A DNA stretch of 64,000 nucleotides, taken from Capnocytophaga gingivalis ATCC 33624. Its GTDB lineage: Bacteria; Bacteroidota; Bacteroidia; Flavobacteriales; Flavobacteriaceae. This document shows, piece after piece, positions 1-64,000 of the stretch (position 1 is the stretch's first letter; each line of letters begins with the position of its first letter). The notes under the pieces are model-generated. The model was not told the DNA's origin. It did not search any database and saw only the letters and a list, made by a program, of their open reading frames with translations. The stretch is taken from contig NZ_ACLQ01000022.1 in assembly GCF_000174755.1 (NCBI RefSeq), positions 62,001-126,000 of the forward strand, read 5' to 3'. The translations under genes and the position numbers were made by a program.

Positions 1-1
1 C

Positions 2-559
2 TGTCCAGCTTATCCTGACTATATGATAGGGGCTGGTATCTTTGTCTGTATAGGGCTTATCCTAAGTTGCTCCCTTAGGCAAATTCCCTTAGGACTCCCC
101 ATCTCCCTTCTGATTGTTTTAGTTGCTTACCCTCACTTGATTTTCTTGCGTATGGAACCCCAAGGGGTACTGTGGTTGATCTTCTTAGTGGTAGTCACCG
201 AACTGAATGACATCCTCCAATACCTCACAGGCAAGGCCTTTGGCAAGCGGAAGATCCTACCCAAAATAAGCCCCAACAAAACCATAGCAGGATTCTTAGG
301 CGGTCTACTGCTCTCCCCTATACTGAGTATGGCTATAGGCAGCTTGCTTGACCTACCTATATCACTCCTGAGCTTAGCGCTCATAGGATTCTTCCTTAGC
401 TTCTGGGGGTTCTGGGGCGATGTGACCTTCTCCTACCTCAAGCGAAGAGCAGGGGTCAAAGACACAAGCACGCTTATCCCTGGACATGGCGGGCTCTTAG
501 ACCGTATAGATAGCCTATTGTTCAACTGTATTTGGTTTTACTTATGGATCCTTCGATAA
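2..559 (+). CDS. Phosphatidate cytidylyltransferase, CdsA/YnbB-like (5' end outside window)
   Basis: The frame is open to the left edge, so only the C-terminal ~185 residues are present. It is an integral membrane protein with several hydrophobic helices. The C-terminus carries the full cytidylyltransferase signature: S-x-L-K-R, then K-D-x-S, then P-G-H-G-G-L-L-D-R-I-D at about residues 138-163 counted from the first ATG at 23. The family makes CDP-diacylglycerol from CTP and phosphatidic acid. Its downstream company (patatin-fold protein, SDR, and a hydrolase-methyltransferase like E. coli YnbC) suggests it is the YnbB-type paralogue rather than the housekeeping CdsA. YnbB has been linked to glycolipid synthesis in E. 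coli. The family call is firm; the YnbB assignment is inference from neighbours. The next gene overlaps its end by 16 bp. Confidence 0.85.
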   Translation, partial: CPAYPDYMIGAGIFVCIGLILSCSLRQIPLGLPISLLIVLVAYPHLIFLRMEPQGVLWLIFLVVVTELNDILQYLTGKAFGKRKILPKISPNKTIAGFLGGLLLSPILSMAIGSLLDLPISLLSLALIGFFLSFWGFWGDVTFSYLKRRAGVKDTSTLIPGHGGLLDRIDSLLFNCIWFYLWILR

Positions 560-1587
560 GCCCCTTCTCCAGCTGTTTGCTCTTCTCAGGGGGTGGTACC
601 CGCTTTGCCCTCTACAATGGTATGTATGCAGCTCTGTGTGAGATAGGCAAAGCACCTGATCTGTTGATTGCTTCTTGTGGAGGTGCCTTTGCTTCCTTGG
701 TAATCAATGCTTTCCCTACCCACGAGGAGCGAAAAGCGTATTTGCAATCTCGGGAATTTTACCACTTTATACTAAGTCTTTCCCTTACCCCCTATAGTAA
801 GTTGCATCGTTTGGGTTTTTTAGCACTGCAAAAGCGCTATGACAAGCGCCCCGCTCCCTTTGTAGAAGATGTATATCAGCGCTATTTAGTAGAAATGGCA
901 CAGGATCTTTCTGCCTTACTTCCTTCTTTGTCCAAGGTATCTTTTTCGGCTACCTTACCTACTATCATCATAGGAGCAAAGATGCTCTTCGCTCCCCATG
1001 AGTGTGGCTCGTCCCGAGGGAGAAGAAAGCTCTACCAAGAGGTACTCTTTACTGACCCTCAGACCGCCCAGAAGATCCCTCCTTCGGCGCTACAACATAC
1101 CGAGCCCAACTATATTCATTCGGCAGTAGCTTCTAATATACTACTCAATACCGAAATGCCTATACTTAGAGCAGCTCGTATTTCGATCTCCGATATGTTC
1201 TATGTAGCACCTGTGGCTTATCAAGATTCCTATTATGCAGGCGGAGCTATTGACCTTGTCCCTATGGAACTGGCCTATACCCTTTCCGCAGAGGTGATAG
1301 CTGAGCGCAAACAGGCCTACTCCCCTACAGAAGAAGCCTTGGTGCGTGCCGTCTTAGGCTTTAGTGGCAATGAGCGGCTCTCTACAGTGGCCTCCTACCC
1401 TGCTCTATGGGTAGATACACGTAGAGCTACCTCTGTTCTAAAAGGATTTTATTCAGAGAAATATATAGATTGGAAGCGCCTAAGCATTGGTATTCGTTTT
1501 CCCAAGGACTACCCTACTTACTTTCAGCAAATAGAAAAACAATGGGACTATGGCTATCAAACTATTCTTAACACCTTTAGCTCATGA
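544..1587 (+). CDS. Patatin-like phospholipase domain protein with altered catalytic residues
   Basis: A 347-residue protein; the ATG at 544 is preferred over a TTG at 532. The N-terminus has the patatin oxyanion-hole motif (S-G-G-G-T-R). At the nucleophile elbow, where patatins have G-x-S-x-G, it reads A-S-C-G-G-A, placing Cys where Ser is expected. Where the D-G-G/A motif with the catalytic Asp is expected, it reads A-G-G-A-I-D-L-V-P, with Ala at the Asp position. Both members of the Ser-Asp dyad therefore appear substituted. It could be a pseudoenzyme, a lipid-binding protein or an enzyme with a different mechanism. It overlaps the CdsA-like gene upstream by 16 bp and the SDR downstream by ATGA, so it is translationally coupled in a lipid operon. 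Confidence 0.8.
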   Translation: MDPSISPFSSCLLFSGGGTRFALYNGMYAALCEIGKAPDLLIASCGGAFASLVINAFPTHEERKAYLQSREFYHFILSLSLTPYSKLHRLGFLALQKRYDKRPAPFVEDVYQRYLVEMAQDLSALLPSLSKVSFSATLPTIIIGAKMLFAPHECGSSRGRRKLYQEVLFTDPQTAQKIPPSALQHTEPNYIHSAVASNILLNTEMPILRAARISISDMFYVAPVAYQDSYYAGGAIDLVPMELAYTLSAEVIAERKQAYSPTEEALVRAVLGFSGNERLSTVASYPALWVDTRRATSVLKGFYSEKYIDWKRLSIGIRFPKDYPTYFQQIEKQWDYGYQTILNTFSS

Positions 1588-2330
1588 ATGTATTTATCAT
1601 AGGAGGCACCTCCGGCATAGGCCTTGCCTTAGCCTCCTTCTACCAACAAAAAGGCCATCGTGTAGGGGTCTGTGGCAGAGACCTTAGCAAGCTCTCTACA
1701 GAATTACCCTTTGAGAAATATGAGGCTGATGTCATAGACAAAGAACTATTAACCAGCGTAATACATCAATTTATCAACTCCTCTGCCCTATCCCTACTGA
1801 TCAATTGTGCGGGTAGCTACGCCGAAGATGTGGTAGGAGAGATCTCCTATGACCAGGCGGTGGCGATGCTACAAACCAACATTATAGGGGCTATCAACAC
1901 CTTGGAAATAGGACGAGAACTCATGAGGAATAGCGGCGGACAAATCGTTCTATTAGCCTCTATATCAGGGATTTTGGACTACCCTTCCTCCAGTCTCTAT
2001 ACCAAGACCAAGCGCAGTGTTCTGCAAATAGCCGAGGCCTATAGGCGTGCCCTGCGTCCCTTCGGTATCCATATCACAACCATTGCTCCTGGGTATGTAG
2101 CTACCCAAAAACTACACGACCTGAATCAAAACAACCTATCCAAAAAACCTTTTGTGGTAAGTGAGGCACAAGCCGTAGCGGAAATTAGCCATGCTATTGC
2201 CCAGAAGAAGCCTATACACCTATTCCCTACGCGTATGAAGTGGCTCATGTGCCTACTCTCTTTTCTACCCAAGCCTCTGCTATCGCTGATTATGTACAGA
2301 AAAGCTAAGTGGATGCAAGCTAACAACTAA
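1584..2330 (+). CDS. Short-chain dehydrogenase/reductase
   Basis: A 248-residue classical SDR. The Rossmann NAD(P) motif G-G-T-S-G-I-G lies at residues 7-13, N-C-A-G near residue 75, and the catalytic Y-T-K-T-K (YxxxK) near residue 140 with the Ser about 13 residues earlier. A hydrophobic C-terminal stretch with basic residues (about 213-245) looks like a membrane anchor, as in lipid-acting SDRs such as ketosphinganine reductases and DHRS7-like enzymes. It starts with an ATGA overlap on the patatin-like gene. A role reducing a lipid keto group is plausible from context, but substrate is not readable from sequence. Confidence 0.85.
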   Translation: MNVFIIGGTSGIGLALASFYQQKGHRVGVCGRDLSKLSTELPFEKYEADVIDKELLTSVIHQFINSSALSLLINCAGSYAEDVVGEISYDQAVAMLQTNIIGAINTLEIGRELMRNSGGQIVLLASISGILDYPSSSLYTKTKRSVLQIAEAYRRALRPFGIHITTIAPGYVATQKLHDLNQNNLSKKPFVVSEAQAVAEISHAIAQKKPIHLFPTRMKWLMCLLSFLPKPLLSLIMYRKAKWMQANN

Positions 2331-2367
2331 TTTTATCTAAAAATTAGGTGATTAGAAAATATTTATC

Positions 2368-2375
2368 TATTTTTG
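2368..2375 (+). promoter_or_regulatory. Bacteroidota -7 box (TATTTTTG)
   Basis: It matches the TAnnTTTG -7 element 22 bp upstream of the ATG at 2397. No convincing -33 TTTG/TTG is placed at the usual distance. It could give the hydrolase-methyltransferase gene its own transcript in addition to readthrough from the operon. Confidence 0.4.
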
Positions 2376-2396
2376 TCGCATCAAAATCATTATACC

Positions 2397-4097
2397 ATGA
2401 ACACAGGTTTTTTCAAAAGTCATGAAGGGGCTGAGATCTTCTTCTATGAGTGGAATTACAAACCAGGACAAAAGACCCTTATCGTAATCCATAGGGGACA
2501 TGAGTATGGCGAGCGCCTGCAGGAGTTTGCCACACATCCTCTCTTTGCCTCTTACAATATCTTTGCTTTTGATATGCGCGGACACGGACATACCAAAGCC
2601 GGTGTATCACCAGTTTTCATGGACTCAGTAAGGGATCTGGACACCTTTGCCAAGTTCCTACAACAATCCTACGCAGTACGTGAGGAAGATATCTTTGTGG
2701 TAGCCAATAGTATTGGCGGGGTGATTACATCGGCTTGGGTGCATGATTTCGCCCCACGTATCGCGGGTATGGCGCTATTGGCGCCTGCCTTTGAGATTAA
2801 TCTTATTGTTCCTCTGGCAAAACAAGCCATCGAACTAATGCTAAAGATCAATCCTAAGCTCATTGTCAAGAGTTATGTAAAGTCTAAGATGCTTACTCGA
2901 GACCCAGAGCAACAGCGCGCTTATGATAATGACCGCTTTATCACCCGCTCTATCAATGGAAAACTACTCATCGACCTTGCCAATGCCGGCAAGCGATTGG
3001 TCGAAGATGCTGCTGCGATCACTACCCCTACGCTGCTACTTTCTGCAGAAAAAGATTTTGTGGTGATTAACCGACAACAGAAACAGTTCTATGTAAACCT
3101 ATCCTCCTATCTAAAAGAGTTTATCACCTTAGAAGGCTTCCACCATGGAATTCTCTTTGAGCAAGGCAGAGAGGAAGTGTACAAAATCCTACAACGCTTT
3201 ATTCAAAAGGCTTTCCAGACACCCCTTGCTCCCCCTACACTGGCTCCAGACCTCTTTACCCAAAAAGAGTTTGAGACTATGCAATATGAGCTGATTCCCA
3301 ATGGGGAACGATGGAGTTACCGCTTTCAGAAATGGGCATTGAGTAAGTTTGGACACTTGAGCGAAGGTATGACCGTCGGCCTCACTCACGGATTCGATTC
3401 TGGTGCTTCTATGGATTATGTATATAAGAATACACCCCAAGGCAAATGGGGTATAGGTCACTGGATGGACAAGAGCTATCTCAATGCCATAGGCTGGCGT
3501 GGAGTACGTATCCGCAAGGGACACCTATTAGAACAAGTAGAAAAAGCCATACAAGCACTACAAGCCCAAGGACGAAAGGTGAAAATATTGGACATCGCTG
3601 GGGGAGTGGGTAACTACCTCTTTGACATCAAGCAGCGCCACCCTGAGGTGGAGATTGTCATCAACGAATTCCTACCAGCCAACATACAAAAAGGCGAACA
3701 AATCATCAAAGAACGTGGCTACCAAGGCATGCGTTTTACCAATTATAACTGTTTTGAGGCTGATACTTACCGCAAACTGGATTATGCGCCCAATATCACC
3801 ATTATCTCAGGTATTTTTGAGCTTTTTGGTGACAACGCCTTGGCTGCTGAGGCCATCAAAGGGGTAGTTTCTATCTCCGATAATGGCTATATAGTCTATA
3901 CAGGTCAGCCTTGGCATCCTCAACTCAAAACTATCGCCTTTGTTCTCAAGAGCCACCAAGAGAAAGACTGGGTGATGCGTCGCCGTAGCCAACGAGAATT
4001 GGACGGGCTTTTCGCCCTCTATGGGGTAAAGAAAGAAAGCATGCTGATTGATGACTTTGGGATCTTTACCGTTAGCTTAGGGCAAGTGAAGAAATAG
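2397..4097 (+). CDS. Bifunctional alpha/beta hydrolase - class I SAM methyltransferase, YnbC-like
   Basis: A 566-residue fusion; the ATG at 2397 is preferred over a TTG at 2373. Residues ~1-270 are an alpha/beta hydrolase of the Hydrolase_4/lysophospholipase type. The nucleophile elbow reads A-N-S-I-G-G, a Ser-containing variant of GxSxG, and a late F-H-H-G supplies the likely catalytic His. Residues ~340-560 are a class I SAM methyltransferase with motif I I-L-D-I-A-G-G-V-G-N. The length and domain order match E. coli YnbC (~585 aa), which sits beside the CdsA paralogue YnbB. Here too it follows a CdsA-like gene, which supports a shared lipid or glycolipid pathway. The substrate of either domain is unknown. 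Confidence 0.85.
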   Translation: MNTGFFKSHEGAEIFFYEWNYKPGQKTLIVIHRGHEYGERLQEFATHPLFASYNIFAFDMRGHGHTKAGVSPVFMDSVRDLDTFAKFLQQSYAVREEDIFVVANSIGGVITSAWVHDFAPRIAGMALLAPAFEINLIVPLAKQAIELMLKINPKLIVKSYVKSKMLTRDPEQQRAYDNDRFITRSINGKLLIDLANAGKRLVEDAAAITTPTLLLSAEKDFVVINRQQKQFYVNLSSYLKEFITLEGFHHGILFEQGREEVYKILQRFIQKAFQTPLAPPTLAPDLFTQKEFETMQYELIPNGERWSYRFQKWALSKFGHLSEGMTVGLTHGFDSGASMDYVYKNTPQGKWGIGHWMDKSYLNAIGWRGVRIRKGHLLEQVEKAIQALQAQGRKVKILDIAGGVGNYLFDIKQRHPEVEIVINEFLPANIQKGEQIIKERGYQGMRFTNYNCFEADTYRKLDYAPNITIISGIFELFGDNALAAEAIKGVVSISDNGYIVYTGQPWHPQLKTIAFVLKSHQEKDWVMRRRSQRELDGLFALYGVKKESMLIDDFGIFTVSLGQVKK

Positions 4098-4111
4098 TCA
4101 GGTGAGAAAAT

Positions 4112-4540
4112 ATGAAAATAATTTATGCCTTTATAATAGCACTTATCCTCTCTGTACTCGCCTTTTTTCTTGCTATTAGAATCACTGATAGTGTAGGCGC
4201 AGGAATATTTTTACTCGGCATGTTGCCTGTCTCTTTTATTGTCATCATAGGATATACGAAACTATTAGAGACCTTCCATGTAAAAGCGTTTAAGTATGTT
4301 GTCTTATATACCTTTATAGCTTGCTATGTAATGGTTTTTATGACTGTTTTCCTTTTAGGATCAGATAGCCAGTGGGGTATTTGGCATGCCCTCAGGGATG
4401 CCTTTCATGTAATGACGGATGTATATTTGCTTATTTGCAACATAGCGATTACACTTATTTACAGCACCTTATTTATGCTTTTTAGATCTATTTCAGAGAA
4501 AAAAGCAAAGAAGAAAACCATACAAACTAATCAAACCTAA
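4112..4540 (+). CDS. Small four-helix membrane protein
   Basis: A 142-residue protein with four predicted transmembrane helices (about residues 3-23, 31-50, 60-83 and 100-125) and a Lys-rich cytoplasmic tail. No family recognised. It begins 14 bp after the hydrolase-methyltransferase, so it is probably the last gene of the plus-strand lipid operon. Its 3' end overlaps the convergent TonB-C-like gene by 14 bp. Confidence 0.7.
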   Translation: MKIIYAFIIALILSVLAFFLAIRITDSVGAGIFLLGMLPVSFIVIIGYTKLLETFHVKAFKYVVLYTFIACYVMVFMTVFLLGSDSQWGIWHALRDAFHVMTDVYLLICNIAITLIYSTLFMLFRSISEKKAKKKTIQTNQT

Positions 4541-4991
4541 TGCTACAGCGATAGAAATAGCGTACAGGCTTTCCCCACTGTTGTGCAGGAATCAGTTTTG
4601 GGAACTGCTCCATAGTGCGTTGCACCTCTTTTCTTATATACAGAGAAGAAGTCACACAGCGGACAAGCACTACACTTCCGTCCTTTTCCACACTGAAAAG
4701 GACGGTCGCTCCTCCCTCCAATTCCTTATAAGGACTTTTAAGGATACTTTGCTTCAGATACTGAGAGAAGAAATGATAAAAACAGCTATCTCTTTCTCTT
4801 ACGCTCACGTCCTTACATTGTACAAACATAGGTTTTTGTTCCATTGAAGGGAAACAAGTCGTATTTATAGACTCCTCTTCCTCAATATCCATTGAAGGAA
4901 TAGTGTCTTTCTCTTGTGTGTATCCTATACAAGGAAATACAATCCATAAGGAGACGAATAAAAAAATATCTATTGAGAATCTGCTACCCAT
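4527..4991 (-). CDS. Secreted protein with TonB C-terminal-like domain
   Basis: A 154-residue protein. The N-terminus (residues 1-25) is a signal peptide ending near Y-T-Q-E. The C-terminal ~60 residues fit the TonB_C fold pattern: a beta strand, then K-D-G-S-V, then a segment with R-K-E-V-Q-R-T-M (helix), then F-P-K-L-I-P-A-Q-Q-W-G-K-P-V-R and a final strand. True TonB has an N-terminal membrane anchor and a Pro-rich spacer. Neither is present, so this is a free secreted TonB_C-like domain rather than an energy transducer. It is preceded by a small membrane ORF that overlaps its start by 8 bp. Confidence 0.65.
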   Translation of the reverse strand: MGSRFSIDIFLFVSLWIVFPCIGYTQEKDTIPSMDIEEEESINTTCFPSMEQKPMFVQCKDVSVRERDSCFYHFFSQYLKQSILKSPYKELEGGATVLFSVEKDGSVVLVRCVTSSLYIRKEVQRTMEQFPKLIPAQQWGKPVRYFYRCSIRFD

Positions 4992-5160
4992 AGAGAACTC
5001 TTATAATATTTCTAATAGAAATGTAAATAATAAGAATATTAAATAGAATAAAAAACAAAGATAATATCCTTCTTACTTTACAGATGAAAAATATAAGGAA
5101 AGCTACAATAGCTATGGTAGGAATATATATAGACAAAATATAGTACATATAATCATTCAT
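4984..5160 (-). CDS. Possible small membrane protein
   Basis: A 58-codon ORF from ATG at 5160; a GTG at 5202 in the same frame is the alternative. It is almost entirely hydrophobic with two likely membrane helices separated by a short basic loop (C-K-V-R-R). Its stop overlaps the start of the TonB_C-like gene by 8 bp, which favours a translated, coupled gene. No family recognised; low-complexity hydrophobic ORFs of this size can be spurious in AT-rich DNA. Confidence 0.4.
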   Translation of the reverse strand: MNDYMYYILSIYIPTIAIVAFLIFFICKVRRILSLFFILFNILIIYISIRNIIRVLYG

Positions 5161-5320
5161 ATATTTCTTCAAATAACAAAGATATAAGAATAGAAATAAC
5201 ACAGAAATAATATTTGCTATAACGAGAAATCTATAAATTTTTTACTATATCTTTTTAATTTCATTTTTTACTTATTAGAAGGGTTTGATATTTCTTCAAT
5301 GATCTATTCCCATACTTTTT

Positions 5321-5482
5321 CTAAAAAGAATAGGCTTTTATTTTCCTTATTTTCTTGATAGTTTTCAGCACAAAAGTATCACACTCTTCGCAACCAGTAG
5401 TTTTACGTATAATCCTATCTTCGATAACCTTTCCTTTTTTAGAGATGAGAAAACATACCACAAAAATGCTTGTGTGTCTCAT
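5321..5482 (-). pseudogene. TonB_C-like domain fragment
   Basis: A 53-codon frame (ATG at 5482, TAG at 5321) inside the ~300 bp gap between 5203 and 5502. It reads like the middle of a TonB_C domain: hydrophobic strand, K-K-G-K-V-I-E-D-R-I-I, then T-T-G-C-E-E-C-D and a helix V-L-K-T-I-K-K-I. It lacks a signal peptide and the final strand. It is best explained as a remnant of a second TonB_C-like gene next to the intact one at 4527-4991. A functional micro-protein is the alternative. The rest of the gap shows nothing recognisable. Confidence 0.45.
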
Positions 5483-5502
5483 TCCTACTCAAGTTTTTAT
5501 AC

Positions 5503-6045
5503 TTAAAATCTTTTCTCCATAAGCACCTCACCCCTATATATTTTTTGGTAACGAATGAGTTTTTCGCCCTGGTAATAACCTATATAGTAGGCGCGTTCTT
5601 CTTGGTGTGCCTCAGCTTCCTGCTGACTTATTTCATCATATAGGTAGGTAGAGCGATTCGTCTTTTGTTTGTGCACGTCAGAACAGCTAAGGAAATAACG
5701 CAGTACGATATCTCCCTTATACAAATAGAGTTTCTGTCCATTCATAGGGATTTCGGCAAAGACTCTTTCTTGTTCAACGGGGGTAATAGGTATTTTAGGC
5801 TCAAAAGAGGGATCAGCGTAAAAAGCATATTGAGGATCAATGTGTATTTCTGAGCTTTTTATTTTGAACACTTTACGCTCCCATTGGTTGCCTAATAAGA
5901 AATACTGAAAACCATCCTTTTCCCCACAATATTCATAGGTAAGTAGGGATTGTATCGCAAAGGCTTCTGTGGCTTTACGAACTTCTGTCGCTCTTTTGCA
6001 AGAAAACAACGCTAACAAAGAGGCTAATAAGGTCATTTTTTTCAT
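5503..6045 (-). CDS. Hypothetical lipoprotein
   Basis: A 180-residue protein with a lipoprotein signal peptide (M-K-K start, hydrophobic core, lipobox L-F-S-C with Cys at residue 16). The mature part is a mixed-charge globular domain with no family I recognise. It starts with an ATGA overlap on the LRR gene upstream, so the two are co-translated. Within this array it may be an exported immunity or accessory factor; that is inference from position only. Confidence 0.7.
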   Translation of the reverse strand: MKKMTLLASLLALFSCKRATEVRKATEAFAIQSLLTYEYCGEKDGFQYFLLGNQWERKVFKIKSSEIHIDPQYAFYADPSFEPKIPITPVEQERVFAEIPMNGQKLYLYKGDIVLRYFLSCSDVHKQKTNRSTYLYDEISQQEAEAHQEERAYYIGYYQGEKLIRYQKIYRGEVLMEKRF

Positions 6046-6974
6046 TCTTTTCTACTAAATATATAGGTGTCAGCTTCTTCAAAGTTAGGGTACTGCCCTC
6101 CAAAGACTTCTCTTACTACAATTTTACCGAGGTAACTTTCTAAAGGTAAGTAGATATCATTTGCATCTGTACAAACAAACTCTAAATAAGGCATTTTCAG
6201 CAAAGGAGAGGCATCTTTTACAGGGTTAAAACATATCTTTAAGTTCCTAAGGGTCTCTATACCTACCAAATCACTAAGGTCTTCTACCTTGTTTTGCTCT
6301 AAGTCCAATTCCTCTAAAGGTATATTTCGTAAGGGGGAAAGGTCTTTTACTTCATTGTGATACAAACGCAAGGTGTTGAGCTTCTTGAGGGCTTTCAATG
6401 GAGATAAATCGCTGATGTGGTTCCTATCTAACTGCAAATATTCAAGATTGGGCAACCACGCTAAAGGGGATATATCGGTGATTTGATTTCTATCCAACCA
6501 AAGTTCGGTAAGGTTTTGTAATTTAGCAATTCCTTTTAAAGAAAAGAGCTTATTACACGATAGTTTTAACTCTTTCAGTTTCGTAAGTTCACAAAAAGGA
6601 GTTATATCACTCACGCCACTGTCATAAATCTCTACTTTTTTAAGTTTTTTGTACTTAGCAAGAGGTGTATAATCTGTTGCCTTGACATTCAAATAGAGTT
6701 TTTGTAGCTTTTCCAAGGGAGGCAAGGCTTCCAAGTGAGTTATATTGTCTGATAGCAACTGTAATTCCTTTATATTGGGGAACATTTGCAAGTCGGCTAA
6801 GTCCTCCGAGTGCAAATCATCGTTATGAATGAGCATTTTGGTAATCAAAGACGCTCCTTCTTCTTTGACCAACACTCTCCTTCCTTCTTTTACAAGAAGG
6901 TCTTCGTGTTTCTTTTTCAGATATTGCTTTACTTTCTGCTCTATAAGCTTGCTCTTAAAGGTAATGTAACTCAT
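6042..6974 (-). CDS. Leucine-rich repeat protein (internalin/SDS22-type repeats)
   Basis: A 310-residue protein with no signal peptide, so probably cytoplasmic. From about residue 60 to 270 it is built of some ten 21-22-residue repeats with the pattern L-x-x-L-x-L-x-x-N-x-I-x-D-(I/L)-x-P-L, for example the segments containing W-L-D-R-N-Q-I-T-D-I-S-P-L. This is the internalin/SDS22 LRR class, a protein-binding scaffold. Neighbouring genes are small immunity-like families, and LRR proteins occur in such clusters. The binding partner is unknown. Confidence 0.8.
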   Translation of the reverse strand: MSYITFKSKLIEQKVKQYLKKKHEDLLVKEGRRVLVKEEGASLITKMLIHNDDLHSEDLADLQMFPNIKELQLLSDNITHLEALPPLEKLQKLYLNVKATDYTPLAKYKKLKKVEIYDSGVSDITPFCELTKLKELKLSCNKLFSLKGIAKLQNLTELWLDRNQITDISPLAWLPNLEYLQLDRNHISDLSPLKALKKLNTLRLYHNEVKDLSPLRNIPLEELDLEQNKVEDLSDLVGIETLRNLKICFNPVKDASPLLKMPYLEFVCTDANDIYLPLESYLGKIVVREVFGGQYPNFEEADTYIFSRKE

Positions 6975-6975
6975 T

Positions 6976-7116
6976 TTAATCAGTAACTAATATTTTTTCT
7001 AATTCCTTTTTCTTTAATAGATACGTTTTGAGGTCTATATTACGTTCTGTTTTTTGGTCAAAAAGATCTTCTAAAGATGATTGAGTATATGGTAAGTTCT
7101 GTTTAACATCTCTTAT
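6976..7116 (-). pseudogene. Start-less coding remnant between two lipoprotein/LRR genes
   Basis: A 46-codon open frame between stops, ending 1 bp before the LRR gene start. Its composition is protein-like: an amphipathic helix rich in L, K and E near the C-terminus. It has no ATG, GTG or TTG start; the first codon after the upstream TGA is ATA. It is likely the tail of a gene whose 5' part was lost when the 7113-7931 gene arrived or was rearranged. No family recognised. Confidence 0.35.
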
Positions 7117-7931
7117 TCATAATAGCTAATAATTCTTTTTTCTATTTTTGTTCCTATATATTCATTATTTTTATCCCTTTCCACTATTTTTCTAGATATC
7201 CAGTTATGTTTTTTATCATATACATAATCCGTAAATGAATACTCCCGTATTAATTCATCATCTAAATAATACATTTTTATTGATAATATATCTCCTTTAT
7301 CATCTATTTCAAATTTTCTTTTTAATTTAATCCCATGGCGGTAATTTTCAATAACTTCAATAACATTTCCCTTTTCATCATATTTAAATTCTGTAAAACC
7401 TCTTACGAAATCCTTAATATAAGGACTTAGTTGCTCCTTCCGGATTATATTTCCTTTTCCATCATATTTATTTACCAGTTTATAAGTTTCCTCTTTAATA
7501 TAGGTACTATCTTGTCCATTGACTAATATATATTCTAGGAACTCTTCATCTATTATCTCTCCTTTATTATTGTATTTTAAGGTTGTTTTATTTACCTTCC
7601 TACCTTCTCCATACATATCAATTTCTACAACATTATCTTTTAGATAATTATAAATAGTTCTACTTTTTGGTCTATTATATATAGAATCAGTCTCTTCCAT
7701 TAAGAATCCTTTATTATTAAAAATACCAACAGTTAATCTTTCTTGAGATATAAAAGGGGTCCCATCCTCTCTCTTTATAAAATCAGAGTTAGAGAGTCTA
7801 TATAGTGTTACAATGAGTTTTTTCACTTTTCCGTGAAGATTTTGATCTTTCCAATCCATTTCTCTATGCGATGAAGTTTTACAAGATACTAATAATAGTG
7901 ATACAAGTAGAAAAATAAATGATCTAAACAT
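7113..7931 (-). CDS. Lipoprotein with degenerate YD/RHS-like repeats
   Basis: A 272-residue protein from ATG at 7931. That start gives a clean lipoprotein signal (lipobox L-V-S-C), whereas the in-frame ATG at 7979 adds an unneeded extension. The mature region has repeated short units of the form Y-x-x-K-G-x-I/V (Y-N-N-K-G-E-I-I, Y-D-G-K-G-N-I-I, Y-D-E-K-G-N-V-I). These resemble single YD/RHS-like beta repeats that are common in Bacteroidota lipoproteins. It is strongly AT-rich compared with the genes on either side. Function unknown. Confidence 0.7.
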   Translation of the reverse strand: MFRSFIFLLVSLLLVSCKTSSHREMDWKDQNLHGKVKKLIVTLYRLSNSDFIKREDGTPFISQERLTVGIFNNKGFLMEETDSIYNRPKSRTIYNYLKDNVVEIDMYGEGRKVNKTTLKYNNKGEIIDEEFLEYILVNGQDSTYIKEETYKLVNKYDGKGNIIRKEQLSPYIKDFVRGFTEFKYDEKGNVIEVIENYRHGIKLKRKFEIDDKGDILSIKMYYLDDELIREYSFTDYVYDKKHNWISRKIVERDKNNEYIGTKIEKRIISYYE

Positions 7932-8046
7932 AATACATAATTTTAATTTTACAAGGGCAAAGATAAGTTTTTTTTCCAAAAATAAAGCATTTGAATAGAA
8001 ATATGTCTTGAATTTGATTATTTTTAAGTTTTTGTAAAGCGTTCAT

Positions 8047-8772
8047 TTAGTTGCTTTTTCTAAAAGTGATTCCATAAAACTTGTTATTCCAGAACAATTC
8101 TGTTTTCTTTTCAACCACTGATGCTGGAATACATTGTTCTATGGCGTTCAAATCAACCGTTTTGCCTTCAAAATAGGATTTAGAAAAGACGCTTTTCTTG
8201 TATTGGGTCTCCACAAAGTCGGCTGTCTCATCGGCGATAAGCAACTTGCTTCCTGGTTTGGCAACTCGGAGCATTTCGCTCATAGCAAGAGCTTTATCGT
8301 TGAAAAAATTGATACCTCCGTTGTGAAAAACAATATCAAACATATTATCAGCAAAAGGTAACTCTTCAGCGGGACATTGCACAAGGGTAAGGTTTGTTTT
8401 CTTTTGCCACTGTTTCTTACATCTTTTGAGCATTCCCATAGAAATATCAGCTCCTACAAGGTCTATTGTTTTCAGATCAATCCCTTGCGGTAGATAACGC
8501 AAGTCTGCCCCTATACCTATGGAAACATAAAGTACCGAAATAGCATTCTTCCATTCCAAGCGGCTCATCAATTCCGTACGCAGGCGGTCAATGCCATTTC
8601 CATACTTGAGTTTTCCTATCCATTTTTCTCCAAAATCATAAAAGAAAGACATCCAATCATACATTTTCATATATTTTTGATTATCTCCACTGACAAAATG
8701 GTCATTCATACAGCAAAAAATACCATCTTCTATTTTTATATCAGCTTTTAATATTTGGGATATATCCTTCAT
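8047..8772 (-). CDS. Class I SAM-dependent methyltransferase (UbiE/Methyltransf_11 type)
   Basis: A 241-residue protein. Motif I is V-S-I-G-I-G-A-D near residue 85, an acidic strand end V-G-A-D follows near residue 110, and the motif IV region F-D-I-V-F-H-N-G-G and post-motif L-R-V-A-K-P-G-S-K-L are in place. These fit a Methyltransf_11 small-molecule methyltransferase. The N-terminal ~75 residues lie before the Rossmann fold. It is the only clear metabolic enzyme inside the immunity-like array; its substrate cannot be read. Confidence 0.8.
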   Translation of the reverse strand: MKDISQILKADIKIEDGIFCCMNDHFVSGDNQKYMKMYDWMSFFYDFGEKWIGKLKYGNGIDRLRTELMSRLEWKNAISVLYVSIGIGADLRYLPQGIDLKTIDLVGADISMGMLKRCKKQWQKKTNLTLVQCPAEELPFADNMFDIVFHNGGINFFNDKALAMSEMLRVAKPGSKLLIADETADFVETQYKKSVFSKSYFEGKTVDLNAIEQCIPASVVEKKTELFWNNKFYGITFRKSN

Positions 8773-8790
8773 TGTATTTATATTTTTAAA

Positions 8791-9126
8791 TTATCTTTTC
8801 TTAATCAAAATATCTCCTTCACAAAGCCAAAGAGGTTCATTTTCTATCTTTAACTCCTCCCACCATTGTTTTTCTTCTGTTTCAGCATCATCTACTATAC
8901 GAAAACTAGCAAAATCTGTACGAGGCGGAGGCTATACTATAATCCTCTCTATAGCTACAGGTTCCAAATGATAAGTATCTGACAGTTTTTTGAGAGATAA
9001 CAGTTGTTCTAACTCCTTTTTATAGCTTACAAGTGCTTGTTTCTCCTCTTGCAAAAGAGAAACTTCTTTAAGCTGATGAATTGTTTTGTGAAGTTCGTCT
9101 TCTATAAGTTGTTTTGCTGTTTTCAT
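8791..9126 (-). pseudogene. Hypothetical gene interrupted by an in-frame TAG
   Basis: ATG at 9126 opens a frame that meets TAG at 8932-8934 after 64 codons. The same frame then continues for 46 more sense codons to TAA at 8791. The second part is clearly protein-like (P-P-P-R-T-D-F-A-S-F-R-I-V-D-D, then W-W-E-E-L, then W-L-C-E-G-D). Together they make one ~111-residue protein: an N-terminal coiled-coil-like helix plus a small C-terminal domain. It begins 2 bp after the LRR-NTF2 gene and ends 18 bp before the methyltransferase. Likely a nonsense mutation (from TGG or CAG), or less likely amber readthrough. Family not recognised. Confidence 0.6.
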
Positions 9127-9128
9127 TA

Positions 9129-10043
9129 TTACAATCCGTATTTAGTCCAGCCCCCATCGTGCCATTGGCAGTCATCTATCTTCCACTCGCCGTCTTTTCT
9201 GATGATAAGAAAGCGAAACTGATCATCACGATCATTTTGGGTATAGAGGTATATCTTATTTTTAGTTACTGTCTCGCTATCAATGATTTGATGCGCTCTA
9301 TAAGTACCGCCTTCATTTAGTGAAAAATGAATTCCTTCAGGACGATAGCCCGCCCTGCGCTTGTCGGTACAATACTTTTGGAAGAGGGCTTTGCATTTTT
9401 CTCTTACCAAAAGCTCACCCTCTTCTGTATCATCATTCTTGGCAGCAAAAGCCTCCCACTCAGTCATTGCCGCAAAGAAGTCCAAAAGCAGTTGCTTTAC
9501 TACGGGCAAATCATCGGTAAGGGTTGCCGCTGGTTTCTTCTTTCCTGCCGTGCGTTGCGCCTGCTCAAAGGCTTTTATCTGCTCGGCAGTGAAAGGTTTA
9601 TCAAGGTAAAAACTCACCTTGTTGTAATTTGCCACAGCCATAAGTCCTTCAAAAGTAACACGCGTTCTCTTTAGCGAAAGAGACTTCAGGCGTGGTACTT
9701 GCAAGACGATTTTTAGCGTCTCATCAGTTACGGGACAACCGTCTAGCGAGATATGGTCAATAGGTTTGTCGGCAAAGTACTTAAAGCCTTCGCCTATAAC
9801 TTGTTTGTTGTCCTCTAAGAAAAGGAGTTTTAGTTTGGGCAAGGTAGCCAAGTGTTTAATAGCTTCATCGGTAATGTCGGTATTGATAAAGCCCATATTG
9901 ACCAAAGACTTTACTTGTACGATCTGTGCCACCATCTCGTCGGTTAGGGTGACATCCTTGTAATGATTTCCCTTGCAAAAGCGCTCTTCGGTTACTTCCT
10001 TGAGCGCGGCTTCTAAGGTAATAGGGTATTTGTATGCAGCCAT
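9129..10043 (-). CDS. LRR protein fused to an NTF2-fold immunity-type domain
   Basis: A 304-residue protein. Residues ~30-150 are RNI/LRR-type repeats (segments such as L-K-S-L-S-L-K-R-T and I-D-H-I-S-L-D-G-C). After a Lys/Pro linker (G-K-K-K-P) near residue 165, residues ~180-304 resemble NTF2-fold immunity proteins. A long helix leads to beta strands and the end motif R-K-D-G-E-W-K-I-D-D-C-Q-W, typical of the NTF2 C-terminal hairpin. NTF2-fold immunity proteins neutralise polymorphic toxins. The LRR part may provide target recognition. The NTF2 call is moderate, made on pattern. Confidence 0.7.
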   Translation of the reverse strand: MAAYKYPITLEAALKEVTEERFCKGNHYKDVTLTDEMVAQIVQVKSLVNMGFINTDITDEAIKHLATLPKLKLLFLEDNKQVIGEGFKYFADKPIDHISLDGCPVTDETLKIVLQVPRLKSLSLKRTRVTFEGLMAVANYNKVSFYLDKPFTAEQIKAFEQAQRTAGKKKPAATLTDDLPVVKQLLLDFFAAMTEWEAFAAKNDDTEEGELLVREKCKALFQKYCTDKRRAGYRPEGIHFSLNEGGTYRAHQIIDSETVTKNKIYLYTQNDRDDQFRFLIIRKDGEWKIDDCQWHDGGWTKYGL

Positions 10044-10065
10044 ATCTTTATGTGTTTAGAGGTTC

Positions 10066-10923
10066 TTATAAGGGTCTATTTACTTCGTACAAAGCCTCTG
10101 CTTCACTAAGGGGCTTACCATATTCATAATATTGGTTTTTATCCTTACCATAAGGCAGCTTATATCCCTCTGGCGAAGTTAGCAGCACCACCTCAAAAGT
10201 ATCGTAATCCACCTCTTTGAGGAGCTTGTTTTGATAATAAATACGTTTATCATCTTTGGTATAAAAATGCGAAATCTTTCGCCAAGTCGCCGGATTTGCC
10301 TTAGGCAAAGACGACTTCCCATAGTAAACACTCCTATCATCTTTCGCAAAATCGCCATCGTTCATCGAGATGAAAGTCGCTGGATTGGCCTTAGCAAGTA
10401 TTTTTATCTTGCCGTGATAATCCTCATAATACACCTGTTGGCTATCTTTGGCATAGCCATACGGAATCTCTACACGCACCACACGCCTAATCCCATCACT
10501 GAACTCCCACGAAGTCTCTCTATCTCTATCCGTTCTGTGAATACCCTCATCACACACCTCAAAAGTACTAATATCAGCTGGTTCAAAGCGCCCACCCGAT
10601 GTCCAAACACTTTGGTAATCGGTAGCATAACACTCGTTGAGCATTTCGAAAGTTTTAGGATTAGCCCCTTTGAGAGGGCGCCCCACAATATAACAATGCT
10701 TATCATCTTTAGCAAAAAAGCCATTAAAATAGACAAAAGTCTCAAGGTTTGCCTTCTCTATAGGCGAATAGCGGTAGTATATTCGCTTGCCGTCTGTCCA
10801 ATAACAGGGCGTTTCTTGTGTGTCCGCCATATAAAAACGAGGGTCTTTATCAATATCTGCTACGGTATGGATATCGATATCAAAAAAAGGAGGTTTTTTA
10901 GCCAAAGGTTTATTGATTTTCAT
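10066..10923 (-). CDS. DKNYY family protein
   Basis: A 285-residue cytoplasmic protein made of about eight copies of the DKNYY unit: Y-x-K-D-D-K/R-x-(I/V)-Y-Y-x-G/N-K-x-(L/I)-K-x-A-(N/D)-P-x-T-(F/W). Examples are F-A-K-D-D-R-S-V-Y-Y-G and Y-T-K-D-D-K-R-I-Y-Y-Q. DKNYY proteins recur in toxin-immunity neighbourhoods of Bacteroidota and Proteobacteria. It lies 22 bp downstream of the WG-repeat gene and 22 bp upstream of the LRR-NTF2 gene, all on the minus strand, consistent with one long transcript. Confidence 0.85.
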   Translation of the reverse strand: MKINKPLAKKPPFFDIDIHTVADIDKDPRFYMADTQETPCYWTDGKRIYYRYSPIEKANLETFVYFNGFFAKDDKHCYIVGRPLKGANPKTFEMLNECYATDYQSVWTSGGRFEPADISTFEVCDEGIHRTDRDRETSWEFSDGIRRVVRVEIPYGYAKDSQQVYYEDYHGKIKILAKANPATFISMNDGDFAKDDRSVYYGKSSLPKANPATWRKISHFYTKDDKRIYYQNKLLKEVDYDTFEVVLLTSPEGYKLPYGKDKNQYYEYGKPLSEAEALYEVNRPL

Positions 10924-10931
10924 TCTGTTTC

Positions 10932-11573
10932 TTATTTTATTTCTATACCTAATTTATTAATCTCAAATTGTTTGTTCCCTATCTGTACCCACGCTTTACC
11001 ATTCTCAAAGAGAGCGCCATCGTCATAAATAAAAGGGAAGACGGTTTCGTTTTTGTCATTGATATAGCCATATTTAGCGCCTTTCTTTACCAAGGCAAGT
11101 CCTTCTGTAAAATAAGAGGCATCGTCATAGAGAAAAGGAATGATTTGTTCGCCTTTTTGGTTGATAAAGCCCCATTTGCCGTCTTTCTTTACAGCTACAT
11201 AATCTTTATGAAAGTAGGTAGTATCTTCATAGATGAACGGAATCACCTCTTCTCCTTTCTCATTGATAAAGCCCCATTTGCCATTCAACAGAGCAGCAGC
11301 AGGGCGGTGGTTATAAAAGTCGTTGTCATCTATAAGGTCGTATTTTACGGGAGTAATCTCCTTGCCAGAGGTATCTATCAATCCGTATTGCGCACCTATT
11401 CTCACCATTGCTACACCTTGAAAAAAGTCATAGACAAAATCGTATTTTATAGGGGTAATAAGGGTTCCGTTCTCATTGATGTAGCCCCATTTGTCTCCTT
11501 GCCTTACACAAGCAAAGCCCTTGTGAAAATCGGTTATTTCATCATATTTCTCTTGCTTGTTTGTGTTCATCAT
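10932..11573 (-). CDS. WG (KWG) repeat protein
   Basis: A 213-residue protein with about six WG repeats: G-(Y/F/L)-I-(N/D)-x-x-G-x-x-(I/V)-x-P-x-x-Y-D, each followed by a strand ending V-K-K-G-A-K or similar. There is no signal peptide. WG repeats form beta structures thought to bind proteins and are frequent in toxin-immunity clusters. The start shows two adjacent ATGs at 11573 and 11570; the first overlaps the stop of the upstream DUF6794 gene (ATGA), indicating coupling. Confidence 0.85.
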   Translation of the reverse strand: MMNTNKQEKYDEITDFHKGFACVRQGDKWGYINENGTLITPIKYDFVYDFFQGVAMVRIGAQYGLIDTSGKEITPVKYDLIDDNDFYNHRPAAALLNGKWGFINEKGEEVIPFIYEDTTYFHKDYVAVKKDGKWGFINQKGEQIIPFLYDDASYFTEGLALVKKGAKYGYINDKNETVFPFIYDDGALFENGKAWVQIGNKQFEINKLGIEIK

Positions 11574-11962
11574 TTTAACTGCTTTTTATGTGCCGAAATC
11601 TGTCCTTCAAAGTCTATTTCTTTTCCCAAAAGATGTCTATAATAGCTTGTGAGTATCATAGCCGACATATCATCGGGGTGCTTAACGCCTTGGTCTAAAA
11701 AGAACTTCACAAGCTCAGGGTTCCCACTGCGAATCCACTCATTGCGAATGCCCATTCCTAAAGTAAAATGGCTTTCCATAAAGAATTCTTCTTCGGTAAG
11801 TGTTTTTATATACTCTTTATCCTGCTTTTTGAGATTCTTATCCAGCATTTGGATACATTCTGTTAGGTTTTTAGGTTTTTCTTTTTTCATATCGATGTTT
11901 TTTATTTGTCCAAAAGCTATAAAACTAATGATACACATACAAAAAGTAACGAGGTATTTCAT
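11570..11962 (-). CDS. DUF6794 domain protein, secreted
   Basis: A 130-residue protein from ATG at 11962. That start yields a proper signal peptide cleaved near A-F-G-Q; ATG at 11977 is possible. After the signal, the DUF6794 pattern is clear: N-L-T-E-C-I-Q-M-L-D, then T-E-E-E-F, then L-G-M-G-I-R-N-E-W, then H-P-D-D-M-S-A-M-I-L-T-S-Y. DUF6794 proteins are small Bacteroidota proteins often found beside immunity genes. Its start region overlaps the DUF4304 stop or lies next to it, depending on the start chosen, and its stop overlaps the WG gene start. Confidence 0.75.
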   Translation of the reverse strand: MKYLVTFCMCIISFIAFGQIKNIDMKKEKPKNLTECIQMLDKNLKKQDKEYIKTLTEEEFFMESHFTLGMGIRNEWIRSGNPELVKFFLDQGVKHPDDMSAMILTSYYRHLLGKEIDFEGQISAHKKQLK

Positions 11963-11969
11963 ATAATTA

Positions 11970-12587
11970 TTAAACATTCAGACCATATTTTTTAGCGAGC
12001 CCTTCTAAGGTTGGCTCAGCCAGAGGATTTACTTTTTGTAAAAGCTGGTTATATACTGTTTGGACTTTCTCCTTCTGTCCATGCTCGGCATAGAAAATAA
12101 GGAGGTCAAAGGTAATACCTAAGAGATTTGAATCCTTTTCTAATGCTGAAAGGATTTTTTCTACAGAATCAAGTTGGTCAAAGAAAGGGAGAATATATTG
12201 TTGTATATCTTCTTGTATTTCTTTGATGAGTTTTTGTTCATCAGTATAGTTGTGTATCTCGTACCATAGGTCTTTTCTTCCTCGTAAATCGTTAATAGTT
12301 TTACGGATAAGACAGACAGGTTCTGTAGGGTAATCAGGGACTTGTCCTGTATGTTTAAAATCATAAATAACTAACCAAACTTTGGGTTCAAAAATCCCTA
12401 TATTGATGCGAAATTTAATATGATTTCTATGGCTATATCTGTCTTTCTGAATATTGATGATATGTCCCACTTCGGAAAGCTGGCGATAATAGTTCAAGGC
12501 CTTCTTTTTAAAAGAAAGAGGCTTTAACAAAGGTGTAAAACCTTCTTTTATAATCGTATCGAATTTAATTTGTGTATCTGTTTTCAT
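11970..12587 (-). CDS. DUF4304 domain protein
   Basis: A 205-residue protein. The N-terminal ~140 residues fit DUF4304: F-D-T-I-I-K-E-G-F-T-P-L-L-K-P-L-S-F-K-K near the start, then a Y-Y-R strand, an I-N-I-Q-K strand, F-R-I-N-I-G-I-F, and a terminal helix ending in Y-I-L-P-F-F-D. The last ~50 residues are helical. DUF4304 is a presumed immunity-type domain. It lies 12 bp after the gene at 12600-13100 in the same direction. Confidence 0.8.
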   Translation of the reverse strand: MKTDTQIKFDTIIKEGFTPLLKPLSFKKKALNYYRQLSEVGHIINIQKDRYSHRNHIKFRINIGIFEPKVWLVIYDFKHTGQVPDYPTEPVCLIRKTINDLRGRKDLWYEIHNYTDEQKLIKEIQEDIQQYILPFFDQLDSVEKILSALEKDSNLLGITFDLLIFYAEHGQKEKVQTVYNQLLQKVNPLAEPTLEGLAKKYGLNV

Positions 12588-12599
12588 CTGTTGGGTACT

Positions 12600-13100
12600 T
12601 TATTGATATTTTGCTTTTATTTGATCCTCATTGATTGTCTTTCCTGTGTTCAAATCGGTATAAAAATAAGAATCATGAGGCGAAAAGTAGCCATCGGCTT
12701 GTATATGGGCATTTTTTAGCGCATTTTCCCACCTTTGTTGAAACCATTTAGAGAAAATAGCATTCTTTTCTTGGTCATATTTTTCTAAACAGCTATCTAT
12801 TTCATCTTCTTCCAAGCCTTCTTCATACAAATTATCTTCAAAATGGATATCCTCATCAACAAAAGCATCGGAAGGAAAGTATTTTTCCATTTTTTGTGAG
12901 GGAATATCGGTACACTTACTTATATATTCGCCTTTTGCACTCATTGCCCAAGCGGAAATTATAAACCATTCGTAATCATATTCTAATAGGTAATACGCCC
13001 CTTTGTTCTGTAGGAGTTCTATAATGTCTTTTTCCACAAGTTGATTATACTTTTCCAAATTTGAAACGAACAATTCTAATATTTCTGTTATATTTTTCAT
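12600..13100 (-). CDS. Acidic hypothetical protein
   Basis: A 166-residue cytoplasmic protein with an acidic stretch around residues 80-110 (E-E-G-L-E-E-D-E-I-D). No family recognised. The mixed alpha/beta look, the acidity, the size and the neighbours fit a small immunity protein that binds a basic nuclease toxin. That is inference from context, not from homology. Confidence 0.65.
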   Translation of the reverse strand: MKNITEILELFVSNLEKYNQLVEKDIIELLQNKGAYYLLEYDYEWFIISAWAMSAKGEYISKCTDIPSQKMEKYFPSDAFVDEDIHFEDNLYEEGLEEDEIDSCLEKYDQEKNAIFSKWFQQRWENALKNAHIQADGYFSPHDSYFYTDLNTGKTINEDQIKAKYQ

Positions 13101-13141
13101 CTTTTTATATATTATTGTTTACTATTAGTTATCTCCTTTTT

Positions 13142-13825
13142 TTAATCAGTTTCTGAAGCTATAATACCTATATACCAATCCCTACAAGGGTTGTATACCG
13201 TCCAAAAGAAACTTCCCCACCAGTCTTTGCCCTCATCAAAGTAATTAGAGCTATCCGTACTCCACTTATAGACTTCTATTTGCGAAATATCAGTAAAAAG
13301 CAACCTACAAAAATCTAAAAAGAAGTTGCCCTTTTCAAAATTGCTTTTTGTAATCATAAAAGAGTACGGGGGCTGAAAGAAAGCGTAAGCAAAAACTTCC
13401 TTTTTCAGGTCTTCCTCAGTCATCGCCACTGCTTTTTCAGGCACTTCTTTATCATCATAGTAAAAATACCAATTACGCAATTTCCCACCACTAAGAATTA
13501 TCCTCCCGCTCACCTCCTCATATTGCCAGCCCATAAAGTCTTGTAGAGAAATCTCCTTATCCGAATCTTTAAGGACACCAAAATCGTAGTCCATCGTAAA
13601 AAGTTTCTTACGATTTATTTTAGATTTAGCCGCTATACGGTCAAGACGCGTATTTACTTCTTCCGCTACCGAAATAAGAGTCTGCTGGGCTACTGCCAAA
13701 TGCTTCTGATAAGGCGTATCCTCCTGCTCCGTATCCAACTGAAAGATACGAAAGTCTATCATACCGCCTTCTCGTTCGTAGGCTTTATACTTTTCTATAA
13801 ACTTAGGTATTTCTATAGTTGTCAT
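13142..13825 (-). CDS. Hypothetical protein, immunity-like
   Basis: A 227-residue cytoplasmic protein. ATG at 13825 is preferred because the longer frame from 13852 overlaps the upstream gene and adds nine basic residues. It is rich in aromatic residues near the C-terminus (W-W-G-S-F-F-W-T-V-Y). No family recognised. It lies 10 bp downstream of the OmdA-like gene and 41 bp upstream of the acidic protein gene. Confidence 0.65.
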   Translation of the reverse strand: MTTIEIPKFIEKYKAYEREGGMIDFRIFQLDTEQEDTPYQKHLAVAQQTLISVAEEVNTRLDRIAAKSKINRKKLFTMDYDFGVLKDSDKEISLQDFMGWQYEEVSGRIILSGGKLRNWYFYYDDKEVPEKAVAMTEEDLKKEVFAYAFFQPPYSFMITKSNFEKGNFFLDFCRLLFTDISQIEVYKWSTDSSNYFDEGKDWWGSFFWTVYNPCRDWYIGIIASETD

Positions 13826-13835
13826 TTGTTGATAT

Positions 13836-14333
13836 TTAATTCTTATCCGCAAAAGGCGCTAACAGTTGTTTTATCTCTTCCTTTATGGTTGTATTATCTG
13901 CATTAGCAGCTTGTTCTTCTATAGGCTTAAAGTAGTAAAGGTCGTTTAGAATCCCATATATAGCTATAGCACGCAGACTGCTGGGTTCAGAGTTTTGGTA
14001 CAATTGCACCAAAAAAGCAATTGCCCACTTATATGCCACACAATACACGCCACTATGGTTATTACCTATAGCATTTATAAAAGCCTCTGCAAGAGCATTC
14101 CCTTCTTGCGAATTAATATTAATAATTTGCTCTAACAGATTAATAACTTGGGGGTCTCCCTCCAATGTATACTTCTCACAGAACGACATTTGCATTTTCA
14201 GCACTCTTTTAAGGCGTGTTTCTTCCTTTTTAGCCTCATTAATATAGTTCACCCACTCTTTTTGATGAGAAATAGGCAAGGTAATGAAGTGCTTTTTTAC
14301 ATTTTCACTTAACAAAGGCGTTATATCTACCAT
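13836..14333 (-). CDS. YdeI/OmdA-like N-terminal motif protein
   Basis: A 165-residue protein. The first ~45 residues match the bacteriocin-protection YdeI/OmpD-associated (OmdA) motif: L-P-I-S-H-Q-K-E-W-V-N-Y-I-N-E-A-K-K, then E-T-R-L-K-R. That domain has been tied to protection from bacteriocin-like peptides. The remaining ~110 residues are helical and do not match what I know of the family, so this may be a fusion. The context of immunity-like genes is consistent with a protective role. Confidence 0.65.
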   Translation of the reverse strand: MVDITPLLSENVKKHFITLPISHQKEWVNYINEAKKEETRLKRVLKMQMSFCEKYTLEGDPQVINLLEQIININSQEGNALAEAFINAIGNNHSGVYCVAYKWAIAFLVQLYQNSEPSSLRAIAIYGILNDLYYFKPIEEQAANADNTTIKEEIKQLLAPFADKN

Positions 14334-14365
14334 ACTTTATGTTGTTTAGAATGCTTTTTGATGTT

Positions 14366-15430
14366 CTATTTCCCCCAATCAACAGGCGCCCATTGGGTAA
14401 GATGCCAAGGGAAATCATTAAGGTCTATTCCGTTGTATTTTTCATAGATATCCCCACCTTTTTCCCAAGGATTAGGTTTGCCTTGTACCATCTCGTTTAT
14501 AGGGTGTTCAGCAGTAAAAGTATGGCAAAAAAGATTCTTATCGGCTGCATAACCTCCATATTTCTGTACCGCTTTGGCTACCAAAAGGGTAAAAGGACGA
14601 AGTTTTAACTTGTTAAGGTCTATGTTAGGATCTATGCGAAACCATTGTCCTTCCAACGGAGCATTAGGGTTTGTTGACGTGCCATCTCCTTGTTTTGCTG
14701 GATAAGAAAAACCTTTCCCTGCATTGGCAATAGTAAAGGATAGCGCGTGGCATATCTCACCTTTTCGCGCCTCTGCAATGCCTATTTGAGAGAGTGGATT
14801 GAGCATACACACTACTGCCGACCCTCCTGTGGTGTGTTGCATCGCAAAGTTATCCTTACCCAAATCTTTGAAATTTGGTTTTGCTTTAAAATATCCTGAA
14901 GCAGCAAAACGCCAAGTACCTTTCTCATCTTTAACAGCGTAAAAATATTCTCGCATCATTCCTGTTGCTTTGTCATAAACAGCAAAAGCTCTATCCCCTC
15001 CGCCTGCTGGTTGTGCATATTTAGGCAAAGGAATACGCCCCGTAGTATACTTAATAAGATCTTGTCTGTAAATAACTCTATTATCTTTAGATTCAAAATA
15101 AGCATATTCCTGATGAGGGTCATTAGAATCTACCACATAAATAGGAATGTTATAAGATGTTGTACTCAGTGTTGTTAGCACCGTTTTTTTAAATCTTTCA
15201 GGCAGATATTCAGCGGGCATTTTGGGCATATAAGCAGCTATGGCAGCCGAGTTCGTTGCCAAAGGCATATTTTTAACTTCTCTTGTGAAAATAGACCCCT
15301 GAGCTATATAAGGCTCAAAGAGACTTCCCGTATAATAATACCCTTTTTGTTGTTCTTCTCCTGATTGTTTGCTACAAGCAGATAATATAAGTAGAAAGAA
15401 AAAGTAAATAAGTGTTTTGTTATATGTCAT
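14366..15430 (-). CDS. Large surface lipoprotein of unknown function
   Basis: A 354-residue lipoprotein from ATG at 15430; the lipobox is L-S-A-C. The mature part has Gly-rich and conserved-looking segments: A-G-G-G-D-R-A-F-A-V-Y-D, H-T-T-G-G-S-A, E-I-C-H-A-L-S-F, a D-G-T-S-T-N-P loop, W-F-R-I-D-P and F-T-L-L-V-A-K-A-V-Q-K-Y-G. These resemble a family of secreted proteins I associate with actinomycetes, of unknown function. It is much larger than its immunity-like neighbours and could be an effector or a surface enzyme. That resemblance is from memory and needs a profile search. Confidence 0.65.
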   Translation of the reverse strand: MTYNKTLIYFFFLLILSACSKQSGEEQQKGYYYTGSLFEPYIAQGSIFTREVKNMPLATNSAAIAAYMPKMPAEYLPERFKKTVLTTLSTTSYNIPIYVVDSNDPHQEYAYFESKDNRVIYRQDLIKYTTGRIPLPKYAQPAGGGDRAFAVYDKATGMMREYFYAVKDEKGTWRFAASGYFKAKPNFKDLGKDNFAMQHTTGGSAVVCMLNPLSQIGIAEARKGEICHALSFTIANAGKGFSYPAKQGDGTSTNPNAPLEGQWFRIDPNIDLNKLKLRPFTLLVAKAVQKYGGYAADKNLFCHTFTAEHPINEMVQGKPNPWEKGGDIYEKYNGIDLNDFPWHLTQWAPVDWGK

Positions 15431-15507
15431 TTTAAATATTTTTATTGATTTCATTTCTTGCCTTGTTTAGAGAGAGCTTAAGTAAGTTGAGGAAATTGTT
15501 CTTTTAT

Positions 15508-15879
15508 TTATACATCAAAATAACTAAACACAAACTTAGGGGAATGTTCAAATAAAGGATAATCACCTACGATAAGCCCTATACATTCATTTTTATCATC
15601 ATATACACAAGCCTCTACCACAAGTTTGTTCATTTTTTTGTCTTTATAGAGAGTGAGTTCGCGTAGTTTATTCACTTCTTTATCTATATCTTCTATAGGA
15701 AAGAGGTGTAATACGCTTTTATCCTCTACAAAATCAAGTGTCTCATTGATTTCTTCTAAAAACGCTCCCGAAACACCAAACTTTTCAGCTAATACTTGGG
15801 TATTTTGCGATTTATAAGCATTTAAAAAATCGGTCAGGGCGTGGTAAATTTCTGTTTTAAGGGATTGTGTGATTTCCAT
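15508..15879 (-). CDS. Small acidic hypothetical protein, paralogue A
   Basis: A 123-residue protein, about half identical to its neighbour at 15980-16351. The first ~65 residues are nearly the same (both start M-E-I-T-Q and share L-D-F-V-E-D-K-S-V-L-H-L-F-P-I-E). The centre has diverged and both end in P-K-F-V-F-x-Y-F. The size and domain look resemble small immunity proteins; no family named with confidence. It is preceded by a relic of the gene that precedes paralogue B, so it arose by tandem duplication. Confidence 0.7.
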   Translation of the reverse strand: MEITQSLKTEIYHALTDFLNAYKSQNTQVLAEKFGVSGAFLEEINETLDFVEDKSVLHLFPIEDIDKEVNKLRELTLYKDKKMNKLVVEACVYDDKNECIGLIVGDYPLFEHSPKFVFSYFDV

Positions 15880-15886
15880 ATAGTCT

Positions 15887-15922
15887 TATTTAATCTTTGC
15901 TATGTCGTTTTTATAACTTGCA
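15887..15922 (-). repeat. Duplicated 3' tail of the 16358-16687 gene
   Basis: Translating the minus strand just upstream of the 15508-15879 gene gives A-S-Y-K-N-D-I-A-K-I-K-stop. These are the last residues of the protein at 16358-16687. The spacing from this stop to the next ATG is the same kind as in the intact pair. It is the scar of a tandem duplication whose unit spanned the tail of one gene and the whole of the next. Confidence 0.75.
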
Positions 15923-15979
15923 AAAGTATAGCGACGCAAAAGCAATTTCGAGACTTTTCAGATAGCCTCAACGGGTGTA

Positions 15980-16351
15980 TTAACAACTAAAGTAGTGAAA
16001 TACAAACTTAGGAAATTGGTCACTAAGGTTGTAATATCCTTTGATGATGGCAAAATATTCTTGATCATCCCACAAATGGGCTTCTATTCCTACAGCGGTA
16101 TCATCATTGTTGAAGTTATACACCTCTAAATTCACTCCTCCACCTTCTTCTTTGTCCATTTCTTCTATAGGAAAGAGGTGCAATACGCTTTTATCTTCTA
16201 CAAAGTCAAGCATTTCATAGATTTCTTCTAAAAATTCTCCTGAAATATCAAATTTTTCAGCTAATACTTGGGTATCTTCGGCTTTATAGGCTTCTAAAAA
16301 GTCCGCAAGAGTGTGATATATTTCTGTTTTAAGGGCTTGTGTGATTTCCAT
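15980..16351 (-). CDS. Small acidic hypothetical protein, paralogue B
   Basis: A 123-residue protein, the sister of the 15508-15879 gene. The N-terminal half is conserved. Around residues 70-85 it has a Gly-rich insertion (E-E-G-G-G-V-N-L) and a diverged centre. There is no signal peptide. It lies 6 bp downstream of the 16358-16687 gene, so it is probably cotranscribed. No family recognised; immunity-type role inferred from context. Confidence 0.7.
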   Translation of the reverse strand: MEITQALKTEIYHTLADFLEAYKAEDTQVLAEKFDISGEFLEEIYEMLDFVEDKSVLHLFPIEEMDKEEGGGVNLEVYNFNNDDTAVGIEAHLWDDQEYFAIIKGYYNLSDQFPKFVFHYFSC

Positions 16352-16357
16352 ATAGTG

Positions 16358-16687
16358 TTATTTTATCTTTGCTATGTCGTTTTTATAACTCGCCAAACTG
16401 ATATTTCCTTCTAAAACCAACTCGCAAAGTGCTGTTGGGTCATAATCTTTAAAAGAATGAAGGGTATAATGGCAATGCTTGTCATCGCGCTCTAAGTGAA
16501 GTACATAACCATCGGGTTCATCTTGAAAAACAACGGTTGCTTCTTTGTACTTTTCTAAGGTTGCTACTGAGTGTATCAAATCCTGCCTACTATCGTGCAA
16601 GTGAGAGGCTACAAAAGCTATTTCGGCACTGTCATTGCTGATTATGACTTCTGCCCAGCCCTTTTCTTTGGAAGTGTAATCAATCAT
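16358..16687 (-). CDS. Small hypothetical protein
   Basis: A 109-residue cytoplasmic protein with alternating strands (A-E-V-I-I-S and Y-V-L-H-L-E-R) and a C-terminal helix. No family recognised. It lies 6 bp after the SUKH gene stop and 6 bp before paralogue B. Its C-terminal codons occur again upstream of paralogue A. Likely an immunity-array member. Confidence 0.65.
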   Translation of the reverse strand: MIDYTSKEKGWAEVIISNDSAEIAFVASHLHDSRQDLIHSVATLEKYKEATVVFQDEPDGYVLHLERDDKHCHYTLHSFKDYDPTALCELVLEGNISLASYKNDIAKIK

Positions 16688-16693
16688 TGCAAA

Positions 16694-17176
16694 TTAATAA
16701 AGTTTCATTAGTAAATTGGCAAAAGAAGTAGCAATAGGGTTTGGTTCTACGTCCTGAATATTGTGATTGAAGAGATAGATTTGCTGGTCTTCTGCTAATA
16801 GGAGCGTATCGCCCGCAGGAGTGCGCGCAATCGGTATTCCTTGTTTCTGAAAGTCAGGATACAAGTCTATCAGCGAATGAAACTTATAAGCCGACCTAAA
16901 AGCTAAAAAGCGATCTATCACTACCTTACTATCTTTCACCTTGTTTTTAGAGGGGATACCCCCGTTGTGTTCCAACAGAAAATGAGTATATGTCTCATCA
17001 AGAGGATAGCTCAATTGTGTTTGCAAGTCAGTGAGTTCAGTTTCGGTTATCTTGTCCGTTTCGTAGGCTTGGGTAAGCGCTTTTAGCGTTTGTTTATCAG
17101 GCAAGATTTTATAAGCTCTAAGCTGTTCTACTTTCTCAGGACTCAAGCCATATTTCTCAAAACTAAGTTTTTTCAT
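16694..17176 (-). CDS. SMI1/KNR4 (SUKH) family immunity protein
   Basis: A 160-residue protein. After ~45 residues of helix comes the SUKH core: L-S-Y-P-L-D-E-T-Y-T-H-F-L-L-E-H-N-G-G, then F-L-A-F, the helix S-L-I-D-L-Y-P, then G-I-P-I-A-R-T-P-A-G-D-T-L-L-L and I-Y-L-F-N-H. This is the standard SUKH layout. SUKH proteins are the most widespread immunity proteins against polymorphic nuclease toxins. It lies 7 bp from the gene upstream. Confidence 0.85.
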   Translation of the reverse strand: MKKLSFEKYGLSPEKVEQLRAYKILPDKQTLKALTQAYETDKITETELTDLQTQLSYPLDETYTHFLLEHNGGIPSKNKVKDSKVVIDRFLAFRSAYKFHSLIDLYPDFQKQGIPIARTPAGDTLLLAEDQQIYLFNHNIQDVEPNPIATSFANLLMKLY

Positions 17177-17183
17177 AGGTTTA

Positions 17184-17615
17184 TTATCCGCTAATCGTTT
17201 CTAAATGAAGACGGTAGTTATCATCAAGCCTGATATTCACCAGATGCCCTAAAAAGTAATCAGGGTCGGTATCCACATCAAAAGTGCAGACGAGGTCGTC
17301 ACCTACTTCACAATACAAATCATAGAAATACACGGCTTCGCAAAATTGCTCTTCAGTAATTTCTTCTTCAAGGTCTTCTTGGGCTACTTCAAAGAGTTCT
17401 CTTACCTCTTCATTTTTGAGGAGAAACTGCAGAACAGCTTCCTTGTTGCCCTCCAACCATTGTACTTTGGTTGCTACTTGTCGAAATACTTCTTGCTTTT
17501 CTTCTTCTGTAAAGTGGCGTTTGGCATCAAAACAGACCACAACCTCAACCTCTTCGTCACCCCAAAAGGTAAAGAGGGCTTGATACTCGGTTTGGTTTTC
17601 GGTAATAAAATTCAT
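17184..17615 (-). CDS. DUF2262/DUF2004-like immunity-type protein
   Basis: A 143-residue, very acidic protein. It has a first strand pair (F-W-G-D-E-E-V-E-V-V-V), a central helix bundle, and an ending D-T-D-P-D-Y-F-L-G-H-L-V-N-I-R-L-D. The last part fits the G-H-x-x-x-V region of DUF2262-type proteins and the first part fits DUF2004. Either way it is a small immunity-type domain. It is the first gene of the long minus-strand array; the 147 bp before the next, divergent gene must hold its promoter. Confidence 0.6.
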   Translation of the reverse strand: MNFITENQTEYQALFTFWGDEEVEVVVCFDAKRHFTEEEKQEVFRQVATKVQWLEGNKEAVLQFLLKNEEVRELFEVAQEDLEEEITEEQFCEAVYFYDLYCEVGDDLVCTFDVDTDPDYFLGHLVNIRLDDNYRLHLETISG

Positions 17616-17707
17616 ATTAGTTTAGTCATTAGTAAGTGACAAAATATAGTGCCTAAGTACAAGCCACACAGACAAATATGTGGTAGCAGGCTAATTTCTA
17701 TTTCCAC

Positions 17708-17738
17708 TTGGTAAATTCTAAATTGTTTTGTACCTTTG
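17708..17738 (+). promoter_or_regulatory. Bacteroidota promoter (TTG / TACCTTTG)
   Basis: The -7 box TACCTTTG (17731-17738) and a TTG at 17708-17710 are separated by 20 bp, the usual spacing. It lies 24 bp before the ATG at 17763. Confidence 0.6.
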
Positions 17739-17762
17739 TAGTCTCATTAAATTTATTATTTT

Positions 17763-18179
17763 ATGTTCAAACATCTATTAAACACCCTATTAGTAGCCGT
17801 AGGTCTCCTCATAGCCTGCTACACCACTGCTTGTTCTTCTAATTTAGAAAAAAAGGTTGCTCTTACAAACATCAAGAAAGAGGTGGAAACCATCAGTAAA
17901 AAATTGCCTACTATGGTTGCCTCAGGAGTACAGATGGACAAAATAGAGATGAAAGGCGAAGAAGCCTTGTCCTACTATTTTACCCTGTTAGACTTCGATA
18001 GCGACAATAACTCTTTTGAAACAGAATCTGCCAAAGCCTCTATTATAAAAGAGTTGAAAGCAGATCAAGAAACTGTGAAAGACTTTTTAACAAGCCAGTT
18101 ACAAATACACTATTACTATTATGACATGAACCACAAGCTCATAAGTGAAATCAAAATAACCCCTAAAGATATTCAATAA
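17763..18179 (+). CDS. Hypothetical lipoprotein
   Basis: A 138-residue protein. The signal peptide ends in a lipobox T-T-A-C at about residue 24. The mature domain alternates helices and strands (L-T-N-I-K-K-E-V-E-T-I-S and Y-Y-F-T-L-L-D-F). No family recognised. It stands alone on the plus strand with its own promoter, between the immunity array and the M48 protease. Confidence 0.7.
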   Translation: MFKHLLNTLLVAVGLLIACYTTACSSNLEKKVALTNIKKEVETISKKLPTMVASGVQMDKIEMKGEEALSYYFTLLDFDSDNNSFETESAKASIIKELKADQETVKDFLTSQLQIHYYYYDMNHKLISEIKITPKDIQ

Positions 18180-18209
18180 TGAAAAATTATTATCACTATG
18201 GATCCCCTC

Positions 18210-18281
18210 CTATTCTTCCTTGTGGTAATCATCTTCAGAAAGGGTAATCTTTCCGAAATAAGGTAATTTGTATGTAGCCAT
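18210..18281 (-). pseudogene. 5' fragment of a DUF2004-like gene
   Basis: ATG at 18281 opens a 23-codon frame reading M-A-T-Y-K-L-P-Y-F-G-K-I-T-L-S-E-D-D-Y then a TAG. This looks like the first two strands of a DUF2004-type protein (Y-x-L-P-Y-F-G-x-I), cut off by a stop and with no homologous continuation. It is a truncated remnant, consistent with gene loss at the edge of the immunity array. The rest of 18180-18429 holds only the terminator below. Confidence 0.45.
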
Positions 18282-18371
18282 AGTGCTTAATTTTAGGCTA
18301 CAAAAATAACAATTAATCAACAGATATACAAACGTATCAAAAATTTCTTTCTATCATAGATAAAAAAACAA

Positions 18372-18405
18372 ATTCTTTTGGCACAGATAGTTGTACCAAA
18401 AGAAT
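18372..18405 (-). terminator. Rho-independent terminator of the M48 gene
   Basis: Perfect 10-bp arms (ATTCTTTTGG and CCAAAAGAAT) are extended by partial inner pairing. On the minus strand a T-run follows, 25 bp after the protease stop codon. Confidence 0.7.
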
Positions 18406-18429
18406 TTATAGTTTTTGCTTAAAAGACCG

Positions 18430-19236
18430 TTATTCAATAGGTGTTGTAGGAAGTTTCACTTCTCCTGGGTCTTTCCAAAGTCCGTCCTTGATAGCGCGTT
18501 TCTTAGCAGCTTCTGCACGCTTCTCACTATCAGGATGTGAACTCATCATCTTTTGGAAACGACTTTGAGTCTCCCCGCCTGAGAGTAGGGCTAACTTCTT
18601 AAAGGCTGTATATACCCCTACTACATTATAGCCATGTTTCTTCATGAAGTTGTAGGAATATTCATCAGCTTGGGATTCTTGTTTTTTACTGTGCTTGGCA
18701 TCGAGCATGGCTTCAGCCATTTCACCTATTTGGCTTTCACTCAGGGCCTTTACGGTACTGGAAGCTGCAGATCCTGCTTCCTGCAAGGCGGCTCGGGTGT
18801 AAGCTGCTTTGATCGCATCCTTAGTATCCTCATTCTTCACATGGCCTATTTCGTGACCAATAATTGCCAAAAGCTCATCATCAGTCATCAGGTCCATAAG
18901 GGAAGAGAATACACGTACACTCCCATCAGCACAGGCAAAAGCATTGATGTCGGTTACCAAATATACCTTGTAGTTAAGGGTCATACCGTCTTCGTTTTTG
19001 TGTTTGCCAAAAAGTCGGTTAAGGCGCTTAGTATAGGGACTATTTGCATCTGCCACTTGATTGTGAGTATCCATCCAGTCCACGGATTCTTTAGATAGCT
19101 TTTGAGCATCAGCATTGCTAAAAGAAAGGGCTTGTACACCTTTGGAAGCAGCACCTGCCATTTTTCCTAAATTGATCTGTGCTTGTGCTGTAGCCATAGC
19201 CACTAAGCTCAAAGCTGTTAACATGATTTTTTTCAT
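18430..19236 (-). CDS. M48 family zinc metalloprotease, secreted
   Basis: A 268-residue protein. A signal peptide ends near residue 19 (A-Q-A-Q). The catalytic H-E-I-G-H motif is near residue 125 and the third ligand lies in K-Q-E-S-Q-A-D-E-Y about 60 residues later, the M48/Ste24-like layout without transmembrane helices. It resembles the BepA/YcaL-type periplasmic quality-control proteases, minus the TPR domain. It is monocistronic, with a -7 box upstream and a terminator downstream. Confidence 0.9.
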   Translation of the reverse strand: MKKIMLTALSLVAMATAQAQINLGKMAGAASKGVQALSFSNADAQKLSKESVDWMDTHNQVADANSPYTKRLNRLFGKHKNEDGMTLNYKVYLVTDINAFACADGSVRVFSSLMDLMTDDELLAIIGHEIGHVKNEDTKDAIKAAYTRAALQEAGSAASSTVKALSESQIGEMAEAMLDAKHSKKQESQADEYSYNFMKKHGYNVVGVYTAFKKLALLSGGETQSRFQKMMSSHPDSEKRAEAAKKRAIKDGLWKDPGEVKLPTTPIE

Positions 19237-19261
19237 AAAAACTCTTTTAGTAATTATCGCG

Positions 19262-19269
19262 CAAATATA
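19262..19269 (-). promoter_or_regulatory. -7 box (TATATTTG) of the M48 gene
   Basis: The minus strand reads TATATTTG 25 bp before the ATG at 19236. No clear -33 element was placed. Confidence 0.4.
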
Positions 19270-19310
19270 AGGATTTTTATTTAATTATCGTTGGTTAATG
19301 GTTAATTATT

Positions 19311-19368
19311 AATGAAAAATGAACAATGACTCTCCCTTTAGGGCATTAGTCATTGTTCATTATTCATT
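19311..19368. repeat. Inverted repeat, 20-bp arms
   Basis: Arms 19311-19330 and 19349-19368 are reverse complements with one mismatch and an 18-bp loop. It lies between the RND permease stop and the M48 promoter. It may act as a terminator for the permease, although no strong T-run follows, or it may be one of the dispersed ATGA/AACAAT-type intergenic repeats seen elsewhere in the window. Confidence 0.6.
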
Positions 19369-19380
19369 GATCACTGATCA

Positions 19381-22300
19381 TTATATCTCGTGTTCGCCCT
19401 TGATTTCTTTATGTTCGTAGTCTGCAATCATCAGGCGATCATAGTCTACCTTGGTACCCTTGCCAAAACGCTTACCAATATTGTCAAAGATAAGGTATAC
19501 CAATGGTACCACAATTAGGGTCAAGAACAGTGAGGAGAGCAGCCCCCCGATGATTACAATCGCTAAGGCATTATTGACCTCTGCTCCTGCACCAGAAGCT
19601 ACTGCCAGTGGCACCATCCCTGCTACCATCGCAATAGTAGTCATCAGGATCGGGCGGAAACGAGCATGGTTGGCTTGTATCAAGGCAGTTACGGTATCTT
19701 CTCCTTCTTCTTTTCTATGGTTGGCAAAATCCACAATCATAATCGCATTCTTAGCCACCAACCCGATGAGCATGATGATCCCCAAGAGGGTGAAGATATT
19801 GAGCGACATATTGGCCAATGCCAAAGCCACCAAAGCCCCAATGAAGGAAAGTGGAATAGAGAACAAAACCACAAACGGACGAGAAAAACTGTTATAGAGC
19901 ACTACCATTACCATGTACACCAATAAGATTGCGGCAAAAAGGGATACAAATATTGTTCCGAACCCTTCGTCCTGCATCTCTTGATCTCCAGAGAAGACGA
20001 ACTGTACATTGGCGGGTTTCTGCAAGGTTTCTAACTTGGTTTTCCACTCAGAAACAATAGTACCTGTAGGACGTCCTACGGATTGGGCTTGTACGGTTAC
20101 TGAAGGCGACTTGTCATAACGCTCTAACTGGGTAGGCCCTGAGGCATAGAATACATCGGCAAATTGGGAGAGCTTGACTTGTTGTCCTGCATTGTTGATA
20201 AAAATCATATTCTCTATATTTTCTATAGACTGGCGGTTGCCTTCCTCAAATAGGATATTGATATCATATTCGGAGTCTCCTGTGCGGAACTTATTATCAT
20301 CATTTCCGTTGAAGGCTACACGCATAGTCGTTCCTACCGTAGCAATATTAAGCCCCAGCATGGCCATCTTATCACGATCTAACTGTACATTGATCTCAGG
20401 ATTCCCTGCCTCTGAAGAAAGCTTTATTTCAGTAGCTCCTGGTATCGTCTTGAGTAGTTCAGCGGTTTTCACGGCATATTCTTGAGCCACCTTAACATCG
20501 TCGGAGGTAACTACTAAGGCAATTGGTGCCTGCTTTGCCCCCATCATGCCAACAGGTACAGTCTTTACTTTGGCATCAACCAAGTATTGACTCAATTCTC
20601 GCTTGAGCTTAGCGGCAATTACCGTAGTGGATTCGCTACGTTCTTTCTTATCCACAAGAGTAATCTGTATTTCAGACTTATACGCAGTAGCCTGAGAGGA
20701 ACCCATACCACTGGTGGACTGTCCTACTGTGGTAATCATACGCTCTACCAAAGGCTTATTGGTGCCTGATACCTTGAGGTTACGCAGATAATTCTCTGCC
20801 TTTTGGGTAATAAAGTTGGTCTGCTCCAAAGAAGCATCTTTGTTAAGCTCAAACTGTATTAGGAACTTACCCCTATCCATATTAGGCATAAAGTCTTTTC
20901 CTATATAGCCTGTAGGAATGAGCGAACAAGAACCTGCAAAGAGGAAGAATACCAAAATGAAAGTTTTCCATTTGTGCTTGAACGACCATACCAATAGGTC
21001 AGAGAAAAGGTGGGTCATACGCTTGATAAAGCCTTCAAAACCAATAGAGATCTTGCCCATAAGTGATTTAGGATCTGGGTGCTCCAACTTTCCAAAACGA
21101 GAGTAAAGCCAAGGTACTACTGTAAAGGACATTAGTAAGGAGAGCGCTGTGGCAATCGCTACAGTCATACAGAACTCTTTTACGATATTGACCACTATAC
21201 TATTTCCTATAGAAATCGGTACGAATACCACCACAATCACCATGGTAATAGCCATAACGGTAAGGACAATCTCCTTAGACCCATCATAGGCAGCACGTAC
21301 CTTGTTTTTCCCCATTTCCATATGGCGGTGTATGTTCTCTAAGACCACAATGGCGTCATCCACCAAGATACCAACCACCAGAGAGAGTGCCACCAAGCTC
21401 ATCAGGTTCAGTGTAAAGCCAAAGAAATACATACCGATAAAGGCCGCAATAAGAGAGGTCGGGATAGAGACCATGACAATGAGTGCGTTGCGCAAGCTGT
21501 GGAGGAAGAAGAACATCACCACGGCTACCAATACAATCGCCAATACAAGGTCAAACATCACCGAATTAGCCGCATGTAGGGTAAATTCACTGGTATCCTC
21601 TGCCAACTGTAGTTTTACATTTTCATTCTTATATGTTTTTTCTATCTGTGCCATCTTCTTACGTACCTGCTCACTTACCGATACGGCATTAGCATCAGTT
21701 TGTTTAAGCACTTGCAACAAGAGTGTGTTTTCTTGGTTGATACGTGCGATTTTCTCAGCATCCTCTTCGGTATCTTGTACATCAGCCACATCGGAAAGGC
21801 GAATTTCTATACCATTTTGGGAAACTAATGGAAGGTTACGCAACTGTTCTACATCCTGAATCTTACCCAAGACACGGATGGAGGTACTATTCTCACGCGT
21901 TTTGAGCTTACCGGCAGGGATTTCTATATTGGAAGCTGCAATAAGTTGTTGTACCTGAGCGATCGTAAGGCCATAGCCTTCGAGCTTTTGAGCATCCACA
22001 TTCACACGAATTTCCCTCTTACGTCCGCCAATGATATTGATCTGTGCCACCCCTGGTACACGAGAGAGTTCAGGCTGTATTTTTTTATCCACTAGGTCGT
22101 AAAGCTCCTGTGAGGAAAGATTGGAGGTAACCCCAAGGGAGATGATCGGCAAGTCCGAAAGGGAAAACTTGGAAAGAGAAGGTTCTTTAACATCAGTTGG
22201 GAGTTTAGAACGAACGGCATTGATCTTACGCTGGGCCTCATTAAGAGTATTATCTACATTGGCATCATTGGTTAGCTGCACCACTACCACAGAAAGACTC

Positions 22301-22557
22301 TCATAAGAATAGGACTGTATCTTCTTGATATTCTCCAAAGAAGAAACCGCATCCTCTATCTTTTTGGTCACGGTGCTCTCTATCTCAGAAGGAGAAGCTC
22401 CTGCATATATAGTGGAGATAGTTACCACATTGACCTCGAACTTAGGAATAAGCTCATAGTTGAGAAGCTTATAGGAATAAAAGCCCCCTAATAATAATAT
22501 GGAAAGCATCACTATAAGGATGCTAGGGCGCTTGATCGAAAGTTTGATAATATCCAT
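19381..22557 (-). CDS. RND efflux transporter permease (AcrB/HAE1-like)
   Basis: A 1058-residue inner-membrane proton antiporter. ATG at 22557 is chosen because it gives the standard start M-D-I-I-K-L-S-I-K-R-P; the frame's upstream extension is unlike the family. It has 12 helices in the 1+5+1+5 pattern and two large periplasmic loops. The helix-4 motif G-I-L-V-D-D-A-I-V-V-L-E-N-I carries the proton-relay Asp pair. The usual partners, a membrane-fusion protein and an outer-membrane channel, are absent on both sides, so they must be encoded elsewhere. Its substrate is unknown. A promoter lies directly upstream. Confidence 0.92.
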   Translation of the reverse strand: MDIIKLSIKRPSILIVMLSILLLGGFYSYKLLNYELIPKFEVNVVTISTIYAGASPSEIESTVTKKIEDAVSSLENIKKIQSYSYESLSVVVVQLTNDANVDNTLNEAQRKINAVRSKLPTDVKEPSLSKFSLSDLPIISLGVTSNLSSQELYDLVDKKIQPELSRVPGVAQINIIGGRKREIRVNVDAQKLEGYGLTIAQVQQLIAASNIEIPAGKLKTRENSTSIRVLGKIQDVEQLRNLPLVSQNGIEIRLSDVADVQDTEEDAEKIARINQENTLLLQVLKQTDANAVSVSEQVRKKMAQIEKTYKNENVKLQLAEDTSEFTLHAANSVMFDLVLAIVLVAVVMFFFLHSLRNALIVMVSIPTSLIAAFIGMYFFGFTLNLMSLVALSLVVGILVDDAIVVLENIHRHMEMGKNKVRAAYDGSKEIVLTVMAITMVIVVVFVPISIGNSIVVNIVKEFCMTVAIATALSLLMSFTVVPWLYSRFGKLEHPDPKSLMGKISIGFEGFIKRMTHLFSDLLVWSFKHKWKTFILVFFLFAGSCSLIPTGYIGKDFMPNMDRGKFLIQFELNKDASLEQTNFITQKAENYLRNLKVSGTNKPLVERMITTVGQSTSGMGSSQATAYKSEIQITLVDKKERSESTTVIAAKLKRELSQYLVDAKVKTVPVGMMGAKQAPIALVVTSDDVKVAQEYAVKTAELLKTIPGATEIKLSSEAGNPEINVQLDRDKMAMLGLNIATVGTTMRVAFNGNDDNKFRTGDSEYDINILFEEGNRQSIENIENMIFINNAGQQVKLSQFADVFYASGPTQLERYDKSPSVTVQAQSVGRPTGTIVSEWKTKLETLQKPANVQFVFSGDQEMQDEGFGTIFVSLFAAILLVYMVMVVLYNSFSRPFVVLFSIPLSFIGALVALALANMSLNIFTLLGIIMLIGLVAKNAIMIVDFANHRKEEGEDTVTALIQANHARFRPILMTTIAMVAGMVPLAVASGAGAEVNNALAIVIIGGLLSSLFLTLIVVPLVYLIFDNIGKRFGKGTKVDYDRLMIADYEHKEIKGEHEI

Positions 22558-22579
22558 TGTTATATTTTCTAAAACGGGG

Positions 22580-22611
22580 CAAAGGTAAGGTAAAAAAACT
22601 AAATAAACAAA
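22580..22611 (-). promoter_or_regulatory. Promoter of the RND permease (TTTG / TACCTTTG)
   Basis: On the minus strand, TACCTTTG (22580-22587) lies 20 bp downstream of TTTG (22608-22611) and about 22 bp before the chosen ATG at 22557, which supports that start. Confidence 0.55.
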
Positions 22612-22730
22612 AAAAGTTTCCAACTTTTTCGATATTCTTATTCCATCCTTTACTTAGTATATTATACATTGTTTATCAGTATCTTAAGCATTACAAAGAC
22701 GCGCTGTCATCTATTAAAAATGCTAAAATA

Positions 22731-22762
22731 TTTTGTCTTTCAAAAGAAAAAACCTAATTTTA
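22731..22762 (+). promoter_or_regulatory. Possible promoter of the C69 dipeptidase
   Basis: TTTTG (22731-22735) and a near-consensus TAATTTTA (22755-22762) are spaced 19 bp apart, 46 bp before the ATG. The last base of the -7 box deviates (A for G). Confidence 0.35.
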
Positions 22763-22808
22763 CCATGCTAAAACAAAGATATTTTTTATCTTACCAAAAA
22801 CTAATGAC

Positions 22809-24257
22809 ATGAAAAAAGTAACAATGTCTCCTCAAGAGCAAGCGCTCTATCCTTCTGAATGTACTACTATCATTGTAGGAAAGAAAATGACTCAGGATGG
22901 ATCCATGATCGTAGCCCGTTCTGATGACTGGAATGCGGTCAATGCCAAAAAATTCAAAGTGCACCCTCCTCAAAAACAAGGCCCAGAAGAATTCGTCTCC
23001 TTCAACAACGGATTCCGCTGTAAGCTCCCCAAAGAGGCTTTAGGCTATATGGGCATGCCTCCCTACCAATATCCTGACCAGTGGGAGAGTGCTGGCTTCA
23101 ATACTGCTGGGGTAGGCCTAAGTGCTACTGAGAGTATTTTCAGTAGCAAAAAAGCGCTGGAGGCTGACCCTTTAGTCCCCTCTGGATTGGGAGAAATCTC
23201 CATTACCAGTATTGTACTCCCTTATATCCATACGGCAAGGGAAGGGGTAATACGCTTGGGAAAACTCATTGAAGAACACGGAGTCATGGAAGGATTCGGT
23301 GTAGGATTTGTAGATCAAAATGAGATATGGTACCTCGAGACTGCCTGTGGTCACCGATGGATGGCCGCACGTATTCCGAGCCATACCTATTTTGTTACTG
23401 CCAACCAAAGTCGCCTTCGCGAATATGACCCCAAGGACGATCATCACTTCCTCGGTAGTGAAGACTTGATAGAATTTGCCATCGCCCATCAGCTATATGA
23501 TCCTACACAAGGCCCCTTTGACTTCCATAAGGCTTATATCCGTGATGAAAAGTTGGATACTACTTATAATTATCCTCGTGTGTGGGCGCTACAAGCTTTT
23601 TTCAGCCCTGAAATACAAAACGATGTAACCAAAAATGACTTCCCTGTATTCGTAAAAGGAGAAAAACTCATCTCCTTAGCCGATGTACGCCGTGCTTACT
23701 ATCACCACTATCAAGGCACCGAACATGATCCTTACTTCCACAAAAACCCCAAAGAAGTATACCGCCCTGTAGCTATTTTTCGTGCTACCAACACCCACAT
23801 CCTACAGGTAAGACCAGAGCTACCAAAGGCTATAGGTGAAATCAACTATGTGGCTTTGGGTATGGCTGCCTTGGGTATCTTTATCCCTCTCTACCAAGGG
23901 GTTACCTCTTATCCTGAAGCGTATAGCAAGGGCGACCATCATTGTAGTGAGGATTCCGCTTACTGGATCCTAAGAAAGGTACAATCCTTGGGAATGGTCA
24001 ATTATAACAAATATGCTCCTGTAATCCGCGATGTATATGACCGTTTCGAAGAAGAGATGCACCAGCGACAAGAAGAAATGGAAAAGGACTACTTAGCCCT
24101 CTACCCTACACACCCTATAGCGGCTCAAGAACTCTTACAGAACTTCTCCGATAAGCTCTTGGAGGATGTCCTACAAGTGAGTCGAGACCTGCTCAATGAC
24201 CTATTCACCCGCCTTACCATCGATGTACAAGCAGAATACCGCTTCGCAGGTGCATAA
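22809..24257 (+). CDS. C69 family dipeptidase (PepD/U34 type)
   Basis: A 482-residue Ntn-type hydrolase. Near the N-terminus it has E-C-T-T-I-I-V-G-K-K and then D-G-S-M-I-V-A-R-S-D-D, the C69 signature. Cys18 is the likely nucleophile exposed by propeptide removal. The middle (G-V-G-L-S-A-T-E-S and E-I-W-Y-L-E-T) and the length fit the family, which cleaves dipeptides. There is no classical signal peptide, so it is probably cytoplasmic. A strong hairpin terminator follows 15 bp after the stop. Confidence 0.9.
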   Translation: MKKVTMSPQEQALYPSECTTIIVGKKMTQDGSMIVARSDDWNAVNAKKFKVHPPQKQGPEEFVSFNNGFRCKLPKEALGYMGMPPYQYPDQWESAGFNTAGVGLSATESIFSSKKALEADPLVPSGLGEISITSIVLPYIHTAREGVIRLGKLIEEHGVMEGFGVGFVDQNEIWYLETACGHRWMAARIPSHTYFVTANQSRLREYDPKDDHHFLGSEDLIEFAIAHQLYDPTQGPFDFHKAYIRDEKLDTTYNYPRVWALQAFFSPEIQNDVTKNDFPVFVKGEKLISLADVRRAYYHHYQGTEHDPYFHKNPKEVYRPVAIFRATNTHILQVRPELPKAIGEINYVALGMAALGIFIPLYQGVTSYPEAYSKGDHHCSEDSAYWILRKVQSLGMVNYNKYAPVIRDVYDRFEEEMHQRQEEMEKDYLALYPTHPIAAQELLQNFSDKLLEDVLQVSRDLLNDLFTRLTIDVQAEYRFAGA

Positions 24258-24272
24258 TAAGTTAAGAATACT

Positions 24273-24301
24273 AAAAAAGCTGTCCTTTCGGACAGCTTTT
24301 T
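24273..24301. terminator. Bidirectional terminator
   Basis: AAAAAGCTGTCC, a TTTC loop and GGACAGCTTTTT make a perfect 12-bp stem. It lies between the dipeptidase (plus) and the first DUF4302 gene (minus), with T-runs on both strands, so it can end both convergent transcripts. Confidence 0.85.
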
Positions 24302-24315
24302 ATTATGCAATGCTT

Positions 24316-25611
24316 TTATTTACTTAGACTTATGAAGAAATTTCTATCCTTAACACTCGTCAGTTGATAATAATAACTATCAAAAGAGTCTGAAATTTCA
24401 TAAGGAGCATTATTAACAACTTCTTCCAAAATAGGCGATAGATATGGGAAATATTGCCACCATCCATTTGCAAAATTAGGATCTTTTAGAAAGATCTGTA
24501 ATTGGTTGGGATGCCCTGGTACAGGTACAAAATCTGCCTCATAGTCTACTACATAATTAATCCTATTTCCTGTTCGAGGGTTTATATTGGCCACTGACAG
24601 CGTAATAGCGGTAGCGGTAGGCTGATCGTTTCCTTTTTGTATTACCCTAAATTGCAAATAATTATTAAGAGAATAATTTCTCCACTTCCCATTTTCTATT
24701 TGGTGCTTAAGCTGATTATAGATATCTATATATGTCTGTGAAGCATAATAGTCTTGAAGCATTACCCAGCGAGAATTTGTTGTAATCTTAATAGGAGAAG
24801 ACACCAAAGTGGTAGAAATCGCTCCATCAGGAGTTGCTAAAGCAGACTTATCTTCATTGAAATAGAGTTCCTCTATTTTTACCCCATTAATCTCAGCAGG
24901 CTCATAGAACTTAATTCCTTTTTCTGTAATAGTGAAGGGACGTTGTACTATATTCCCTCCATAGCTGAAGACCAATTGGCGATAGCTTGGGAATAAAGTA
25001 AGATCCACTTGAGTACCTTGTACAGTAATAGGATTAAGTCCCTTACTATTAAGCGCTTGAGTATTCTCACGGAGCTTATTCAGAAGTGCTTCTCTGTCTC
25101 CTGTGAGCTTAGTAAGGGTCATCAGGTTATTGGAAGTACGTCCCCTAAGGGTAACAACCCCATTCTCTTCCTTAAGGAAGATAAACTCAATATCCCCGCC
25201 ACGAGCATTGGTGAAGACTGCCGAAACAAAACGGAAGTGATCCAATATGCTATTATAGGTATCAAAGCTAATAGTAGGCCCCTCAGTGATAGAGTAGGTG
25301 TAGTAGGACTCCTCTTCTGCATTGGTATTGCTTATCTCCGAAGAGGCCGTAACCTTTCCATCCTTGAACTTCACCACAAAGGTATACCCTCCTAGGCTAC
25401 GAGGTGCCGCAGGGAATCCTCCGAAACTGCGGGTTACCCCTGGATAATACGAAAGTACCCAATACCCATCGTGCCCCTCTAAGATATTCTTATAGGATTC
25501 TATCACGGAGGTGGTACGGTTACTGGCTTTCTGCTCAAAGGTGTTGTCTTCCTTATAGCTACAGGAGGTAAGGAAGGAGAAAGCGATCAATAAAGTAATA
25601 TATTTTTTCAT
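24316..25611 (-). CDS. DUF4302 lipoprotein, import unit A
   Basis: A 431-residue lipoprotein (lipobox L-T-S-C) and last gene of the unit-A operon. The DUF4302 family pattern is visible: G-H-D-G-Y-W-V-L-S-Y-Y-P near residue 48, L-G-G-Y-T-F-V-V-K-F-K-D-G-K-V near 73, A-R-G-G-D-I-E-F near 135, and L-R-G-R-T-S-N-N-L-M-T-L-T-K near 153. It is a surface protein of unknown fold and role that always travels with SusC/SusD and the metallohydrolase here. It begins 6 bp after the metallohydrolase gene. A substrate-binding or scaffold role at the outer membrane is inference. Confidence 0.85.
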   Translation of the reverse strand: MKKYITLLIAFSFLTSCSYKEDNTFEQKASNRTTSVIESYKNILEGHDGYWVLSYYPGVTRSFGGFPAAPRSLGGYTFVVKFKDGKVTASSEISNTNAEEESYYTYSITEGPTISFDTYNSILDHFRFVSAVFTNARGGDIEFIFLKEENGVVTLRGRTSNNLMTLTKLTGDREALLNKLRENTQALNSKGLNPITVQGTQVDLTLFPSYRQLVFSYGGNIVQRPFTITEKGIKFYEPAEINGVKIEELYFNEDKSALATPDGAISTTLVSSPIKITTNSRWVMLQDYYASQTYIDIYNQLKHQIENGKWRNYSLNNYLQFRVIQKGNDQPTATAITLSVANINPRTGNRINYVVDYEADFVPVPGHPNQLQIFLKDPNFANGWWQYFPYLSPILEEVVNNAPYEISDSFDSYYYQLTSVKDRNFFISLSK

Positions 25612-25617
25612 CTCTTT

Positions 25618-26715
25618 TTAGTTATTAGTTAAGTCAGAAAAATCTTTCTGTGGCACGGCCTGCCCACTGAGGGTACGGCCTGCTACATAAGGGTAGCGCA
25701 CACGGATCTTTTTGCGTAGGGCATCCAAGTCTATATTCCAATTCTCTGTAAGGTACTTGCGGATAACAGCCATTTTCTGTTGTAGTTTTTCCTTACCTGT
25801 ATACTGTTCTGTAGGACGAATTTTGTCATCTGCCAAGGCCAACTGTTCTTCCCATACACGAGCCGATTCATAAGACGTTACTGAGGCTCCGTTATTGTAA
25901 TTGCTAAAGCTACGCTTCCAAGCGGTATAGAGAGCATCATCAAACCCATCTCCATCAGTATCCAAAGTAGTATCTGTTGTAGCACAATCACAATCCTCTT
26001 TCGCATTGAAATAAACGATATAGCGAGAGATCATCTCTACAAAATCCTCATCGGAGTTGCTACTTCCATAGGCACTGATAAAGCCTGCTTTGAGATAGTC
26101 CGTACCTGACCAAGCCGCTGACCAGCTATTACTCTTATAGTCGGTTCCTGAGATTCGCTTGTAATCGGTAGGATAGTCGATAGACTGATGCCAAGTATGT
26201 GCTGTCTCATGGTAGAGCGTATGCAAGGCATTGTCATTGAGGTAATAGATGTTGTTAGGTCTTATATTATTGATATTCATCATGTGAATCTTTACCCCAT
26301 TGGTAGCCAACCCTCTCATCGGGATACGAGTGGCATGGTAAGCATTTTCCCCTATGAGAATCAGTGTATTGAAGGAATGTTCCTTCATAAATTGCTTAGA
26401 GGTTGCCTCCACATAAGGCTCCATAAAGAGGTAGTTGAACATGGTGGCAAACTGTACCGCTTTTTCATACTTAGTAGGGGTAAGCACCCAGCTACGAGTA
26501 GTCTCACGCTCCAAGAAGCGATAGAGCATTCGGATATTATAGGGATTGGTAAAATGATTCTCTATATAAGTATCCAAGGCATTGGGCGGATTAAGGGTTT
26601 TTTCTTCCTGTGAAGGGGTGTTACCTCCTAAGATTACACTATCCGAGGAGAGATCATTATCGGCAGAACAGCTACCAAAAGCGGCTGCCAAGCATATGTA
26701 TATGAGCTTTTTCAT
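25618..26715 (-). CDS. Import-associated zinc metallohydrolase lipoprotein, unit A
   Basis: A 365-residue lipoprotein with signal peptide and lipobox F-G-S-C. The zinc motif is H-E-T-A-H-T-W-H-Q (residues ~175-185). A Glu in D-E-D-F-V-E-M-I-S-R-Y about 45 residues later is the likely third ligand, as in gluzincins. Shortly after comes an acidic D-T-D-G-D-G-F-D-D loop that looks like an EF-hand/calcium loop. It belongs to the family named for HExxH lipoproteins encoded beside TonB-linked import genes (Peptidase_Mx1-like). It probably sits on the cell surface and trims a protein or peptide for the SusC/SusD pair. It lies 14 bp from susD. Confidence 0.85.
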   Translation of the reverse strand: MKKLIYICLAAAFGSCSADNDLSSDSVILGGNTPSQEEKTLNPPNALDTYIENHFTNPYNIRMLYRFLERETTRSWVLTPTKYEKAVQFATMFNYLFMEPYVEATSKQFMKEHSFNTLILIGENAYHATRIPMRGLATNGVKIHMMNINNIRPNNIYYLNDNALHTLYHETAHTWHQSIDYPTDYKRISGTDYKSNSWSAAWSGTDYLKAGFISAYGSSNSDEDFVEMISRYIVYFNAKEDCDCATTDTTLDTDGDGFDDALYTAWKRSFSNYNNGASVTSYESARVWEEQLALADDKIRPTEQYTGKEKLQQKMAVIRKYLTENWNIDLDALRKKIRVRYPYVAGRTLSGQAVPQKDFSDLTNN

Positions 26716-26729
26716 AGGTCTAAGTGTTT

Positions 26730-28337
26730 TTATCGTGGATTAGGTTGCATTCCCGCGCCTATAGCAGTTCCGGGAAGCTGTATGGCACGTCTTACATCGG
26801 TAGGAGCTAATACCCCCTGTATGGTGGAGATATTTCTCTCTTCTTTAGTATGCTGATAGCGGGCTACTTCTATACCATAGCGCTTAATATCCTGCCAGCG
26901 AAGTCCCTCATGTAGGGTAAGGATACGGCGACACTGGAGTACATAGTGGATCAGAGGTTCCTGCTCAGCTGAGAGCGTGAATGACGGATTCAGTCTTTTC
27001 TTCTGAGTGGCACCACTGGGGGTGCTTTGGCTATAAGCAAGATTGTTATAGAAAGCAATAATCTGTGCTTTAGTAAAGGTATTTCCATTAGGATTGCTAT
27101 TGACTGTCCCTCGTACATACTTTGAGGTCCATATATTAAGGTCAGTCACCGCGCTATCCAACTGATTGAGCATGATTTTAGCTTCGGCTCGTACCAAAAG
27201 AGTTTCATCGGTAGTGAAAGGCACCAAGATAGTACGAGTATAGGAACCATCCTTGAAGGTAGGGAACTTAGATTGCAATACTATATCTCTAAGGTCAGCA
27301 CGCGAGGTAAAGGGCATAAACCAGTAGAACTCATAGCCATTATTCTTTGATGCTGCGTTGGCATCCCAAAGATTGGTTGTCGAGAGTGTTTCCTGTTCGG
27401 ATACCCTATAGGCATGCGAAAAGCGCTGGTTGGTCTCTATAAAATAATTGGTAGAGAGTTGCGAATACACGGGCTGTAGCATGAGGTTTGCCACTTCACT
27501 TTCTCGAGCATAGGCCTGTGCATAGGCGGTTATAGAGCGGGTTCCTGTCTTCTGGGCATCCCTGAAGTCCAACCATTCACGGACAAGGTTCTTAGTGGTA
27601 GCATCATTGGTAGTAAGCACTACATTGGCTGCATCCAAGGCCTTCTGCCACTGTTGATAATAGAGATAAAAACGAGCTGCAAAAGCATAAGCTGCTTTCT
27701 TATTGAAGTGGTACTTAGGCATCTGGTAGTAGCTATCATCTATCAGTGGGAGCCCTTTTTCCAAATCGGCTGCAATTTGTTGGTATACTTGTGCCACAGT
27801 CCCTCTTTGGCGCTGTGGATTCATTTCCTCTTCAGGGCGTGTGATATAAGGAATTCCTAAGTCCGAACTACTCGTATTAGGATTGTAGGCCTGAGAGAAA
27901 AGATTGACCAAACAGAAGTGAGCATAAGCACGAGCTACCAAAGCCTCGCCCTTGGCGGGATTCAGAGAAGCATCATTGTGTAGGGTCGTTTCGATGGCGT
28001 CCAAGGCGGCATTGGCCTGACCTATGGCCTTGTAGTGATAGTCCCAGATATTCTGAAGACCATCTACATTGTTATACTCCAAGATAGGTTGCCAATAAGC
28101 CGTTTCCCTTGTCAGAAAGTTGGAGTAGATATTATCCGCCCCTATATCATCTATGTTGTCTGAAGAGAACTCATTGATAAGGGTGGTAGCTATCTGAGGA
28201 TAGGCATTGGTTAAGGCCTGTTGCACCTTCTCTGGAGAATCGATAACCAATCGGTTATCAGGCATCCTATCCAGAAGGTCGTTACATGAGGTAAGCGACA
28301 AGGTCAAAGCGGTTAGGGTATAATATATTTTTCTCAT
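26730..28337 (-). CDS. SusD/RagB-type surface lipoprotein, unit A
   Basis: A 535-residue lipoprotein (lipobox L-T-S-C-N-D-L). It has the SusD N-terminal region with helical TPR-like repeats (A-L-V-A-R-A-Y-A-H-F and K-K-A-A-Y-A-F-A-A-R-F-Y-L-Y-Y) and the C-terminal R-R-I-L-T-L-H-E-G-L-R-W-Q-D-I-K-R-Y that packs on SusC. It is the lid that captures ligand over the SusC barrel. A 51-residue block (27603-27755) is identical to unit B's SusD. It lies 11 bp after susC. Confidence 0.92.
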   Translation of the reverse strand: MRKIYYTLTALTLSLTSCNDLLDRMPDNRLVIDSPEKVQQALTNAYPQIATTLINEFSSDNIDDIGADNIYSNFLTRETAYWQPILEYNNVDGLQNIWDYHYKAIGQANAALDAIETTLHNDASLNPAKGEALVARAYAHFCLVNLFSQAYNPNTSSSDLGIPYITRPEEEMNPQRQRGTVAQVYQQIAADLEKGLPLIDDSYYQMPKYHFNKKAAYAFAARFYLYYQQWQKALDAANVVLTTNDATTKNLVREWLDFRDAQKTGTRSITAYAQAYARESEVANLMLQPVYSQLSTNYFIETNQRFSHAYRVSEQETLSTTNLWDANAASKNNGYEFYWFMPFTSRADLRDIVLQSKFPTFKDGSYTRTILVPFTTDETLLVRAEAKIMLNQLDSAVTDLNIWTSKYVRGTVNSNPNGNTFTKAQIIAFYNNLAYSQSTPSGATQKKRLNPSFTLSAEQEPLIHYVLQCRRILTLHEGLRWQDIKRYGIEVARYQHTKEERNISTIQGVLAPTDVRRAIQLPGTAIGAGMQPNPR

Positions 28338-28348
28338 TGTTTTCTTTG

Positions 28349-31300
28349 TTAAAGTCCGACACGTAAAGTAAATATCAATCGCTTGGGAGAGATAGGGGTG
28401 TATCCATTGGCCAAGTAATCAGGATCATCGCCATTGAGCCTTTTATCAGCATAGAGTAGAGCTACATTCGTTGCTTGTAACTTCAGACTAAGCTGGCGGA
28501 TACGAGTCTCACGCAAGAAATCTTTGTCAAAAGTATAACCTAAAGAAATTTCTTTTAGGCGGATATTGTCTCCCTTAGCGATACGAATATCGGAATAATC
28601 ATAGGTGTTGTAGGCCTGAGTGATTTCAGAATAGCCGTAGCTGTTCTGCATATAGGTAGTATATACCACAGGGATATTGGTCTTGTTCTCATCGCCTATA
28701 TACTGCCAACGGTTGTTAAGCTCACGAGGGATATTACCATAATCGGTATAGATATTGCTAAGCTTTCTTAGGCGCACCACATTTCCATAAGAATAGGTAA
28801 AGACCACTCCAAAAGAAAGCCCTTTGTAATTAATCGTATTACTAAGACTTCCTCTATCGGTAGGAATGAGGGTACCAGAGTACTTAAGGAAGTCTACATT
28901 GCGACTATCAAAACGGATTCCACTGATGGTAGAGGCGTTGTTTTCATCCAAAAAAGTAGGAAGTCCTCGGTCATTAAGCCCATCGAATGGCACCGAAAAG
29001 AGTGATTTTAGAGGATAGCCTGCACGGGAGAAGCCCCCTTGGGAAGTGGCACTGGTAGAGTAACCTATCATATCACGAATGGTAGGAGTGGTAAGGAGCT
29101 TAGTAATCTCATTCTTTGCTCTTGAATAGATGAAAGAAGTCTTCCAAGAGAAATCAGGAGTTTTGATATTGGTTGTTTCCAGACCTACTTCTATCCCGCG
29201 AATGCGCATCTCGGCCATATTCCCTTTTTTAGTGGTGAAACCTCCTGTCCCTTGGGTTACGATATCCCCAATAAGGTCATAGCTTCTACGGTTGAACCAT
29301 TCTACAGAGAGGTTGATCTTATCCTTAAGAAGTCCCAATTCTGTACCGAGGTTCAGCTCCTGATTCTTTTCATAAGTAAGATCATGGTTGGCTATATTCT
29401 GAATCTCAAGCCCTAATTCACGCTGAGAAGAGTTGCGCCAAGGATTATTAATGTATAGCTGAGCTAAAGAGTTGCTCACCGAAGGAGCCACTGCGGTCAC
29501 CCCAAAAGAAGCCTTGAAGCTCAAGTGAGAAAGAGGCTTGAGGTGGTTAAAGAACGCTTCCTGAGTAACATCCCACTTCACCCCGGCATTCCAAGTAGGC
29601 ATCCAGCGAATATAGCGAGAAGGCCCAAAAGCATTGGAAGCATCATAGCGCAAAGTACCATTGGCAGTATAGCGCCCTTTGTAGGTATAGGAGGCATTCC
29701 CGAAGAAAGCTTGGTTATTGTTCTCGGTATCGGCAATAGTATAGTAGTTTCTGAACTCTTCCTGCAATTTTTTGAACATCAGGTGAGAAAAAGAAGCATA
29801 ATTCCCTGAGTTATAGAGCACCCCATAGTTTCTATTCAAGTCATTGGTATTCTTAGCGTTGTCCATCTCGAATCCTCCGAACAAGGATATAGCATGTAAG
29901 CCATTATCGAAAGAATCATTATAGCGGAGTGTCGCTCTAAAGTTGTTCGCACTGGAGGTTCTATCCCTCTTCTCGCGAATCCCTCCCTTAGGAAGCACCA
30001 CCACTGGTAGGGCAAAGGGGTCATTAGGATCCTTGTAGAGGTTGGTATTGTTGTCTCTTACGGTAGAATTGGGCATCGCACGGTAGGAAAGTACCCAGTT
30101 GGCATTCTCCTTATACTCTGTCTTCTGAGTATTATTTTGGTAGCGAATAGCACCCATTACTGCGGCTTCCACCTTAGGGGTAATCTTCCAAGAGAGCTGT
30201 GCTTGTAGGCGGAGCGTTGCTATATCTGTATCTATATAAGCATTGTCCTTCTCATTGAAAATATTATAAGGCGCATAGTTCATTGTATAATACTGCTTAG
30301 CATCTAGGACACGAGAGCGAGTAAGAGCATAATTATACATATCCTGAATAGGAGTAGTCTGGTCTCGGTAGGAAAGGTCTGTGATGACATTCAGGCGCAC
30401 CTTGGACGAAAGGTTATAGTTGGCATTGAGGTTTCCTGAATACTGATTAAGAGAGTTTCCCTTCTGCCAACCTGGGTCAGTGAGTACACTTAGGGAAGCA
30501 TAGTAGGTAGACTTTTGGCTTCCTGAAGAGAAAGAAAGTGTATGATTCTGCATGACACTGGTTTGGAAAAGCTCCTTAAACCAATTGGTATTTCTTCTCT
30601 CAGCGGCCTGTAGGTAAGCACGACGACCTGCCTCGGTATTGAGTACCTGAGAGTTACCATTTTGATCAAGCTCATAGAAGAGTTCGTACATCTTCCCTAC
30701 CACTCCTTTGTTCTTCTGAGTAACTACTGTCTGAAATTCATAGTGACCGCCCTGCATAAGCTCTTGTATGACGGACATTTGGTCTTGAGAGTTCATGATG
30801 TTGTACTGTCCGTAGGTAGGAATAAAGCGGAAAGTGGACTCATTGGTATAAGTAATAGAGCTGCTTCCTGCAGTACCTTTTTTGGTAGTTACCACCACGA
30901 CCCCCGCGATGGCACGAGGTCCATAGAGCGCTGTTGCAGAAGCATCCTTCAGTACCCTAAAGCTATCAATACTTTCGGCAGTAAGCCCTGGTATGGCAGC
31001 CGCAATAAGCATTTTAGCATCGTCAGAGACGAGATCTTCTGGCTTGAGATCTATCTCATCCTGAAGGATCACTCCATTGAGTACCCAGAGCGGCTTGGTC
31101 TCTCCAGAGATAGAGGTCTGCCCACGGGTATTGGTGTTCATGGGAGTAGCCGCCTCTTTCTTAGCATTTTTGTCTTCCTGAGGAAGGAGTACCACATCCA
31201 CCGTAGCGGAAGTAGGCATAAGCTCTTGTGTCTGTAATCCCTGTAGGGAGAAGACCAAGGTCTGTCCTTTGGTAAGAGTGAGGGTATACATTCCCTCAAA

Positions 31301-31477
31301 ATCAGTGTGTGTACTAGAGGAAGTGCCCTTGACACTTACCAGTACCCCTGCCAGTGGCTTTGACTTTGCGTCCTTGACCACCCCAGAGACTTTCAGCTCC
31401 TCTTGAGCGAAGGAGGTGTAACACACCCCTAAGAAGAGCAGTAGCATGCATAGCGTTTTCAATCTCAGTGTATTCAT
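28349..31477 (-). CDS. SusC/RagA-type TonB-dependent outer-membrane transporter, unit A
   Basis: A 1042-residue protein. The signal peptide ends at F-A-Q-E. Next come a carboxypeptidase-regulatory-like domain (V-S-G-V-V-K-D, then D-F-E-G-M-Y-T-L), a plug domain (residues ~120-230; includes L-W-V-L-N-G-V-I-L and the SusC hallmark A-S-A-T-A-L-Y-G-P-R-A), then a large beta-barrel ending in T-L-R-V-G-L. It is the import channel of unit A, energised by TonB. The N- and C-terminal ends are nearly identical to units B and C, while the middle of the barrel has diverged. The upstream region has a -7 box. Confidence 0.93.
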   Translation of the reverse strand: MNTLRLKTLCMLLLFLGVCYTSFAQEELKVSGVVKDAKSKPLAGVLVSVKGTSSSTHTDFEGMYTLTLTKGQTLVFSLQGLQTQELMPTSATVDVVLLPQEDKNAKKEAATPMNTNTRGQTSISGETKPLWVLNGVILQDEIDLKPEDLVSDDAKMLIAAAIPGLTAESIDSFRVLKDASATALYGPRAIAGVVVVTTKKGTAGSSSITYTNESTFRFIPTYGQYNIMNSQDQMSVIQELMQGGHYEFQTVVTQKNKGVVGKMYELFYELDQNGNSQVLNTEAGRRAYLQAAERRNTNWFKELFQTSVMQNHTLSFSSGSQKSTYYASLSVLTDPGWQKGNSLNQYSGNLNANYNLSSKVRLNVITDLSYRDQTTPIQDMYNYALTRSRVLDAKQYYTMNYAPYNIFNEKDNAYIDTDIATLRLQAQLSWKITPKVEAAVMGAIRYQNNTQKTEYKENANWVLSYRAMPNSTVRDNNTNLYKDPNDPFALPVVVLPKGGIREKRDRTSSANNFRATLRYNDSFDNGLHAISLFGGFEMDNAKNTNDLNRNYGVLYNSGNYASFSHLMFKKLQEEFRNYYTIADTENNNQAFFGNASYTYKGRYTANGTLRYDASNAFGPSRYIRWMPTWNAGVKWDVTQEAFFNHLKPLSHLSFKASFGVTAVAPSVSNSLAQLYINNPWRNSSQRELGLEIQNIANHDLTYEKNQELNLGTELGLLKDKINLSVEWFNRRSYDLIGDIVTQGTGGFTTKKGNMAEMRIRGIEVGLETTNIKTPDFSWKTSFIYSRAKNEITKLLTTPTIRDMIGYSTSATSQGGFSRAGYPLKSLFSVPFDGLNDRGLPTFLDENNASTISGIRFDSRNVDFLKYSGTLIPTDRGSLSNTINYKGLSFGVVFTYSYGNVVRLRKLSNIYTDYGNIPRELNNRWQYIGDENKTNIPVVYTTYMQNSYGYSEITQAYNTYDYSDIRIAKGDNIRLKEISLGYTFDKDFLRETRIRQLSLKLQATNVALLYADKRLNGDDPDYLANGYTPISPKRLIFTLRVGL

Positions 31478-31555
31478 GTTCTTATTATATTTCTGTACTT
31501 TTTATAGAAAAACCCACTCTTTCTCAATGATAGTAAGTTTTCCCAAAAACGGACA

Positions 31556-31563
31556 CAAAAATA
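31556..31563 (-). promoter_or_regulatory. -7 box of unit A (TATTTTTG)
   Basis: On the minus strand TATTTTTG lies about 80 bp before the susC ATG. The DNA just upstream (around 31575-31605) is conserved with unit B, including a GTTAAAATGTAT block, so it is probably the shared promoter region of the duplicated loci. The 5' leader is long. Confidence 0.5.
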
Positions 31564-31691
31564 CAAAAAAAATCGGAATTATAATACATTTTAACACTCA
31601 CAAATCTTTGAAATAAAAAAATACAGATGTTCCCACAACCAACTGATTACAAAGGTTTTAAAAGAAAAATTTCTATAAAAAGAAAATAACA

Positions 31692-31728
31692 AAAAGAGAG
31701 ACCGCTTTTAAGCGACCTCTCTTTGTTT
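31692..31728 (-). terminator. Terminator of unit B
   Basis: An AAAGAGAG/CTCTCTTT outer stem and a CGCTT/AAGCG inner stem, with a T-rich tail on the minus strand. It lies 20 bp downstream of the unit-B DUF4302 stop. Confidence 0.75.
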
Positions 31729-31747
31729 TTAATTAAGGAAACTTTGA

Positions 31748-33064
31748 TTATTTACTAAGGAGAAACCACAAATTAGGATCCTTGGTACTAGTAAGTAAAT
31801 AATAAGAATTGTACTGAGTAGCATCCACTGCATAAGGACCTTTTTCAGCTATTCTTCTATAAAGTCTCACTAATGGAGAGAAATATTGTATATTGTTTTG
31901 GTAATCTCCTTGACTATAAGCGACATTATTAGAAGGACCTTTTAGAACCATTTGCACTTGGTCTGAATGCTGAGGAACTCCCTGAAAATCCACTTCATAG
32001 AATGTCCATACCCCTCCATCATAAGGTGATACATAGGAGATATATTTAGCGAATCCTGCAGTTGATTCACTATCACTTCCTTTTATATTCTTCACATAGA
32101 GATATGAATCCCTTAGCAAGTCATACCAAGTCTGTTGGCGGGCAATTTCCGCTTTTGCTTCCTCATACATAGCAAAGATACCATCAGAGACATAACCATA
32201 TTCTTTATTAAAATATATTTCCTTCGTATTATCATTAATCTCTATAGGAGAAGATACAAAGTTTGCCGCAATAGCTCCATCAGGAGTGGTAAGAGCTGTC
32301 TTAGTATCATTGATATAGAATTCATCTATAGAAACCCCTCCTATAACCACAGGTTCATAGAGCTTAATCCCTTTTTCTGTATAGATATAGGCTCGCTGTA
32401 CTTTCTGATCATCATATGAAAAAAGCAATTGTCGATAGCCTGGAGAAAGATTTAGATTCACCGTTTTCCCTCCTATTGTGATAGGATTAAGTGCCTTTCC
32501 TACAAATAGCTGTATATGCTCACGTATCTTGTTCAGATAAGCTTCTCGGTTACCTGAGAATCGGCTCAGAGTCATAAGGTTTCTCGAAGTTCTTCCCTGT
32601 AGAGTATAGGTATCCCCTTCCTTTTTTATGATATCATAGAAAATATCTCCTCCACGTGCATTGGGATGTTGTGCTGAAGTTGTCCTAAAATGATGAAGTA
32701 CCTCATTGTATGTATCAAAACTGATAGAAAGATTTTCAGCTAACTGATAAGAATAAAAAGACTGCTGTTCTTCATTGGTTGTCATAAATTCAGAGGAAGC
32801 AACGACCTTTCCATCATTGAGTTTTAGTAGAATATTATATCCACCTATCCCTCTGTGTACATAATCAGTTGTTTCCAAACCTTGTCTATACACCTCTGGA
32901 TAACAAGACAACAACCAATATCCATCATATTCTAATACTTTTTTATTCTCATTAAGCTTGTCGGCAGTACGTTCTGCTGGAGTCTTATCGAATACATCTT
33001 CTTGTCTATACTCACAAGAAGACAATAAGAAAGCTCCCAAAAGAAATGTAATATATTTTTTCAT
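31748..33064 (-). CDS. DUF4302 lipoprotein, import unit B
   Basis: A 438-residue lipoprotein (lipobox L-S-S-C). It is collinear with the unit-A copy: Y-D-G-Y-W-L-L-S-C-Y-P, G-G-Y-N-I-L-L-K-L-N-D-G-K-V, N-A-R-G-G-D-I-F-Y, and L-Q-G-R-T-S-R-N-L-M-T-L. The second half, after about residue 280, has diverged much more than the first. It starts 6 bp after the metallohydrolase gene and ends the unit-B operon. Confidence 0.85.
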   Translation of the reverse strand: MKKYITFLLGAFLLSSCEYRQEDVFDKTPAERTADKLNENKKVLEYDGYWLLSCYPEVYRQGLETTDYVHRGIGGYNILLKLNDGKVVASSEFMTTNEEQQSFYSYQLAENLSISFDTYNEVLHHFRTTSAQHPNARGGDIFYDIIKKEGDTYTLQGRTSRNLMTLSRFSGNREAYLNKIREHIQLFVGKALNPITIGGKTVNLNLSPGYRQLLFSYDDQKVQRAYIYTEKGIKLYEPVVIGGVSIDEFYINDTKTALTTPDGAIAANFVSSPIEINDNTKEIYFNKEYGYVSDGIFAMYEEAKAEIARQQTWYDLLRDSYLYVKNIKGSDSESTAGFAKYISYVSPYDGGVWTFYEVDFQGVPQHSDQVQMVLKGPSNNVAYSQGDYQNNIQYFSPLVRLYRRIAEKGPYAVDATQYNSYYLLTSTKDPNLWFLLSK

Positions 33065-33070
33065 ATCTTA

Positions 33071-34165
33071 TTAATTATTAGGTAAAACAGAGAAATCTTT
33101 TCTTAGCACTTGATCACCATCGAAATTTTTTCCTACTACAGAAGGATAACGACTACGTATTTCTGCTCTCAATTCATCCAAATTAATATTCCATTCATTG
33201 GTGAGGTAGCTTTTGATAATAGCTATTTTTTGTTCTATCTTCTGCTTTCCTGTATAAGCCTCTGTAGAACGGATCTTAGCATCAGCCGCTTTAAGCTCTT
33301 CTTCCCATACTTTGGTAGAGAAATAGTTTCGATAGTTATTGGGATTTTGTAGTGCCCCATAATTGACAAATTTGGCTTTCCAAGCCTGATACAATGTATC
33401 ATTAAAGCCATCAGAATCACTATCTGTTCCGGGATGAGAGGCTATATCGCAACCACAATCCAAAGAAGCATTGTAATACACTATATAGCGTGCAATCATT
33501 TCTACAAAATCTTCATCCTTGTCAAAGGAAGAATAAGCTGTGATAAATCCTGCCTTAAGGTAATCATCTCCTGCCCATACAGACCAGTTATCCCTCTTGT
33601 AATCTGAAGCTGAAACTCGCTCATAGTCCGATGTAAAGAGCTTAGACTGATGCCATGTATGTGCATTCTCGTGATAGAGTGTTGCCAGTACATTCTCATT
33701 AAGATAATAGATATTATCTGTCTTGATATGATTCATTTCCAGAAGATGAATCTTAACTCCTGCTACAGCAAATCCAACATATTTATTCCCATTAGGAGCA
33801 AAAGCAGGTTCTCCTATAAGAATTACTGTATTGAAAGAATGCTCCTTCATAAATTGTTTAGAGGTAATCTTAACATAGGGCTCTATAAAAAGATAATTGA
33901 AGACATTGGAGAATACAATGGCTTTTTCATACTTAGTAGGGGTAAAAGTATACCCTCTATTAATTTCACGCTCTAAGAAACGATAGATAATACGAATCCC
34001 ATAAGGTTTTGCAAAATCTTTTTCTAAACGATCATCCAAGGGAGTATGTGTATCCATCACTTCTGTTCCTTCTTCTCCTCCAAGCTTGCTGTCAGAAGAG
34101 ACTTTATCATTACTACAACCAAAAGTAAAAGGGAGTAAGAAAAGTATATATAATATTTTTTTCAT
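33071..34165 (-). CDS. Import-associated zinc metallohydrolase lipoprotein, unit B
   Basis: A 364-residue lipoprotein (lipobox T-F-G-C). The zinc motif is H-E-N-A-H-T-W-H-Q, with Asn where unit A has Thr, and the later D-E-D-F-V-E-M-I-A-R-Y holds the likely third ligand. The acidic loop is kept as D-S-D-S-D-G-F-N-D. The C-terminus (I-R-S-R-Y-P, then R-K-D-F-S) matches unit A closely. It lies 15 bp after susD. Confidence 0.85.
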   Translation of the reverse strand: MKKILYILFLLPFTFGCSNDKVSSDSKLGGEEGTEVMDTHTPLDDRLEKDFAKPYGIRIIYRFLEREINRGYTFTPTKYEKAIVFSNVFNYLFIEPYVKITSKQFMKEHSFNTVILIGEPAFAPNGNKYVGFAVAGVKIHLLEMNHIKTDNIYYLNENVLATLYHENAHTWHQSKLFTSDYERVSASDYKRDNWSVWAGDDYLKAGFITAYSSFDKDEDFVEMIARYIVYYNASLDCGCDIASHPGTDSDSDGFNDTLYQAWKAKFVNYGALQNPNNYRNYFSTKVWEEELKAADAKIRSTEAYTGKQKIEQKIAIIKSYLTNEWNINLDELRAEIRSRYPSVVGKNFDGDQVLRKDFSVLPNN

Positions 34166-34180
34166 AAGTACAAGGTATTA

Positions 34181-35800
34181 TTATCTAGGATTGGGTTGCA
34201 TTCCAGCTTTGATAGAAGAAGCTGGTAATTGAATAGCTCTGCGCTGGTCTGTTGCAGGAAGAGTTGCCTTGAGTTCATTCAAGTGTCGATCCACATTATC
34301 TGTCTGAAAACGAGGCACTTCTATATTGTATCGCTTAACATCTTGCCAGCGCAATCCTTCTCCAAGAGTTAGGATACGACGGCACTGTAGAAGGTAGTGT
34401 AAAAGAGGTTCCTGTACACCATCATTAACGATAGTAAAGGAAGGATTCAGATGTTTCTTTTGAGTAAGACCATCCTGCGTGTTTTGTGAGTAAGCCATGG
34501 CATTATAGAATTCTTTCACTTGATCCAAAGTTACTTCATTGCGAGAAGAATATCCTAAAATGGTCTTCTGCTGAATAAACTTAGAGGTCCAAAGATTCAA
34601 ATCCTTTAAGGCGGCTTGGTAATCCCCTAAATGTATTTCAGCCTCTGCACGTACCAGAAGAGTCTCATCGGTAGTGAATGGAACAATCACTGTTCGAGAG
34701 CTACTTCCTGTAGAAAAGATAGGGAATTTATCAAAAAAGACAGTACTATTACGACCATTATCCACTTTGATTGGAGTAAACCAATAAAATTCATAACCAT
34801 AATTATTCTTTCCAGACAATCCATTAGGATCCCATACATTCTTTGCCTCAATTGTTTGCGTCTCAGCGATAAATACATTATGAGTATAACGCCTTTCTGA
34901 CCCTTGTGTATAATAGGCTGTAGGTAGTTGTGACTGAATAGAAAGGAGCAATAGATTAGCCACTATATCCTCACGCGTATAGTACAAGGCTCTACTTCCT
35001 TGATTGGTACTTCCTGCCTTATTGACATCACGGAAATCCTCCCAATTCCTGAGCAAAGATTTAGTAGTAACATCATTGGTAGTTAGCACTACATTGGCAG
35101 CATCCAAAGCCTTTTGCCATTGTTGGTAATATAGGTAGAAACGAGCCGCAAAAGCATAAGCAGCCTTTTTGTTGAAGTGGTACTTAGGCATTTGATAGTA
35201 ACTATCATCTATCAAGGGAAGACCTGCTTCTATATCCGCAGCTATATTCTGATATACTTGAGCTACAGTACTTCTACCATATTGGGGATTAAGTTTTGTC
35301 TCTGAAGTGAGGGCATAGGGAATCCCTAAATCTGTACTACTTGTAGTAGGATTATATGCCTTACAGAAAGTATTTACTAATTCAAAATGACCATAAGCTC
35401 TGGCCAATAACGCTTCTCCCTTAGCAGGGTTCAGACTACTCCCATTCCCCAATTTAGCGATGGCTTCTAAGGCTTCATTTGCATGACTGATGGCACTATA
35501 ATTATATGCCCATACGTATTCTAACCCTTCGTAGTTACCATATTCATTGATAGTCTTCCAATAAGCTACCTCATCGGTAAGATAGTTGAAATTGGTTACA
35601 ATAGTTCCATTATCAGCTATATTGTCACTGGAATACTCATCGAGCATCATAGCACTTGCTCCAGGATATGCATTGACCAATACGCGTTTTATTCGTTCAG
35701 GAGAATTAACAGGAACTTGGCTATCAGGAAGTTCATCTAACAAATCATTACAAGAAGTCAGTAAGGAAACTCCTATTATAAAGTATATTATTTTTTTCAT
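34181..35800 (-). CDS. SusD/RagB-type surface lipoprotein, unit B
   Basis: A 539-residue lipoprotein (lipobox L-T-S-C-N-D-L). It has the same architecture as unit A, including the C-terminal R-R-I-L-T-L-G-E-G-L-R-W-Q-D-V-K-R-Y. A 51-residue block (35072-35224) is identical in protein to unit A, yet the DNA differs at many third positions. The ligand-facing middle region (around residues 240-330) differs from unit A, which suggests a different or variable cargo. Confidence 0.92.
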   Translation of the reverse strand: MKKIIYFIIGVSLLTSCNDLLDELPDSQVPVNSPERIKRVLVNAYPGASAMMLDEYSSDNIADNGTIVTNFNYLTDEVAYWKTINEYGNYEGLEYVWAYNYSAISHANEALEAIAKLGNGSSLNPAKGEALLARAYGHFELVNTFCKAYNPTTSSTDLGIPYALTSETKLNPQYGRSTVAQVYQNIAADIEAGLPLIDDSYYQMPKYHFNKKAAYAFAARFYLYYQQWQKALDAANVVLTTNDVTTKSLLRNWEDFRDVNKAGSTNQGSRALYYTREDIVANLLLLSIQSQLPTAYYTQGSERRYTHNVFIAETQTIEAKNVWDPNGLSGKNNYGYEFYWFTPIKVDNGRNSTVFFDKFPIFSTGSSSRTVIVPFTTDETLLVRAEAEIHLGDYQAALKDLNLWTSKFIQQKTILGYSSRNEVTLDQVKEFYNAMAYSQNTQDGLTQKKHLNPSFTIVNDGVQEPLLHYLLQCRRILTLGEGLRWQDVKRYNIEVPRFQTDNVDRHLNELKATLPATDQRRAIQLPASSIKAGMQPNPR

Positions 35801-35822
35801 TATTGTCTAATTTTGATGATAA

Positions 35823-38800
35823 TTAAAGTCCAACACGTAAAGTAAAGATAAGTCGCTTAGGAGGTATAGGAGCGTATCCATTAGCCAAATAATCAGGGTC
35901 ATCTCCGTTGAGCTTTTTATCTGCATAGAGCAAGGCTATATTGGTAGCTTGTAGCTTGAGACTAAGCTGACGAATACGGGTCTCACGCAAGAAATCCTTA
36001 TCAAAGGTATATCCTAAAGAGATTTCTTTGAGTCGAATATTATCTCCTTTAGCGATACGGACATCGGAATAATCATAAGTAAGATAAGCTTGATTCATTT
36101 CCTTCCATCCATTGAAAAGTCTTTGATACATATAAGTGGTATAGAGTACTGGAACATCTGTCTTATTCTCATCTCCTGCATATTGCCAACGATTATTAAG
36201 TTCTCGTGGTACTGCTGAATAGTCATTATATACATTTCTCATACCTCTGAGTCGTACTACATTTCCATAAGAATAGGTTAGCACCACTCCCAAAGAAATC
36301 CCTTTATAATGGAATGTATTGCTAAGACTACCCTTGTCAGTAGGAATAAGTGTTCCTGAATATTTTAAGAAATCTACATTCTGACTATCAAAACGTATTC
36401 CATTGATAGTTGTTTCTCCATTTTGATCTCTGAAAGTAGGAAGTCCTGATCCATTCAATCCATTGAAAGGAACTGAGAAAAGAGACTTAAGAGGATAGCC
36501 TTCTTTGGCAAAACCTCCTTGCGAAGTAGCATTTTGAGAATTATAGCCCACCATATCCTGAATAGTAGGATTCGTAAGAAGCTTAGTAACTTCATTAGTG
36601 GCGCGAGAATATACAAAAGAAGTCCTCCAAAAGAAATCAGCTGTTTTGATATTTGTGGTTTCCAGTCCTATTTCCAACCCACGAATACGCATCTCAGCCA
36701 TATTTCCTTTCTTAATGATAGTACCACTAACCCCTTGTGTGGTAATTCCTCCTATAAGATCATAACTCTTACGATTGAACCATGCTACTGATAGGTTAAT
36801 ACGATCATTAAAGAGCCCGAATTCTGTGGCAAGGTTCAACTCTTGATTCTTCTCATAAGTAAGATCATGGTTGGCTGTATTGGAAATGCTTAGCCCCAAT
36901 TCTCTCTGAGAAGAGTTTCGCCAAGGATCGTTAGTATATATTTGTGACAATGAATTGCTTACAGAAGGAGCCACTGCTGTCACCCCAAAAGAAGCACTAA
37001 AGCTTAAGTGAGAAAGAGGCTTGAGGTGTTCGAAGAATTTCTCCTGAGTTACATTCCAGCTGAGCCCTGTATTCCAAGTAGGCATCCAACGAATATAGGG
37101 TGATGGTCCAAACTGATTAGAAGCATCATAACGCAAAGTACCATTAAAAGTATAGCGATTCTTGAATGTATAAGTAGCGTTCCCAAAGAAAGCTTGGTAG
37201 TTGGTAATAGTATTACCTATACTATAATAAGTATAGCCCTGTTCCTGCCAAAACTGGAACCATTTGTAGGAATAAGTACCATAATTTCCAGAATTATACA
37301 ATACTCCGAAATGGTCTGTCACATCATTAGTATACTTAGCATTATCCATCTCAAAGCCTCCAAAAAGAGCTAATGTATGAAGGCCATTAGCGAAGGAATC
37401 ATTATAATTAATTGTGGCTCTGAAAGTATTGGCTGTAGTAGTACTCTCTGTCTTTCTACGAATACCTCCTTCTGGAAGAACAGATATAGGTAAAGCGAAA
37501 GGATCATTAGGGTCTTTGTAAAGATACTTATTATATGTTCTTATCAAAGCATTTGGCATATATCTGAATGAGTTTGCATAGTTCGAATTCTCATTCTGTT
37601 CTCTATTGGCTATATTGGATTGGTAACGAATAGCCCCCATTAGAGTTGCCTTTATTTTAGGTGTAATCTTGTATGTGAGCTGAGCTTGGAGGCGCAATGT
37701 TGCTACATTGGTATCTGTATAAGAATTGTTCATTTCCTCCAAGGCATTAAAAGGAGTATATCGGTACTTATAGTGTTCCTTAGGATCCAAAAAGCGAGGA
37801 CGAGTAAGAGCATAATTATAAAGAGTTGTTCCCGCTATAGTTGGTGTAGATTGTGAACGATAAGAAAGGTCTGTGATTACGTTCAAAGCAAACTTGGAAG
37901 AGAGGTTGTAGTTTGCATTGAGATTTCCTGAATATTGAGAATAGGTAGTATTCTTTTGCCATCCTGGGTCAGAGAGTAAGCTCAAAGAAGCGTAATAAGA
38001 AGATTTCTGGCTTCCTGAAGAGAAAGAAAGTGTATGGTTCTGCATAATGCTTGTCTGGAAAAGTTCCTTAAACCAGTTGGTATTTCTCTTTTCTGCAGCT
38101 TGCATATAGGCCAGACGTCCTTCAGGAGTATTGGGCACTGTGAAATTCCCATTATTATCCAAAACATTATGTAGTTCATACATTCTTGCTATCAGTCCTT
38201 TTCGCTCCCAAATAGAAGTAAAGTCTGGAGTAAGATGCCCTCCTCGTATGAGTTCTTGTATGACAGACATTTGGTCTTGAGAGTTCATAATGTTGTATTC
38301 GCCATAAGTAGGGATAAAGCGGAAAGTAGATTCGTTAGTATAGGTAATACTACTGGAACCGGCTGTACCTTTCTTGGTTACTACCTCCACAACCCCTGCA
38401 ATAGCACGAGGCCCATAGACAGCTGTGGCTGAAGCATCCTTCAGTACTTTGAAGCTCTCAATACTCTCAGCAGTAAGACCTGGAATGGCTGAAGCAATAA
38501 GCATCTTAGCATCGTCAGAGACGAGTTCTTCTGGTTTTAGATCTATATTATCTTGGAGAATTACCCCATTGAGCACCCAGAGAGGTTTTGCCTCCTTAGC
38601 GATAGAGGTTTGTCCACGAGTATTGGTATTCATAGGAGTACCTGCTTCTTTTTTAGCATTTTGGTCTACCAAAGAGAGAAGAATAACATCTACTGTGGTA
38701 GAAGTAGGTGTAAGCTCCTGGGTCTGCATCCCTTGTAGGGAGAAAACCAAAGTTTGTCCCTTGGTAATAGTCAAGGTATATAACCCTTCAAAATCGGTGT

Positions 38801-38969
38801 GTGTGCTCTGTGAAGTGCCTTTGACACTTACCTGCACCCCTGCGAGTGGCTTGGACTTGGTATCCCTGACCACTCCAGAGATTTTCAGCTCCTCTTGCCC
38901 AAAGGAAGTATAACATACCCCACAGAAGAGCAGTAGCATAAATAACATTTTCAGTCTCAGTGTATTCAT
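35823..38969 (-). CDS. SusC/RagA-type TonB-dependent outer-membrane transporter, unit B
   Basis: A 1048-residue protein with a signal peptide ending in F-G-Q-E, a regulatory-like domain, a plug with A-S-A-T-A-V-Y-G-P-R-A, and a barrel ending in T-L-R-V-G-L. It is very similar to unit A through residue ~250 and again over the last ~60 residues. Differences concentrate in segments that should be extracellular loops. It lies 22 bp upstream of its susD. Confidence 0.93.
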   Translation of the reverse strand: MNTLRLKMLFMLLLFCGVCYTSFGQEELKISGVVRDTKSKPLAGVQVSVKGTSQSTHTDFEGLYTLTITKGQTLVFSLQGMQTQELTPTSTTVDVILLSLVDQNAKKEAGTPMNTNTRGQTSIAKEAKPLWVLNGVILQDNIDLKPEELVSDDAKMLIASAIPGLTAESIESFKVLKDASATAVYGPRAIAGVVEVVTKKGTAGSSSITYTNESTFRFIPTYGEYNIMNSQDQMSVIQELIRGGHLTPDFTSIWERKGLIARMYELHNVLDNNGNFTVPNTPEGRLAYMQAAEKRNTNWFKELFQTSIMQNHTLSFSSGSQKSSYYASLSLLSDPGWQKNTTYSQYSGNLNANYNLSSKFALNVITDLSYRSQSTPTIAGTTLYNYALTRPRFLDPKEHYKYRYTPFNALEEMNNSYTDTNVATLRLQAQLTYKITPKIKATLMGAIRYQSNIANREQNENSNYANSFRYMPNALIRTYNKYLYKDPNDPFALPISVLPEGGIRRKTESTTTANTFRATINYNDSFANGLHTLALFGGFEMDNAKYTNDVTDHFGVLYNSGNYGTYSYKWFQFWQEQGYTYYSIGNTITNYQAFFGNATYTFKNRYTFNGTLRYDASNQFGPSPYIRWMPTWNTGLSWNVTQEKFFEHLKPLSHLSFSASFGVTAVAPSVSNSLSQIYTNDPWRNSSQRELGLSISNTANHDLTYEKNQELNLATEFGLFNDRINLSVAWFNRKSYDLIGGITTQGVSGTIIKKGNMAEMRIRGLEIGLETTNIKTADFFWRTSFVYSRATNEVTKLLTNPTIQDMVGYNSQNATSQGGFAKEGYPLKSLFSVPFNGLNGSGLPTFRDQNGETTINGIRFDSQNVDFLKYSGTLIPTDKGSLSNTFHYKGISLGVVLTYSYGNVVRLRGMRNVYNDYSAVPRELNNRWQYAGDENKTDVPVLYTTYMYQRLFNGWKEMNQAYLTYDYSDVRIAKGDNIRLKEISLGYTFDKDFLRETRIRQLSLKLQATNIALLYADKKLNGDDPDYLANGYAPIPPKRLIFTLRVGL

Positions 38970-39062
38970 ATGTGTTTTTTTGTATTTGCAACTGTAAAAG
39001 GACTTTTTCTTAAAAAATTTTAAGAAAAAAACCCAAAAAAATAAATCCTTTCAAAAAGCAGA

Positions 39063-39070
39063 CAAAAGTA
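39063..39070 (-). promoter_or_regulatory. -7 box of unit B (TACTTTTG)
   Basis: The minus strand reads TACTTTTG about 93 bp before the susC ATG, at a similar distance to units A and C and preceded by a T-run. The GTTAAAATGTAT block just upstream is shared with unit A. Confidence 0.5.
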
Positions 39071-39172
39071 CGAAAAAAAATGGGAATATTATACATTTTA
39101 ACACACAAAAAACCTTATAACAAAGGACTTTTAGGTGTTTTTTAAAATCATTGATTTAGAAAATATTATAAA

Positions 39173-39202
39173 AAAAGACCTCTCTATAAGAGAGATCTTT
39201 TC
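39173..39202 (-). terminator. Terminator of unit C
   Basis: A stem pairing AAGATCTCTC with GAGAGGTCTT (one G-T pair) and a TTATA-type loop, followed on the minus strand by TTTTTTT. It lies 22 bp after the unit-C DUF4302 stop. Confidence 0.75.
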
Positions 39203-39224
39203 TCAAGGTTTATTATATTTTTCT

Positions 39225-40547
39225 TTATTTTTTTACTAAGAACCACACATTAGCATCACCAACCGAAATAAGGCGGTAATATTCACTCGAATGATTTTCA
39301 ACTGTATAAGGTGCACTCCTTACAAGAATTTCTGCAAGCCATATAGCTGGATCCTTAAAGAAGTATAAATAATTCTCTTTAGAATCCTGAGGGCCTTTAC
39401 TCAAGAATTTGACTTGAGTAGGAGCACCTGCTACTCCTACGAAATCTACCAGATAATAACCAGACCAACCGCTACCATCTTCTGTTGTTTCTACTATTTC
39501 TATTCCTGTAGCATTTTCTCCCTCATTCCCTGCCATAGGGGCAAGTTTTACTTTCTTCGACAGAGTTCCCCAACTAAAGATATTTTCTGCCCAACCCTTA
39601 GCTGCTTCATATTTTTCTATAAGATAAGGAGAAGCCTTAGAATCCTCAAAACTTATAACTGTAGAATTAGTTATAGTCAAAGGAGAAGGCACTAAGGCTG
39701 ATGAGAAATTTCCATCTGGAGATACTAAGGCTGTTTTATCTTCATTGAAATAAAGTTCAGAGAGGGTAACATTATTAATACTTACTGGCTCATAGAACTT
39801 AATCCCTTTTTCTGTAACGATAAAGGCTTGTTGCTGATACTTAGTATCATTTTCATAGAGAAAAGCTATCTGACGTGTAGTTGGGAAGAGTTCCAGTTTT
39901 ACTTGAGTTCCTCCTATACTAATAGGAGAAAGTCCCTTACCCAAGAGTTTGTCACGATTTTCTCGAATCTTATTTAGGAAAGTCTCTCTATCGGTAGTGA
40001 GTTTTGAAAGGGTCATGATATTTCCATTCCTTTTCCCTCTAAGGGTAAAAGTCTCCTTTTCCACCTTATCAATAAAGAAGTCTACTTCTCCTCCTCTAGC
40101 ATCATGATAATTGGTTGTAGAACTAAAGAAGTGGTGAATGATATCTCCTTTGGTATTGAAACTTAAAATAGGGAATTCAGATATGGTATAAGAATAATAA
40201 GTTGTTTCCTCTCTATTGGTAGGTACTACTTCTGAGGAAGCCGTTACTTTACCTTCAGAGAACTTCAAGATAAAATTATATCCTCCTAAGGAGCGGTGAT
40301 ACTTAGGAAAATTAATTGTTGAAGGGAAGAGGGTATTCAGATAAGGATATACCCAAAAACCTTCTTGATACTCTTCAGGATAGTAAGTAAGCAACCAATA
40401 ACCATCATGTCCTTCTAATAATTTTCTAGTATTTTGAAGGCTAGAGAGTATGCGCTCTTTGGGATTTTGGTCAAAGACAGGATCTTCCTTATATTCACAA
40501 GCTGTAAGGAAGAGCAAAGCAAGAGATGCTATTATATATTTTTTCAT
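39225..40547 (-). CDS. DUF4302 lipoprotein, import unit C
   Basis: A 440-residue lipoprotein (lipobox L-T-A-C). It has the DUF4302 landmarks: G-H-D-G-Y-W-L-L-T-Y-Y-P, G-G-Y-N-F-I-L-K-F-S, D-A-R-G-G-E-V-D-F, and N-G-N-I-M-T-L-S-K. Compared with the others it has a ~10-residue insertion near residue 62 (V-Y-P-Y-L-N-T-L-F-P). It is the last gene of unit C, 7 bp after the metallohydrolase. Confidence 0.85.
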   Translation of the reverse strand: MKKYIIASLALLFLTACEYKEDPVFDQNPKERILSSLQNTRKLLEGHDGYWLLTYYPEEYQEGFWVYPYLNTLFPSTINFPKYHRSLGGYNFILKFSEGKVTASSEVVPTNREETTYYSYTISEFPILSFNTKGDIIHHFFSSTTNYHDARGGEVDFFIDKVEKETFTLRGKRNGNIMTLSKLTTDRETFLNKIRENRDKLLGKGLSPISIGGTQVKLELFPTTRQIAFLYENDTKYQQQAFIVTEKGIKFYEPVSINNVTLSELYFNEDKTALVSPDGNFSSALVPSPLTITNSTVISFEDSKASPYLIEKYEAAKGWAENIFSWGTLSKKVKLAPMAGNEGENATGIEIVETTEDGSGWSGYYLVDFVGVAGAPTQVKFLSKGPQDSKENYLYFFKDPAIWLAEILVRSAPYTVENHSSEYYRLISVGDANVWFLVKK

Positions 40548-40554
40548 ATTACAA

Positions 40555-41691
40555 TCAATTATTATTAAGACGTGTAAAATCTTTTTTATCTACTTCATTT
40601 CCTTCAAAATCTTTACCTACCACATATTTGTATCGGCTACGGATTTCAGCACGAAGGGCATCGAGATCAATATTCCAAGTAGTAGAGAGATAATTCTTCA
40701 TAATTGCTATTTTTTGTTCTAACTTCTCTTTTCCTGTATATTGTTCTGTATCACGGATTTTTTCATCGGCGGTTTTTAGCACTTCTTGCCATATCTTTGC
40801 TGATTCATTATTCATTTCATCCCATTTTTCACTATCCACATAATTATAACGCTTATTTCTCCAAGTATTATAAGCTTCTGCATCGTAGCCATCAGGGAAA
40901 TTATTGTAATCGAGATTAGTAGAATTTTTTCCCCATTTGGACTGATCGGTAGTAGCACAATTACAACCATCCAAATCAGCATTAAAATATACAATATAGC
41001 GAGCCAAAAGCTCTACAAAGTCCTCATCCTTATTAAAACTTGAATAAGTTGTAATAAAGCCTGCCTTAAGGTAATCTGTTGTTCCATAGCTTCCCCAAGC
41101 AGATACCCAGTTTCCTCCTTTGTAGTCATTGGCTGAGACTTGTTCGTAAGCGGGAGAAAAGCGGATAGCTTGGTGCCATGTATGTGCATTTTCATGATAA
41201 AGGGTCACTAAGAAGTTGTCATTTAACCAATAGATACTATTGGGCTGTATATTATCAATCTCAGTAAGGTGGATCTTTACCCCTGCCGACGCTAATCCCA
41301 CATTCTTAGAGCCATCGGCATTGAAAGCAGGATCTCCCAATAACAACAAGATATTAAAGGAATGCTCCTTAAGAAATCTCTTAGAGGTAACCTTGATATA
41401 AGGTTCTATAAATAGATAATTAAAAATATTGACAAACTCTATAGATTTATCATATTTTGCGGGGGTATAAGTATAGCTACGAAAGGTTTCCTCATCCGTA
41501 AAACGATAGAGGATACGGATATTATAAGGCTTCTCTATGTTTTCATAGAGATAATTATCCAATTCGCTCTGATGATTTATATTTTTATCATGCAGTACAG
41601 AAGGTGTAAGTGCACTTTCATCAGGAATTTTATCATCTGCAGTACAGCTTATGAGGCCTACTGCCAAAAGAGAATATAGTATTTTTTTCAT
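40555..41691 (-). CDS. Import-associated zinc metallohydrolase lipoprotein, unit C
   Basis: A 378-residue lipoprotein (lipobox L-I-S-C). The zinc motif is H-E-N-A-H-T-W-H-Q and the later Glu lies in D-E-D-F-V-E-L-L-A-R-Y. It differs from units A and B in the region after this. The D-x-D-x-D-G acidic loop is replaced by a longer stretch with N-L-D-Y-N-N-F-P-D-G-Y-D, so the calcium-loop look is degraded. It lies 11 bp after susD. Confidence 0.85.
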   Translation of the reverse strand: MKKILYSLLAVGLISCTADDKIPDESALTPSVLHDKNINHQSELDNYLYENIEKPYNIRILYRFTDEETFRSYTYTPAKYDKSIEFVNIFNYLFIEPYIKVTSKRFLKEHSFNILLLLGDPAFNADGSKNVGLASAGVKIHLTEIDNIQPNSIYWLNDNFLVTLYHENAHTWHQAIRFSPAYEQVSANDYKGGNWVSAWGSYGTTDYLKAGFITTYSSFNKDEDFVELLARYIVYFNADLDGCNCATTDQSKWGKNSTNLDYNNFPDGYDAEAYNTWRNKRYNYVDSEKWDEMNNESAKIWQEVLKTADEKIRDTEQYTGKEKLEQKIAIMKNYLSTTWNIDLDALRAEIRSRYKYVVGKDFEGNEVDKKDFTRLNNN

Positions 41692-41702
41692 AAGTTCAAT
41701 AT

Positions 41703-43331
41703 TTATCTTGGATTGGGTTCCATTCCTGCTCCTAATACCTCGTCAGGAAGTTGGAAAGTGTTTCTATTATCTCCAGAGGTAAGGATATCTGGCACTTGGT
41801 AAGCACCACTATTTCCATATTTTTGGTAACGAGGTACTTCTATATTATAGCGCCTAACATCCTGCCAACGAAGACCTTCGCCCAAGGTAAGGACACGACG
41901 ACATTGTAATATATATTGTATCATAGCTTCCTGATCTGAGCCTTCTACAAGGGTGAAAGACGGATGCAAATGCTTTTTCTGAGTAACTCCCTCAGGAGTA
42001 TTAGTAGCATAATCTATAGAATCATAGAAGTCCTTTACATTTTGTATGGTGAAGCCTGTATTTATATGAGCGGTACGTACCCCATTTTGTTCCTTATAAT
42101 CGGTAATATAAGCCTTCGTCCATAAGTTAAGATCATCCATTGCTCCTTGTAGGTCAGAAAGCATTACCTTGGCTTCAGCTCTCACTAAGAGGGTTTCATC
42201 GGTGGTGAAAGGTACAATAATCGTACCATAGTTGGAGCTTGATCTCCTAAAGCGTGGAAACTTACCTACATTGACTATATCAATATATTTTCCCCCTGTA
42301 GTATTCACAAAAGGGGTAAACCAATAAAGCGGATATCCATTATTTGCATTAAAGGCATCTTGATCCCAAAGATTCTTCGTTCCCAAAGTTTGGTTATTAG
42401 CCACAAAAGTATTGTGGGTAAAGCGAGCATCGTACAATTCATCCAAGTAATAAGCCTCTAACATATTAGTAAAGGTAGGTTGTAGCATAAGGTTAGCCTC
42501 AATACTTTCCTTAGTATAATACATAGCAAAGTTATTCTTTGTAGAAGAACCTACATTGGCTCCATCTCTAAAAGCTTTCCAATTTCTAAGAAGTTCACTT
42601 ACATCTCCACTTAGCACTACATCGGCAGCATCTAAGGCTTTCTGCCATTTTTGATAATAGAGATAGAAACGTGCTGCAAAAGCATAAGCCGCTTTCTTAT
42701 TGAAGTGATACTTAGGTAATTGGTAATAACGATCCTCAATAAGAGGAAGTCCTGTTTCCAAGTCACTTTCTATCTGTTGATATACCTGAGCGACAGTGCC
42801 ACGGGGATATTTTACGATTAGGTTTTCTTCAATAGTCTTGGCATAAGGAATCCCTAAATCAGTATTACTGGTATGAGGGTTATACATTTTAGAAAAGGTA
42901 GTTACCAAGCAAAAATGAGCATAAGCCCTTATAAGTAGAGCCTCCCCTTTGGCAGGTTGTAATTCCTGTGTATTTCCTAACTTTTCGATCGCTTGTAAGG
43001 CTTCATTGGCCAAGGAGACAGATTCATAATGATATTGCCAAAAATTATGAAGTCCATCAGTATCCCAATATTCCTTAATAGGTTTCCAATAAGCGGCTTC
43101 TATGGCAAAGAAAGGAATCCCAGGCACATTTGCTCCATTATCAGCTATATTATCGGAAGCCAACTCGGTGATATAAGTATTGGTAGTTTTAGGATAGGCA
43201 CTAGTAAGTATATTTTTTATTTTTTCAGGAGTATCTATTTGTTCTACCCTATTATCAGAGAGTTCGTCTAATTTATTACAGGATGTCAAGCCTATGGCTA
43301 TCATCCCTATGAGTAAAAGTATCTTTTTCAT
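41703..43331 (-). CDS. SusD/RagB-type surface lipoprotein, unit C
   Basis: A 542-residue lipoprotein (lipobox L-T-S-C-N-K-L). It has the SusD landmarks K-K-A-A-Y-A-F-A-A-R-F-Y-L-Y-Y and R-R-V-L-T-L-G-E-G-L-R-W-Q-D-V-R-R-Y. It is less similar to units A and B than those are to each other. The gene itself is intact although its partner susC, 18 bp upstream, is frameshifted. Confidence 0.92.
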   Translation of the reverse strand: MKKILLLIGMIAIGLTSCNKLDELSDNRVEQIDTPEKIKNILTSAYPKTTNTYITELASDNIADNGANVPGIPFFAIEAAYWKPIKEYWDTDGLHNFWQYHYESVSLANEALQAIEKLGNTQELQPAKGEALLIRAYAHFCLVTTFSKMYNPHTSNTDLGIPYAKTIEENLIVKYPRGTVAQVYQQIESDLETGLPLIEDRYYQLPKYHFNKKAAYAFAARFYLYYQKWQKALDAADVVLSGDVSELLRNWKAFRDGANVGSSTKNNFAMYYTKESIEANLMLQPTFTNMLEAYYLDELYDARFTHNTFVANNQTLGTKNLWDQDAFNANNGYPLYWFTPFVNTTGGKYIDIVNVGKFPRFRRSSSNYGTIIVPFTTDETLLVRAEAKVMLSDLQGAMDDLNLWTKAYITDYKEQNGVRTAHINTGFTIQNVKDFYDSIDYATNTPEGVTQKKHLHPSFTLVEGSDQEAMIQYILQCRRVLTLGEGLRWQDVRRYNIEVPRYQKYGNSGAYQVPDILTSGDNRNTFQLPDEVLGAGMEPNPR

Positions 43332-43349
43332 GTTGGAGTAATATTTTAA

Positions 43350-46300
43350 TTATAAACCAAGACGCAAGGTGAAAATAATTCGCTTAGGGGCTACATAAAT
43401 TCCTGTAGCACGAAAGTCAGGATCATCTCCATTGAGTCGCTTATCGGCATAGAGCAAGGCAACATTAGTTGCTTGTAACTTGACACTGAGTTGGCGAATA
43501 CGTGTTTCCTGCAAGAAATTCTTATCAAAAGTGTATCCTACAGAGATTTCTTTCAAGCGTATATTATCTCCCTTGGCGATACGTACATCGGAATAATCGT
43601 ACGCACGATAAGCATGTTCTGTAAGATTTTTATAATCATAATTGTATTCTTGAGCAGAGGTATAGATAGCAGGGATATTTGTTTTCTTCTCATCTCCTGC
43701 AAATTGCCAACGATTCTTTAGTTCATTAGGTAAGGTAGTAACGTCCGAATAAAGACCACTATAGATACTGCTTACATCCCTTAGGCGTACCACATTACCC
43801 CAAGAATAGGTAAATACTATCCCAAAAGAAAGTCCTTTATAGTTGAAGGTATTGGAAAAACTACCTTTGTCTGTAGGAATAAGAGTTCCTGAATATTTTA
43901 AGAAATCTACATTTCTTTCTTTCATATCTACCCCAAAATGAGTAGGATTTCCATCAGGCCCTATGAAGGTAGGTAACCCTTCACTATCCAAACCATTGAA
44001 GGGTACTGAGAAGAGTGAACCCTGAGGATACCCTTCGCGAGCAAAACCTCCTGAACCACTGTACCCCACCATATCTCCTACAGTTGGAGCTGTATTCAGT
44101 TTGGTAATTTTATTGATTGCTCGAGAATAGACTAAGGAAGTTTTCCAAGAGAAATCTTCGGTTTTTATATTGATAGTTTCTAATCCTGCTTCTAAACCTT
44201 GTGTCTGCATCTCGGCTATATTCCCATATTTGGAAATCTGTCCTCCTACTCCTTGAGTAATTACAGATCCTATCAAGTCATAACTCCTACGCTTGAACCA
44301 TTCTAAAGATACATTCAAGCGATAATTCAGAAGACCAAACTGAGTTCCTACATTGATTTCTTGTGTCTTTTCATAGGTAAGATCACGATTTGCTAAATTA
44401 GAACGATAGATTCCTTTTTCTCTAACAGAAGAATTTCTCCAAGGGAGATCGTAATAAAGCTGAGTGTAAGAATTAGTAGCATAAGGCGAAACAGCGGTCA
44501 GCCCCAGAGAAGTATATATATTGAGATAGGAAAATACTGGAGTAAGATGCGTAAAGAATTTTTCCTGTGAGACATCCCAAGTAAGTCCTACATTCCAAGT
44601 AGGCATCCATCGGATCAGACGCGAGGGTGCAAACTGATTAGAGGCATCGTAACGTAAAGTACCATTGAGTGTATAACGGTTGCCATATGTATAGGAAGCA
44701 TTCCCAAAGAAGGCTTGATTATTATTGACTGTATTAGAAATATTATAATAGCCCTCCGAACGTTCTTGTAAATATTTTAAGAACAAATAAGAATACGCTT
44801 CTAAGTGACCAGAATTAAAAAGTACCCCATAATTATGATTCTATCGTTAGAGTTTTTAGCATTATCCATATCAAACCCTCCATAAAGATTCAATAGATGA
44901 AGGCCATCTGAGAAAGAGTCGTTATAGTTAAGAGTAGCACGGAGGTTATTCCCATTAAAAGTAGTAACCTGCTTAGTACGTTTTCCTCCTTGAGGCATCA
45001 CTATCTCAGGGATTGCAAAAGGATTGTTAGGATCTTTGTAAAGATAATCATTATTTTCTCTTATACTTTCATTGATAGCACGATAACTCTGAGCTATATT
45101 AGAGTTTTCTGTTATATCTGTATTATAGACCCCTGATTCATAGCGGATAGCTCCCATGAGAGTAGCCTCTACCTTAGGAGAAATCTTATAACTGAGTTGC
45201 GCTTGTAAGCGCAAGGTTGCCAAATCAGTCGTCATAAAGTTATTTTCTCTTTCTCTATGAATATTGAAGGGGGCGTAGTAGTACGCATAATCATCCTTAG
45301 GATCCATAGTACGTGGTGTTCCTAAGGCATATTCATACATATTCTTACCATTACTTCTTTTTTCCTGATAAGAAATATCTGTAATCACATTGAGACTAAG
45401 TTTGGAAGAAAAATTATAAGTAGCATTAAGATTACCTGCATATTGGGTAAGTTCTTCTCCTTTTTGCCAACCTGGATCACTAAGCACACTCAAGGAGGTG
45501 TAATAAGCAGATTTTTCTCCTCCTGAAGAAAAAGACAGCGTATGGTTCTGCATTACACTGCTCTGGAAGAGCTCTTTGAACCAGTTGGTATTCCTATGTT
45601 CGGCTACTCTCATATAAGCCAAGCGACCTTCTTCGGTATTGGCCACTCTTGGATTTCCATTGGCATCCAAAATATTATAGAGTTCATACATCCTCCCGAC
45701 TGCTCCCTTGAGGGTATAGGTTTTATAGCTTTCGGTAGGCATCATCCCTTTTCTCATCATCTCTTGTACAAAAGACATCTGATCCTGAGAATTCATGATA
45801 TTATACTGTTTGTAGGAAGGGATAAGTCGGTAAGTGGATTCGTTAGAATAAGTAAAACTACTGGAGCCTGCGGTACCTTTTTTGGTAACAACTTCCACGA
45901 CTCCTGCAATAGCACGTGGTCCATAATAAGCAGTAGCAGAAGCATCATTGATCACTCTAAAGCTTTCAATACTCTCAGCTGTAAGTCCCGGAATAGCAGA
46001 AGCTATCAGTGACTTAGCATCGTCGGAGACCAAATCCTCTGGTTTGAGGTCTATATCTCCTTGAAGAATCACTCCATTGAGCACCCAAAGAGGCTTTACT
46101 GTTTGAACAATAGAAGTCTGTCCACGGGTATTGGTATTCATAGGAGTCCCCGCTTTTTTCTTAGTTCCCTCTTCTCCCTGAGCTAAAAGGGTAACATCCA
46201 CTGTAGCGGAAGAAGGTGTAACTTCTTGTGATTGCATACCCTGTAGAGAGAAAACCAAGGTCTGTCCCTTGGTAAGAGTAATCGTATACAATCCTTCGAA

Positions 46301-46477
46301 ATCGGTGTGTGTGCTCTGCGAAGTGCCTTTGATACTTACTTGCACCCCTGCCAGTGGCTTGGACTTGGTATCCTTAACCACCCCAGAGACAGCCAGCTCT
46401 TCTTGCGCAAAGGAAGTATAACATACCCCACAGAAAAGCAATAGCATAAACAATGTTTTCAGTCTCGATGTATTCAT
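43350..46477 (-). pseudogene. SusC/RagA-type transporter of unit C, frameshifted
   Basis: ATG at 46477 gives a signal peptide ending in F-A-Q-E, the regulatory-like domain, the plug (A-S-A-T-A-Y-Y-G-P-R-A) and the first half of the barrel. The frame then runs into a stop near 44801. The other half continues in another frame to 43350 and ends in T-L-R-L-G-L. Alignment to units A and B puts the shift at about 44838-44842. Adding one A to the A-run there restores N-D-R-N-H-N-Y-G-V-L-F-N-S-G in register. The total of 3128 bp is one short of 1043 codons. It could be a real loss of function, phase-like slippage or a sequencing error. Confidence 0.85.
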
Positions 46478-46565
46478 ATGTTCTTCTGTATTTTTTCTTA
46501 ATGAAACACTTATTTTCATCGTTTTACAAGTAAAACTATAAAAATAATTCTTCTTTAAAAACAGA

Positions 46566-46573
46566 CAAAAGTA
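46566..46573 (-). promoter_or_regulatory. -7 box of unit C (TACTTTTG)
   Basis: The minus strand reads TACTTTTG about 88 bp before the susC ATG, after a T-run, as in unit B. The region 46574-46892 otherwise holds AT-rich sequence and the palindrome at 46822-46841. Confidence 0.5.
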
Positions 46574-46821
46574 CAAAAAAAAACTACACTGCCTATACCT
46601 TTAATAAAAAATTAAACTTTTCACAAAGGACTCTACCATTTTGTTATATACATTTAACATATTTATAGCTTCAAATCAAATAATCTCAAGAAAACTGTCA
46701 TACAAATTAAAAAAATACAATCATACCCTTTTTTGGTGATTTGTATATTTTTTCGTATCTTGCACCCAACTATGGGGAACTACCTTATCATAGATAAAAG
46801 GACGAATTGCCTCTTATACAA

Positions 46822-46841
46822 GGGCGAATTGCAATTCGCCC
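46822..46841. repeat. 20-bp perfect palindrome
   Basis: GGGCGAATTGCAATTCGCCC is a perfect 20-bp palindrome flanked by AG and CTAC. A related partial copy (GACGAATTGCCTC) lies just upstream at about 46801. Similar GGGCGAATTGCAATTCGCCC palindromes occur as dispersed small repeats in unrelated bacterial genomes, perhaps MITE remnants. It has a higher G+C content than its surroundings. It might also fold as a hairpin in RNA reading into the gene at 46893. Confidence 0.7.
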
Positions 46842-46892
46842 CTACTTTGGTGACGCTTATTTTCGTAAGCCCCTCTATTTAATCATGATAAA

Positions 46893-47204
46893 ATGAGAAA
46901 AAATAAGATTTTATATTTTGCTATATTGCCTATTATCTTCTTTCTTGTTTGTGGATGCACTTCACAAGAAAAGAAAAATAGTTATGAAGACAGTCCAATA
47001 GTAAATTTTGACCGAGACTCTGTCTTTTATCGGTTGAATATAAAAGAGGATGGGGAATGGTATGTTTTCTCAACAGAGGAATTGAAAATAGATTATACAA
47101 AAAAACTTAGTTATTGTATAGATTCTTTTTCGTGTATTCCTGCCAAGTATTACAACACTGAAGAAACCATGTATGATAATTGCTTAGATTGTGATAACAA
47201 TTAG
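46893..47204 (+). CDS. Small hypothetical lipoprotein
   Basis: A 103-residue protein with a signal peptide and lipobox V-C-G-C at about residue 22. The mature part is acidic with four Cys near the C-terminus (S-C-I-P and N-C-L-D-C). No family recognised. It lies alone on the plus strand between unit C and a minus-strand gene. It could be full length or the 5' part of a longer gene. Confidence 0.55.
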   Translation: MRKNKILYFAILPIIFFLVCGCTSQEKKNSYEDSPIVNFDRDSVFYRLNIKEDGEWYVFSTEELKIDYTKKLSYCIDSFSCIPAKYYNTEETMYDNCLDCDNN

Positions 47205-47261
47205 GATATTTGCCCTCTTAAATTCTTTGAGTAGCATACACAACAGCATGTATCCAAAGCC

Positions 47262-47756
47262 TTATACAAGTCGAAACATTTTTCCAAGAAAAGCACTTAC
47301 TTTGTGCAACCAACCCTTATCCTTGACATTCCCTAAGAACCATTGTTCGAACTTAGGGTACTGATATCCCTGCGCTACACACACCTCTACTATAAGCTCA
47401 TATTTCCGATCACAGCTCAGGCGATAAAAAAAGTCTATACTCTCATCAAAGAACTGTACCGCATGTAGGGAGATATGCTTCTCCAAACATTCCTCAGAGA
47501 CAAGAGGTTTATTCTTGGTCTGATTATAAGCATTGAAGCGCAATAACTCCTCCTTTGCTAAATATTTTCGTGCCTTCAGATCCAACTGGGAAAGATAAGG
47601 CAACAAATGATTGGCAGCCTCCAAAAGCTGCTCCAAACTATAATGAAGCTTATCCAAGAGGATATCCACCCGACGCCCCTTATAGACAAGACCAATCTCA
47701 TAGGAATCCTGGACTATCTTCCTCTCTTTTAAGTCATTAATTTCCAATAATTTCAT
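47262..47756 (-). CDS. DUF2262-like protein
   Basis: A 164-residue cytoplasmic protein. The central helical part (K-A-R-K-Y-L-A-K-E-E-L-L-R-F-N-A-Y-N) and the later I-S-L-H-A-V-Q-F-F fit the DUF2262 pattern of a helix with A-x-x-L-L-x-x-x-N, then a strand. The C-terminus is basic and does not obviously match. DUF2262 proteins are often grouped with immunity-type genes. A -7 box lies 54 bp upstream of the start. Confidence 0.5.
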   Translation of the reverse strand: MKLLEINDLKERKIVQDSYEIGLVYKGRRVDILLDKLHYSLEQLLEAANHLLPYLSQLDLKARKYLAKEELLRFNAYNQTKNKPLVSEECLEKHISLHAVQFFDESIDFFYRLSCDRKYELIVEVCVAQGYQYPKFEQWFLGNVKDKGWLHKVSAFLGKMFRLV

Positions 47757-47809
47757 GTGTTTTTTATTTTAGATATTCTATATACCTCTTTTCAGAAATT
47801 TTTCTTATG

Positions 47810-47817
47810 CAAAAATA
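47810..47817 (-). promoter_or_regulatory. -7 box (TATTTTTG) of the DUF2262-like gene
   Basis: On the minus strand TATTTTTG precedes the ATG at 47756. The remainder of 47757-48010 is AT-rich with nothing else recognised apart from the box at 47968. Confidence 0.4.
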
Positions 47818-47967
47818 CGAATCTAAAACGAATTTATCTATAGTAATTTTTATAATTTTATCTTATTTAATGAGTTAAATATTTATAAAAGAAATAAGAT
47901 TCTCTTATTACACTATTTATTAAAAGTTAAATAAAAAATATTACATCCTCTATTTGAGAAATATTTA

Positions 47968-47975
47968 TATATTTG
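47968..47975 (+). promoter_or_regulatory. -7 box (TATATTTG) of the SemiSWEET gene
   Basis: A consensus -7 box 35 bp before the ATG at 48011. A TTTG at 47953-47956 is too close (11 bp) to be a normal -33. Confidence 0.4.
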
Positions 47976-48010
47976 CTGCGAATATCTAACAGAAATAAAT
48001 ATTATAAATT

Positions 48011-48271
48011 ATGGAAAGTAAATTCGTCCGTATTCTTAGTATTGCCGCTACAATCACCGCTGTGTGTATGTATGTAGCCTATATAGACCAAATCCAAAAA
48101 ACATGGGGCGATGCTACCGGTCCATGGTTACAACCATTGGTAGCAGGTATCAACTGCACTTTGTGGGTAGCTTATGGTTTCTTAAAACGAGACAGAGACT
48201 ACCCTATCGTATTCGCCAACCTTCCTGGTATCATACTTGGATTCCTTGCCGCTTACTCTGCAGCGTTCTAA
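48011..48271 (+). CDS. SemiSWEET sugar transporter
   Basis: An 86-residue protein with three membrane helices, the bacterial half-size SWEET. Helix 1 is followed by Y-I-D-Q-I, helix 2 holds the conserved N-C-T-L-W-V-A-Y-G, and helix 3 holds F-A-N-L-P-G-I-I-L-G (the P-G motif). It works as a homodimer for passive sugar (for example sucrose or glucose) movement across the inner membrane. It is monocistronic. Confidence 0.88.
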   Translation: MESKFVRILSIAATITAVCMYVAYIDQIQKTWGDATGPWLQPLVAGINCTLWVAYGFLKRDRDYPIVFANLPGIILGFLAAYSAAF

Positions 48272-48327
48272 GATAGATAATAACAGGAATCAATAGTTAA
48301 AATATGATTCGCTAACTTCCTAAGATG

Positions 48328-48371
48328 CAACTTATTGTGTCTTACGGAACAACTTATTGTATCTTAACGAA
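48328..48371 (+). repeat. Two adjacent 22-bp direct repeats
   Basis: Units 48328-48349 and 48350-48371 agree at 19 of 22 positions, both beginning CAACTTATTGT. They lie between the SemiSWEET gene and the convergent hypothetical gene. They may be part of a dispersed repeat; no function evident. Confidence 0.55.
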
Positions 48372-48391
48372 TTGAGCCTCACAATCATTTC

Positions 48392-48841
48392 CTACTTAAG
48401 CCCTAAAAGTTTCTTTTTCCTTTTGAAGGGCTTGTACAGCCGTTTCTGGAGTGAGATGTCCCGATTTGTCTGTAACAAATGAGTTTCAACTGTAGTAGGA
48501 ATTGTTGTAACTTCTGTTGCTGCAACAGTGATCTTTTCCTCTTGAGCCGCAACCTCATAAGGGACAGCATCAGGAGTCACATCCTCACCTGTTGTAAATT
48601 CCTGTTCTCTCTGAAGAGAAGTTTCTCCCACAATAGTAGTATCAGCAGTTGCTTCAAGAGGTATTTGCTCTGGAGCAACTGCTTTTTTCTTAGTCTCTTT
48701 ACGATCCCAACCTTGTAAGGTCATGATAGCCTTAATAGCTGCAAGCTGTTCACGTACAGCAGGATAGACTGTTTTTTCGCCTTGCGCTATTGCTTCTCCT
48801 GAGGCGATACGTAGCAAAATCTGTAATATCTGTTCTTTCAT
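48392..48841 (-). CDS. Hypothetical protein with Thr/Glu-rich linker
   Basis: A 149-residue protein. The N-terminal ~45 residues are helical (I-L-Q-I-L-L-R-I-A and L-A-A-I-K-A-I-M-T-L-Q-G-W-D). These recall the helix-turn-helix-like N-terminal segment of phage small-terminase-type proteins, a weak resemblance only. A long Thr/Glu/Val-rich low-complexity linker follows, then a basic tail (K-P-F-K-R-K-K-K). The tail suggests nucleic-acid or membrane contact. No family recognised. Confidence 0.55.
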   Translation of the reverse strand: MKEQILQILLRIASGEAIAQGEKTVYPAVREQLAAIKAIMTLQGWDRKETKKKAVAPEQIPLEATADTTIVGETSLQREQEFTTGEDVTPDAVPYEVAAQEEKITVAATEVTTIPTTVETHLLQTNRDISLQKRLYKPFKRKKKLLGLK

Positions 48842-48872
48842 CTCGATTATATTTTTACTTTTGAAAACGATG

Positions 48873-48880
48873 CAAAATTA
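48873..48880 (-). promoter_or_regulatory. -7 box (TAATTTTG)
   Basis: A minus-strand consensus -7 element 31 bp before the ATG at 48841. Confidence 0.4.
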
Positions 48881-49060
48881 CAACATTTTAGATATAAAAT
48901 CAATACAACAAAAAGTTAAATATCGAAATTTATCTTTCACCCTTACTTTGGCTCATCATTCACTTTCTCATTATTGTTTATTATAGTTTTTGTTTATAGT
49001 GATTTAGTTTTGCTATCAATAAAAACTATATTCATATAAATAAAAAATATAGCAAAAGGC

Positions 49061-49090
49061 TTGCTTTCTATGGATAAAGTTGTACCTTTG
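49061..49090 (+). promoter_or_regulatory. Promoter of dps (TTG / TACCTTTG)
   Basis: TTG (49061-49063) and TACCTTTG (49083-49090) are spaced 19 bp apart, 27 bp before the ATG. This is a good primary-sigma promoter for Bacteroidota. Confidence 0.6.
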
Positions 49091-49117
49091 TCCTGTGAAA
49101 TTTAAAAATTTATAATC

Positions 49118-49597
49118 ATGAGTTTTAATAGTTTAGGGCTTAAAAAAGCCGAAGTAGAGAAAGAAATACATGCTTTGAACATTCTTCTTTCTAATTATCA
49201 AACCTATTACCAGAACTTGCGCGGTGTACATTGGAATATAAAGGGAAAACGTTTCTTTGAACTACATATCAAGTTCGAAGAGTTATACAATGCCGCTCAG
49301 GAGCAGGTAGATGAAATTGCTGAACGTATTCTTACCCTCGGTGGAGTACCTTTCAACACCTTGGCAAGCTATGTAAAGCATGCTACAATTCCTGTAGGAG
49401 AGAATGTTTTTGACGATGACAAAGCGGTTCGCCTTGTGATAGACAGCCTTGTAGCCTTACTTCCTTTGGAGAGAGAACTCCTCGAACTTTCTGACAAGGC
49501 AAATGATGCAGGTACCAACACTCTTATCAATGATTTCGTAGTAGAACAGGAGAAAAATCTCTGGATGCTTAAGTCCTACCTGAATGAAGCTATCTAA
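49118..49597 (+). CDS. dps: Dps family ferritin-like DNA-protection protein
   Basis: A 159-residue protein of standard Dps length. The inter-subunit ferroxidase ligands are in place: the His of V-H-W-N-I-K-G near residue 40, and the later D and E of F-E-E-L-Y-N-A-A-Q-E-Q-V-D-E-I-A-E. It forms dodecamers that oxidise and store iron and shield DNA in oxidative stress. It has its own promoter and terminator. Confidence 0.95.
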   Translation: MSFNSLGLKKAEVEKEIHALNILLSNYQTYYQNLRGVHWNIKGKRFFELHIKFEELYNAAQEQVDEIAERILTLGGVPFNTLASYVKHATIPVGENVFDDDKAVRLVIDSLVALLPLERELLELSDKANDAGTNTLINDFVVEQEKNLWMLKSYLNEAI

Positions 49598-49633
49598 TTA
49601 AAACGAATTACGTAAGATAGGTTACCAAAATTC

Positions 49634-49678
49634 AGACACGACAAACTCATATATTGGGTTTGTTGTGTCTTTTTTTTT
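49634..49678 (+). terminator. Terminator of dps
   Basis: AGACACGACAAAC pairs with GTTTGTTGTGTCT (13 bp with one G-T pair), followed by nine T residues. Confidence 0.85.
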
Positions 49679-49713
49679 GCCGAGAATAAAAAATAATGGG
49701 AAGAAATCTACCC

Positions 49714-51123
49714 TTAATCCGAGATAATCTCCTCATAAGGAAAGTTGATCAGATATACCTTCTTCTTAGCTCGGGTCAGGGCTGTATAGAGCCAACGAAA
49801 ATAAGCCACACTCTGTCCTTCTGGCAAAAAAGGTTTTTCTACAAAGACACGTTCCCATTGACCTCCTTGACTCTTATGACAAGTAATTGTATAGGCATAC
49901 TTCACCTGTAGAGCATTGTAATAAGGATGTAGCTTCATATTCAGTGGAGCCACTTGCCCAGTCTGCTTGTTGTATTCCTGCATAATAGCATAATATAGAT
50001 TCTCTTGCTCTTCGCTTGAGAGGGCGGGCAACGGGCTTTCTAAAGTATCTAAGAAAAGTATCGTTTCCAAAGGTTCTAACTCTGGGTAGTCTAATAGACG
50101 GATAAGGACATGAGCAAAAGTAAAGCCATAGCATCTCTCTACATGATTGATTTCAAGCACTTCTATCGTATCCCCATTAGCGATAAAGCCTGCCTGAGAG
50201 GCATTATCGAGCCAATAATAATTATTTTTGACCACCATAAGTAAGTCTCCCACACATAAGGATTCCTCATAGTCAAAAACTACCTTCCTAATTTGCTGAT
50301 TATACTCTACCGCCCGCTTATTGGAACGAACAATAAAGCAGGTCTCCTCTACCCCACTCTCTGCATAAGCATCCATCAAGGCTTCTTCCAAATCATAGGA
50401 AGTCTGTAAAGGAATAACATCGGTGAAGGGTGAGGTACGGATACGAAAATTATCTTTAAAATTCTCAATACGCTTTCTCAGCCGTGTTGCATTATATAGA
50501 ATACCCGATTTTTTGCCTTGTCTGACCACATCTGTAAGGATTCCCTCACTTACCTTTTTGCAATAATAGGAAGAAAGCCGCTCGTAATCAAGAGCAGGGC
50601 TCATTGAGGTATGTACAGGAGGGAGCTGAGCAGAATCTCCTATAAGCATAAGGTAGCAATGATCCCCTGTATAGACAAACTCAATCAGATCAGAGAGTAG
50701 TGAGCGCCCTGCGAAACTGGCTTCCTCCCCTATCATAGAGGCCTCATCTACTATAAACAAGGCATGAGAAGCCTTATTATCCCTAAGAGTAAAAGAGAAA
50801 TCTCCCCCTTCTCCCATTGGGCGATAGATACATTTGTGTACAGTAAAAGCTTTCTGACCCGCATAGGAGGCTATCACCTTGGCTGCACGCCCAGTAGGAG
50901 CCAGTAGCACCACCCGAACAGAAAGCTCTTTGAGGGTTTTGACCAGAGTATTGACCAGAGTTGTCTTTCCTGTACCCGCAAAACCCCTGAGGAGAAAGAG
51001 CTTTTGTTCCTCTTCCTCCTGAGAAAAAAACTCTGCAAGCTCCTCTAATACAACCTCCTGTGATTCGGTGGGCTCCCATGAAAAATGACTTAAAAGTAGA
51101 TCGTAAATATCCGATGCATCCAT
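49714..51123 (-). CDS. RecD-like ATP-dependent DNA helicase
   Basis: A 469-residue SF1B helicase. Walker A is G-F-A-G-T-G-K-T-T near residue 49, motif II F-I-V-D-E-A-S-M near 124, motif III L-I-G-D-S-A-Q-L-P-P near 160, motif V T-C-H-K-S-Q-G-G-Q-W near 423, and motif VI Y-T-A-L-T-R-A-K-K near 450. The conserved arrangement matches the Bacteroidota AAA/UvrD_C_2 RecD-like proteins, shorter than E. coli RecD. It probably acts in DNA repair. Confidence 0.9.
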   Translation of the reverse strand: MDASDIYDLLLSHFSWEPTESQEVVLEELAEFFSQEEEEQKLFLLRGFAGTGKTTLVNTLVKTLKELSVRVVLLAPTGRAAKVIASYAGQKAFTVHKCIYRPMGEGGDFSFTLRDNKASHALFIVDEASMIGEEASFAGRSLLSDLIEFVYTGDHCYLMLIGDSAQLPPVHTSMSPALDYERLSSYYCKKVSEGILTDVVRQGKKSGILYNATRLRKRIENFKDNFRIRTSPFTDVIPLQTSYDLEEALMDAYAESGVEETCFIVRSNKRAVEYNQQIRKVVFDYEESLCVGDLLMVVKNNYYWLDNASQAGFIANGDTIEVLEINHVERCYGFTFAHVLIRLLDYPELEPLETILFLDTLESPLPALSSEEQENLYYAIMQEYNKQTGQVAPLNMKLHPYYNALQVKYAYTITCHKSQGGQWERVFVEKPFLPEGQSVAYFRWLYTALTRAKKKVYLINFPYEEIISD

Positions 51124-51140
51124 AGGCTAATAAATGATTT

Positions 51141-51148
51141 CAAAGATA
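51141..51148 (-). promoter_or_regulatory. -7 box (TATCTTTG) of the helicase gene
   Basis: A minus-strand consensus -7 box 18 bp before the helicase ATG. Confidence 0.45.
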
Positions 51149-51196
51149 GTAAAAAAAATCTTTTGCAAAAAAACTTTTTTATTAAAAATTTTATTG

Positions 51197-51204
51197 TATC
51201 TTTG
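51197..51204 (+). promoter_or_regulatory. -7 box (TATCTTTG) of the 51239 gene
   Basis: A plus-strand consensus -7 box 34 bp before the ATG at 51239, in the same ~115 bp divergent region as the helicase promoter. Confidence 0.45.
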
Positions 51205-51238
51205 CTCTTTGCGAACTTAATACAAAATACATAATTAT

Positions 51239-51910
51239 ATGAGAAGAGGTATTCAATTTGGATTGCTGATAATCAGCGCTATAGGGTTCTTTTTAATATA
51301 CAAATCTATACAAGCACCCATCGAGTTTGAGAAAGAAAGCAAAGCGCGTTATGCAGAAGTAATTGCCAAACTTAAGGATATTCGTAAGAGTGAAGAAGCC
51401 TATGAATCCATTCATAAGACCTATACCAACAATTTCGGTGAGTTAGAAAAATTCATCGAGACCGCTCATTTTTATATCACAACCAAGAAAGATACCAGCT
51501 GGGTACAGTATGACCCACACTTCAAGATAGATGTGCTCAAACAATCTGTAAAGACAGATACTATAGGAAAAATATCTGTAAAAGATTCTTTGTTCAAGGA
51601 CAACGAACGCTACAAACAGATGTCTTCAGTAACTATCGGAGACAGACAGATTCCTTTGACTATAGAAACAGGGGTGATCTCTCGTGAGGGAGATGTAAAA
51701 TTCCCTGTCTTCGAGGTAAAAGTACCTAAAAAAGACGTTCTCAAGGGATTAGATCAAGATGAAATAGAGCGAGAACTGCAAAAAACAGGGGTTAATGATG
51801 TCAAAGGTGCGTATATATCTGTAGGTTCCTTGACCGAAGTCTCTACCAGTGGAAACTGGCCTTCTTATTACAACGAAAGAACAGATAAAAAAGGTGCCGC
51901 AAGAAAATAA
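51239..51910 (+). CDS. Membrane-anchored hypothetical protein paired with DUF3822
   Basis: A 223-residue protein with one N-terminal membrane helix (residues 5-23) and a long charged coiled-coil-like stretch (30-75). A mostly beta domain ends with P-V-F-E-V-K-V-P-K-K-D. Genes of this form sit directly before the DUF3822 gene in many Flavobacteriia. Function unknown. It overlaps or abuts the next gene depending on the start chosen there. Confidence 0.75.
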   Translation: MRRGIQFGLLIISAIGFFLIYKSIQAPIEFEKESKARYAEVIAKLKDIRKSEEAYESIHKTYTNNFGELEKFIETAHFYITTKKDTSWVQYDPHFKIDVLKQSVKTDTIGKISVKDSLFKDNERYKQMSSVTIGDRQIPLTIETGVISREGDVKFPVFEVKVPKKDVLKGLDQDEIERELQKTGVNDVKGAYISVGSLTEVSTSGNWPSYYNERTDKKGAARK

Positions 51911-51932
51911 CTTACATATTGAGTTTAAAAAG

Positions 51933-52712
51933 ATGTCCATTCAATTGAATTTGGATGGGCTTTCTTTTTGTATCTTTAACCCAGCTCTTTCATGTATAGA
52001 ATCCATCTATCACCTACCCCTTCCCCCTTCCATGCCCGCACTTGTCGTAGAACGAGAGATCCAGAACTACCTCAAGGAAGAGCGCGCACTCTGTCAGGAT
52101 TTTGACACTATCAAGGTACTGCACAACAATGAACAGTTTGCTTTTGTTCCTGAAAAATATTTTGTCACAGATCACCTCTTTGAGTATCTCAAGTTCAATG
52201 TTACCGAATACCACAACCAGATCATCAGCCATGACACTCTCAAGGAGGAACAGATGGTCAATGTATACATCCCCAATGCCTCTATCAACCGTATCCTGAG
52301 GGAGACCTATGGAATATTCGAGTACGAACACCTGACCACTACCCTACTGGGCGTACTGCTGATGCACAACCCCCAGAAGAAAAATGCTGTCTATGCTCAT
52401 TTCGACAAAGATGCTTTTCACTTAGTGATCTTCAAAGAAGGGCAACTGGCTTTCTTCAATCGTTTTGCCTTTGAGGAGCCTATAGATATGCTCTACTACC
52501 TACTCTTTTCCTTGGAACAGCTCTCCATAGATACCGAAACGACCCCTTTGTACCTATTGGGAGACATCATTCGCAACTCTGAGCGATATTACCTTATATA
52601 TAAGTATGTGCGATTCATCTATTTCCTACCTCCTCAGAAAAATAATCCTTTCTGCCAAAATATGGATCCTACCTTAGCGCGACAGAACTTCATTCTTACC
52701 CATACTTTTTGA
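51933..52712 (+). CDS. DUF3822 family protein
   Basis: A 259-residue protein from ATG at 51933. Family members usually begin 10-20 residues before the L-S-I-Q-I strand, and an in-frame GTG at 51894 would supply those residues (17 bp overlap with the upstream gene), so the true start may be there. The family pattern is clear: M-S-I-Q-L-N-L-D-G-L-S-F-C-I-F near the start, and later D-K-D-A-F-H-L-V-I-F-K-E-G. The fold resembles an actin/ASKHA-like ATPase-type core. Function unknown. Confidence 0.8.
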   Translation: MSIQLNLDGLSFCIFNPALSCIESIYHLPLPPSMPALVVEREIQNYLKEERALCQDFDTIKVLHNNEQFAFVPEKYFVTDHLFEYLKFNVTEYHNQIISHDTLKEEQMVNVYIPNASINRILRETYGIFEYEHLTTTLLGVLLMHNPQKKNAVYAHFDKDAFHLVIFKEGQLAFFNRFAFEEPIDMLYYLLFSLEQLSIDTETTPLYLLGDIIRNSERYYLIYKYVRFIYFLPPQKNNPFCQNMDPTLARQNFILTHTF

Positions 52713-52790
52713 GTAAAAAAGGGGTGAAGTTAGCAACTCAGAGCTGGATATGAATTAAAAAAAGGAAAAGCAAGTATGGCTCATACACTA

Positions 52791-52860
52791 TTTACCATTA
52801 ACAAACTCCCTTATATAATTAACAATTAGCCATTAACAATTAACAATTATACATTGATTT
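52791..52860. repeat. AT-rich intergenic repeat (ATTAACAATTA type)
   Basis: A run of short degenerate units such as CCATTAAC and TTAACAATTA repeats four to five times. The same style (TTAATGATTAATGG) recurs near 54489-54515. These are probably low-complexity intergenic repeats rather than functional sites. Confidence 0.5.
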
Positions 52861-52866
52861 ATTCTG

Positions 52867-52874
52867 TATCTTTG
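52867..52874 (+). promoter_or_regulatory. -7 box (TATCTTTG) of the NFU gene
   Basis: A consensus -7 box 36 bp before the ATG at 52911. Confidence 0.45.
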
Positions 52875-52910
52875 CACTATTAAAATAGAACCTTATAACT
52901 TAATACCAAC

Positions 52911-53150
52911 ATGAATAATCCAGACTTGTTACAACGAGTAGAAACAGCCTTAGCCGAGATACGTCCTTACCTACAGAATGATGGGGGAGATATTTCCCTT
53001 ATCGGAATAGAAGATGATAAAATAGTGAAAGTAAAGCTATTAGGAAGCTGCCTAAGCTGTAGTGTAAACCAGATGACCCTCAAAAGCGGAGTGGAAATGA
53101 CTATTAAGAAATACGCTCCTGAGATAGAAAAGGTTGTAAATATAAGCTGA
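52911..53150 (+). CDS. NifU-like (NFU domain) Fe-S carrier protein
   Basis: A 79-residue protein that is only the NFU domain: R-P-Y-L-Q-N-D-G-G-D-I near residue 18 and the Fe-S ligand pair C-L-S-C in G-S-C-L-S-C near residue 44. It delivers 4Fe-4S clusters to apo-proteins. A 2Fe-2S ferredoxin gene lies about 1 kb away. Confidence 0.93.
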   Translation: MNNPDLLQRVETALAEIRPYLQNDGGDISLIGIEDDKIVKVKLLGSCLSCSVNQMTLKSGVEMTIKKYAPEIEKVVNIS

Positions 53151-53232
53151 AAAAGTTAATAATTGTTTAGTGAATCTATCCCCTTAGAGAGCATAAGCTC
53201 TTAAGGGGTTTTTTCTTGAAAATGCGACTGTT

Positions 53233-54174
53233 ATGGAAAAAGGAAATCATTTTTTTGCTCATGGAAAATTGCTCCTTACTGGGGAATATGCGGTCTTGGA
53301 CGGAGCACTTGCAATAGCCCTTCCTACCCAATATGGCCAAGAGATGCACATTAGCCCCTCCGAGAGGGAAGGTATTTTCTTCCGTAGCCTTACCCAAGAG
53401 GGAACTCCCTGGTATGAGGGACAACTCTTTGTAGGAGATACCAATCCTATCACCCAGACCTTAGAGCGAATCCTCTCCCAAGCCCAGAGAATGCAACCTA
53501 ACTTCCTTACAGGCCAATCAGTACACGTAGAGACAAGATTGGATTTCCCCAGAGAATGGGGATTGGGTTCCTCCTCCACCCTTATCAGTATGATTGCTCA
53601 GTGGGCAGAGGTAAACCCTTATGAACTGCTCTGGAATAGCTTTGGAGGAAGTGGGTATGACATCGCTTGTGCAAGAGCCTCTTCCCCTATTCTATACCAA
53701 TTGACCGAAGGCAAAGCCAAAGTATATCCTATATACTACAGCCCCCCTTTTGCAACTTCCTTATTCTTTGTATACCTGAACAAAAAACAAAACAGCCGAG
53801 AAGGAATTGCCCTATACCAAGGGCTAAAGAAAAACAAAAAACCTCTCGTCTCTCAGCTTAGCCAGCTTACAGAAGAGATCTATCGCACCCACTCTTTAGA
53901 CACCTTTTCCAAGCTCCTTAGCGAGCACGAGGCCGTACTATCAAGCTACCTAAGACTCCCTACTGTAAAGGATTCCCTATTCAAGGATTTTTCAGGAACC
54001 ATCAAGAGCTTAGGAGCTTGGGGAGGCGATTTTGTACTGGCCATAGGGGAGGAAAGCTATATAAAGGAGTACTTCATTAGCAAGGGGATGCAAACAATCC
54101 TCCCCTTTGCACAAATGATACTTCCTACGGATAGGGAGCCAATATTACCTCCAGTCCATCAAGATCCTCGGTAA
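53233..54174 (+). CDS. GYDIA family GHMP kinase
   Basis: A 313-residue protein with the GHMP kinase N-terminus (H-G-K-L-L-L-T-G-E-Y-A-V-L-D-G), the ATP motif G-L-G-S-S-S-T near residue 115, and the naming motif G-S-G-Y-D-I-A-C-A near residue 140. In Flavobacteriia this kinase is associated with the mevalonate pathway; the exact substrate is unresolved. Its 3' end overlaps the convergent ferredoxin gene by 50 bp. Confidence 0.9.
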   Translation: MEKGNHFFAHGKLLLTGEYAVLDGALAIALPTQYGQEMHISPSEREGIFFRSLTQEGTPWYEGQLFVGDTNPITQTLERILSQAQRMQPNFLTGQSVHVETRLDFPREWGLGSSSTLISMIAQWAEVNPYELLWNSFGGSGYDIACARASSPILYQLTEGKAKVYPIYYSPPFATSLFFVYLNKKQNSREGIALYQGLKKNKKPLVSQLSQLTEEIYRTHSLDTFSKLLSEHEAVLSSYLRLPTVKDSLFKDFSGTIKSLGAWGGDFVLAIGEESYIKEYFISKGMQTILPFAQMILPTDREPILPPVHQDPR

Positions 54175-54457
54175 TAGGAATCTGACAGCCTAATCGGCTG
54201 TTTTCCTTTGTATAAGAAGTCTCAAAAAGCATCGCTTCTTCCTCCGCTCCTATCTCAGGGAGGGGGGTATCACTCACTATATAGCATTGGCAAGAGCCAC
54301 ACATGGCCATACCTCCGCACACTCCTATCTCGCCATCCTCGGCAATAGCATAGGCACGAATTACTTCCATAAGAGACATATTCATATCGGTAGGCGCCTC
54401 TACTTCAAAGAGTGTTCCCTCTCTATCGGTTATTTTTAAGGTAACTTCTGCTGACAT
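54125..54457 (-). CDS. 2Fe-2S ferredoxin
   Basis: A 110-residue protein from ATG at 54457; the upstream in-frame start at 54487 is less likely. The plant/adrenodoxin-type cluster ligands are C-G-G-M-A-M-C-G-S-C (C-x5-C-x2-C) near residue 46, and a fourth Cys lies in R-L-G-C-Q-I near 89. It is an electron carrier of the adrenodoxin-like (isc-type) class. It overlaps the 3' end of the GHMP kinase gene. Confidence 0.92.
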   Translation of the reverse strand: MSAEVTLKITDREGTLFEVEAPTDMNMSLMEVIRAYAIAEDGEIGVCGGMAMCGSCQCYIVSDTPLPEIGAEEEAMLFETSYTKENSRLGCQIPITEDLDGLEVILAPYP

Positions 54458-54595
54458 TTGTATTGGTATGAGAGTGCAAAAGTACAAAATTAATGATTAA
54501 TGGCTAATGATTAACGAGCAATAACATATGAATATTTTATTATATCATTGAAAGACAGAGATTTGTGAAAAAATAAAAAAATAACACAAAAAATA

Positions 54596-54626
54596 TTTGT
54601 CAATTCAAAAAAAGATAGTATCTTTG
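54596..54626 (+). promoter_or_regulatory. Promoter of the tRNA-Val pair (TTTG / TATCTTTG)
   Basis: TTTG (54596-54599) and TATCTTTG (54619-54626) are spaced 19 bp apart, 15 bp before the first tRNA. Confidence 0.65.
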
Positions 54627-54641
54627 CACCCGATTACAAAA

Positions 54642-54716
54642 GGGTTCTTAGCTCAGCTGGTTCAGAGCATCTGCCTTACAAGCAGAGGGTCACTGGTTCG
54701 AATCCAGTAGGACCCA
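54642..54716 (+). tRNA. tRNA-Val (anticodon TAC)
   Basis: A 75-nt cloverleaf: acceptor GGGTTCT pairs with AGGACCC (one T-G pair), D-arm AGCTCAGCTGGTT, anticodon stem TCTGC/GCAGA around the loop CTTACAA with anticodon TAC, and T-arm GGTTCGAATCC. CCA is not encoded. Confidence 0.97.
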
Positions 54717-54747
54717 CACTTTTGTTTAGAAAAAATTATTTATTTTA

Positions 54748-54822
54748 GGGTTCTTAGCTCAGCTGGTTCAGAGCATCTGCCTTACAAGCAGAGGGTCACT
54801 GGTTCGAATCCAGTAGGACCCA
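54748..54822 (+). tRNA. tRNA-Val (anticodon TAC), second copy
   Basis: Identical in all 75 nt to the tRNA 31 bp upstream, with unrelated flanks. It is probably in the same transcript, which ends at the hairpin just downstream. Confidence 0.97.
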
Positions 54823-54824
54823 CA

Positions 54825-54856
54825 AAAAAGTCATACATTCATTGTATGGCTTTTTT
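54825..54856 (+). terminator. Terminator of the tRNA-Val pair
   Basis: AAAAAGTCATACA pairs with TGTATGGCTTTTT (one G-T pair) around TTCAT, followed by T residues. Confidence 0.8.
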
Positions 54857-54988
54857 ATTTAGGCAATAGATAACAGAAATAGATAAATCAAAAAAACTGA
54901 TTATCAAAAAGGTAAGGTATTCTACCTAAACAAAATTCACACTTTAGATACAGTTTTTTTAGACTTTTCAAATAATCCCCCTTACCCC

Positions 54989-55068
54989 CTCTGTTCTCTG
55001 CTCTCCCTTCTCTGTTCTCTGCTCACCGCTCTCTATTCACTGCCGACTGCCGACTGCCCACCGCTCAC
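54989..55068 (+). repeat. Pyrimidine-rich direct repeats upstream of secDF
   Basis: The 15-mer CTCTGTTCTCTGCTC occurs at 54989-55003 and 55010-55024. ACTGCC-type units follow three times and CACCGCTC appears twice. The block is strongly C/T-biased on this strand, unlike the AT-rich flanks. It lies about 60 bp before the secDF -7 box. Confidence 0.6.
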
Positions 55069-55125
55069 AATCTCTTGTTAAAAAAAAAATCCACAGAAAA
55101 AGACTGATTATTCACATAATTTTCA

Positions 55126-55133
55126 TATATTTG
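55126..55133 (+). promoter_or_regulatory. -7 box (TATATTTG) of secDF
   Basis: A consensus -7 element 33 bp before the ATG. No -33 element at the usual spacing. The rest of 54857-55166 holds only the repeat block above. Confidence 0.5.
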
Positions 55134-55166
55134 CACGTTTTTTGAAATAGTATAAATCATCGTAAA

Positions 55167-58100
55167 ATGCAAAACAAAGGATTAGTAAAATTATTTGCCT
55201 TACTCTTTGGTTTAGTGAGCATTTACCAGCTCTCTTTTACTTTTGTAGCAAATCGTCAAGAGAAAAAAGCTGAACAATTTGCCGCACAAAAAGTACCTAC
55301 TTCGGTAGAGGATTACACTCATAAGCGTGAAAAAATAGTCTCCAAGTACTTGGATTCTATCGCTAATGAACCTGTATACAACCTCTTGCTAACGAACTAC
55401 ACTTTCAAAGAAGTAAAAGATCGTGAGCTTAAGGAAGGGCTTGACCTTAAGGGAGGGATCAATGTTACCCTACAGATTTCTGTACACGACATCCTCCGCA
55501 GCTTGGCTGAAAATTCTAAAAATGCTGATTTTGAAAAGGCTTTAGACCAAGCTGATAAGCGTCTTCGTGAGACAGACCAAAGCTATATCGACCTCTTCTT
55601 TGAAGCTTTTGATGCTACAGGGGCTAAGCTCTCTGCTCCAGATATCTTTGGCAACAAGACTCTTAGTGCTCAGATCACTCCACAGATGAGCAACTCTCAA
55701 GTGCAACCTATTCTCCGCAAGAAGATAGATGAATCTATAGACTCCGCTTTTGAGGTATTGCGTAAGCGTATTGATAAGTTCGGGGTGACTAATCCTGATA
55801 TCAAAAAGTTAGGAAACTCAGGCCGTATCTCAGTAGAACTCCCTGGTGCAAAAGATATCTCTCGTGTGAAGAATCTCTTGCAAAGTACCGCCCAATTGGA
55901 ATTCTGGGAAACCTTCAAGGCTGGTGACTTCGCTCTATATTTCAGTCAGTTGGATGCTGCTCTTCAAGCTAAAGAAGGCGATAAGACTGCTGAAAACACC
56001 CCTACTACTGAAACTCCAAAGACTACCACAGCTATTGATACCCTCTCCTCCAAGAGAGATTCCTTGGCTCACAACGAGGTAGATTCTCTTCTGAACAAAA
56101 CCGCTCAGAAAAAGGACTCTTTAGCTCCTGCTCAGAAGAATCCTTTGTTTGATCTTTTTCAATTTACCAATGGGGAAAACTCTCCTTCTATCGCTTATTT
56201 CTTAGCTGCAGATACCACCAAGCTCCTCTCTTATCTCAAGAGCGATGAAGCAAAGAGACTGCAACCTGCCGAGCTGAAATATGCTAAGTTCGTATTCGGA
56301 AAGCCTCATAAGCTCACTGACTTACAACAGCTATACCGCATGTTTTGGCCTTATGAAGCAGAACAAGCAGATCCTGCCAATGCTAAGAAGTTCAAAGAAA
56401 GACTTCAAAGCCTCTTGCGCCGTTCTGACTTAGTAGAACTCTATGCACTACGTGGCAACCGCACCAATGAACCCCCACTCACAGGAAGTGTAGTTACCGA
56501 AGCGGTACAGACTTATGACAACCATAACCAACCTTGTGTCTCTATGAATATGAACAGAGAAGGGGCTAAGCTATGGGAAAACCTCACCGGAAAAGTATTT
56601 ACCGAGAGAGGAAATATCGCCATCACTTTGGACAACACTGTATACTCCGCTCCTACAGTTACCTCTGGCCCTATCTCTGGAGGAAGCACCCAGATTACGG
56701 GTAACTTCACTGTAGCAGAAGCACAAGACTTAGCCAACGTACTTCGTGCAGGTAAGCTCCCTGCTTCTGCCGATATTGTACAATCAGTAATTGTAGGTCC
56801 TTCCTTAGGACAAGAGGCTATCACCAGCGGATTTATCTCCTTCGCCATTGCGGGACTTATTATCTTCCTCTGGATGTTAGTCTACTACGGACGTGCAGGG
56901 ATATTTGCTGATATCGCTTTAGTATTCAACATCCTACTTATGTTCGGTATCTTAGTGAGTATCAACTCTGTACTTACCCTTCCTGGTATCGCGGGTATTG
57001 TGCTTACTATAGGTATGTCCATCGATGCGAATGTGATTATCTTCGAGCGTATTCGAGAGGAACTTAGAAATGGCAAGTCGCTTACTCAGTCCATTCATGA
57101 TGGTTTTAGCCACGCTATTACTTCTGTACTTGATGCCAATATCACTACCTTCCTCACTGGAGCCGTGCTCTTCGTGTTTGGTAGTGGACCTATCAAAGGA
57201 TTTGCTACTACCTTGATGATTGGTATTGTAACAACTATCTTTACTGCTGTATTCATCACTCGCTTACTTATCGACTGGTATGTGGCCAAAGGCAAAGAAC
57301 TTTCCTTTACCACTTCGATTTCTAAGAATATATTGGTGAATCCGAATATAGATTTCCTTTCTAAGAGAAAAGTATGGTACAGTATTTCCGCTATCATGAT
57401 TCTTATCAGCTTAGGCTCTATGTTCACCCGTGGTTTCGACCAAGGTATTGACTTTGTAGGAGGTCGTTCTTACCAAATCCGCTTTAAGAATCCTGTAAAA
57501 ACAGAAGAAATAGCTTCTCTTCTAAAGGCTGGTAAGCTCGGTTCTGTAGAAGTAAAAACCTTTGGTGCAGCTAACCAAGTACGTATCTCTACCAAATACA
57601 AATACAACGATGAGAGTACCCAAACGGACAACGAAATCCAAGAAATCCTCTATAATGACCTACAACCTGTAATGGGCGAAAAAATCTCCTATGAAGAGTT
57701 CATGAGTGGAGAAGGACTTGGAGTGATGAAGTCCGACAAGACAGGGCCAAGTATCGCCGAGGATATCAAGAGCAGTGCGGTATGGGCTATTATTGGTTCG
57801 CTAATCATCATCTTTGGATACATTTTGGTACGTTTCCGCAAATGGCAATTCTCTATGGGAGCAGTAGCAGCGCTTACTCACGACGTGATTATCACCTTAG
57901 GAGCATTCTCCTTGCTATACTCTGTGATGCCATTTAGCCTCGAGATAGACCAACAGTTCATCGCGGCTATCCTAACGGTAATTGGTTACTCCTTGAACGA
58001 TACGGTGATTATCTTTGACCGTATCCGTGAGGAAATAGGTCTGAAAGGCTGGAGTGCAAATACTCTTAACCATGCAGTAAGCACTACCCTAAGTCGTACG

Positions 58101-58313
58101 CTCAACACCTCACTTACTACCTTGCTTACCCTATTGGCTATCTTCATTTTTGGTGGAGAAACCCTCAGAGGATTCATGTTTGCCATGATTATCGGGGTAG
58201 TAGTAGGTACTTACTCTTCTATCTTTGTAGCGACCCCATTGGTGTATGATACTTCTAAAAATAGAAAAGAGGAAGCACCTGCTGAGGAAGTTACTCACAA
58301 ACACAAGAAATAA
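55167..58313 (+). CDS. secDF: Protein translocase subunit SecDF (fused)
   Basis: A 1048-residue fusion of SecD and SecF, the usual form in Bacteroidota. The SecD part has an N-terminal helix, the D-region G-L-D-L-K-G-G-I near residue 92, and a large periplasmic domain. A Thr/Lys/Ser-rich insert (about residues 270-330) is typical of the phylum. The first six-helix bundle has the G-M-S-I-D-A-N-V-I-I-F-E-R-I-R-E proton-relay motif near residue 615. The SecF part starts near residue 720 with G-I-D-F-V-G-G-R and has S-L-N-D-T-V-I-I-F-D-R-I-R-E near residue 945. It uses proton flow to pull secreted proteins outward. Confidence 0.96.
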   Translation: MQNKGLVKLFALLFGLVSIYQLSFTFVANRQEKKAEQFAAQKVPTSVEDYTHKREKIVSKYLDSIANEPVYNLLLTNYTFKEVKDRELKEGLDLKGGINVTLQISVHDILRSLAENSKNADFEKALDQADKRLRETDQSYIDLFFEAFDATGAKLSAPDIFGNKTLSAQITPQMSNSQVQPILRKKIDESIDSAFEVLRKRIDKFGVTNPDIKKLGNSGRISVELPGAKDISRVKNLLQSTAQLEFWETFKAGDFALYFSQLDAALQAKEGDKTAENTPTTETPKTTTAIDTLSSKRDSLAHNEVDSLLNKTAQKKDSLAPAQKNPLFDLFQFTNGENSPSIAYFLAADTTKLLSYLKSDEAKRLQPAELKYAKFVFGKPHKLTDLQQLYRMFWPYEAEQADPANAKKFKERLQSLLRRSDLVELYALRGNRTNEPPLTGSVVTEAVQTYDNHNQPCVSMNMNREGAKLWENLTGKVFTERGNIAITLDNTVYSAPTVTSGPISGGSTQITGNFTVAEAQDLANVLRAGKLPASADIVQSVIVGPSLGQEAITSGFISFAIAGLIIFLWMLVYYGRAGIFADIALVFNILLMFGILVSINSVLTLPGIAGIVLTIGMSIDANVIIFERIREELRNGKSLTQSIHDGFSHAITSVLDANITTFLTGAVLFVFGSGPIKGFATTLMIGIVTTIFTAVFITRLLIDWYVAKGKELSFTTSISKNILVNPNIDFLSKRKVWYSISAIMILISLGSMFTRGFDQGIDFVGGRSYQIRFKNPVKTEEIASLLKAGKLGSVEVKTFGAANQVRISTKYKYNDESTQTDNEIQEILYNDLQPVMGEKISYEEFMSGEGLGVMKSDKTGPSIAEDIKSSAVWAIIGSLIIIFGYILVRFRKWQFSMGAVAALTHDVIITLGAFSLLYSVMPFSLEIDQQFIAAILTVIGYSLNDTVIIFDRIREEIGLKGWSANTLNHAVSTTLSRTLNTSLTTLLTLLAIFIFGGETLRGFMFAMIIGVVVGTYSSIFVATPLVYDTSKNRKEEAPAEEVTHKHKK

Positions 58314-58336
58314 TTTAATTTATCAATAATTTGTTC

Positions 58337-58374
58337 AAAAATCTGTGGAGAGGCTACTTTTCACAGATTTTTTT
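58337..58374 (+). terminator. Terminator of secDF
   Basis: AAAAATCTGTG pairs perfectly with CACAGATTTTT, followed by T residues. It ends only 7 bp before the next gene's ATG, so that gene's promoter must lie within the hairpin or rely on readthrough. Confidence 0.8.
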
Positions 58375-58381
58375 GTAAGCT

Positions 58382-59638
58382 ATGAGACAATTGTATGATG
58401 TTATTATCCTTGGTGCAGGAGCCTCTGGGCTCTTTACCGCCATCAATATAGCCGAAGGAGCCCCTCACAAGCGCATTCTTATTCTCGAAAAAGGAAAAGA
58501 AGCCCTTGGTAAGGTACGTATCTCTGGCGGAGGACGCTGCAACCTCACCAATGGAGAGACAAACCTACGGGAATTTGTCAAGAACTACCCCCGAGGCAAC
58601 CGAGAGCTATTGAGCGCCTTTTCTCGCTTTTCCAACAAAGACACCATGAAGTGGTTCGAGACGCATCAGGTAGCCCTCAAGGAAGAAGCCGATGGGCGTA
58701 TATTTCCCGTATCCAATAGCTCACAGACGATTATAGATTGTTTTCTTTCCTTGGCTAAAAAATATAACATTGAGATTCTATACAAGCAGAATGTCCATGC
58801 TTTTTCTTTTGAGAAAGAGCAGTGGAAAGTACAGGCAACTGAGGTTTTTCACAGCCGCAACTTAGTTGTAGCCACCGGTAGTAATCCCAAAGTATGGCAA
58901 CTGTTATCCCAGTTAGGACACACCATTGTCCCCCCTGTACCCTCGCTCTTTACTTTCGCTACAGAAGATTCCTTTATAGAAGGGCTTGCCGGAGTGAGCA
59001 AGGAGGTAAATGCAAAGCTTTTGGCTACCGACCACTCTCCTTTGAAAATCCCTCTCTTAGAGAAACAAGGGCTTGTAGGCGCACTGCTTGTAACTCATTG
59101 GGGATTCAGTGGGCCTGTGATACTGAGACTTTCTGCCTTTGCCGCCAGAATCCTTGCTCAGCTGGATTATAAGTTTTCCCTACAAATCAATTGGTTAGCC
59201 GAAGAAGAAATCCTTTCCTCAGAGGAAGCACTTTCTATATTACAAGAAGAAAAGCAAAAACATCCTCGTAAAGAATTGCAGAATCACTGCCCTTTCAATT
59301 TAACTAAAAAGCTATGGAACAAGCTCTTAGAGCGTTCAGGGGTACTCCCTCACCAACTATGGGCGGAGCTAAACAAAGGACAGTTACACACCTTAACTCA
59401 GACCTTAACCGCTAGTACTTTCCTTATTCATGACAAAGCCCCTTTCAAAGAAGAGTTTGTTACCGCTGGAGGTGTTTCCCTCAAGGAGATAGATTTCAAG
59501 AACTTCCGTTCCAAGCTCTTCCCTACCCTCTACATAGGCGGGGAAGCTCTGGATATAGATGCCGTCACAGGAGGGTATAACTTCCAAAATGCTTGGAGTG
59601 GCGGCTACCTGATCGCAGAAGGAGTGAAAAGTGAATAA
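58382..59638 (+). CDS. BaiN/HI0933-like FAD-dependent oxidoreductase
   Basis: A 418-residue flavoprotein. The N-terminal dinucleotide motif is G-A-G-A-S-G-L, followed by L-E-K-G-K and K-V-R-I-S-G-G-G-R-C-N-L-T-N (the family hallmark) near residue 48. V-A-T-G-S lies near residue 162 and the C-terminal V-T-A-G-G-V and G-G-E-A-L-D-I-D-A-V-T-G-G-Y-N near residue 385. Members include the bile-acid reductase BaiN and E. coli YhiN; the physiological substrate is unknown. Confidence 0.92.
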   Translation: MRQLYDVIILGAGASGLFTAINIAEGAPHKRILILEKGKEALGKVRISGGGRCNLTNGETNLREFVKNYPRGNRELLSAFSRFSNKDTMKWFETHQVALKEEADGRIFPVSNSSQTIIDCFLSLAKKYNIEILYKQNVHAFSFEKEQWKVQATEVFHSRNLVVATGSNPKVWQLLSQLGHTIVPPVPSLFTFATEDSFIEGLAGVSKEVNAKLLATDHSPLKIPLLEKQGLVGALLVTHWGFSGPVILRLSAFAARILAQLDYKFSLQINWLAEEEILSSEEALSILQEEKQKHPRKELQNHCPFNLTKKLWNKLLERSGVLPHQLWAELNKGQLHTLTQTLTASTFLIHDKAPFKEEFVTAGGVSLKEIDFKNFRSKLFPTLYIGGEALDIDAVTGGYNFQNAWSGGYLIAEGVKSE

Positions 59639-59676
59639 CTAATAACTCAAAATTTCAAATTCAAAACTAAAAACTA

Positions 59677-60354
59677 ATGATAGATATAGGCCTAAACTTA
59701 ACCAACCGACAATTTGCCCATGACCAAGAGGAACTCCTCCTCCGTGCTGAGCAGGCGGGAGTCACTCAAATGATACTCACTGGCACCTCCCTTCGTAGTA
59801 GCAAAGAATCCTTTGCTCTTGCTAAGGGTTACCCTACCCTGCTCTATAGTACTGCGGGGATACATCCACACGATGCTAAGACAATGAACGAACAGACCAT
59901 ACCTCAGCTCAGCGCCCTACTGAAGGAAAAGCAGGTGGTAGCGGTAGGAGAATGTGGGTTAGACTTTGATCGCGATTTCTCGCCTCGTCCCGTACAAGAG
60001 CAGTGTTTTCGTGCCCAGCTTGCCCTTGCCCAAGAGGTGCAAAAGCCACTATTCCTACACGAGCGTGCTGCCTTTGACCGATTTGTAGGGATTCTCAAGG
60101 ATTATACCCTCCTGCCTAAGGGTGTAGTACATTGTTTTACAGGCAGTTTGAGCGAGGTAAAGACCTACCTTGATGCTGGCTACTATATTGGTTTTACAGG
60201 CGCCATTAGCGATAGCCGCCGATTTGCTTTCTTGGAAGAAGTAGTACGTTATGTACCCTTAGAACGTATGCTTATAGAGACTGATGCGCCCTTTATGCCC
60301 ACAAAAGATTCAATAAGTATGTATCTTTCAGATAATCACGAAACTAAGGAATAA
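59677..60354 (+). CDS. tatD: TatD family metal-dependent hydrolase, C-terminally truncated
   Basis: A 225-residue protein. It aligns with E. coli TatD (260 aa) from its first residue (M-I-D-I-G-L-N-L-T) through the metal-binding [14 protein letters not shown]-x-R, H-C-F-T-G and E-T-D-A-P motifs. After E-T-D-A-P-F-M the family continues for about 50 more residues (an R-x-E-P-A-H-L-P helix and an N-x-x-x-L-F tail). Here it has only ~16 unrelated residues (ending D-N-H-E-T-K-E). The catalytic core is present but a C-terminal helix is missing. The break coincides with the start of the accessory island. Confidence 0.85.
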
Positions 60355-60520
60355 TAAAGGATAAAAGGGATTACGAGTTGGAAACGAGCGAGTTTCTTTC
60401 CCTTTCTTTCTTTTGCAATGCCTCAATGAACACTTGTTTTGATACAGCAAAGGTACTAATTATCCGATGAAAAACGAGTGAAGTCAAAGAAAATCTTTGT
60501 TCTGTTAAATAATCTAAATC

Positions 60521-60554
60521 TTTTGTTTATAAGCTACTATTGTTGTATCTTTGC
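60521..60554 (+). promoter_or_regulatory. Promoter towards the defence operon (TTTTG / TATCTTTG)
   Basis: TTTTG (60521-60525) and TATCTTTG (60547-60554) are spaced 21 bp apart. It lies 350 bp upstream of the methyltransferase, so it may have served the remnant gene below and now drives the operon through a long leader. Confidence 0.55.
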
Positions 60555-60641
60555 CCTATAGTTATTGAGCATAGAGTATGCTGTTTTGTCTTCTTGCTCT
60601 GTGGATTTGCCTTATGATGACTTCGCTCCATACTGTTGGGG

Positions 60642-60832
60642 GTGAAAGTTATTGCTATAGCAAATAGTATAGAGCGAAGGACGAAAGCCACTTACGCTGA
60701 TGGCAAGGTGTACAGCATCGTAACAGACCTGCCCAGCACGCCGACAACGGCTTACAACGCAGAGGGTGAAGAGATAGGTCGCATAGGCTCGATATGAACG
60801 GGAATATATTCGATGAGAAATACAACCGATAG
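60642..60832 (+). pseudogene. Decayed gene remnant
   Basis: From 60642 the frame reads a protein-like stretch (A-T-Y-A-D-G-K-V-Y-S-I-V-T-D-L-P-S-T-P-T then A-Y-N-A-E-G-E-E-I-G-R-I-G-S-I) and stops at TGA 60795. An overlapping frame (ATG at 60794) continues with N-G-N-I-F-D-E-K-Y-N-R to TAG at 60830. Together they suggest one short gene with a frameshift. Its GC-richer codons differ from its surroundings, which suggests transfer. The rest of 60355-60903 shows only the promoter above. Confidence 0.4.
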
Positions 60833-60903
60833 GCTCCTTACAGCAATCAGATATGGATTCCATTCCTATTTTAAGAGCAGTACTATATTAAATCAAGAAC
60901 ACA

Positions 60904-61980
60904 ATGTTATACGGAATAGATATTTTCTCAGGTGCAGGAGGTTTGAGCCTTGGTGCAGAAATGGCTGGAATACAAATCTGCTATGGAATTGAGATAAATC
61001 CAAGTGCAGCTAAATCATTTACTCGAAATCATAAAGGAGCAAAAGTTCTTCAAGGAGACATCAAAGACATTGACCCATCAAAACTAAAAGAAGGTATTGA
61101 TCCAGTATTTATCATTATGGGTGGACCTCCTTGCCAAGGATTTTCACTTTCGAATACTCGTACGCGAAATATGCAGAATGAAAATAACTTCTTGTTCTTA
61201 GAATTCGTCCGTTTTGTTCAGGAGCTGAAACCAACTTGGTTCGTTCTTGAAAATGTGTGGGGATTAACCAATATGGAAGAGGGTAAAACCAAGAACATGA
61301 TAGAGGATTGCTTCAGAGCTTTAGGTTATGAGGTAAATTCTCAGGTGCTGTGGGCATCTGATTATGGTGTCCCCCAAAATAGAAACCGTTTCTTCATGGT
61401 GGGTAATCGTCATGGAATAGAATTTGAATTTCCAGAACCTTTTGAGAAGAAAATTACGGTCGAAGAAGCTATTGGAGATTTGCCTGATTTGGATAATGGC
61501 GAGATGCTTGAAAAGGGCAAATATAAAGTCCCTTGTTCAGAAGCAAGTGAGTATGCTCAGCTTATGCGAGAGCATTCTCATTACCCAACTCAGAATTTTG
61601 TTTCACGTAATAATAACCTTGTAATTCAACGCTATACGCACATTAAACAAGGGCAAAACTGGCGTGCAATCCCCGATGAACTGATGCAGAACTATGCAGA
61701 TAAAGGACGCACTCATAGTGGCATTTACAAACGTCTTATTGCCGACCAACCTTCTGTGGTAATCTCTAACTACAGAAAGAGTATGCTCATTCACCCTTAT
61801 CAAGACAGAGGTTTGTCTGTACGCGAAGCCGCACGCTTGCAGAGTTTCCCAGATGACTTCTATTTTGAAGGACCTATCTCACACATCCAACAACAGATTG
61901 GTAATGCCGTACCACCACTACTAGCAAAAGCTGTATTTGACCAAATTATAAAAATGTCGCGTCACGATGGCCAAAGATAG
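60904..61980 (+). CDS. C5-cytosine DNA methyltransferase
   Basis: A 358-residue protein with all main m5C motifs: I (D-I-F-S-G-A-G-G-L-S-L-G, residue ~6), IV (G-G-P-P-C-Q-G-F-S with catalytic Cys near residue 81), VI (E-N-V-W-G-L near 120), VIII (Q-N-R-N-R-F-F-M-V-G near 158) and X (Q-Q-I-G-N-A-V-P-P-L near 340). The target-recognition region (about 190-300) determines the site, not readable here. It is the first gene of the operon and overlaps the next by 14 bp. It probably marks host DNA as self. Confidence 0.95.
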   Translation: MLYGIDIFSGAGGLSLGAEMAGIQICYGIEINPSAAKSFTRNHKGAKVLQGDIKDIDPSKLKEGIDPVFIIMGGPPCQGFSLSNTRTRNMQNENNFLFLEFVRFVQELKPTWFVLENVWGLTNMEEGKTKNMIEDCFRALGYEVNSQVLWASDYGVPQNRNRFFMVGNRHGIEFEFPEPFEKKITVEEAIGDLPDLDNGEMLEKGKYKVPCSEASEYAQLMREHSHYPTQNFVSRNNNLVIQRYTHIKQGQNWRAIPDELMQNYADKGRTHSGIYKRLIADQPSVVISNYRKSMLIHPYQDRGLSVREAARLQSFPDDFYFEGPISHIQQQIGNAVPPLLAKAVFDQIIKMSRHDGQR

Positions 61981-63463
61981 AGAAAACATACCTGTAGCAC
62001 CTACCTTAATGGGTTCCCTTAGATCCATGGGGTATTCCTTTGAATCCGCGGTAGCCGATGTTATTGATAATAGCATCAGCGCACATGCTACACTCGTAAA
62101 AGTACTCTTCCCAACCACTCCACTTGAACCGACAGCTGTAGGTATTTTAGATGATGGTGAAGGGATGAGTGATGAAAAACTCTTTGAGGCGATGCGTTAT
62201 GGGAGCATGGCGTCAGAAGCAGAACGTGATGAAGACGACCTTGGGCGTTTCGGCATGGGCATGAAGGCTGCTTCCCTTTCCCAATGTAGAAATTTGACGG
62301 TAGTTAGTTATAGCCAAGGAAAACGAAGCGCCTATACTTGGGATTATGATTACATCCAGAAAAAACAAAAATGGATAATCCAAGAGCTTACGTCACAAGA
62401 AATAGACAATCTCCCATACGTTAGCCAGATTACCGATCAGGCTAAAGGCACACTTGTAATCTGGAGAGACTTTGATGTTTTGTCAAAATCAAGTGATGGT
62501 CAGGTTTACGAAACCCTTGATAATTTAAAGAACTCGCTCGATAAAGCTCTTGCACTTATTTTCCATAGATTCCTTTCTGCCACAGGTAGTGCTAAACTCC
62601 AAATTCAGATAAACAACTTGAGTGTAAAGCCGCTTGATCCATTTCTCGAACGTCATCCAAGAACTTCAAGCAAAAGGGAACGAACTATAGCAATCAACGA
62701 TAGTGAAGGAATGGAGCGCTTGATTCATGTAAAACCATTTGTTCTTCCTTTTGCCACCGATCTTTCTGATAACGACAAGAAGCTGATTGGAGGCATAGAA
62801 AACCTCCGAGCAAAGCAAGGGTTCTACGTTTACCGAAATAATCGTCTCATTATTTGGGGTACTTGGTTTGGCATGAAACAACGTGCTGAGTTGACAAAGA
62901 ATGCTCGAATACGTGTTGATATTCCTAATATGCTGGATGACATATGGGGTATTGACATTAAGAAGCAAAATGCTTCTATCCCTAAGCGTATTCTTAATCA
63001 GTTGCGCAAAACGGTATTTGATACACTCGAAGCATCCGTTAATCAGCAAACTTACCGAGGAAGAACTGCAAAGATTGACGATGAAACAGATTATATCTGG
63101 GATAGAAAAGAAGGTCGAAACCAGATGTTCTATTACCAGATAAACAGAGAAAGCAAACTATTTCAGTTTGTCAAGGATAAAATGTCTGAAGAGGATTACA
63201 ACTATCTTGAAATGCTGGTAACAGAGATTGAGAACAACATCCCAACTCAGCAAATGTACATTGACAGATCAAATGAAGCAATTACTGTAGAAGAAACAGA
63301 TAGTCGCTTTGATGATGTCTTCCAAATTGCTGTAACAATGGTAAGTACATTAAAGATTACAACGAAGAGTACTACAGAAAGCATCATTAACGACCTGATG
63401 AAATCTGAGCCATTCTGCAAGTACCCAAAGTTAATGGATAAACTAACTGATAATTTCAAATAA
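61967..63463 (+). CDS. GHKL (MutL-like) ATPase of a defence operon
   Basis: A 498-residue protein. The Bergerat ATP-binding motifs are clear: N box (E-S-A-V-A-D-V-I-D-N-S-I-S-A near residue 29), G1 (D-D-G-E-G-M near 63) and G2 (G-R-F-G-M-G-M-K-A-A near 92). These match the HATPase_c_3/MutL-type. The middle (~200-340) looks like an S5/transducer-type domain and the C-terminal 150 residues are helical. There is no histidine kinase domain, so it is not a sensor kinase. It starts inside the methyltransferase gene and ends 4 bp before the Z1 gene, indicating tight coupling. The partner set fits a restriction-like module. Confidence 0.88.
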   Translation: MAKDRENIPVAPTLMGSLRSMGYSFESAVADVIDNSISAHATLVKVLFPTTPLEPTAVGILDDGEGMSDEKLFEAMRYGSMASEAERDEDDLGRFGMGMKAASLSQCRNLTVVSYSQGKRSAYTWDYDYIQKKQKWIIQELTSQEIDNLPYVSQITDQAKGTLVIWRDFDVLSKSSDGQVYETLDNLKNSLDKALALIFHRFLSATGSAKLQIQINNLSVKPLDPFLERHPRTSSKRERTIAINDSEGMERLIHVKPFVLPFATDLSDNDKKLIGGIENLRAKQGFYVYRNNRLIIWGTWFGMKQRAELTKNARIRVDIPNMLDDIWGIDIKKQNASIPKRILNQLRKTVFDTLEASVNQQTYRGRTAKIDDETDYIWDRKEGRNQMFYYQINRESKLFQFVKDKMSEEDYNYLEMLVTEIENNIPTQQMYIDRSNEAITVEETDSRFDDVFQIAVTMVSTLKITTKSTTESIINDLMKSEPFCKYPKLMDKLTDNFK

Positions 63464-63467
63464 ACTA

Positions 63468-64000
63468 ATGACTGATGATTTATACCTTTCGTTGAGGCAA
63501 ATAACATTTATCTTCATCGATGCTGATAAAGCAGTAGGCAATGAGGTGAAATTTGAAAACATTAACACATATATTGATAGAGCGATAACGTCGCTCCGGA
63601 TTACTTGTGATGAAGAGACACGAAAACGTCTTTTCACGGATGTGGAGTATCAGTTCAAAATCACTCATGCCAAGGGAAATGTAATCTTTGATGATTATGA
63701 CAGTAGACAAGAGTGGTATTCCAATGAGGATATTAAGAAGCCTTATTTCTGGAATAAATACAAAGCATTACTTCTTAAGAATTCATCCTTCAGCAGAAAG
63801 AGTATAAATCTTCTAGATGAGGATACTCTGCCTAACATAATGAACTGTCTTGGCAATCCCAATGACCAGTTTGAAGGTAAAAGATTCCGTAGAGGACTTA
63901 TCATTGGTGACGTACAATCTGGGAAAACAGCAACATACTCTGGTTTGATTTGTAAGGCTGCCGATGCTGGCTACAAAGTAGTCATACTGCTTGCAGGAAT
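63468..64000 (+). CDS. Z1-domain ATPase, N-terminal part (runs off window)
   Basis: ATG at 63468, 4 bp after the GHKL gene; the frame stays open for ~177 codons to the right edge, so no stop is seen. After a mixed N-terminal ~145 residues comes the diagnostic Walker A region of Z1 proteins: R-G-L-I-I-G-D-V-Q-S-G-K-T-A-T-Y then G-L-I-C-K-A-A-D-A-G-Y-K-V-V-I-L-L-A-G. The Z1 domain is a P-loop (helicase-like) ATPase found in restriction-like loci. The rest, and the usual downstream PD-(D/E)XK-type and AIPR-type partners, would be beyond the window. Confidence 0.85.
   Translation, partial: MTDDLYLSLRQITFIFIDADKAVGNEVKFENINTYIDRAITSLRITCDEETRKRLFTDVEYQFKITHAKGNVIFDDYDSRQEWYSNEDIKKPYFWNKYKALLLKNSSFSRKSINLLDEDTLPNIMNCLGNPNDQFEGKRFRRGLIIGDVQSGKTATYSGLICKAADAGYKVVILLAG

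What the first reader, a model, noticed from the sequence alone, without database searches (positions are those of the whole stretch)
60904..64000. Dcm - GHKL/MutL - Z1 operon: probable restriction-like phage-defence system
Three tightly coupled genes: an m5C methyltransferase with all motifs, a MutL-type GHKL ATPase with N, G1 and G2 boxes, and a protein with the Z1 Walker A region. Seen directly: the motifs, the 14-bp overlap, the 4-bp gap, and the location next to a truncated housekeeping gene. Known: Z1 ATPases recur with methyltransferases, MutL-like ATPases, PD-(D/E)XK proteins and AIPR proteins in predicted restriction systems. Inferred: the methyltransferase marks self, and the two ATPases sense and process unmarked DNA for a nuclease encoded just past the window. 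No nuclease is visible inside the window.
Basis: partly seen in the sequence, partly recalled or inferred. Interest (0 to 1): 0.78.

Follow-up and report, generated by a model that had tools for sequence, protein, structure and literature searches.

The report
Frame-broken MORC-type phage-defence operon
The three genes are the front half of a known kind of bacterial anti-phage operon (a DNA-marking enzyme, two motor-like proteins, a nuclease and an accessory protein) that, in this strain, carries two frameshifts not seen in the complete relatives examined, so it is probably switched off.

Summary
In detail: a C5 methyltransferase, a MORC-type GHKL ATPase and an SF2/Z1 protein with the stated overlap and gap. 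The window cuts the operon. This is the MORC + Z1 + restriction-fold nuclease + Dcm + AIPR kind described by Iyer 2008 and as 'Type II' by Miller 2022; it is related to mzaBCDE but far below NCBIfam's cut-offs.
Unusual here: two genes are frame-broken. The Z1 gene is 756 + 194 aa where relatives have one frame, mostly 900-980 codons; the AIPR gene is 404 + 305 aa where relatives have one frame, mostly about 700. In 89 of 89 relatives with all the hits needed, each is one frame. All 187 near-invariant residues are kept, and 31 neighbouring genes shared with a same-genus genome are full length, so the breaks look real and recent. The operon stands in place of about 5 kb found in that genome and truncates the genes on both sides. 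Most likely: a horizontally acquired restriction-type defence operon, recently inactivated or crippled. Rivals: working split subunits; assembly error.

The parts
60904..61980 (+). C5-cytosine DNA methyltransferase (Dcm type), 358 aa
   Evidence: Pfam DNA_methylase E 5.8e-73; 71% identical to the first gene of the operon in MT836482.1
61967..63463 (+). GHKL+S5 ATPase of the prokaryotic MORC type (MzaB-like), 498 aa
   Evidence: HATPase_c_3 E 2.2e-44; MzaB hits; MORC motif GhXhhpXXRhl of Iyer 2008 fits residues 285-295, with G285, Y287, Y289, R290, R293 invariant in 9 sequences; best PDB matches are MORC2
63468..64000 (+). First part of the SF2 helicase-like + Z1 protein (MzaC-like, 756 aa, frame ends early at window-equivalent 65738). 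Beyond the window end, on the same contig, follow in window-equivalent coordinates: detached C-terminal domain of the Z1 protein 65747-66331 (194 aa); DUF4420 PD-(D/E)XK nuclease 66318-67238 (306 aa); AIPR N-terminal piece 67259-68473 (404 aa); AIPR C-terminal piece 68457-69374 (305 aa, another frame)
   Evidence: Z1 E 9.3e-79, ResIII, DUF4420 E 9.6e-54, AIPR_N E 1.1e-29, AIPR profile 1-137 and 142-305 of 308; MzaC, D, E hits; C-domain 45% identical to part of the single 942-aa protein of MT836482.1 and inside the Z1 frame in 28 of 28 loci with a hit; both genes single-framed in 89 of 89 relatives
59677..60354 (+). tatD, truncated at its 3' end by the left edge of the replacement
   Evidence: DNA alignment with G395 stops at L002:3299 = window 60298; open frames of 264-268 codons in 5 same-genus genomes

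Best explanation
A horizontally acquired restriction-type anti-phage operon of the MORC/Z1/DUF4420/AIPR kind that has recently been inactivated, or at least crippled, by two small frameshifts. In an intact relative the likely mechanism (inferred) is this. The methyltransferase marks the cell's own sites. The Z1 helicase-like motor and the MORC ATPase act on unmarked DNA, by ATP-driven movement as suggested for CglI and looping as Iyer proposed. The PD-(D/E)XK protein cuts, perhaps with AIPR, whose N-terminal part models as a restriction-endonuclease fold. In this strain the motor has lost its C-terminal domain from the same chain and AIPR is cut in two, so full restriction is probably lost while methylation may persist. 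Shown: gene content, frames, motifs, replacement site. Inferred: defence function, mechanism, horizontal arrival, loss of function.
For: Gene set on the contig. B-C-D-E order in loci from many bacterial groups; 59 of 89 such loci have a same-strand methyltransferase-like hit within 2.5 kb, 29 before B and 30 after E. Motifs of the Iyer type fit. PADLOC and NCBIfam hits to MzaB-E. Z1 and AIPR genes each single-framed in 89 of 89 relatives, the X domain inside the Z1 frame in 28 of 28 with a hit. Against sequencing error: of 35 same-genus genes with a hit of at least 55% identity, 31 are matched over at least 85% of their length (38,253 bp) and none of the 4 partial ones has a second-frame piece. 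Replacement: tatD and a 217-aa gene, whole in G395, are both truncated here at the edges. Of 19 other genus genomes held, none has a close copy of the Z1 protein; one has a 39% partial match.
Against: 0 of 187 near-invariant positions changed, as expected for a still-used system too. The detached Z1 C-domain has its own ATG 8 nt after the stop, so split products might work. No expression or phage data. Draft assembly of 37 contigs, not checked against reads. Operon GC 0.397 does not differ from the left flank (0.395; right flank 0.43), so composition does not mark it as foreign. 18 of the 89 relatives have their methyltransferase-like hit elsewhere and 12 have none, some because contigs end. 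In one P. aeruginosa survey 56% of nine strains with Mza were phage-susceptible (PMC10855318, passage seen), so presence alone does not show protection.
Confidence: 0.6

Rival explanations
1. Functional split: the system still works with the Z1 protein as motor (756 aa) plus a separate C-domain (194 aa), and AIPR as two chains that reassemble.
For: 0 of 187 near-invariant columns altered. The X frame starts with ATG 8 nt after the Z1 stop. The Z1 break lies about 100 residues past the end of the Z1 Pfam domain (residue 660). The AIPR break falls in a loop between helix 383-394 and the strand at 410-412 of a relative's model. In CglI the isolated DEAD-Z1 part still forms a complex with its nuclease (PMC4267653, passages seen).
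Against: No split in 89 of 89 relatives. By Pfam the AIPR break is inside the AIPR domain (profile 137/142 of 308). The second AIPR piece has a TTG start inside the first piece's end, and the near-invariant W-x-Y-E-R motif directly follows the break.
Confidence: 0.25
2. Assembly or sequencing error: both genes are intact in the living strain and the system is an ordinary complete member.
For: Draft genome in 37 contigs; otherwise unblemished coding sequence.
Against: No split gene seen among 35 shared neighbouring genes, 31 of them full length over 38,253 bp, against 2 breaks in about 5 kb here. The longest single-base run at either break is 4. The control would miss a frameshift in the last 15% of a gene.
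Confidence: 0.12
3. Orphan methyltransferase with unrelated neighbours, no defence system.
For: The methyltransferase frame is open with a full-length Pfam match, and its position relative to B-E varies between loci.
Against: Tight spacing; the same A-B-C-D-E order in MT836482.1 and, by hit positions, in L029, L031, L032 and L033.
Confidence: 0.03

Closest known systems
MORC + SF2 helicase + restriction-fold nuclease + Dcm operons, third type of Iyer, Abhiman & Aravind 2008 (PMC2292703; abstract and two of three parts of section 3 read)
   Same: MORC S5 motif, the DThhQXuRhFG helicase motif (V for T here), the E-D-ExK nuclease motif, methyltransferase; AIPR is named there as common in RM operons
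   Different: This copy has two frame-broken genes
'Type II' putative defence system of Miller et al. 2022 (PMC9523054; section 11 read; author name recalled)
   Same: Z1 protein, PD-(D/E)XK protein, cytosine methyltransferase and AIPR, with associated MORC protein; low similarity to mzaBCDE; sigma factor in only a few
   Different: Z1 protein 925 aa there, 756 + 194 here; no regulator gene found in this operon
mzaABCDE (attributed to Gao et al. 2020; that paper is not held; seen only through PMC11811056 and PMC9523054 passages)
   Same: MzaB, C, D and E homologues in the same order
   Different: All scores far below NCBIfam equivalog cut-offs; no sigma factor found; a methyltransferase instead
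CglI / NgoAVII ATP-dependent restriction systems (PMC4267653; passages seen)
   Same: C5 methyltransferase plus SF2 + Z1 + C-domain motor plus separate nuclease; C. glutamicum was the one of 14 control genomes with a Z1 hit
   Different: Nuclease there is PLD-type with a B3 domain; three genes, no MORC, DUF4420 or AIPR

Membership tests
Iyer 2008 MORC/SF2 restriction operon (third type) | GHKL ATPase with MORC motif GhXhhpXXRhl in the S5 domain | tested here: met
   Residues 285-295 fit; G285, Y287, Y289, R290, R293 invariant in 9 sequences; motif text; best PDB match MORC2 E 1.5e-10, over the ATPase part only
Iyer 2008 MORC/SF2 restriction operon (third type) | SF2 helicase with DThhQXuRhFG motif | tested here: met
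   Residues 591-601 fit except V for T at 592; D591, L593, Q595, R598, F600, G601 near-invariant in 88 other loci and kept
Iyer 2008 MORC/SF2 restriction operon (third type) | Extra gene of the restriction-endonuclease fold with E-D-ExK | tested here: met
   DUF4420 with E138, D168, E177-x-K179 near-invariant and kept
Miller 2022 Type II | Z1 protein + PD-(D/E)XK protein + cytosine methyltransferase + AIPR | tested here: met
   Pfam hits for all four, two of the genes frame-broken
mzaABCDE (NCBIfam equivalogs) | Scores over the equivalog cut-offs for MzaB, C, D, E | tested here: not met
   288.8/850, 440.3/1500, 74.2/420, 181.9 and 70.4/1050 bits; the two split genes score lower for that reason too
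mzaABCDE | MzaA sigma factor in the operon | tested here: not met
   No sigma-factor domain in the 7 operon ORFs or the 3 neighbours scanned with Pfam; genes further away were not scanned. That MzaA is a sigma factor is from PMC9523054 and PMC10924106 passages
CglI-type restriction system | PLD-type nuclease with B3 domain beside the Z1 motor | tested here: not met
   No PLD or B3 match at E <= 0.001 in the 10 proteins scanned
Functional defence system (any) | Protects against phage | not testable with these tools
   Needs plating assays
Intact operon | Z1 and AIPR genes each in one open frame as in relatives | tested here: not met
   Both split here; each single in 89 of 89 relatives

The most novel reading that the evidence does not exclude
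The operon is a working natural dissection of the MORC/Z1 defence machine: the motor and its C-domain, and the nuclease-like and helical parts of AIPR, act as separate polypeptides, with function kept or changed (for example methylation with weakened restriction).
Probability: 0.2. Interest if true: 0.45.

Novelty: new member of a known kind. Interest (0 to 1): 0.27.

Why it matters
In the listings of my paper searches and the passages read I saw no worked-out mechanism for MORC/Z1/AIPR operons. This locus comes with a set of intact relatives to test, and it is a natural case of such an operon broken in its motor and AIPR genes while the methyltransferase, MORC and nuclease frames stay open, which bears on how these systems are lost. 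It also warns that annotation by gene presence could call this strain defended when it may not be.

Tried and rejected
Novel gene X: the 194-aa ORF had no Pfam, PADLOC or NCBIfam match, no match in 394 other same-phylum genomes and none in viral contigs, both by single-sequence search. It first looked like a new sixth gene. MT836482.1 showed it is the detached C-terminal domain of the Z1 protein; the single-sequence searches were simply too weak.

Programmed frameshift: I saw no standard slippery heptamer at the Z1 break by eye, and no relative needs one. Phase variation: no long simple repeat at either break.

Structure of the C-domain (relative's sequence L029, 216 aa, mean pLDDT 80.2): no PDB match at E <= 0.001 and best second-look Z 2.5; inconclusive. 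AIPR (relative's sequence L029, mean pLDDT 86.5, pTM 0.52): Foldseek gave nothing at E <= 0.001. The second look gave restriction-endonuclease-fold chains over residues 1-245 (AF1548 Z 9.6, rmsd 3.1, 117 aligned; FokI Z 8.6; MspJI Z 8.1; HamA, BspD6I, SduA and others lower), with RNA polymerase and acetyl-CoA carboxylase chains among the rows at Z 5-6, and weak ParB-N-like matches over about 217-377 (5k5d Z 5.5; PadC 4.8; SspE 4.8 and 4.7). The latter are a lead only. A likeness of the invariant NGGQTT to the DGQQR motif of DUF262 proteins is recalled, not tested; DUF262 is not among the 25 of 35 Pfam families shown for the 50 members.

Promoter- and terminator-like sites were no more than in shuffles (24 against 26.7; 2 against 6.0). 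A dead MutT-like stretch after the operon had no match better than E 3.1 in the 120 related loci, searched with a 27-aa piece. I first took mza to come from Rousset 2022; PMC11811056 lists it as Gao_mza. Other passages seen: PMC5379612 (a Z1/DUF4420/Dcm island in a Corynebacterium), PMC12629846 (Mza in Pseudomonas islands), PMC10924106.

Full report
Observation. The window is G000:C16:62001-126000 and the contig runs on to 152766, so the missing part could be read. Window-equivalent coordinate = L002 position + 56999.

Beyond the window. After the Z1 gene (ends 65738) come a 194-aa ORF (65747-66331), a DUF4420 PD-(D/E)XK gene (66318-67238) and two ORFs that together make one AIPR protein, 404 and 305 aa, in different frames (67259-68473, 68457-69374). 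PADLOC and NCBIfam match MzaB, MzaC, MzaD and MzaE, the last once for each half.

Two broken genes. A contig from human faeces in the phage collection, MT836482.1, carries the whole operon at 45-73% protein identity by piece. There the Z1 protein is one 942-aa chain that includes the 194-aa ORF as its C-terminal domain, and AIPR is one 707-aa chain. Of these, 89 have hits to B, C and both AIPR halves with C and E on the operon strand; the other 31 were dropped, lacking one or more of these hits, some because the contig ends. Some of the 89 are near-copies of one another, so they are not 89 independent cases. In 89 of 89 both AIPR halves lie in one frame (589-966 codons stop to stop) and the Z1 frame is 899-1343 codons. 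In 28 of 28 with a recognisable hit to X, X lies inside the Z1 frame; in the other 61 the C-domain was not matched by this one sequence and only the frame's length speaks. Comparing the junctions with relatives by eye suggests a net loss of one base in the Z1 gene and of two in the AIPR gene; the exact events are inferred.

Real or artefact. I compared 62.6 kb of the syntenic contig of a same-genus genome (G395) with 90.8 kb of this contig. Of 47 G395 ORFs of 150 aa or more, 35 have a hit of at least 55% identity; 31 of these are matched over at least 85% of their length (38,253 bp). Of the 4 partial ones, two are the edges of the replacement (tatD and a 217-aa gene), one touches the window's first base and one is a partly matching gene; none has a second-frame piece. 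In the other direction 36 of 39 matched ORFs are full length. Two frameshifts within about 5 kb are therefore unlikely to be background error, though reads were not available and a frameshift near a gene's end would escape this test.

Age of the breaks. Against 88 loci that also have D, this operon keeps every one of 187 near-invariant positions (55 MORC, 79 Z1 with C-domain, 13 nuclease, 40 AIPR); six close relatives show 0-2 deviations per protein. The breaks are thus recent, or the pieces still function.

Arrival. In G395 tatD is followed by an EamA-type transporter gene, an NAD-binding-like gene, small genes and the 217-aa gene (names by eye). Here about 9.6 kb with the operon stands in place of about 5.1 kb, with both flanking genes truncated. 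ARAGORN finds no tRNA in the 20 kb of L002. Of the other 19 genus genomes none has a Z1 protein close to this one; one (G399) has a 39% partial match, itself a Z1 protein. The nearest MORC genes (59-63% identity) are in a Phocaeicola massiliensis genome and in Porphyromonadaceae, Clostridia, Bacteroidales and Paludibacteraceae MAGs. This patchiness fits horizontal spread. GC does not set the operon apart from its left flank. I did not identify the organism.

What kind. The MORC motif, the helicase motif (one difference) and the E-D-ExK motif that Iyer et al. 2008 give for this operon type are present. The composition matches the description of 'Type II' of Miller et al. 2022. It is mza-like, but every component scores far below NCBIfam's mza equivalog cut-offs and no sigma factor was found in the operon.

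Mechanism. For an intact system I favour methylation-gated restriction with ATP-driven DNA handling. CglI shows a Z1 motor coupled to a nuclease, with ATPase activity on unmethylated cognate DNA when in complex (passages), and Iyer proposed DNA looping by the MORC ATPase. The nuclease candidates are MzaD (conserved E-D-ExK) and possibly AIPR, whose N-terminal part resembles restriction-endonuclease folds in a model of a relative (Z up to 9.6; Foldseek alone gave nothing significant). In this strain the split motor and split AIPR make loss or reduction of restriction most likely; the methyltransferase, MORC and nuclease frames are open.

Verdict. A real, correctly spotted system of a known kind; a new member, probably a dying copy. 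Interest is modest, raised a little by the double break in otherwise untouched sequence.

Noticed in passing
window-equivalent 69379-69918 (L002:12380-12919): Directly after the operon lies a degenerate MutT/NUDIX-like start with in-frame stops (by eye), followed by the truncated end of the 217-aa gene that is whole in G395.
   Followed up: partly
window 60355-60903: Remnant-looking sequence between the truncated tatD and the operon; origin unknown.
   Followed up: no
window 5499-9130: A 3.6-kb stretch is 94% identical to G395, while window 1-4581 is 81%; conserved genes or recent exchange.
   Followed up: no
window 43414-46477: This stretch matches two places on the same G395 contig (C95:30176-33255 at 66% and 39429-42157 at 68%), suggesting duplicated gene blocks there.
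   Followed up: no
L029:13734-14381: The C-terminal domain of MzaC-like proteins has a fairly confident model (mean pLDDT 80) but no Pfam match at E <= 1 and no significant PDB match was found.
   Followed up: partly
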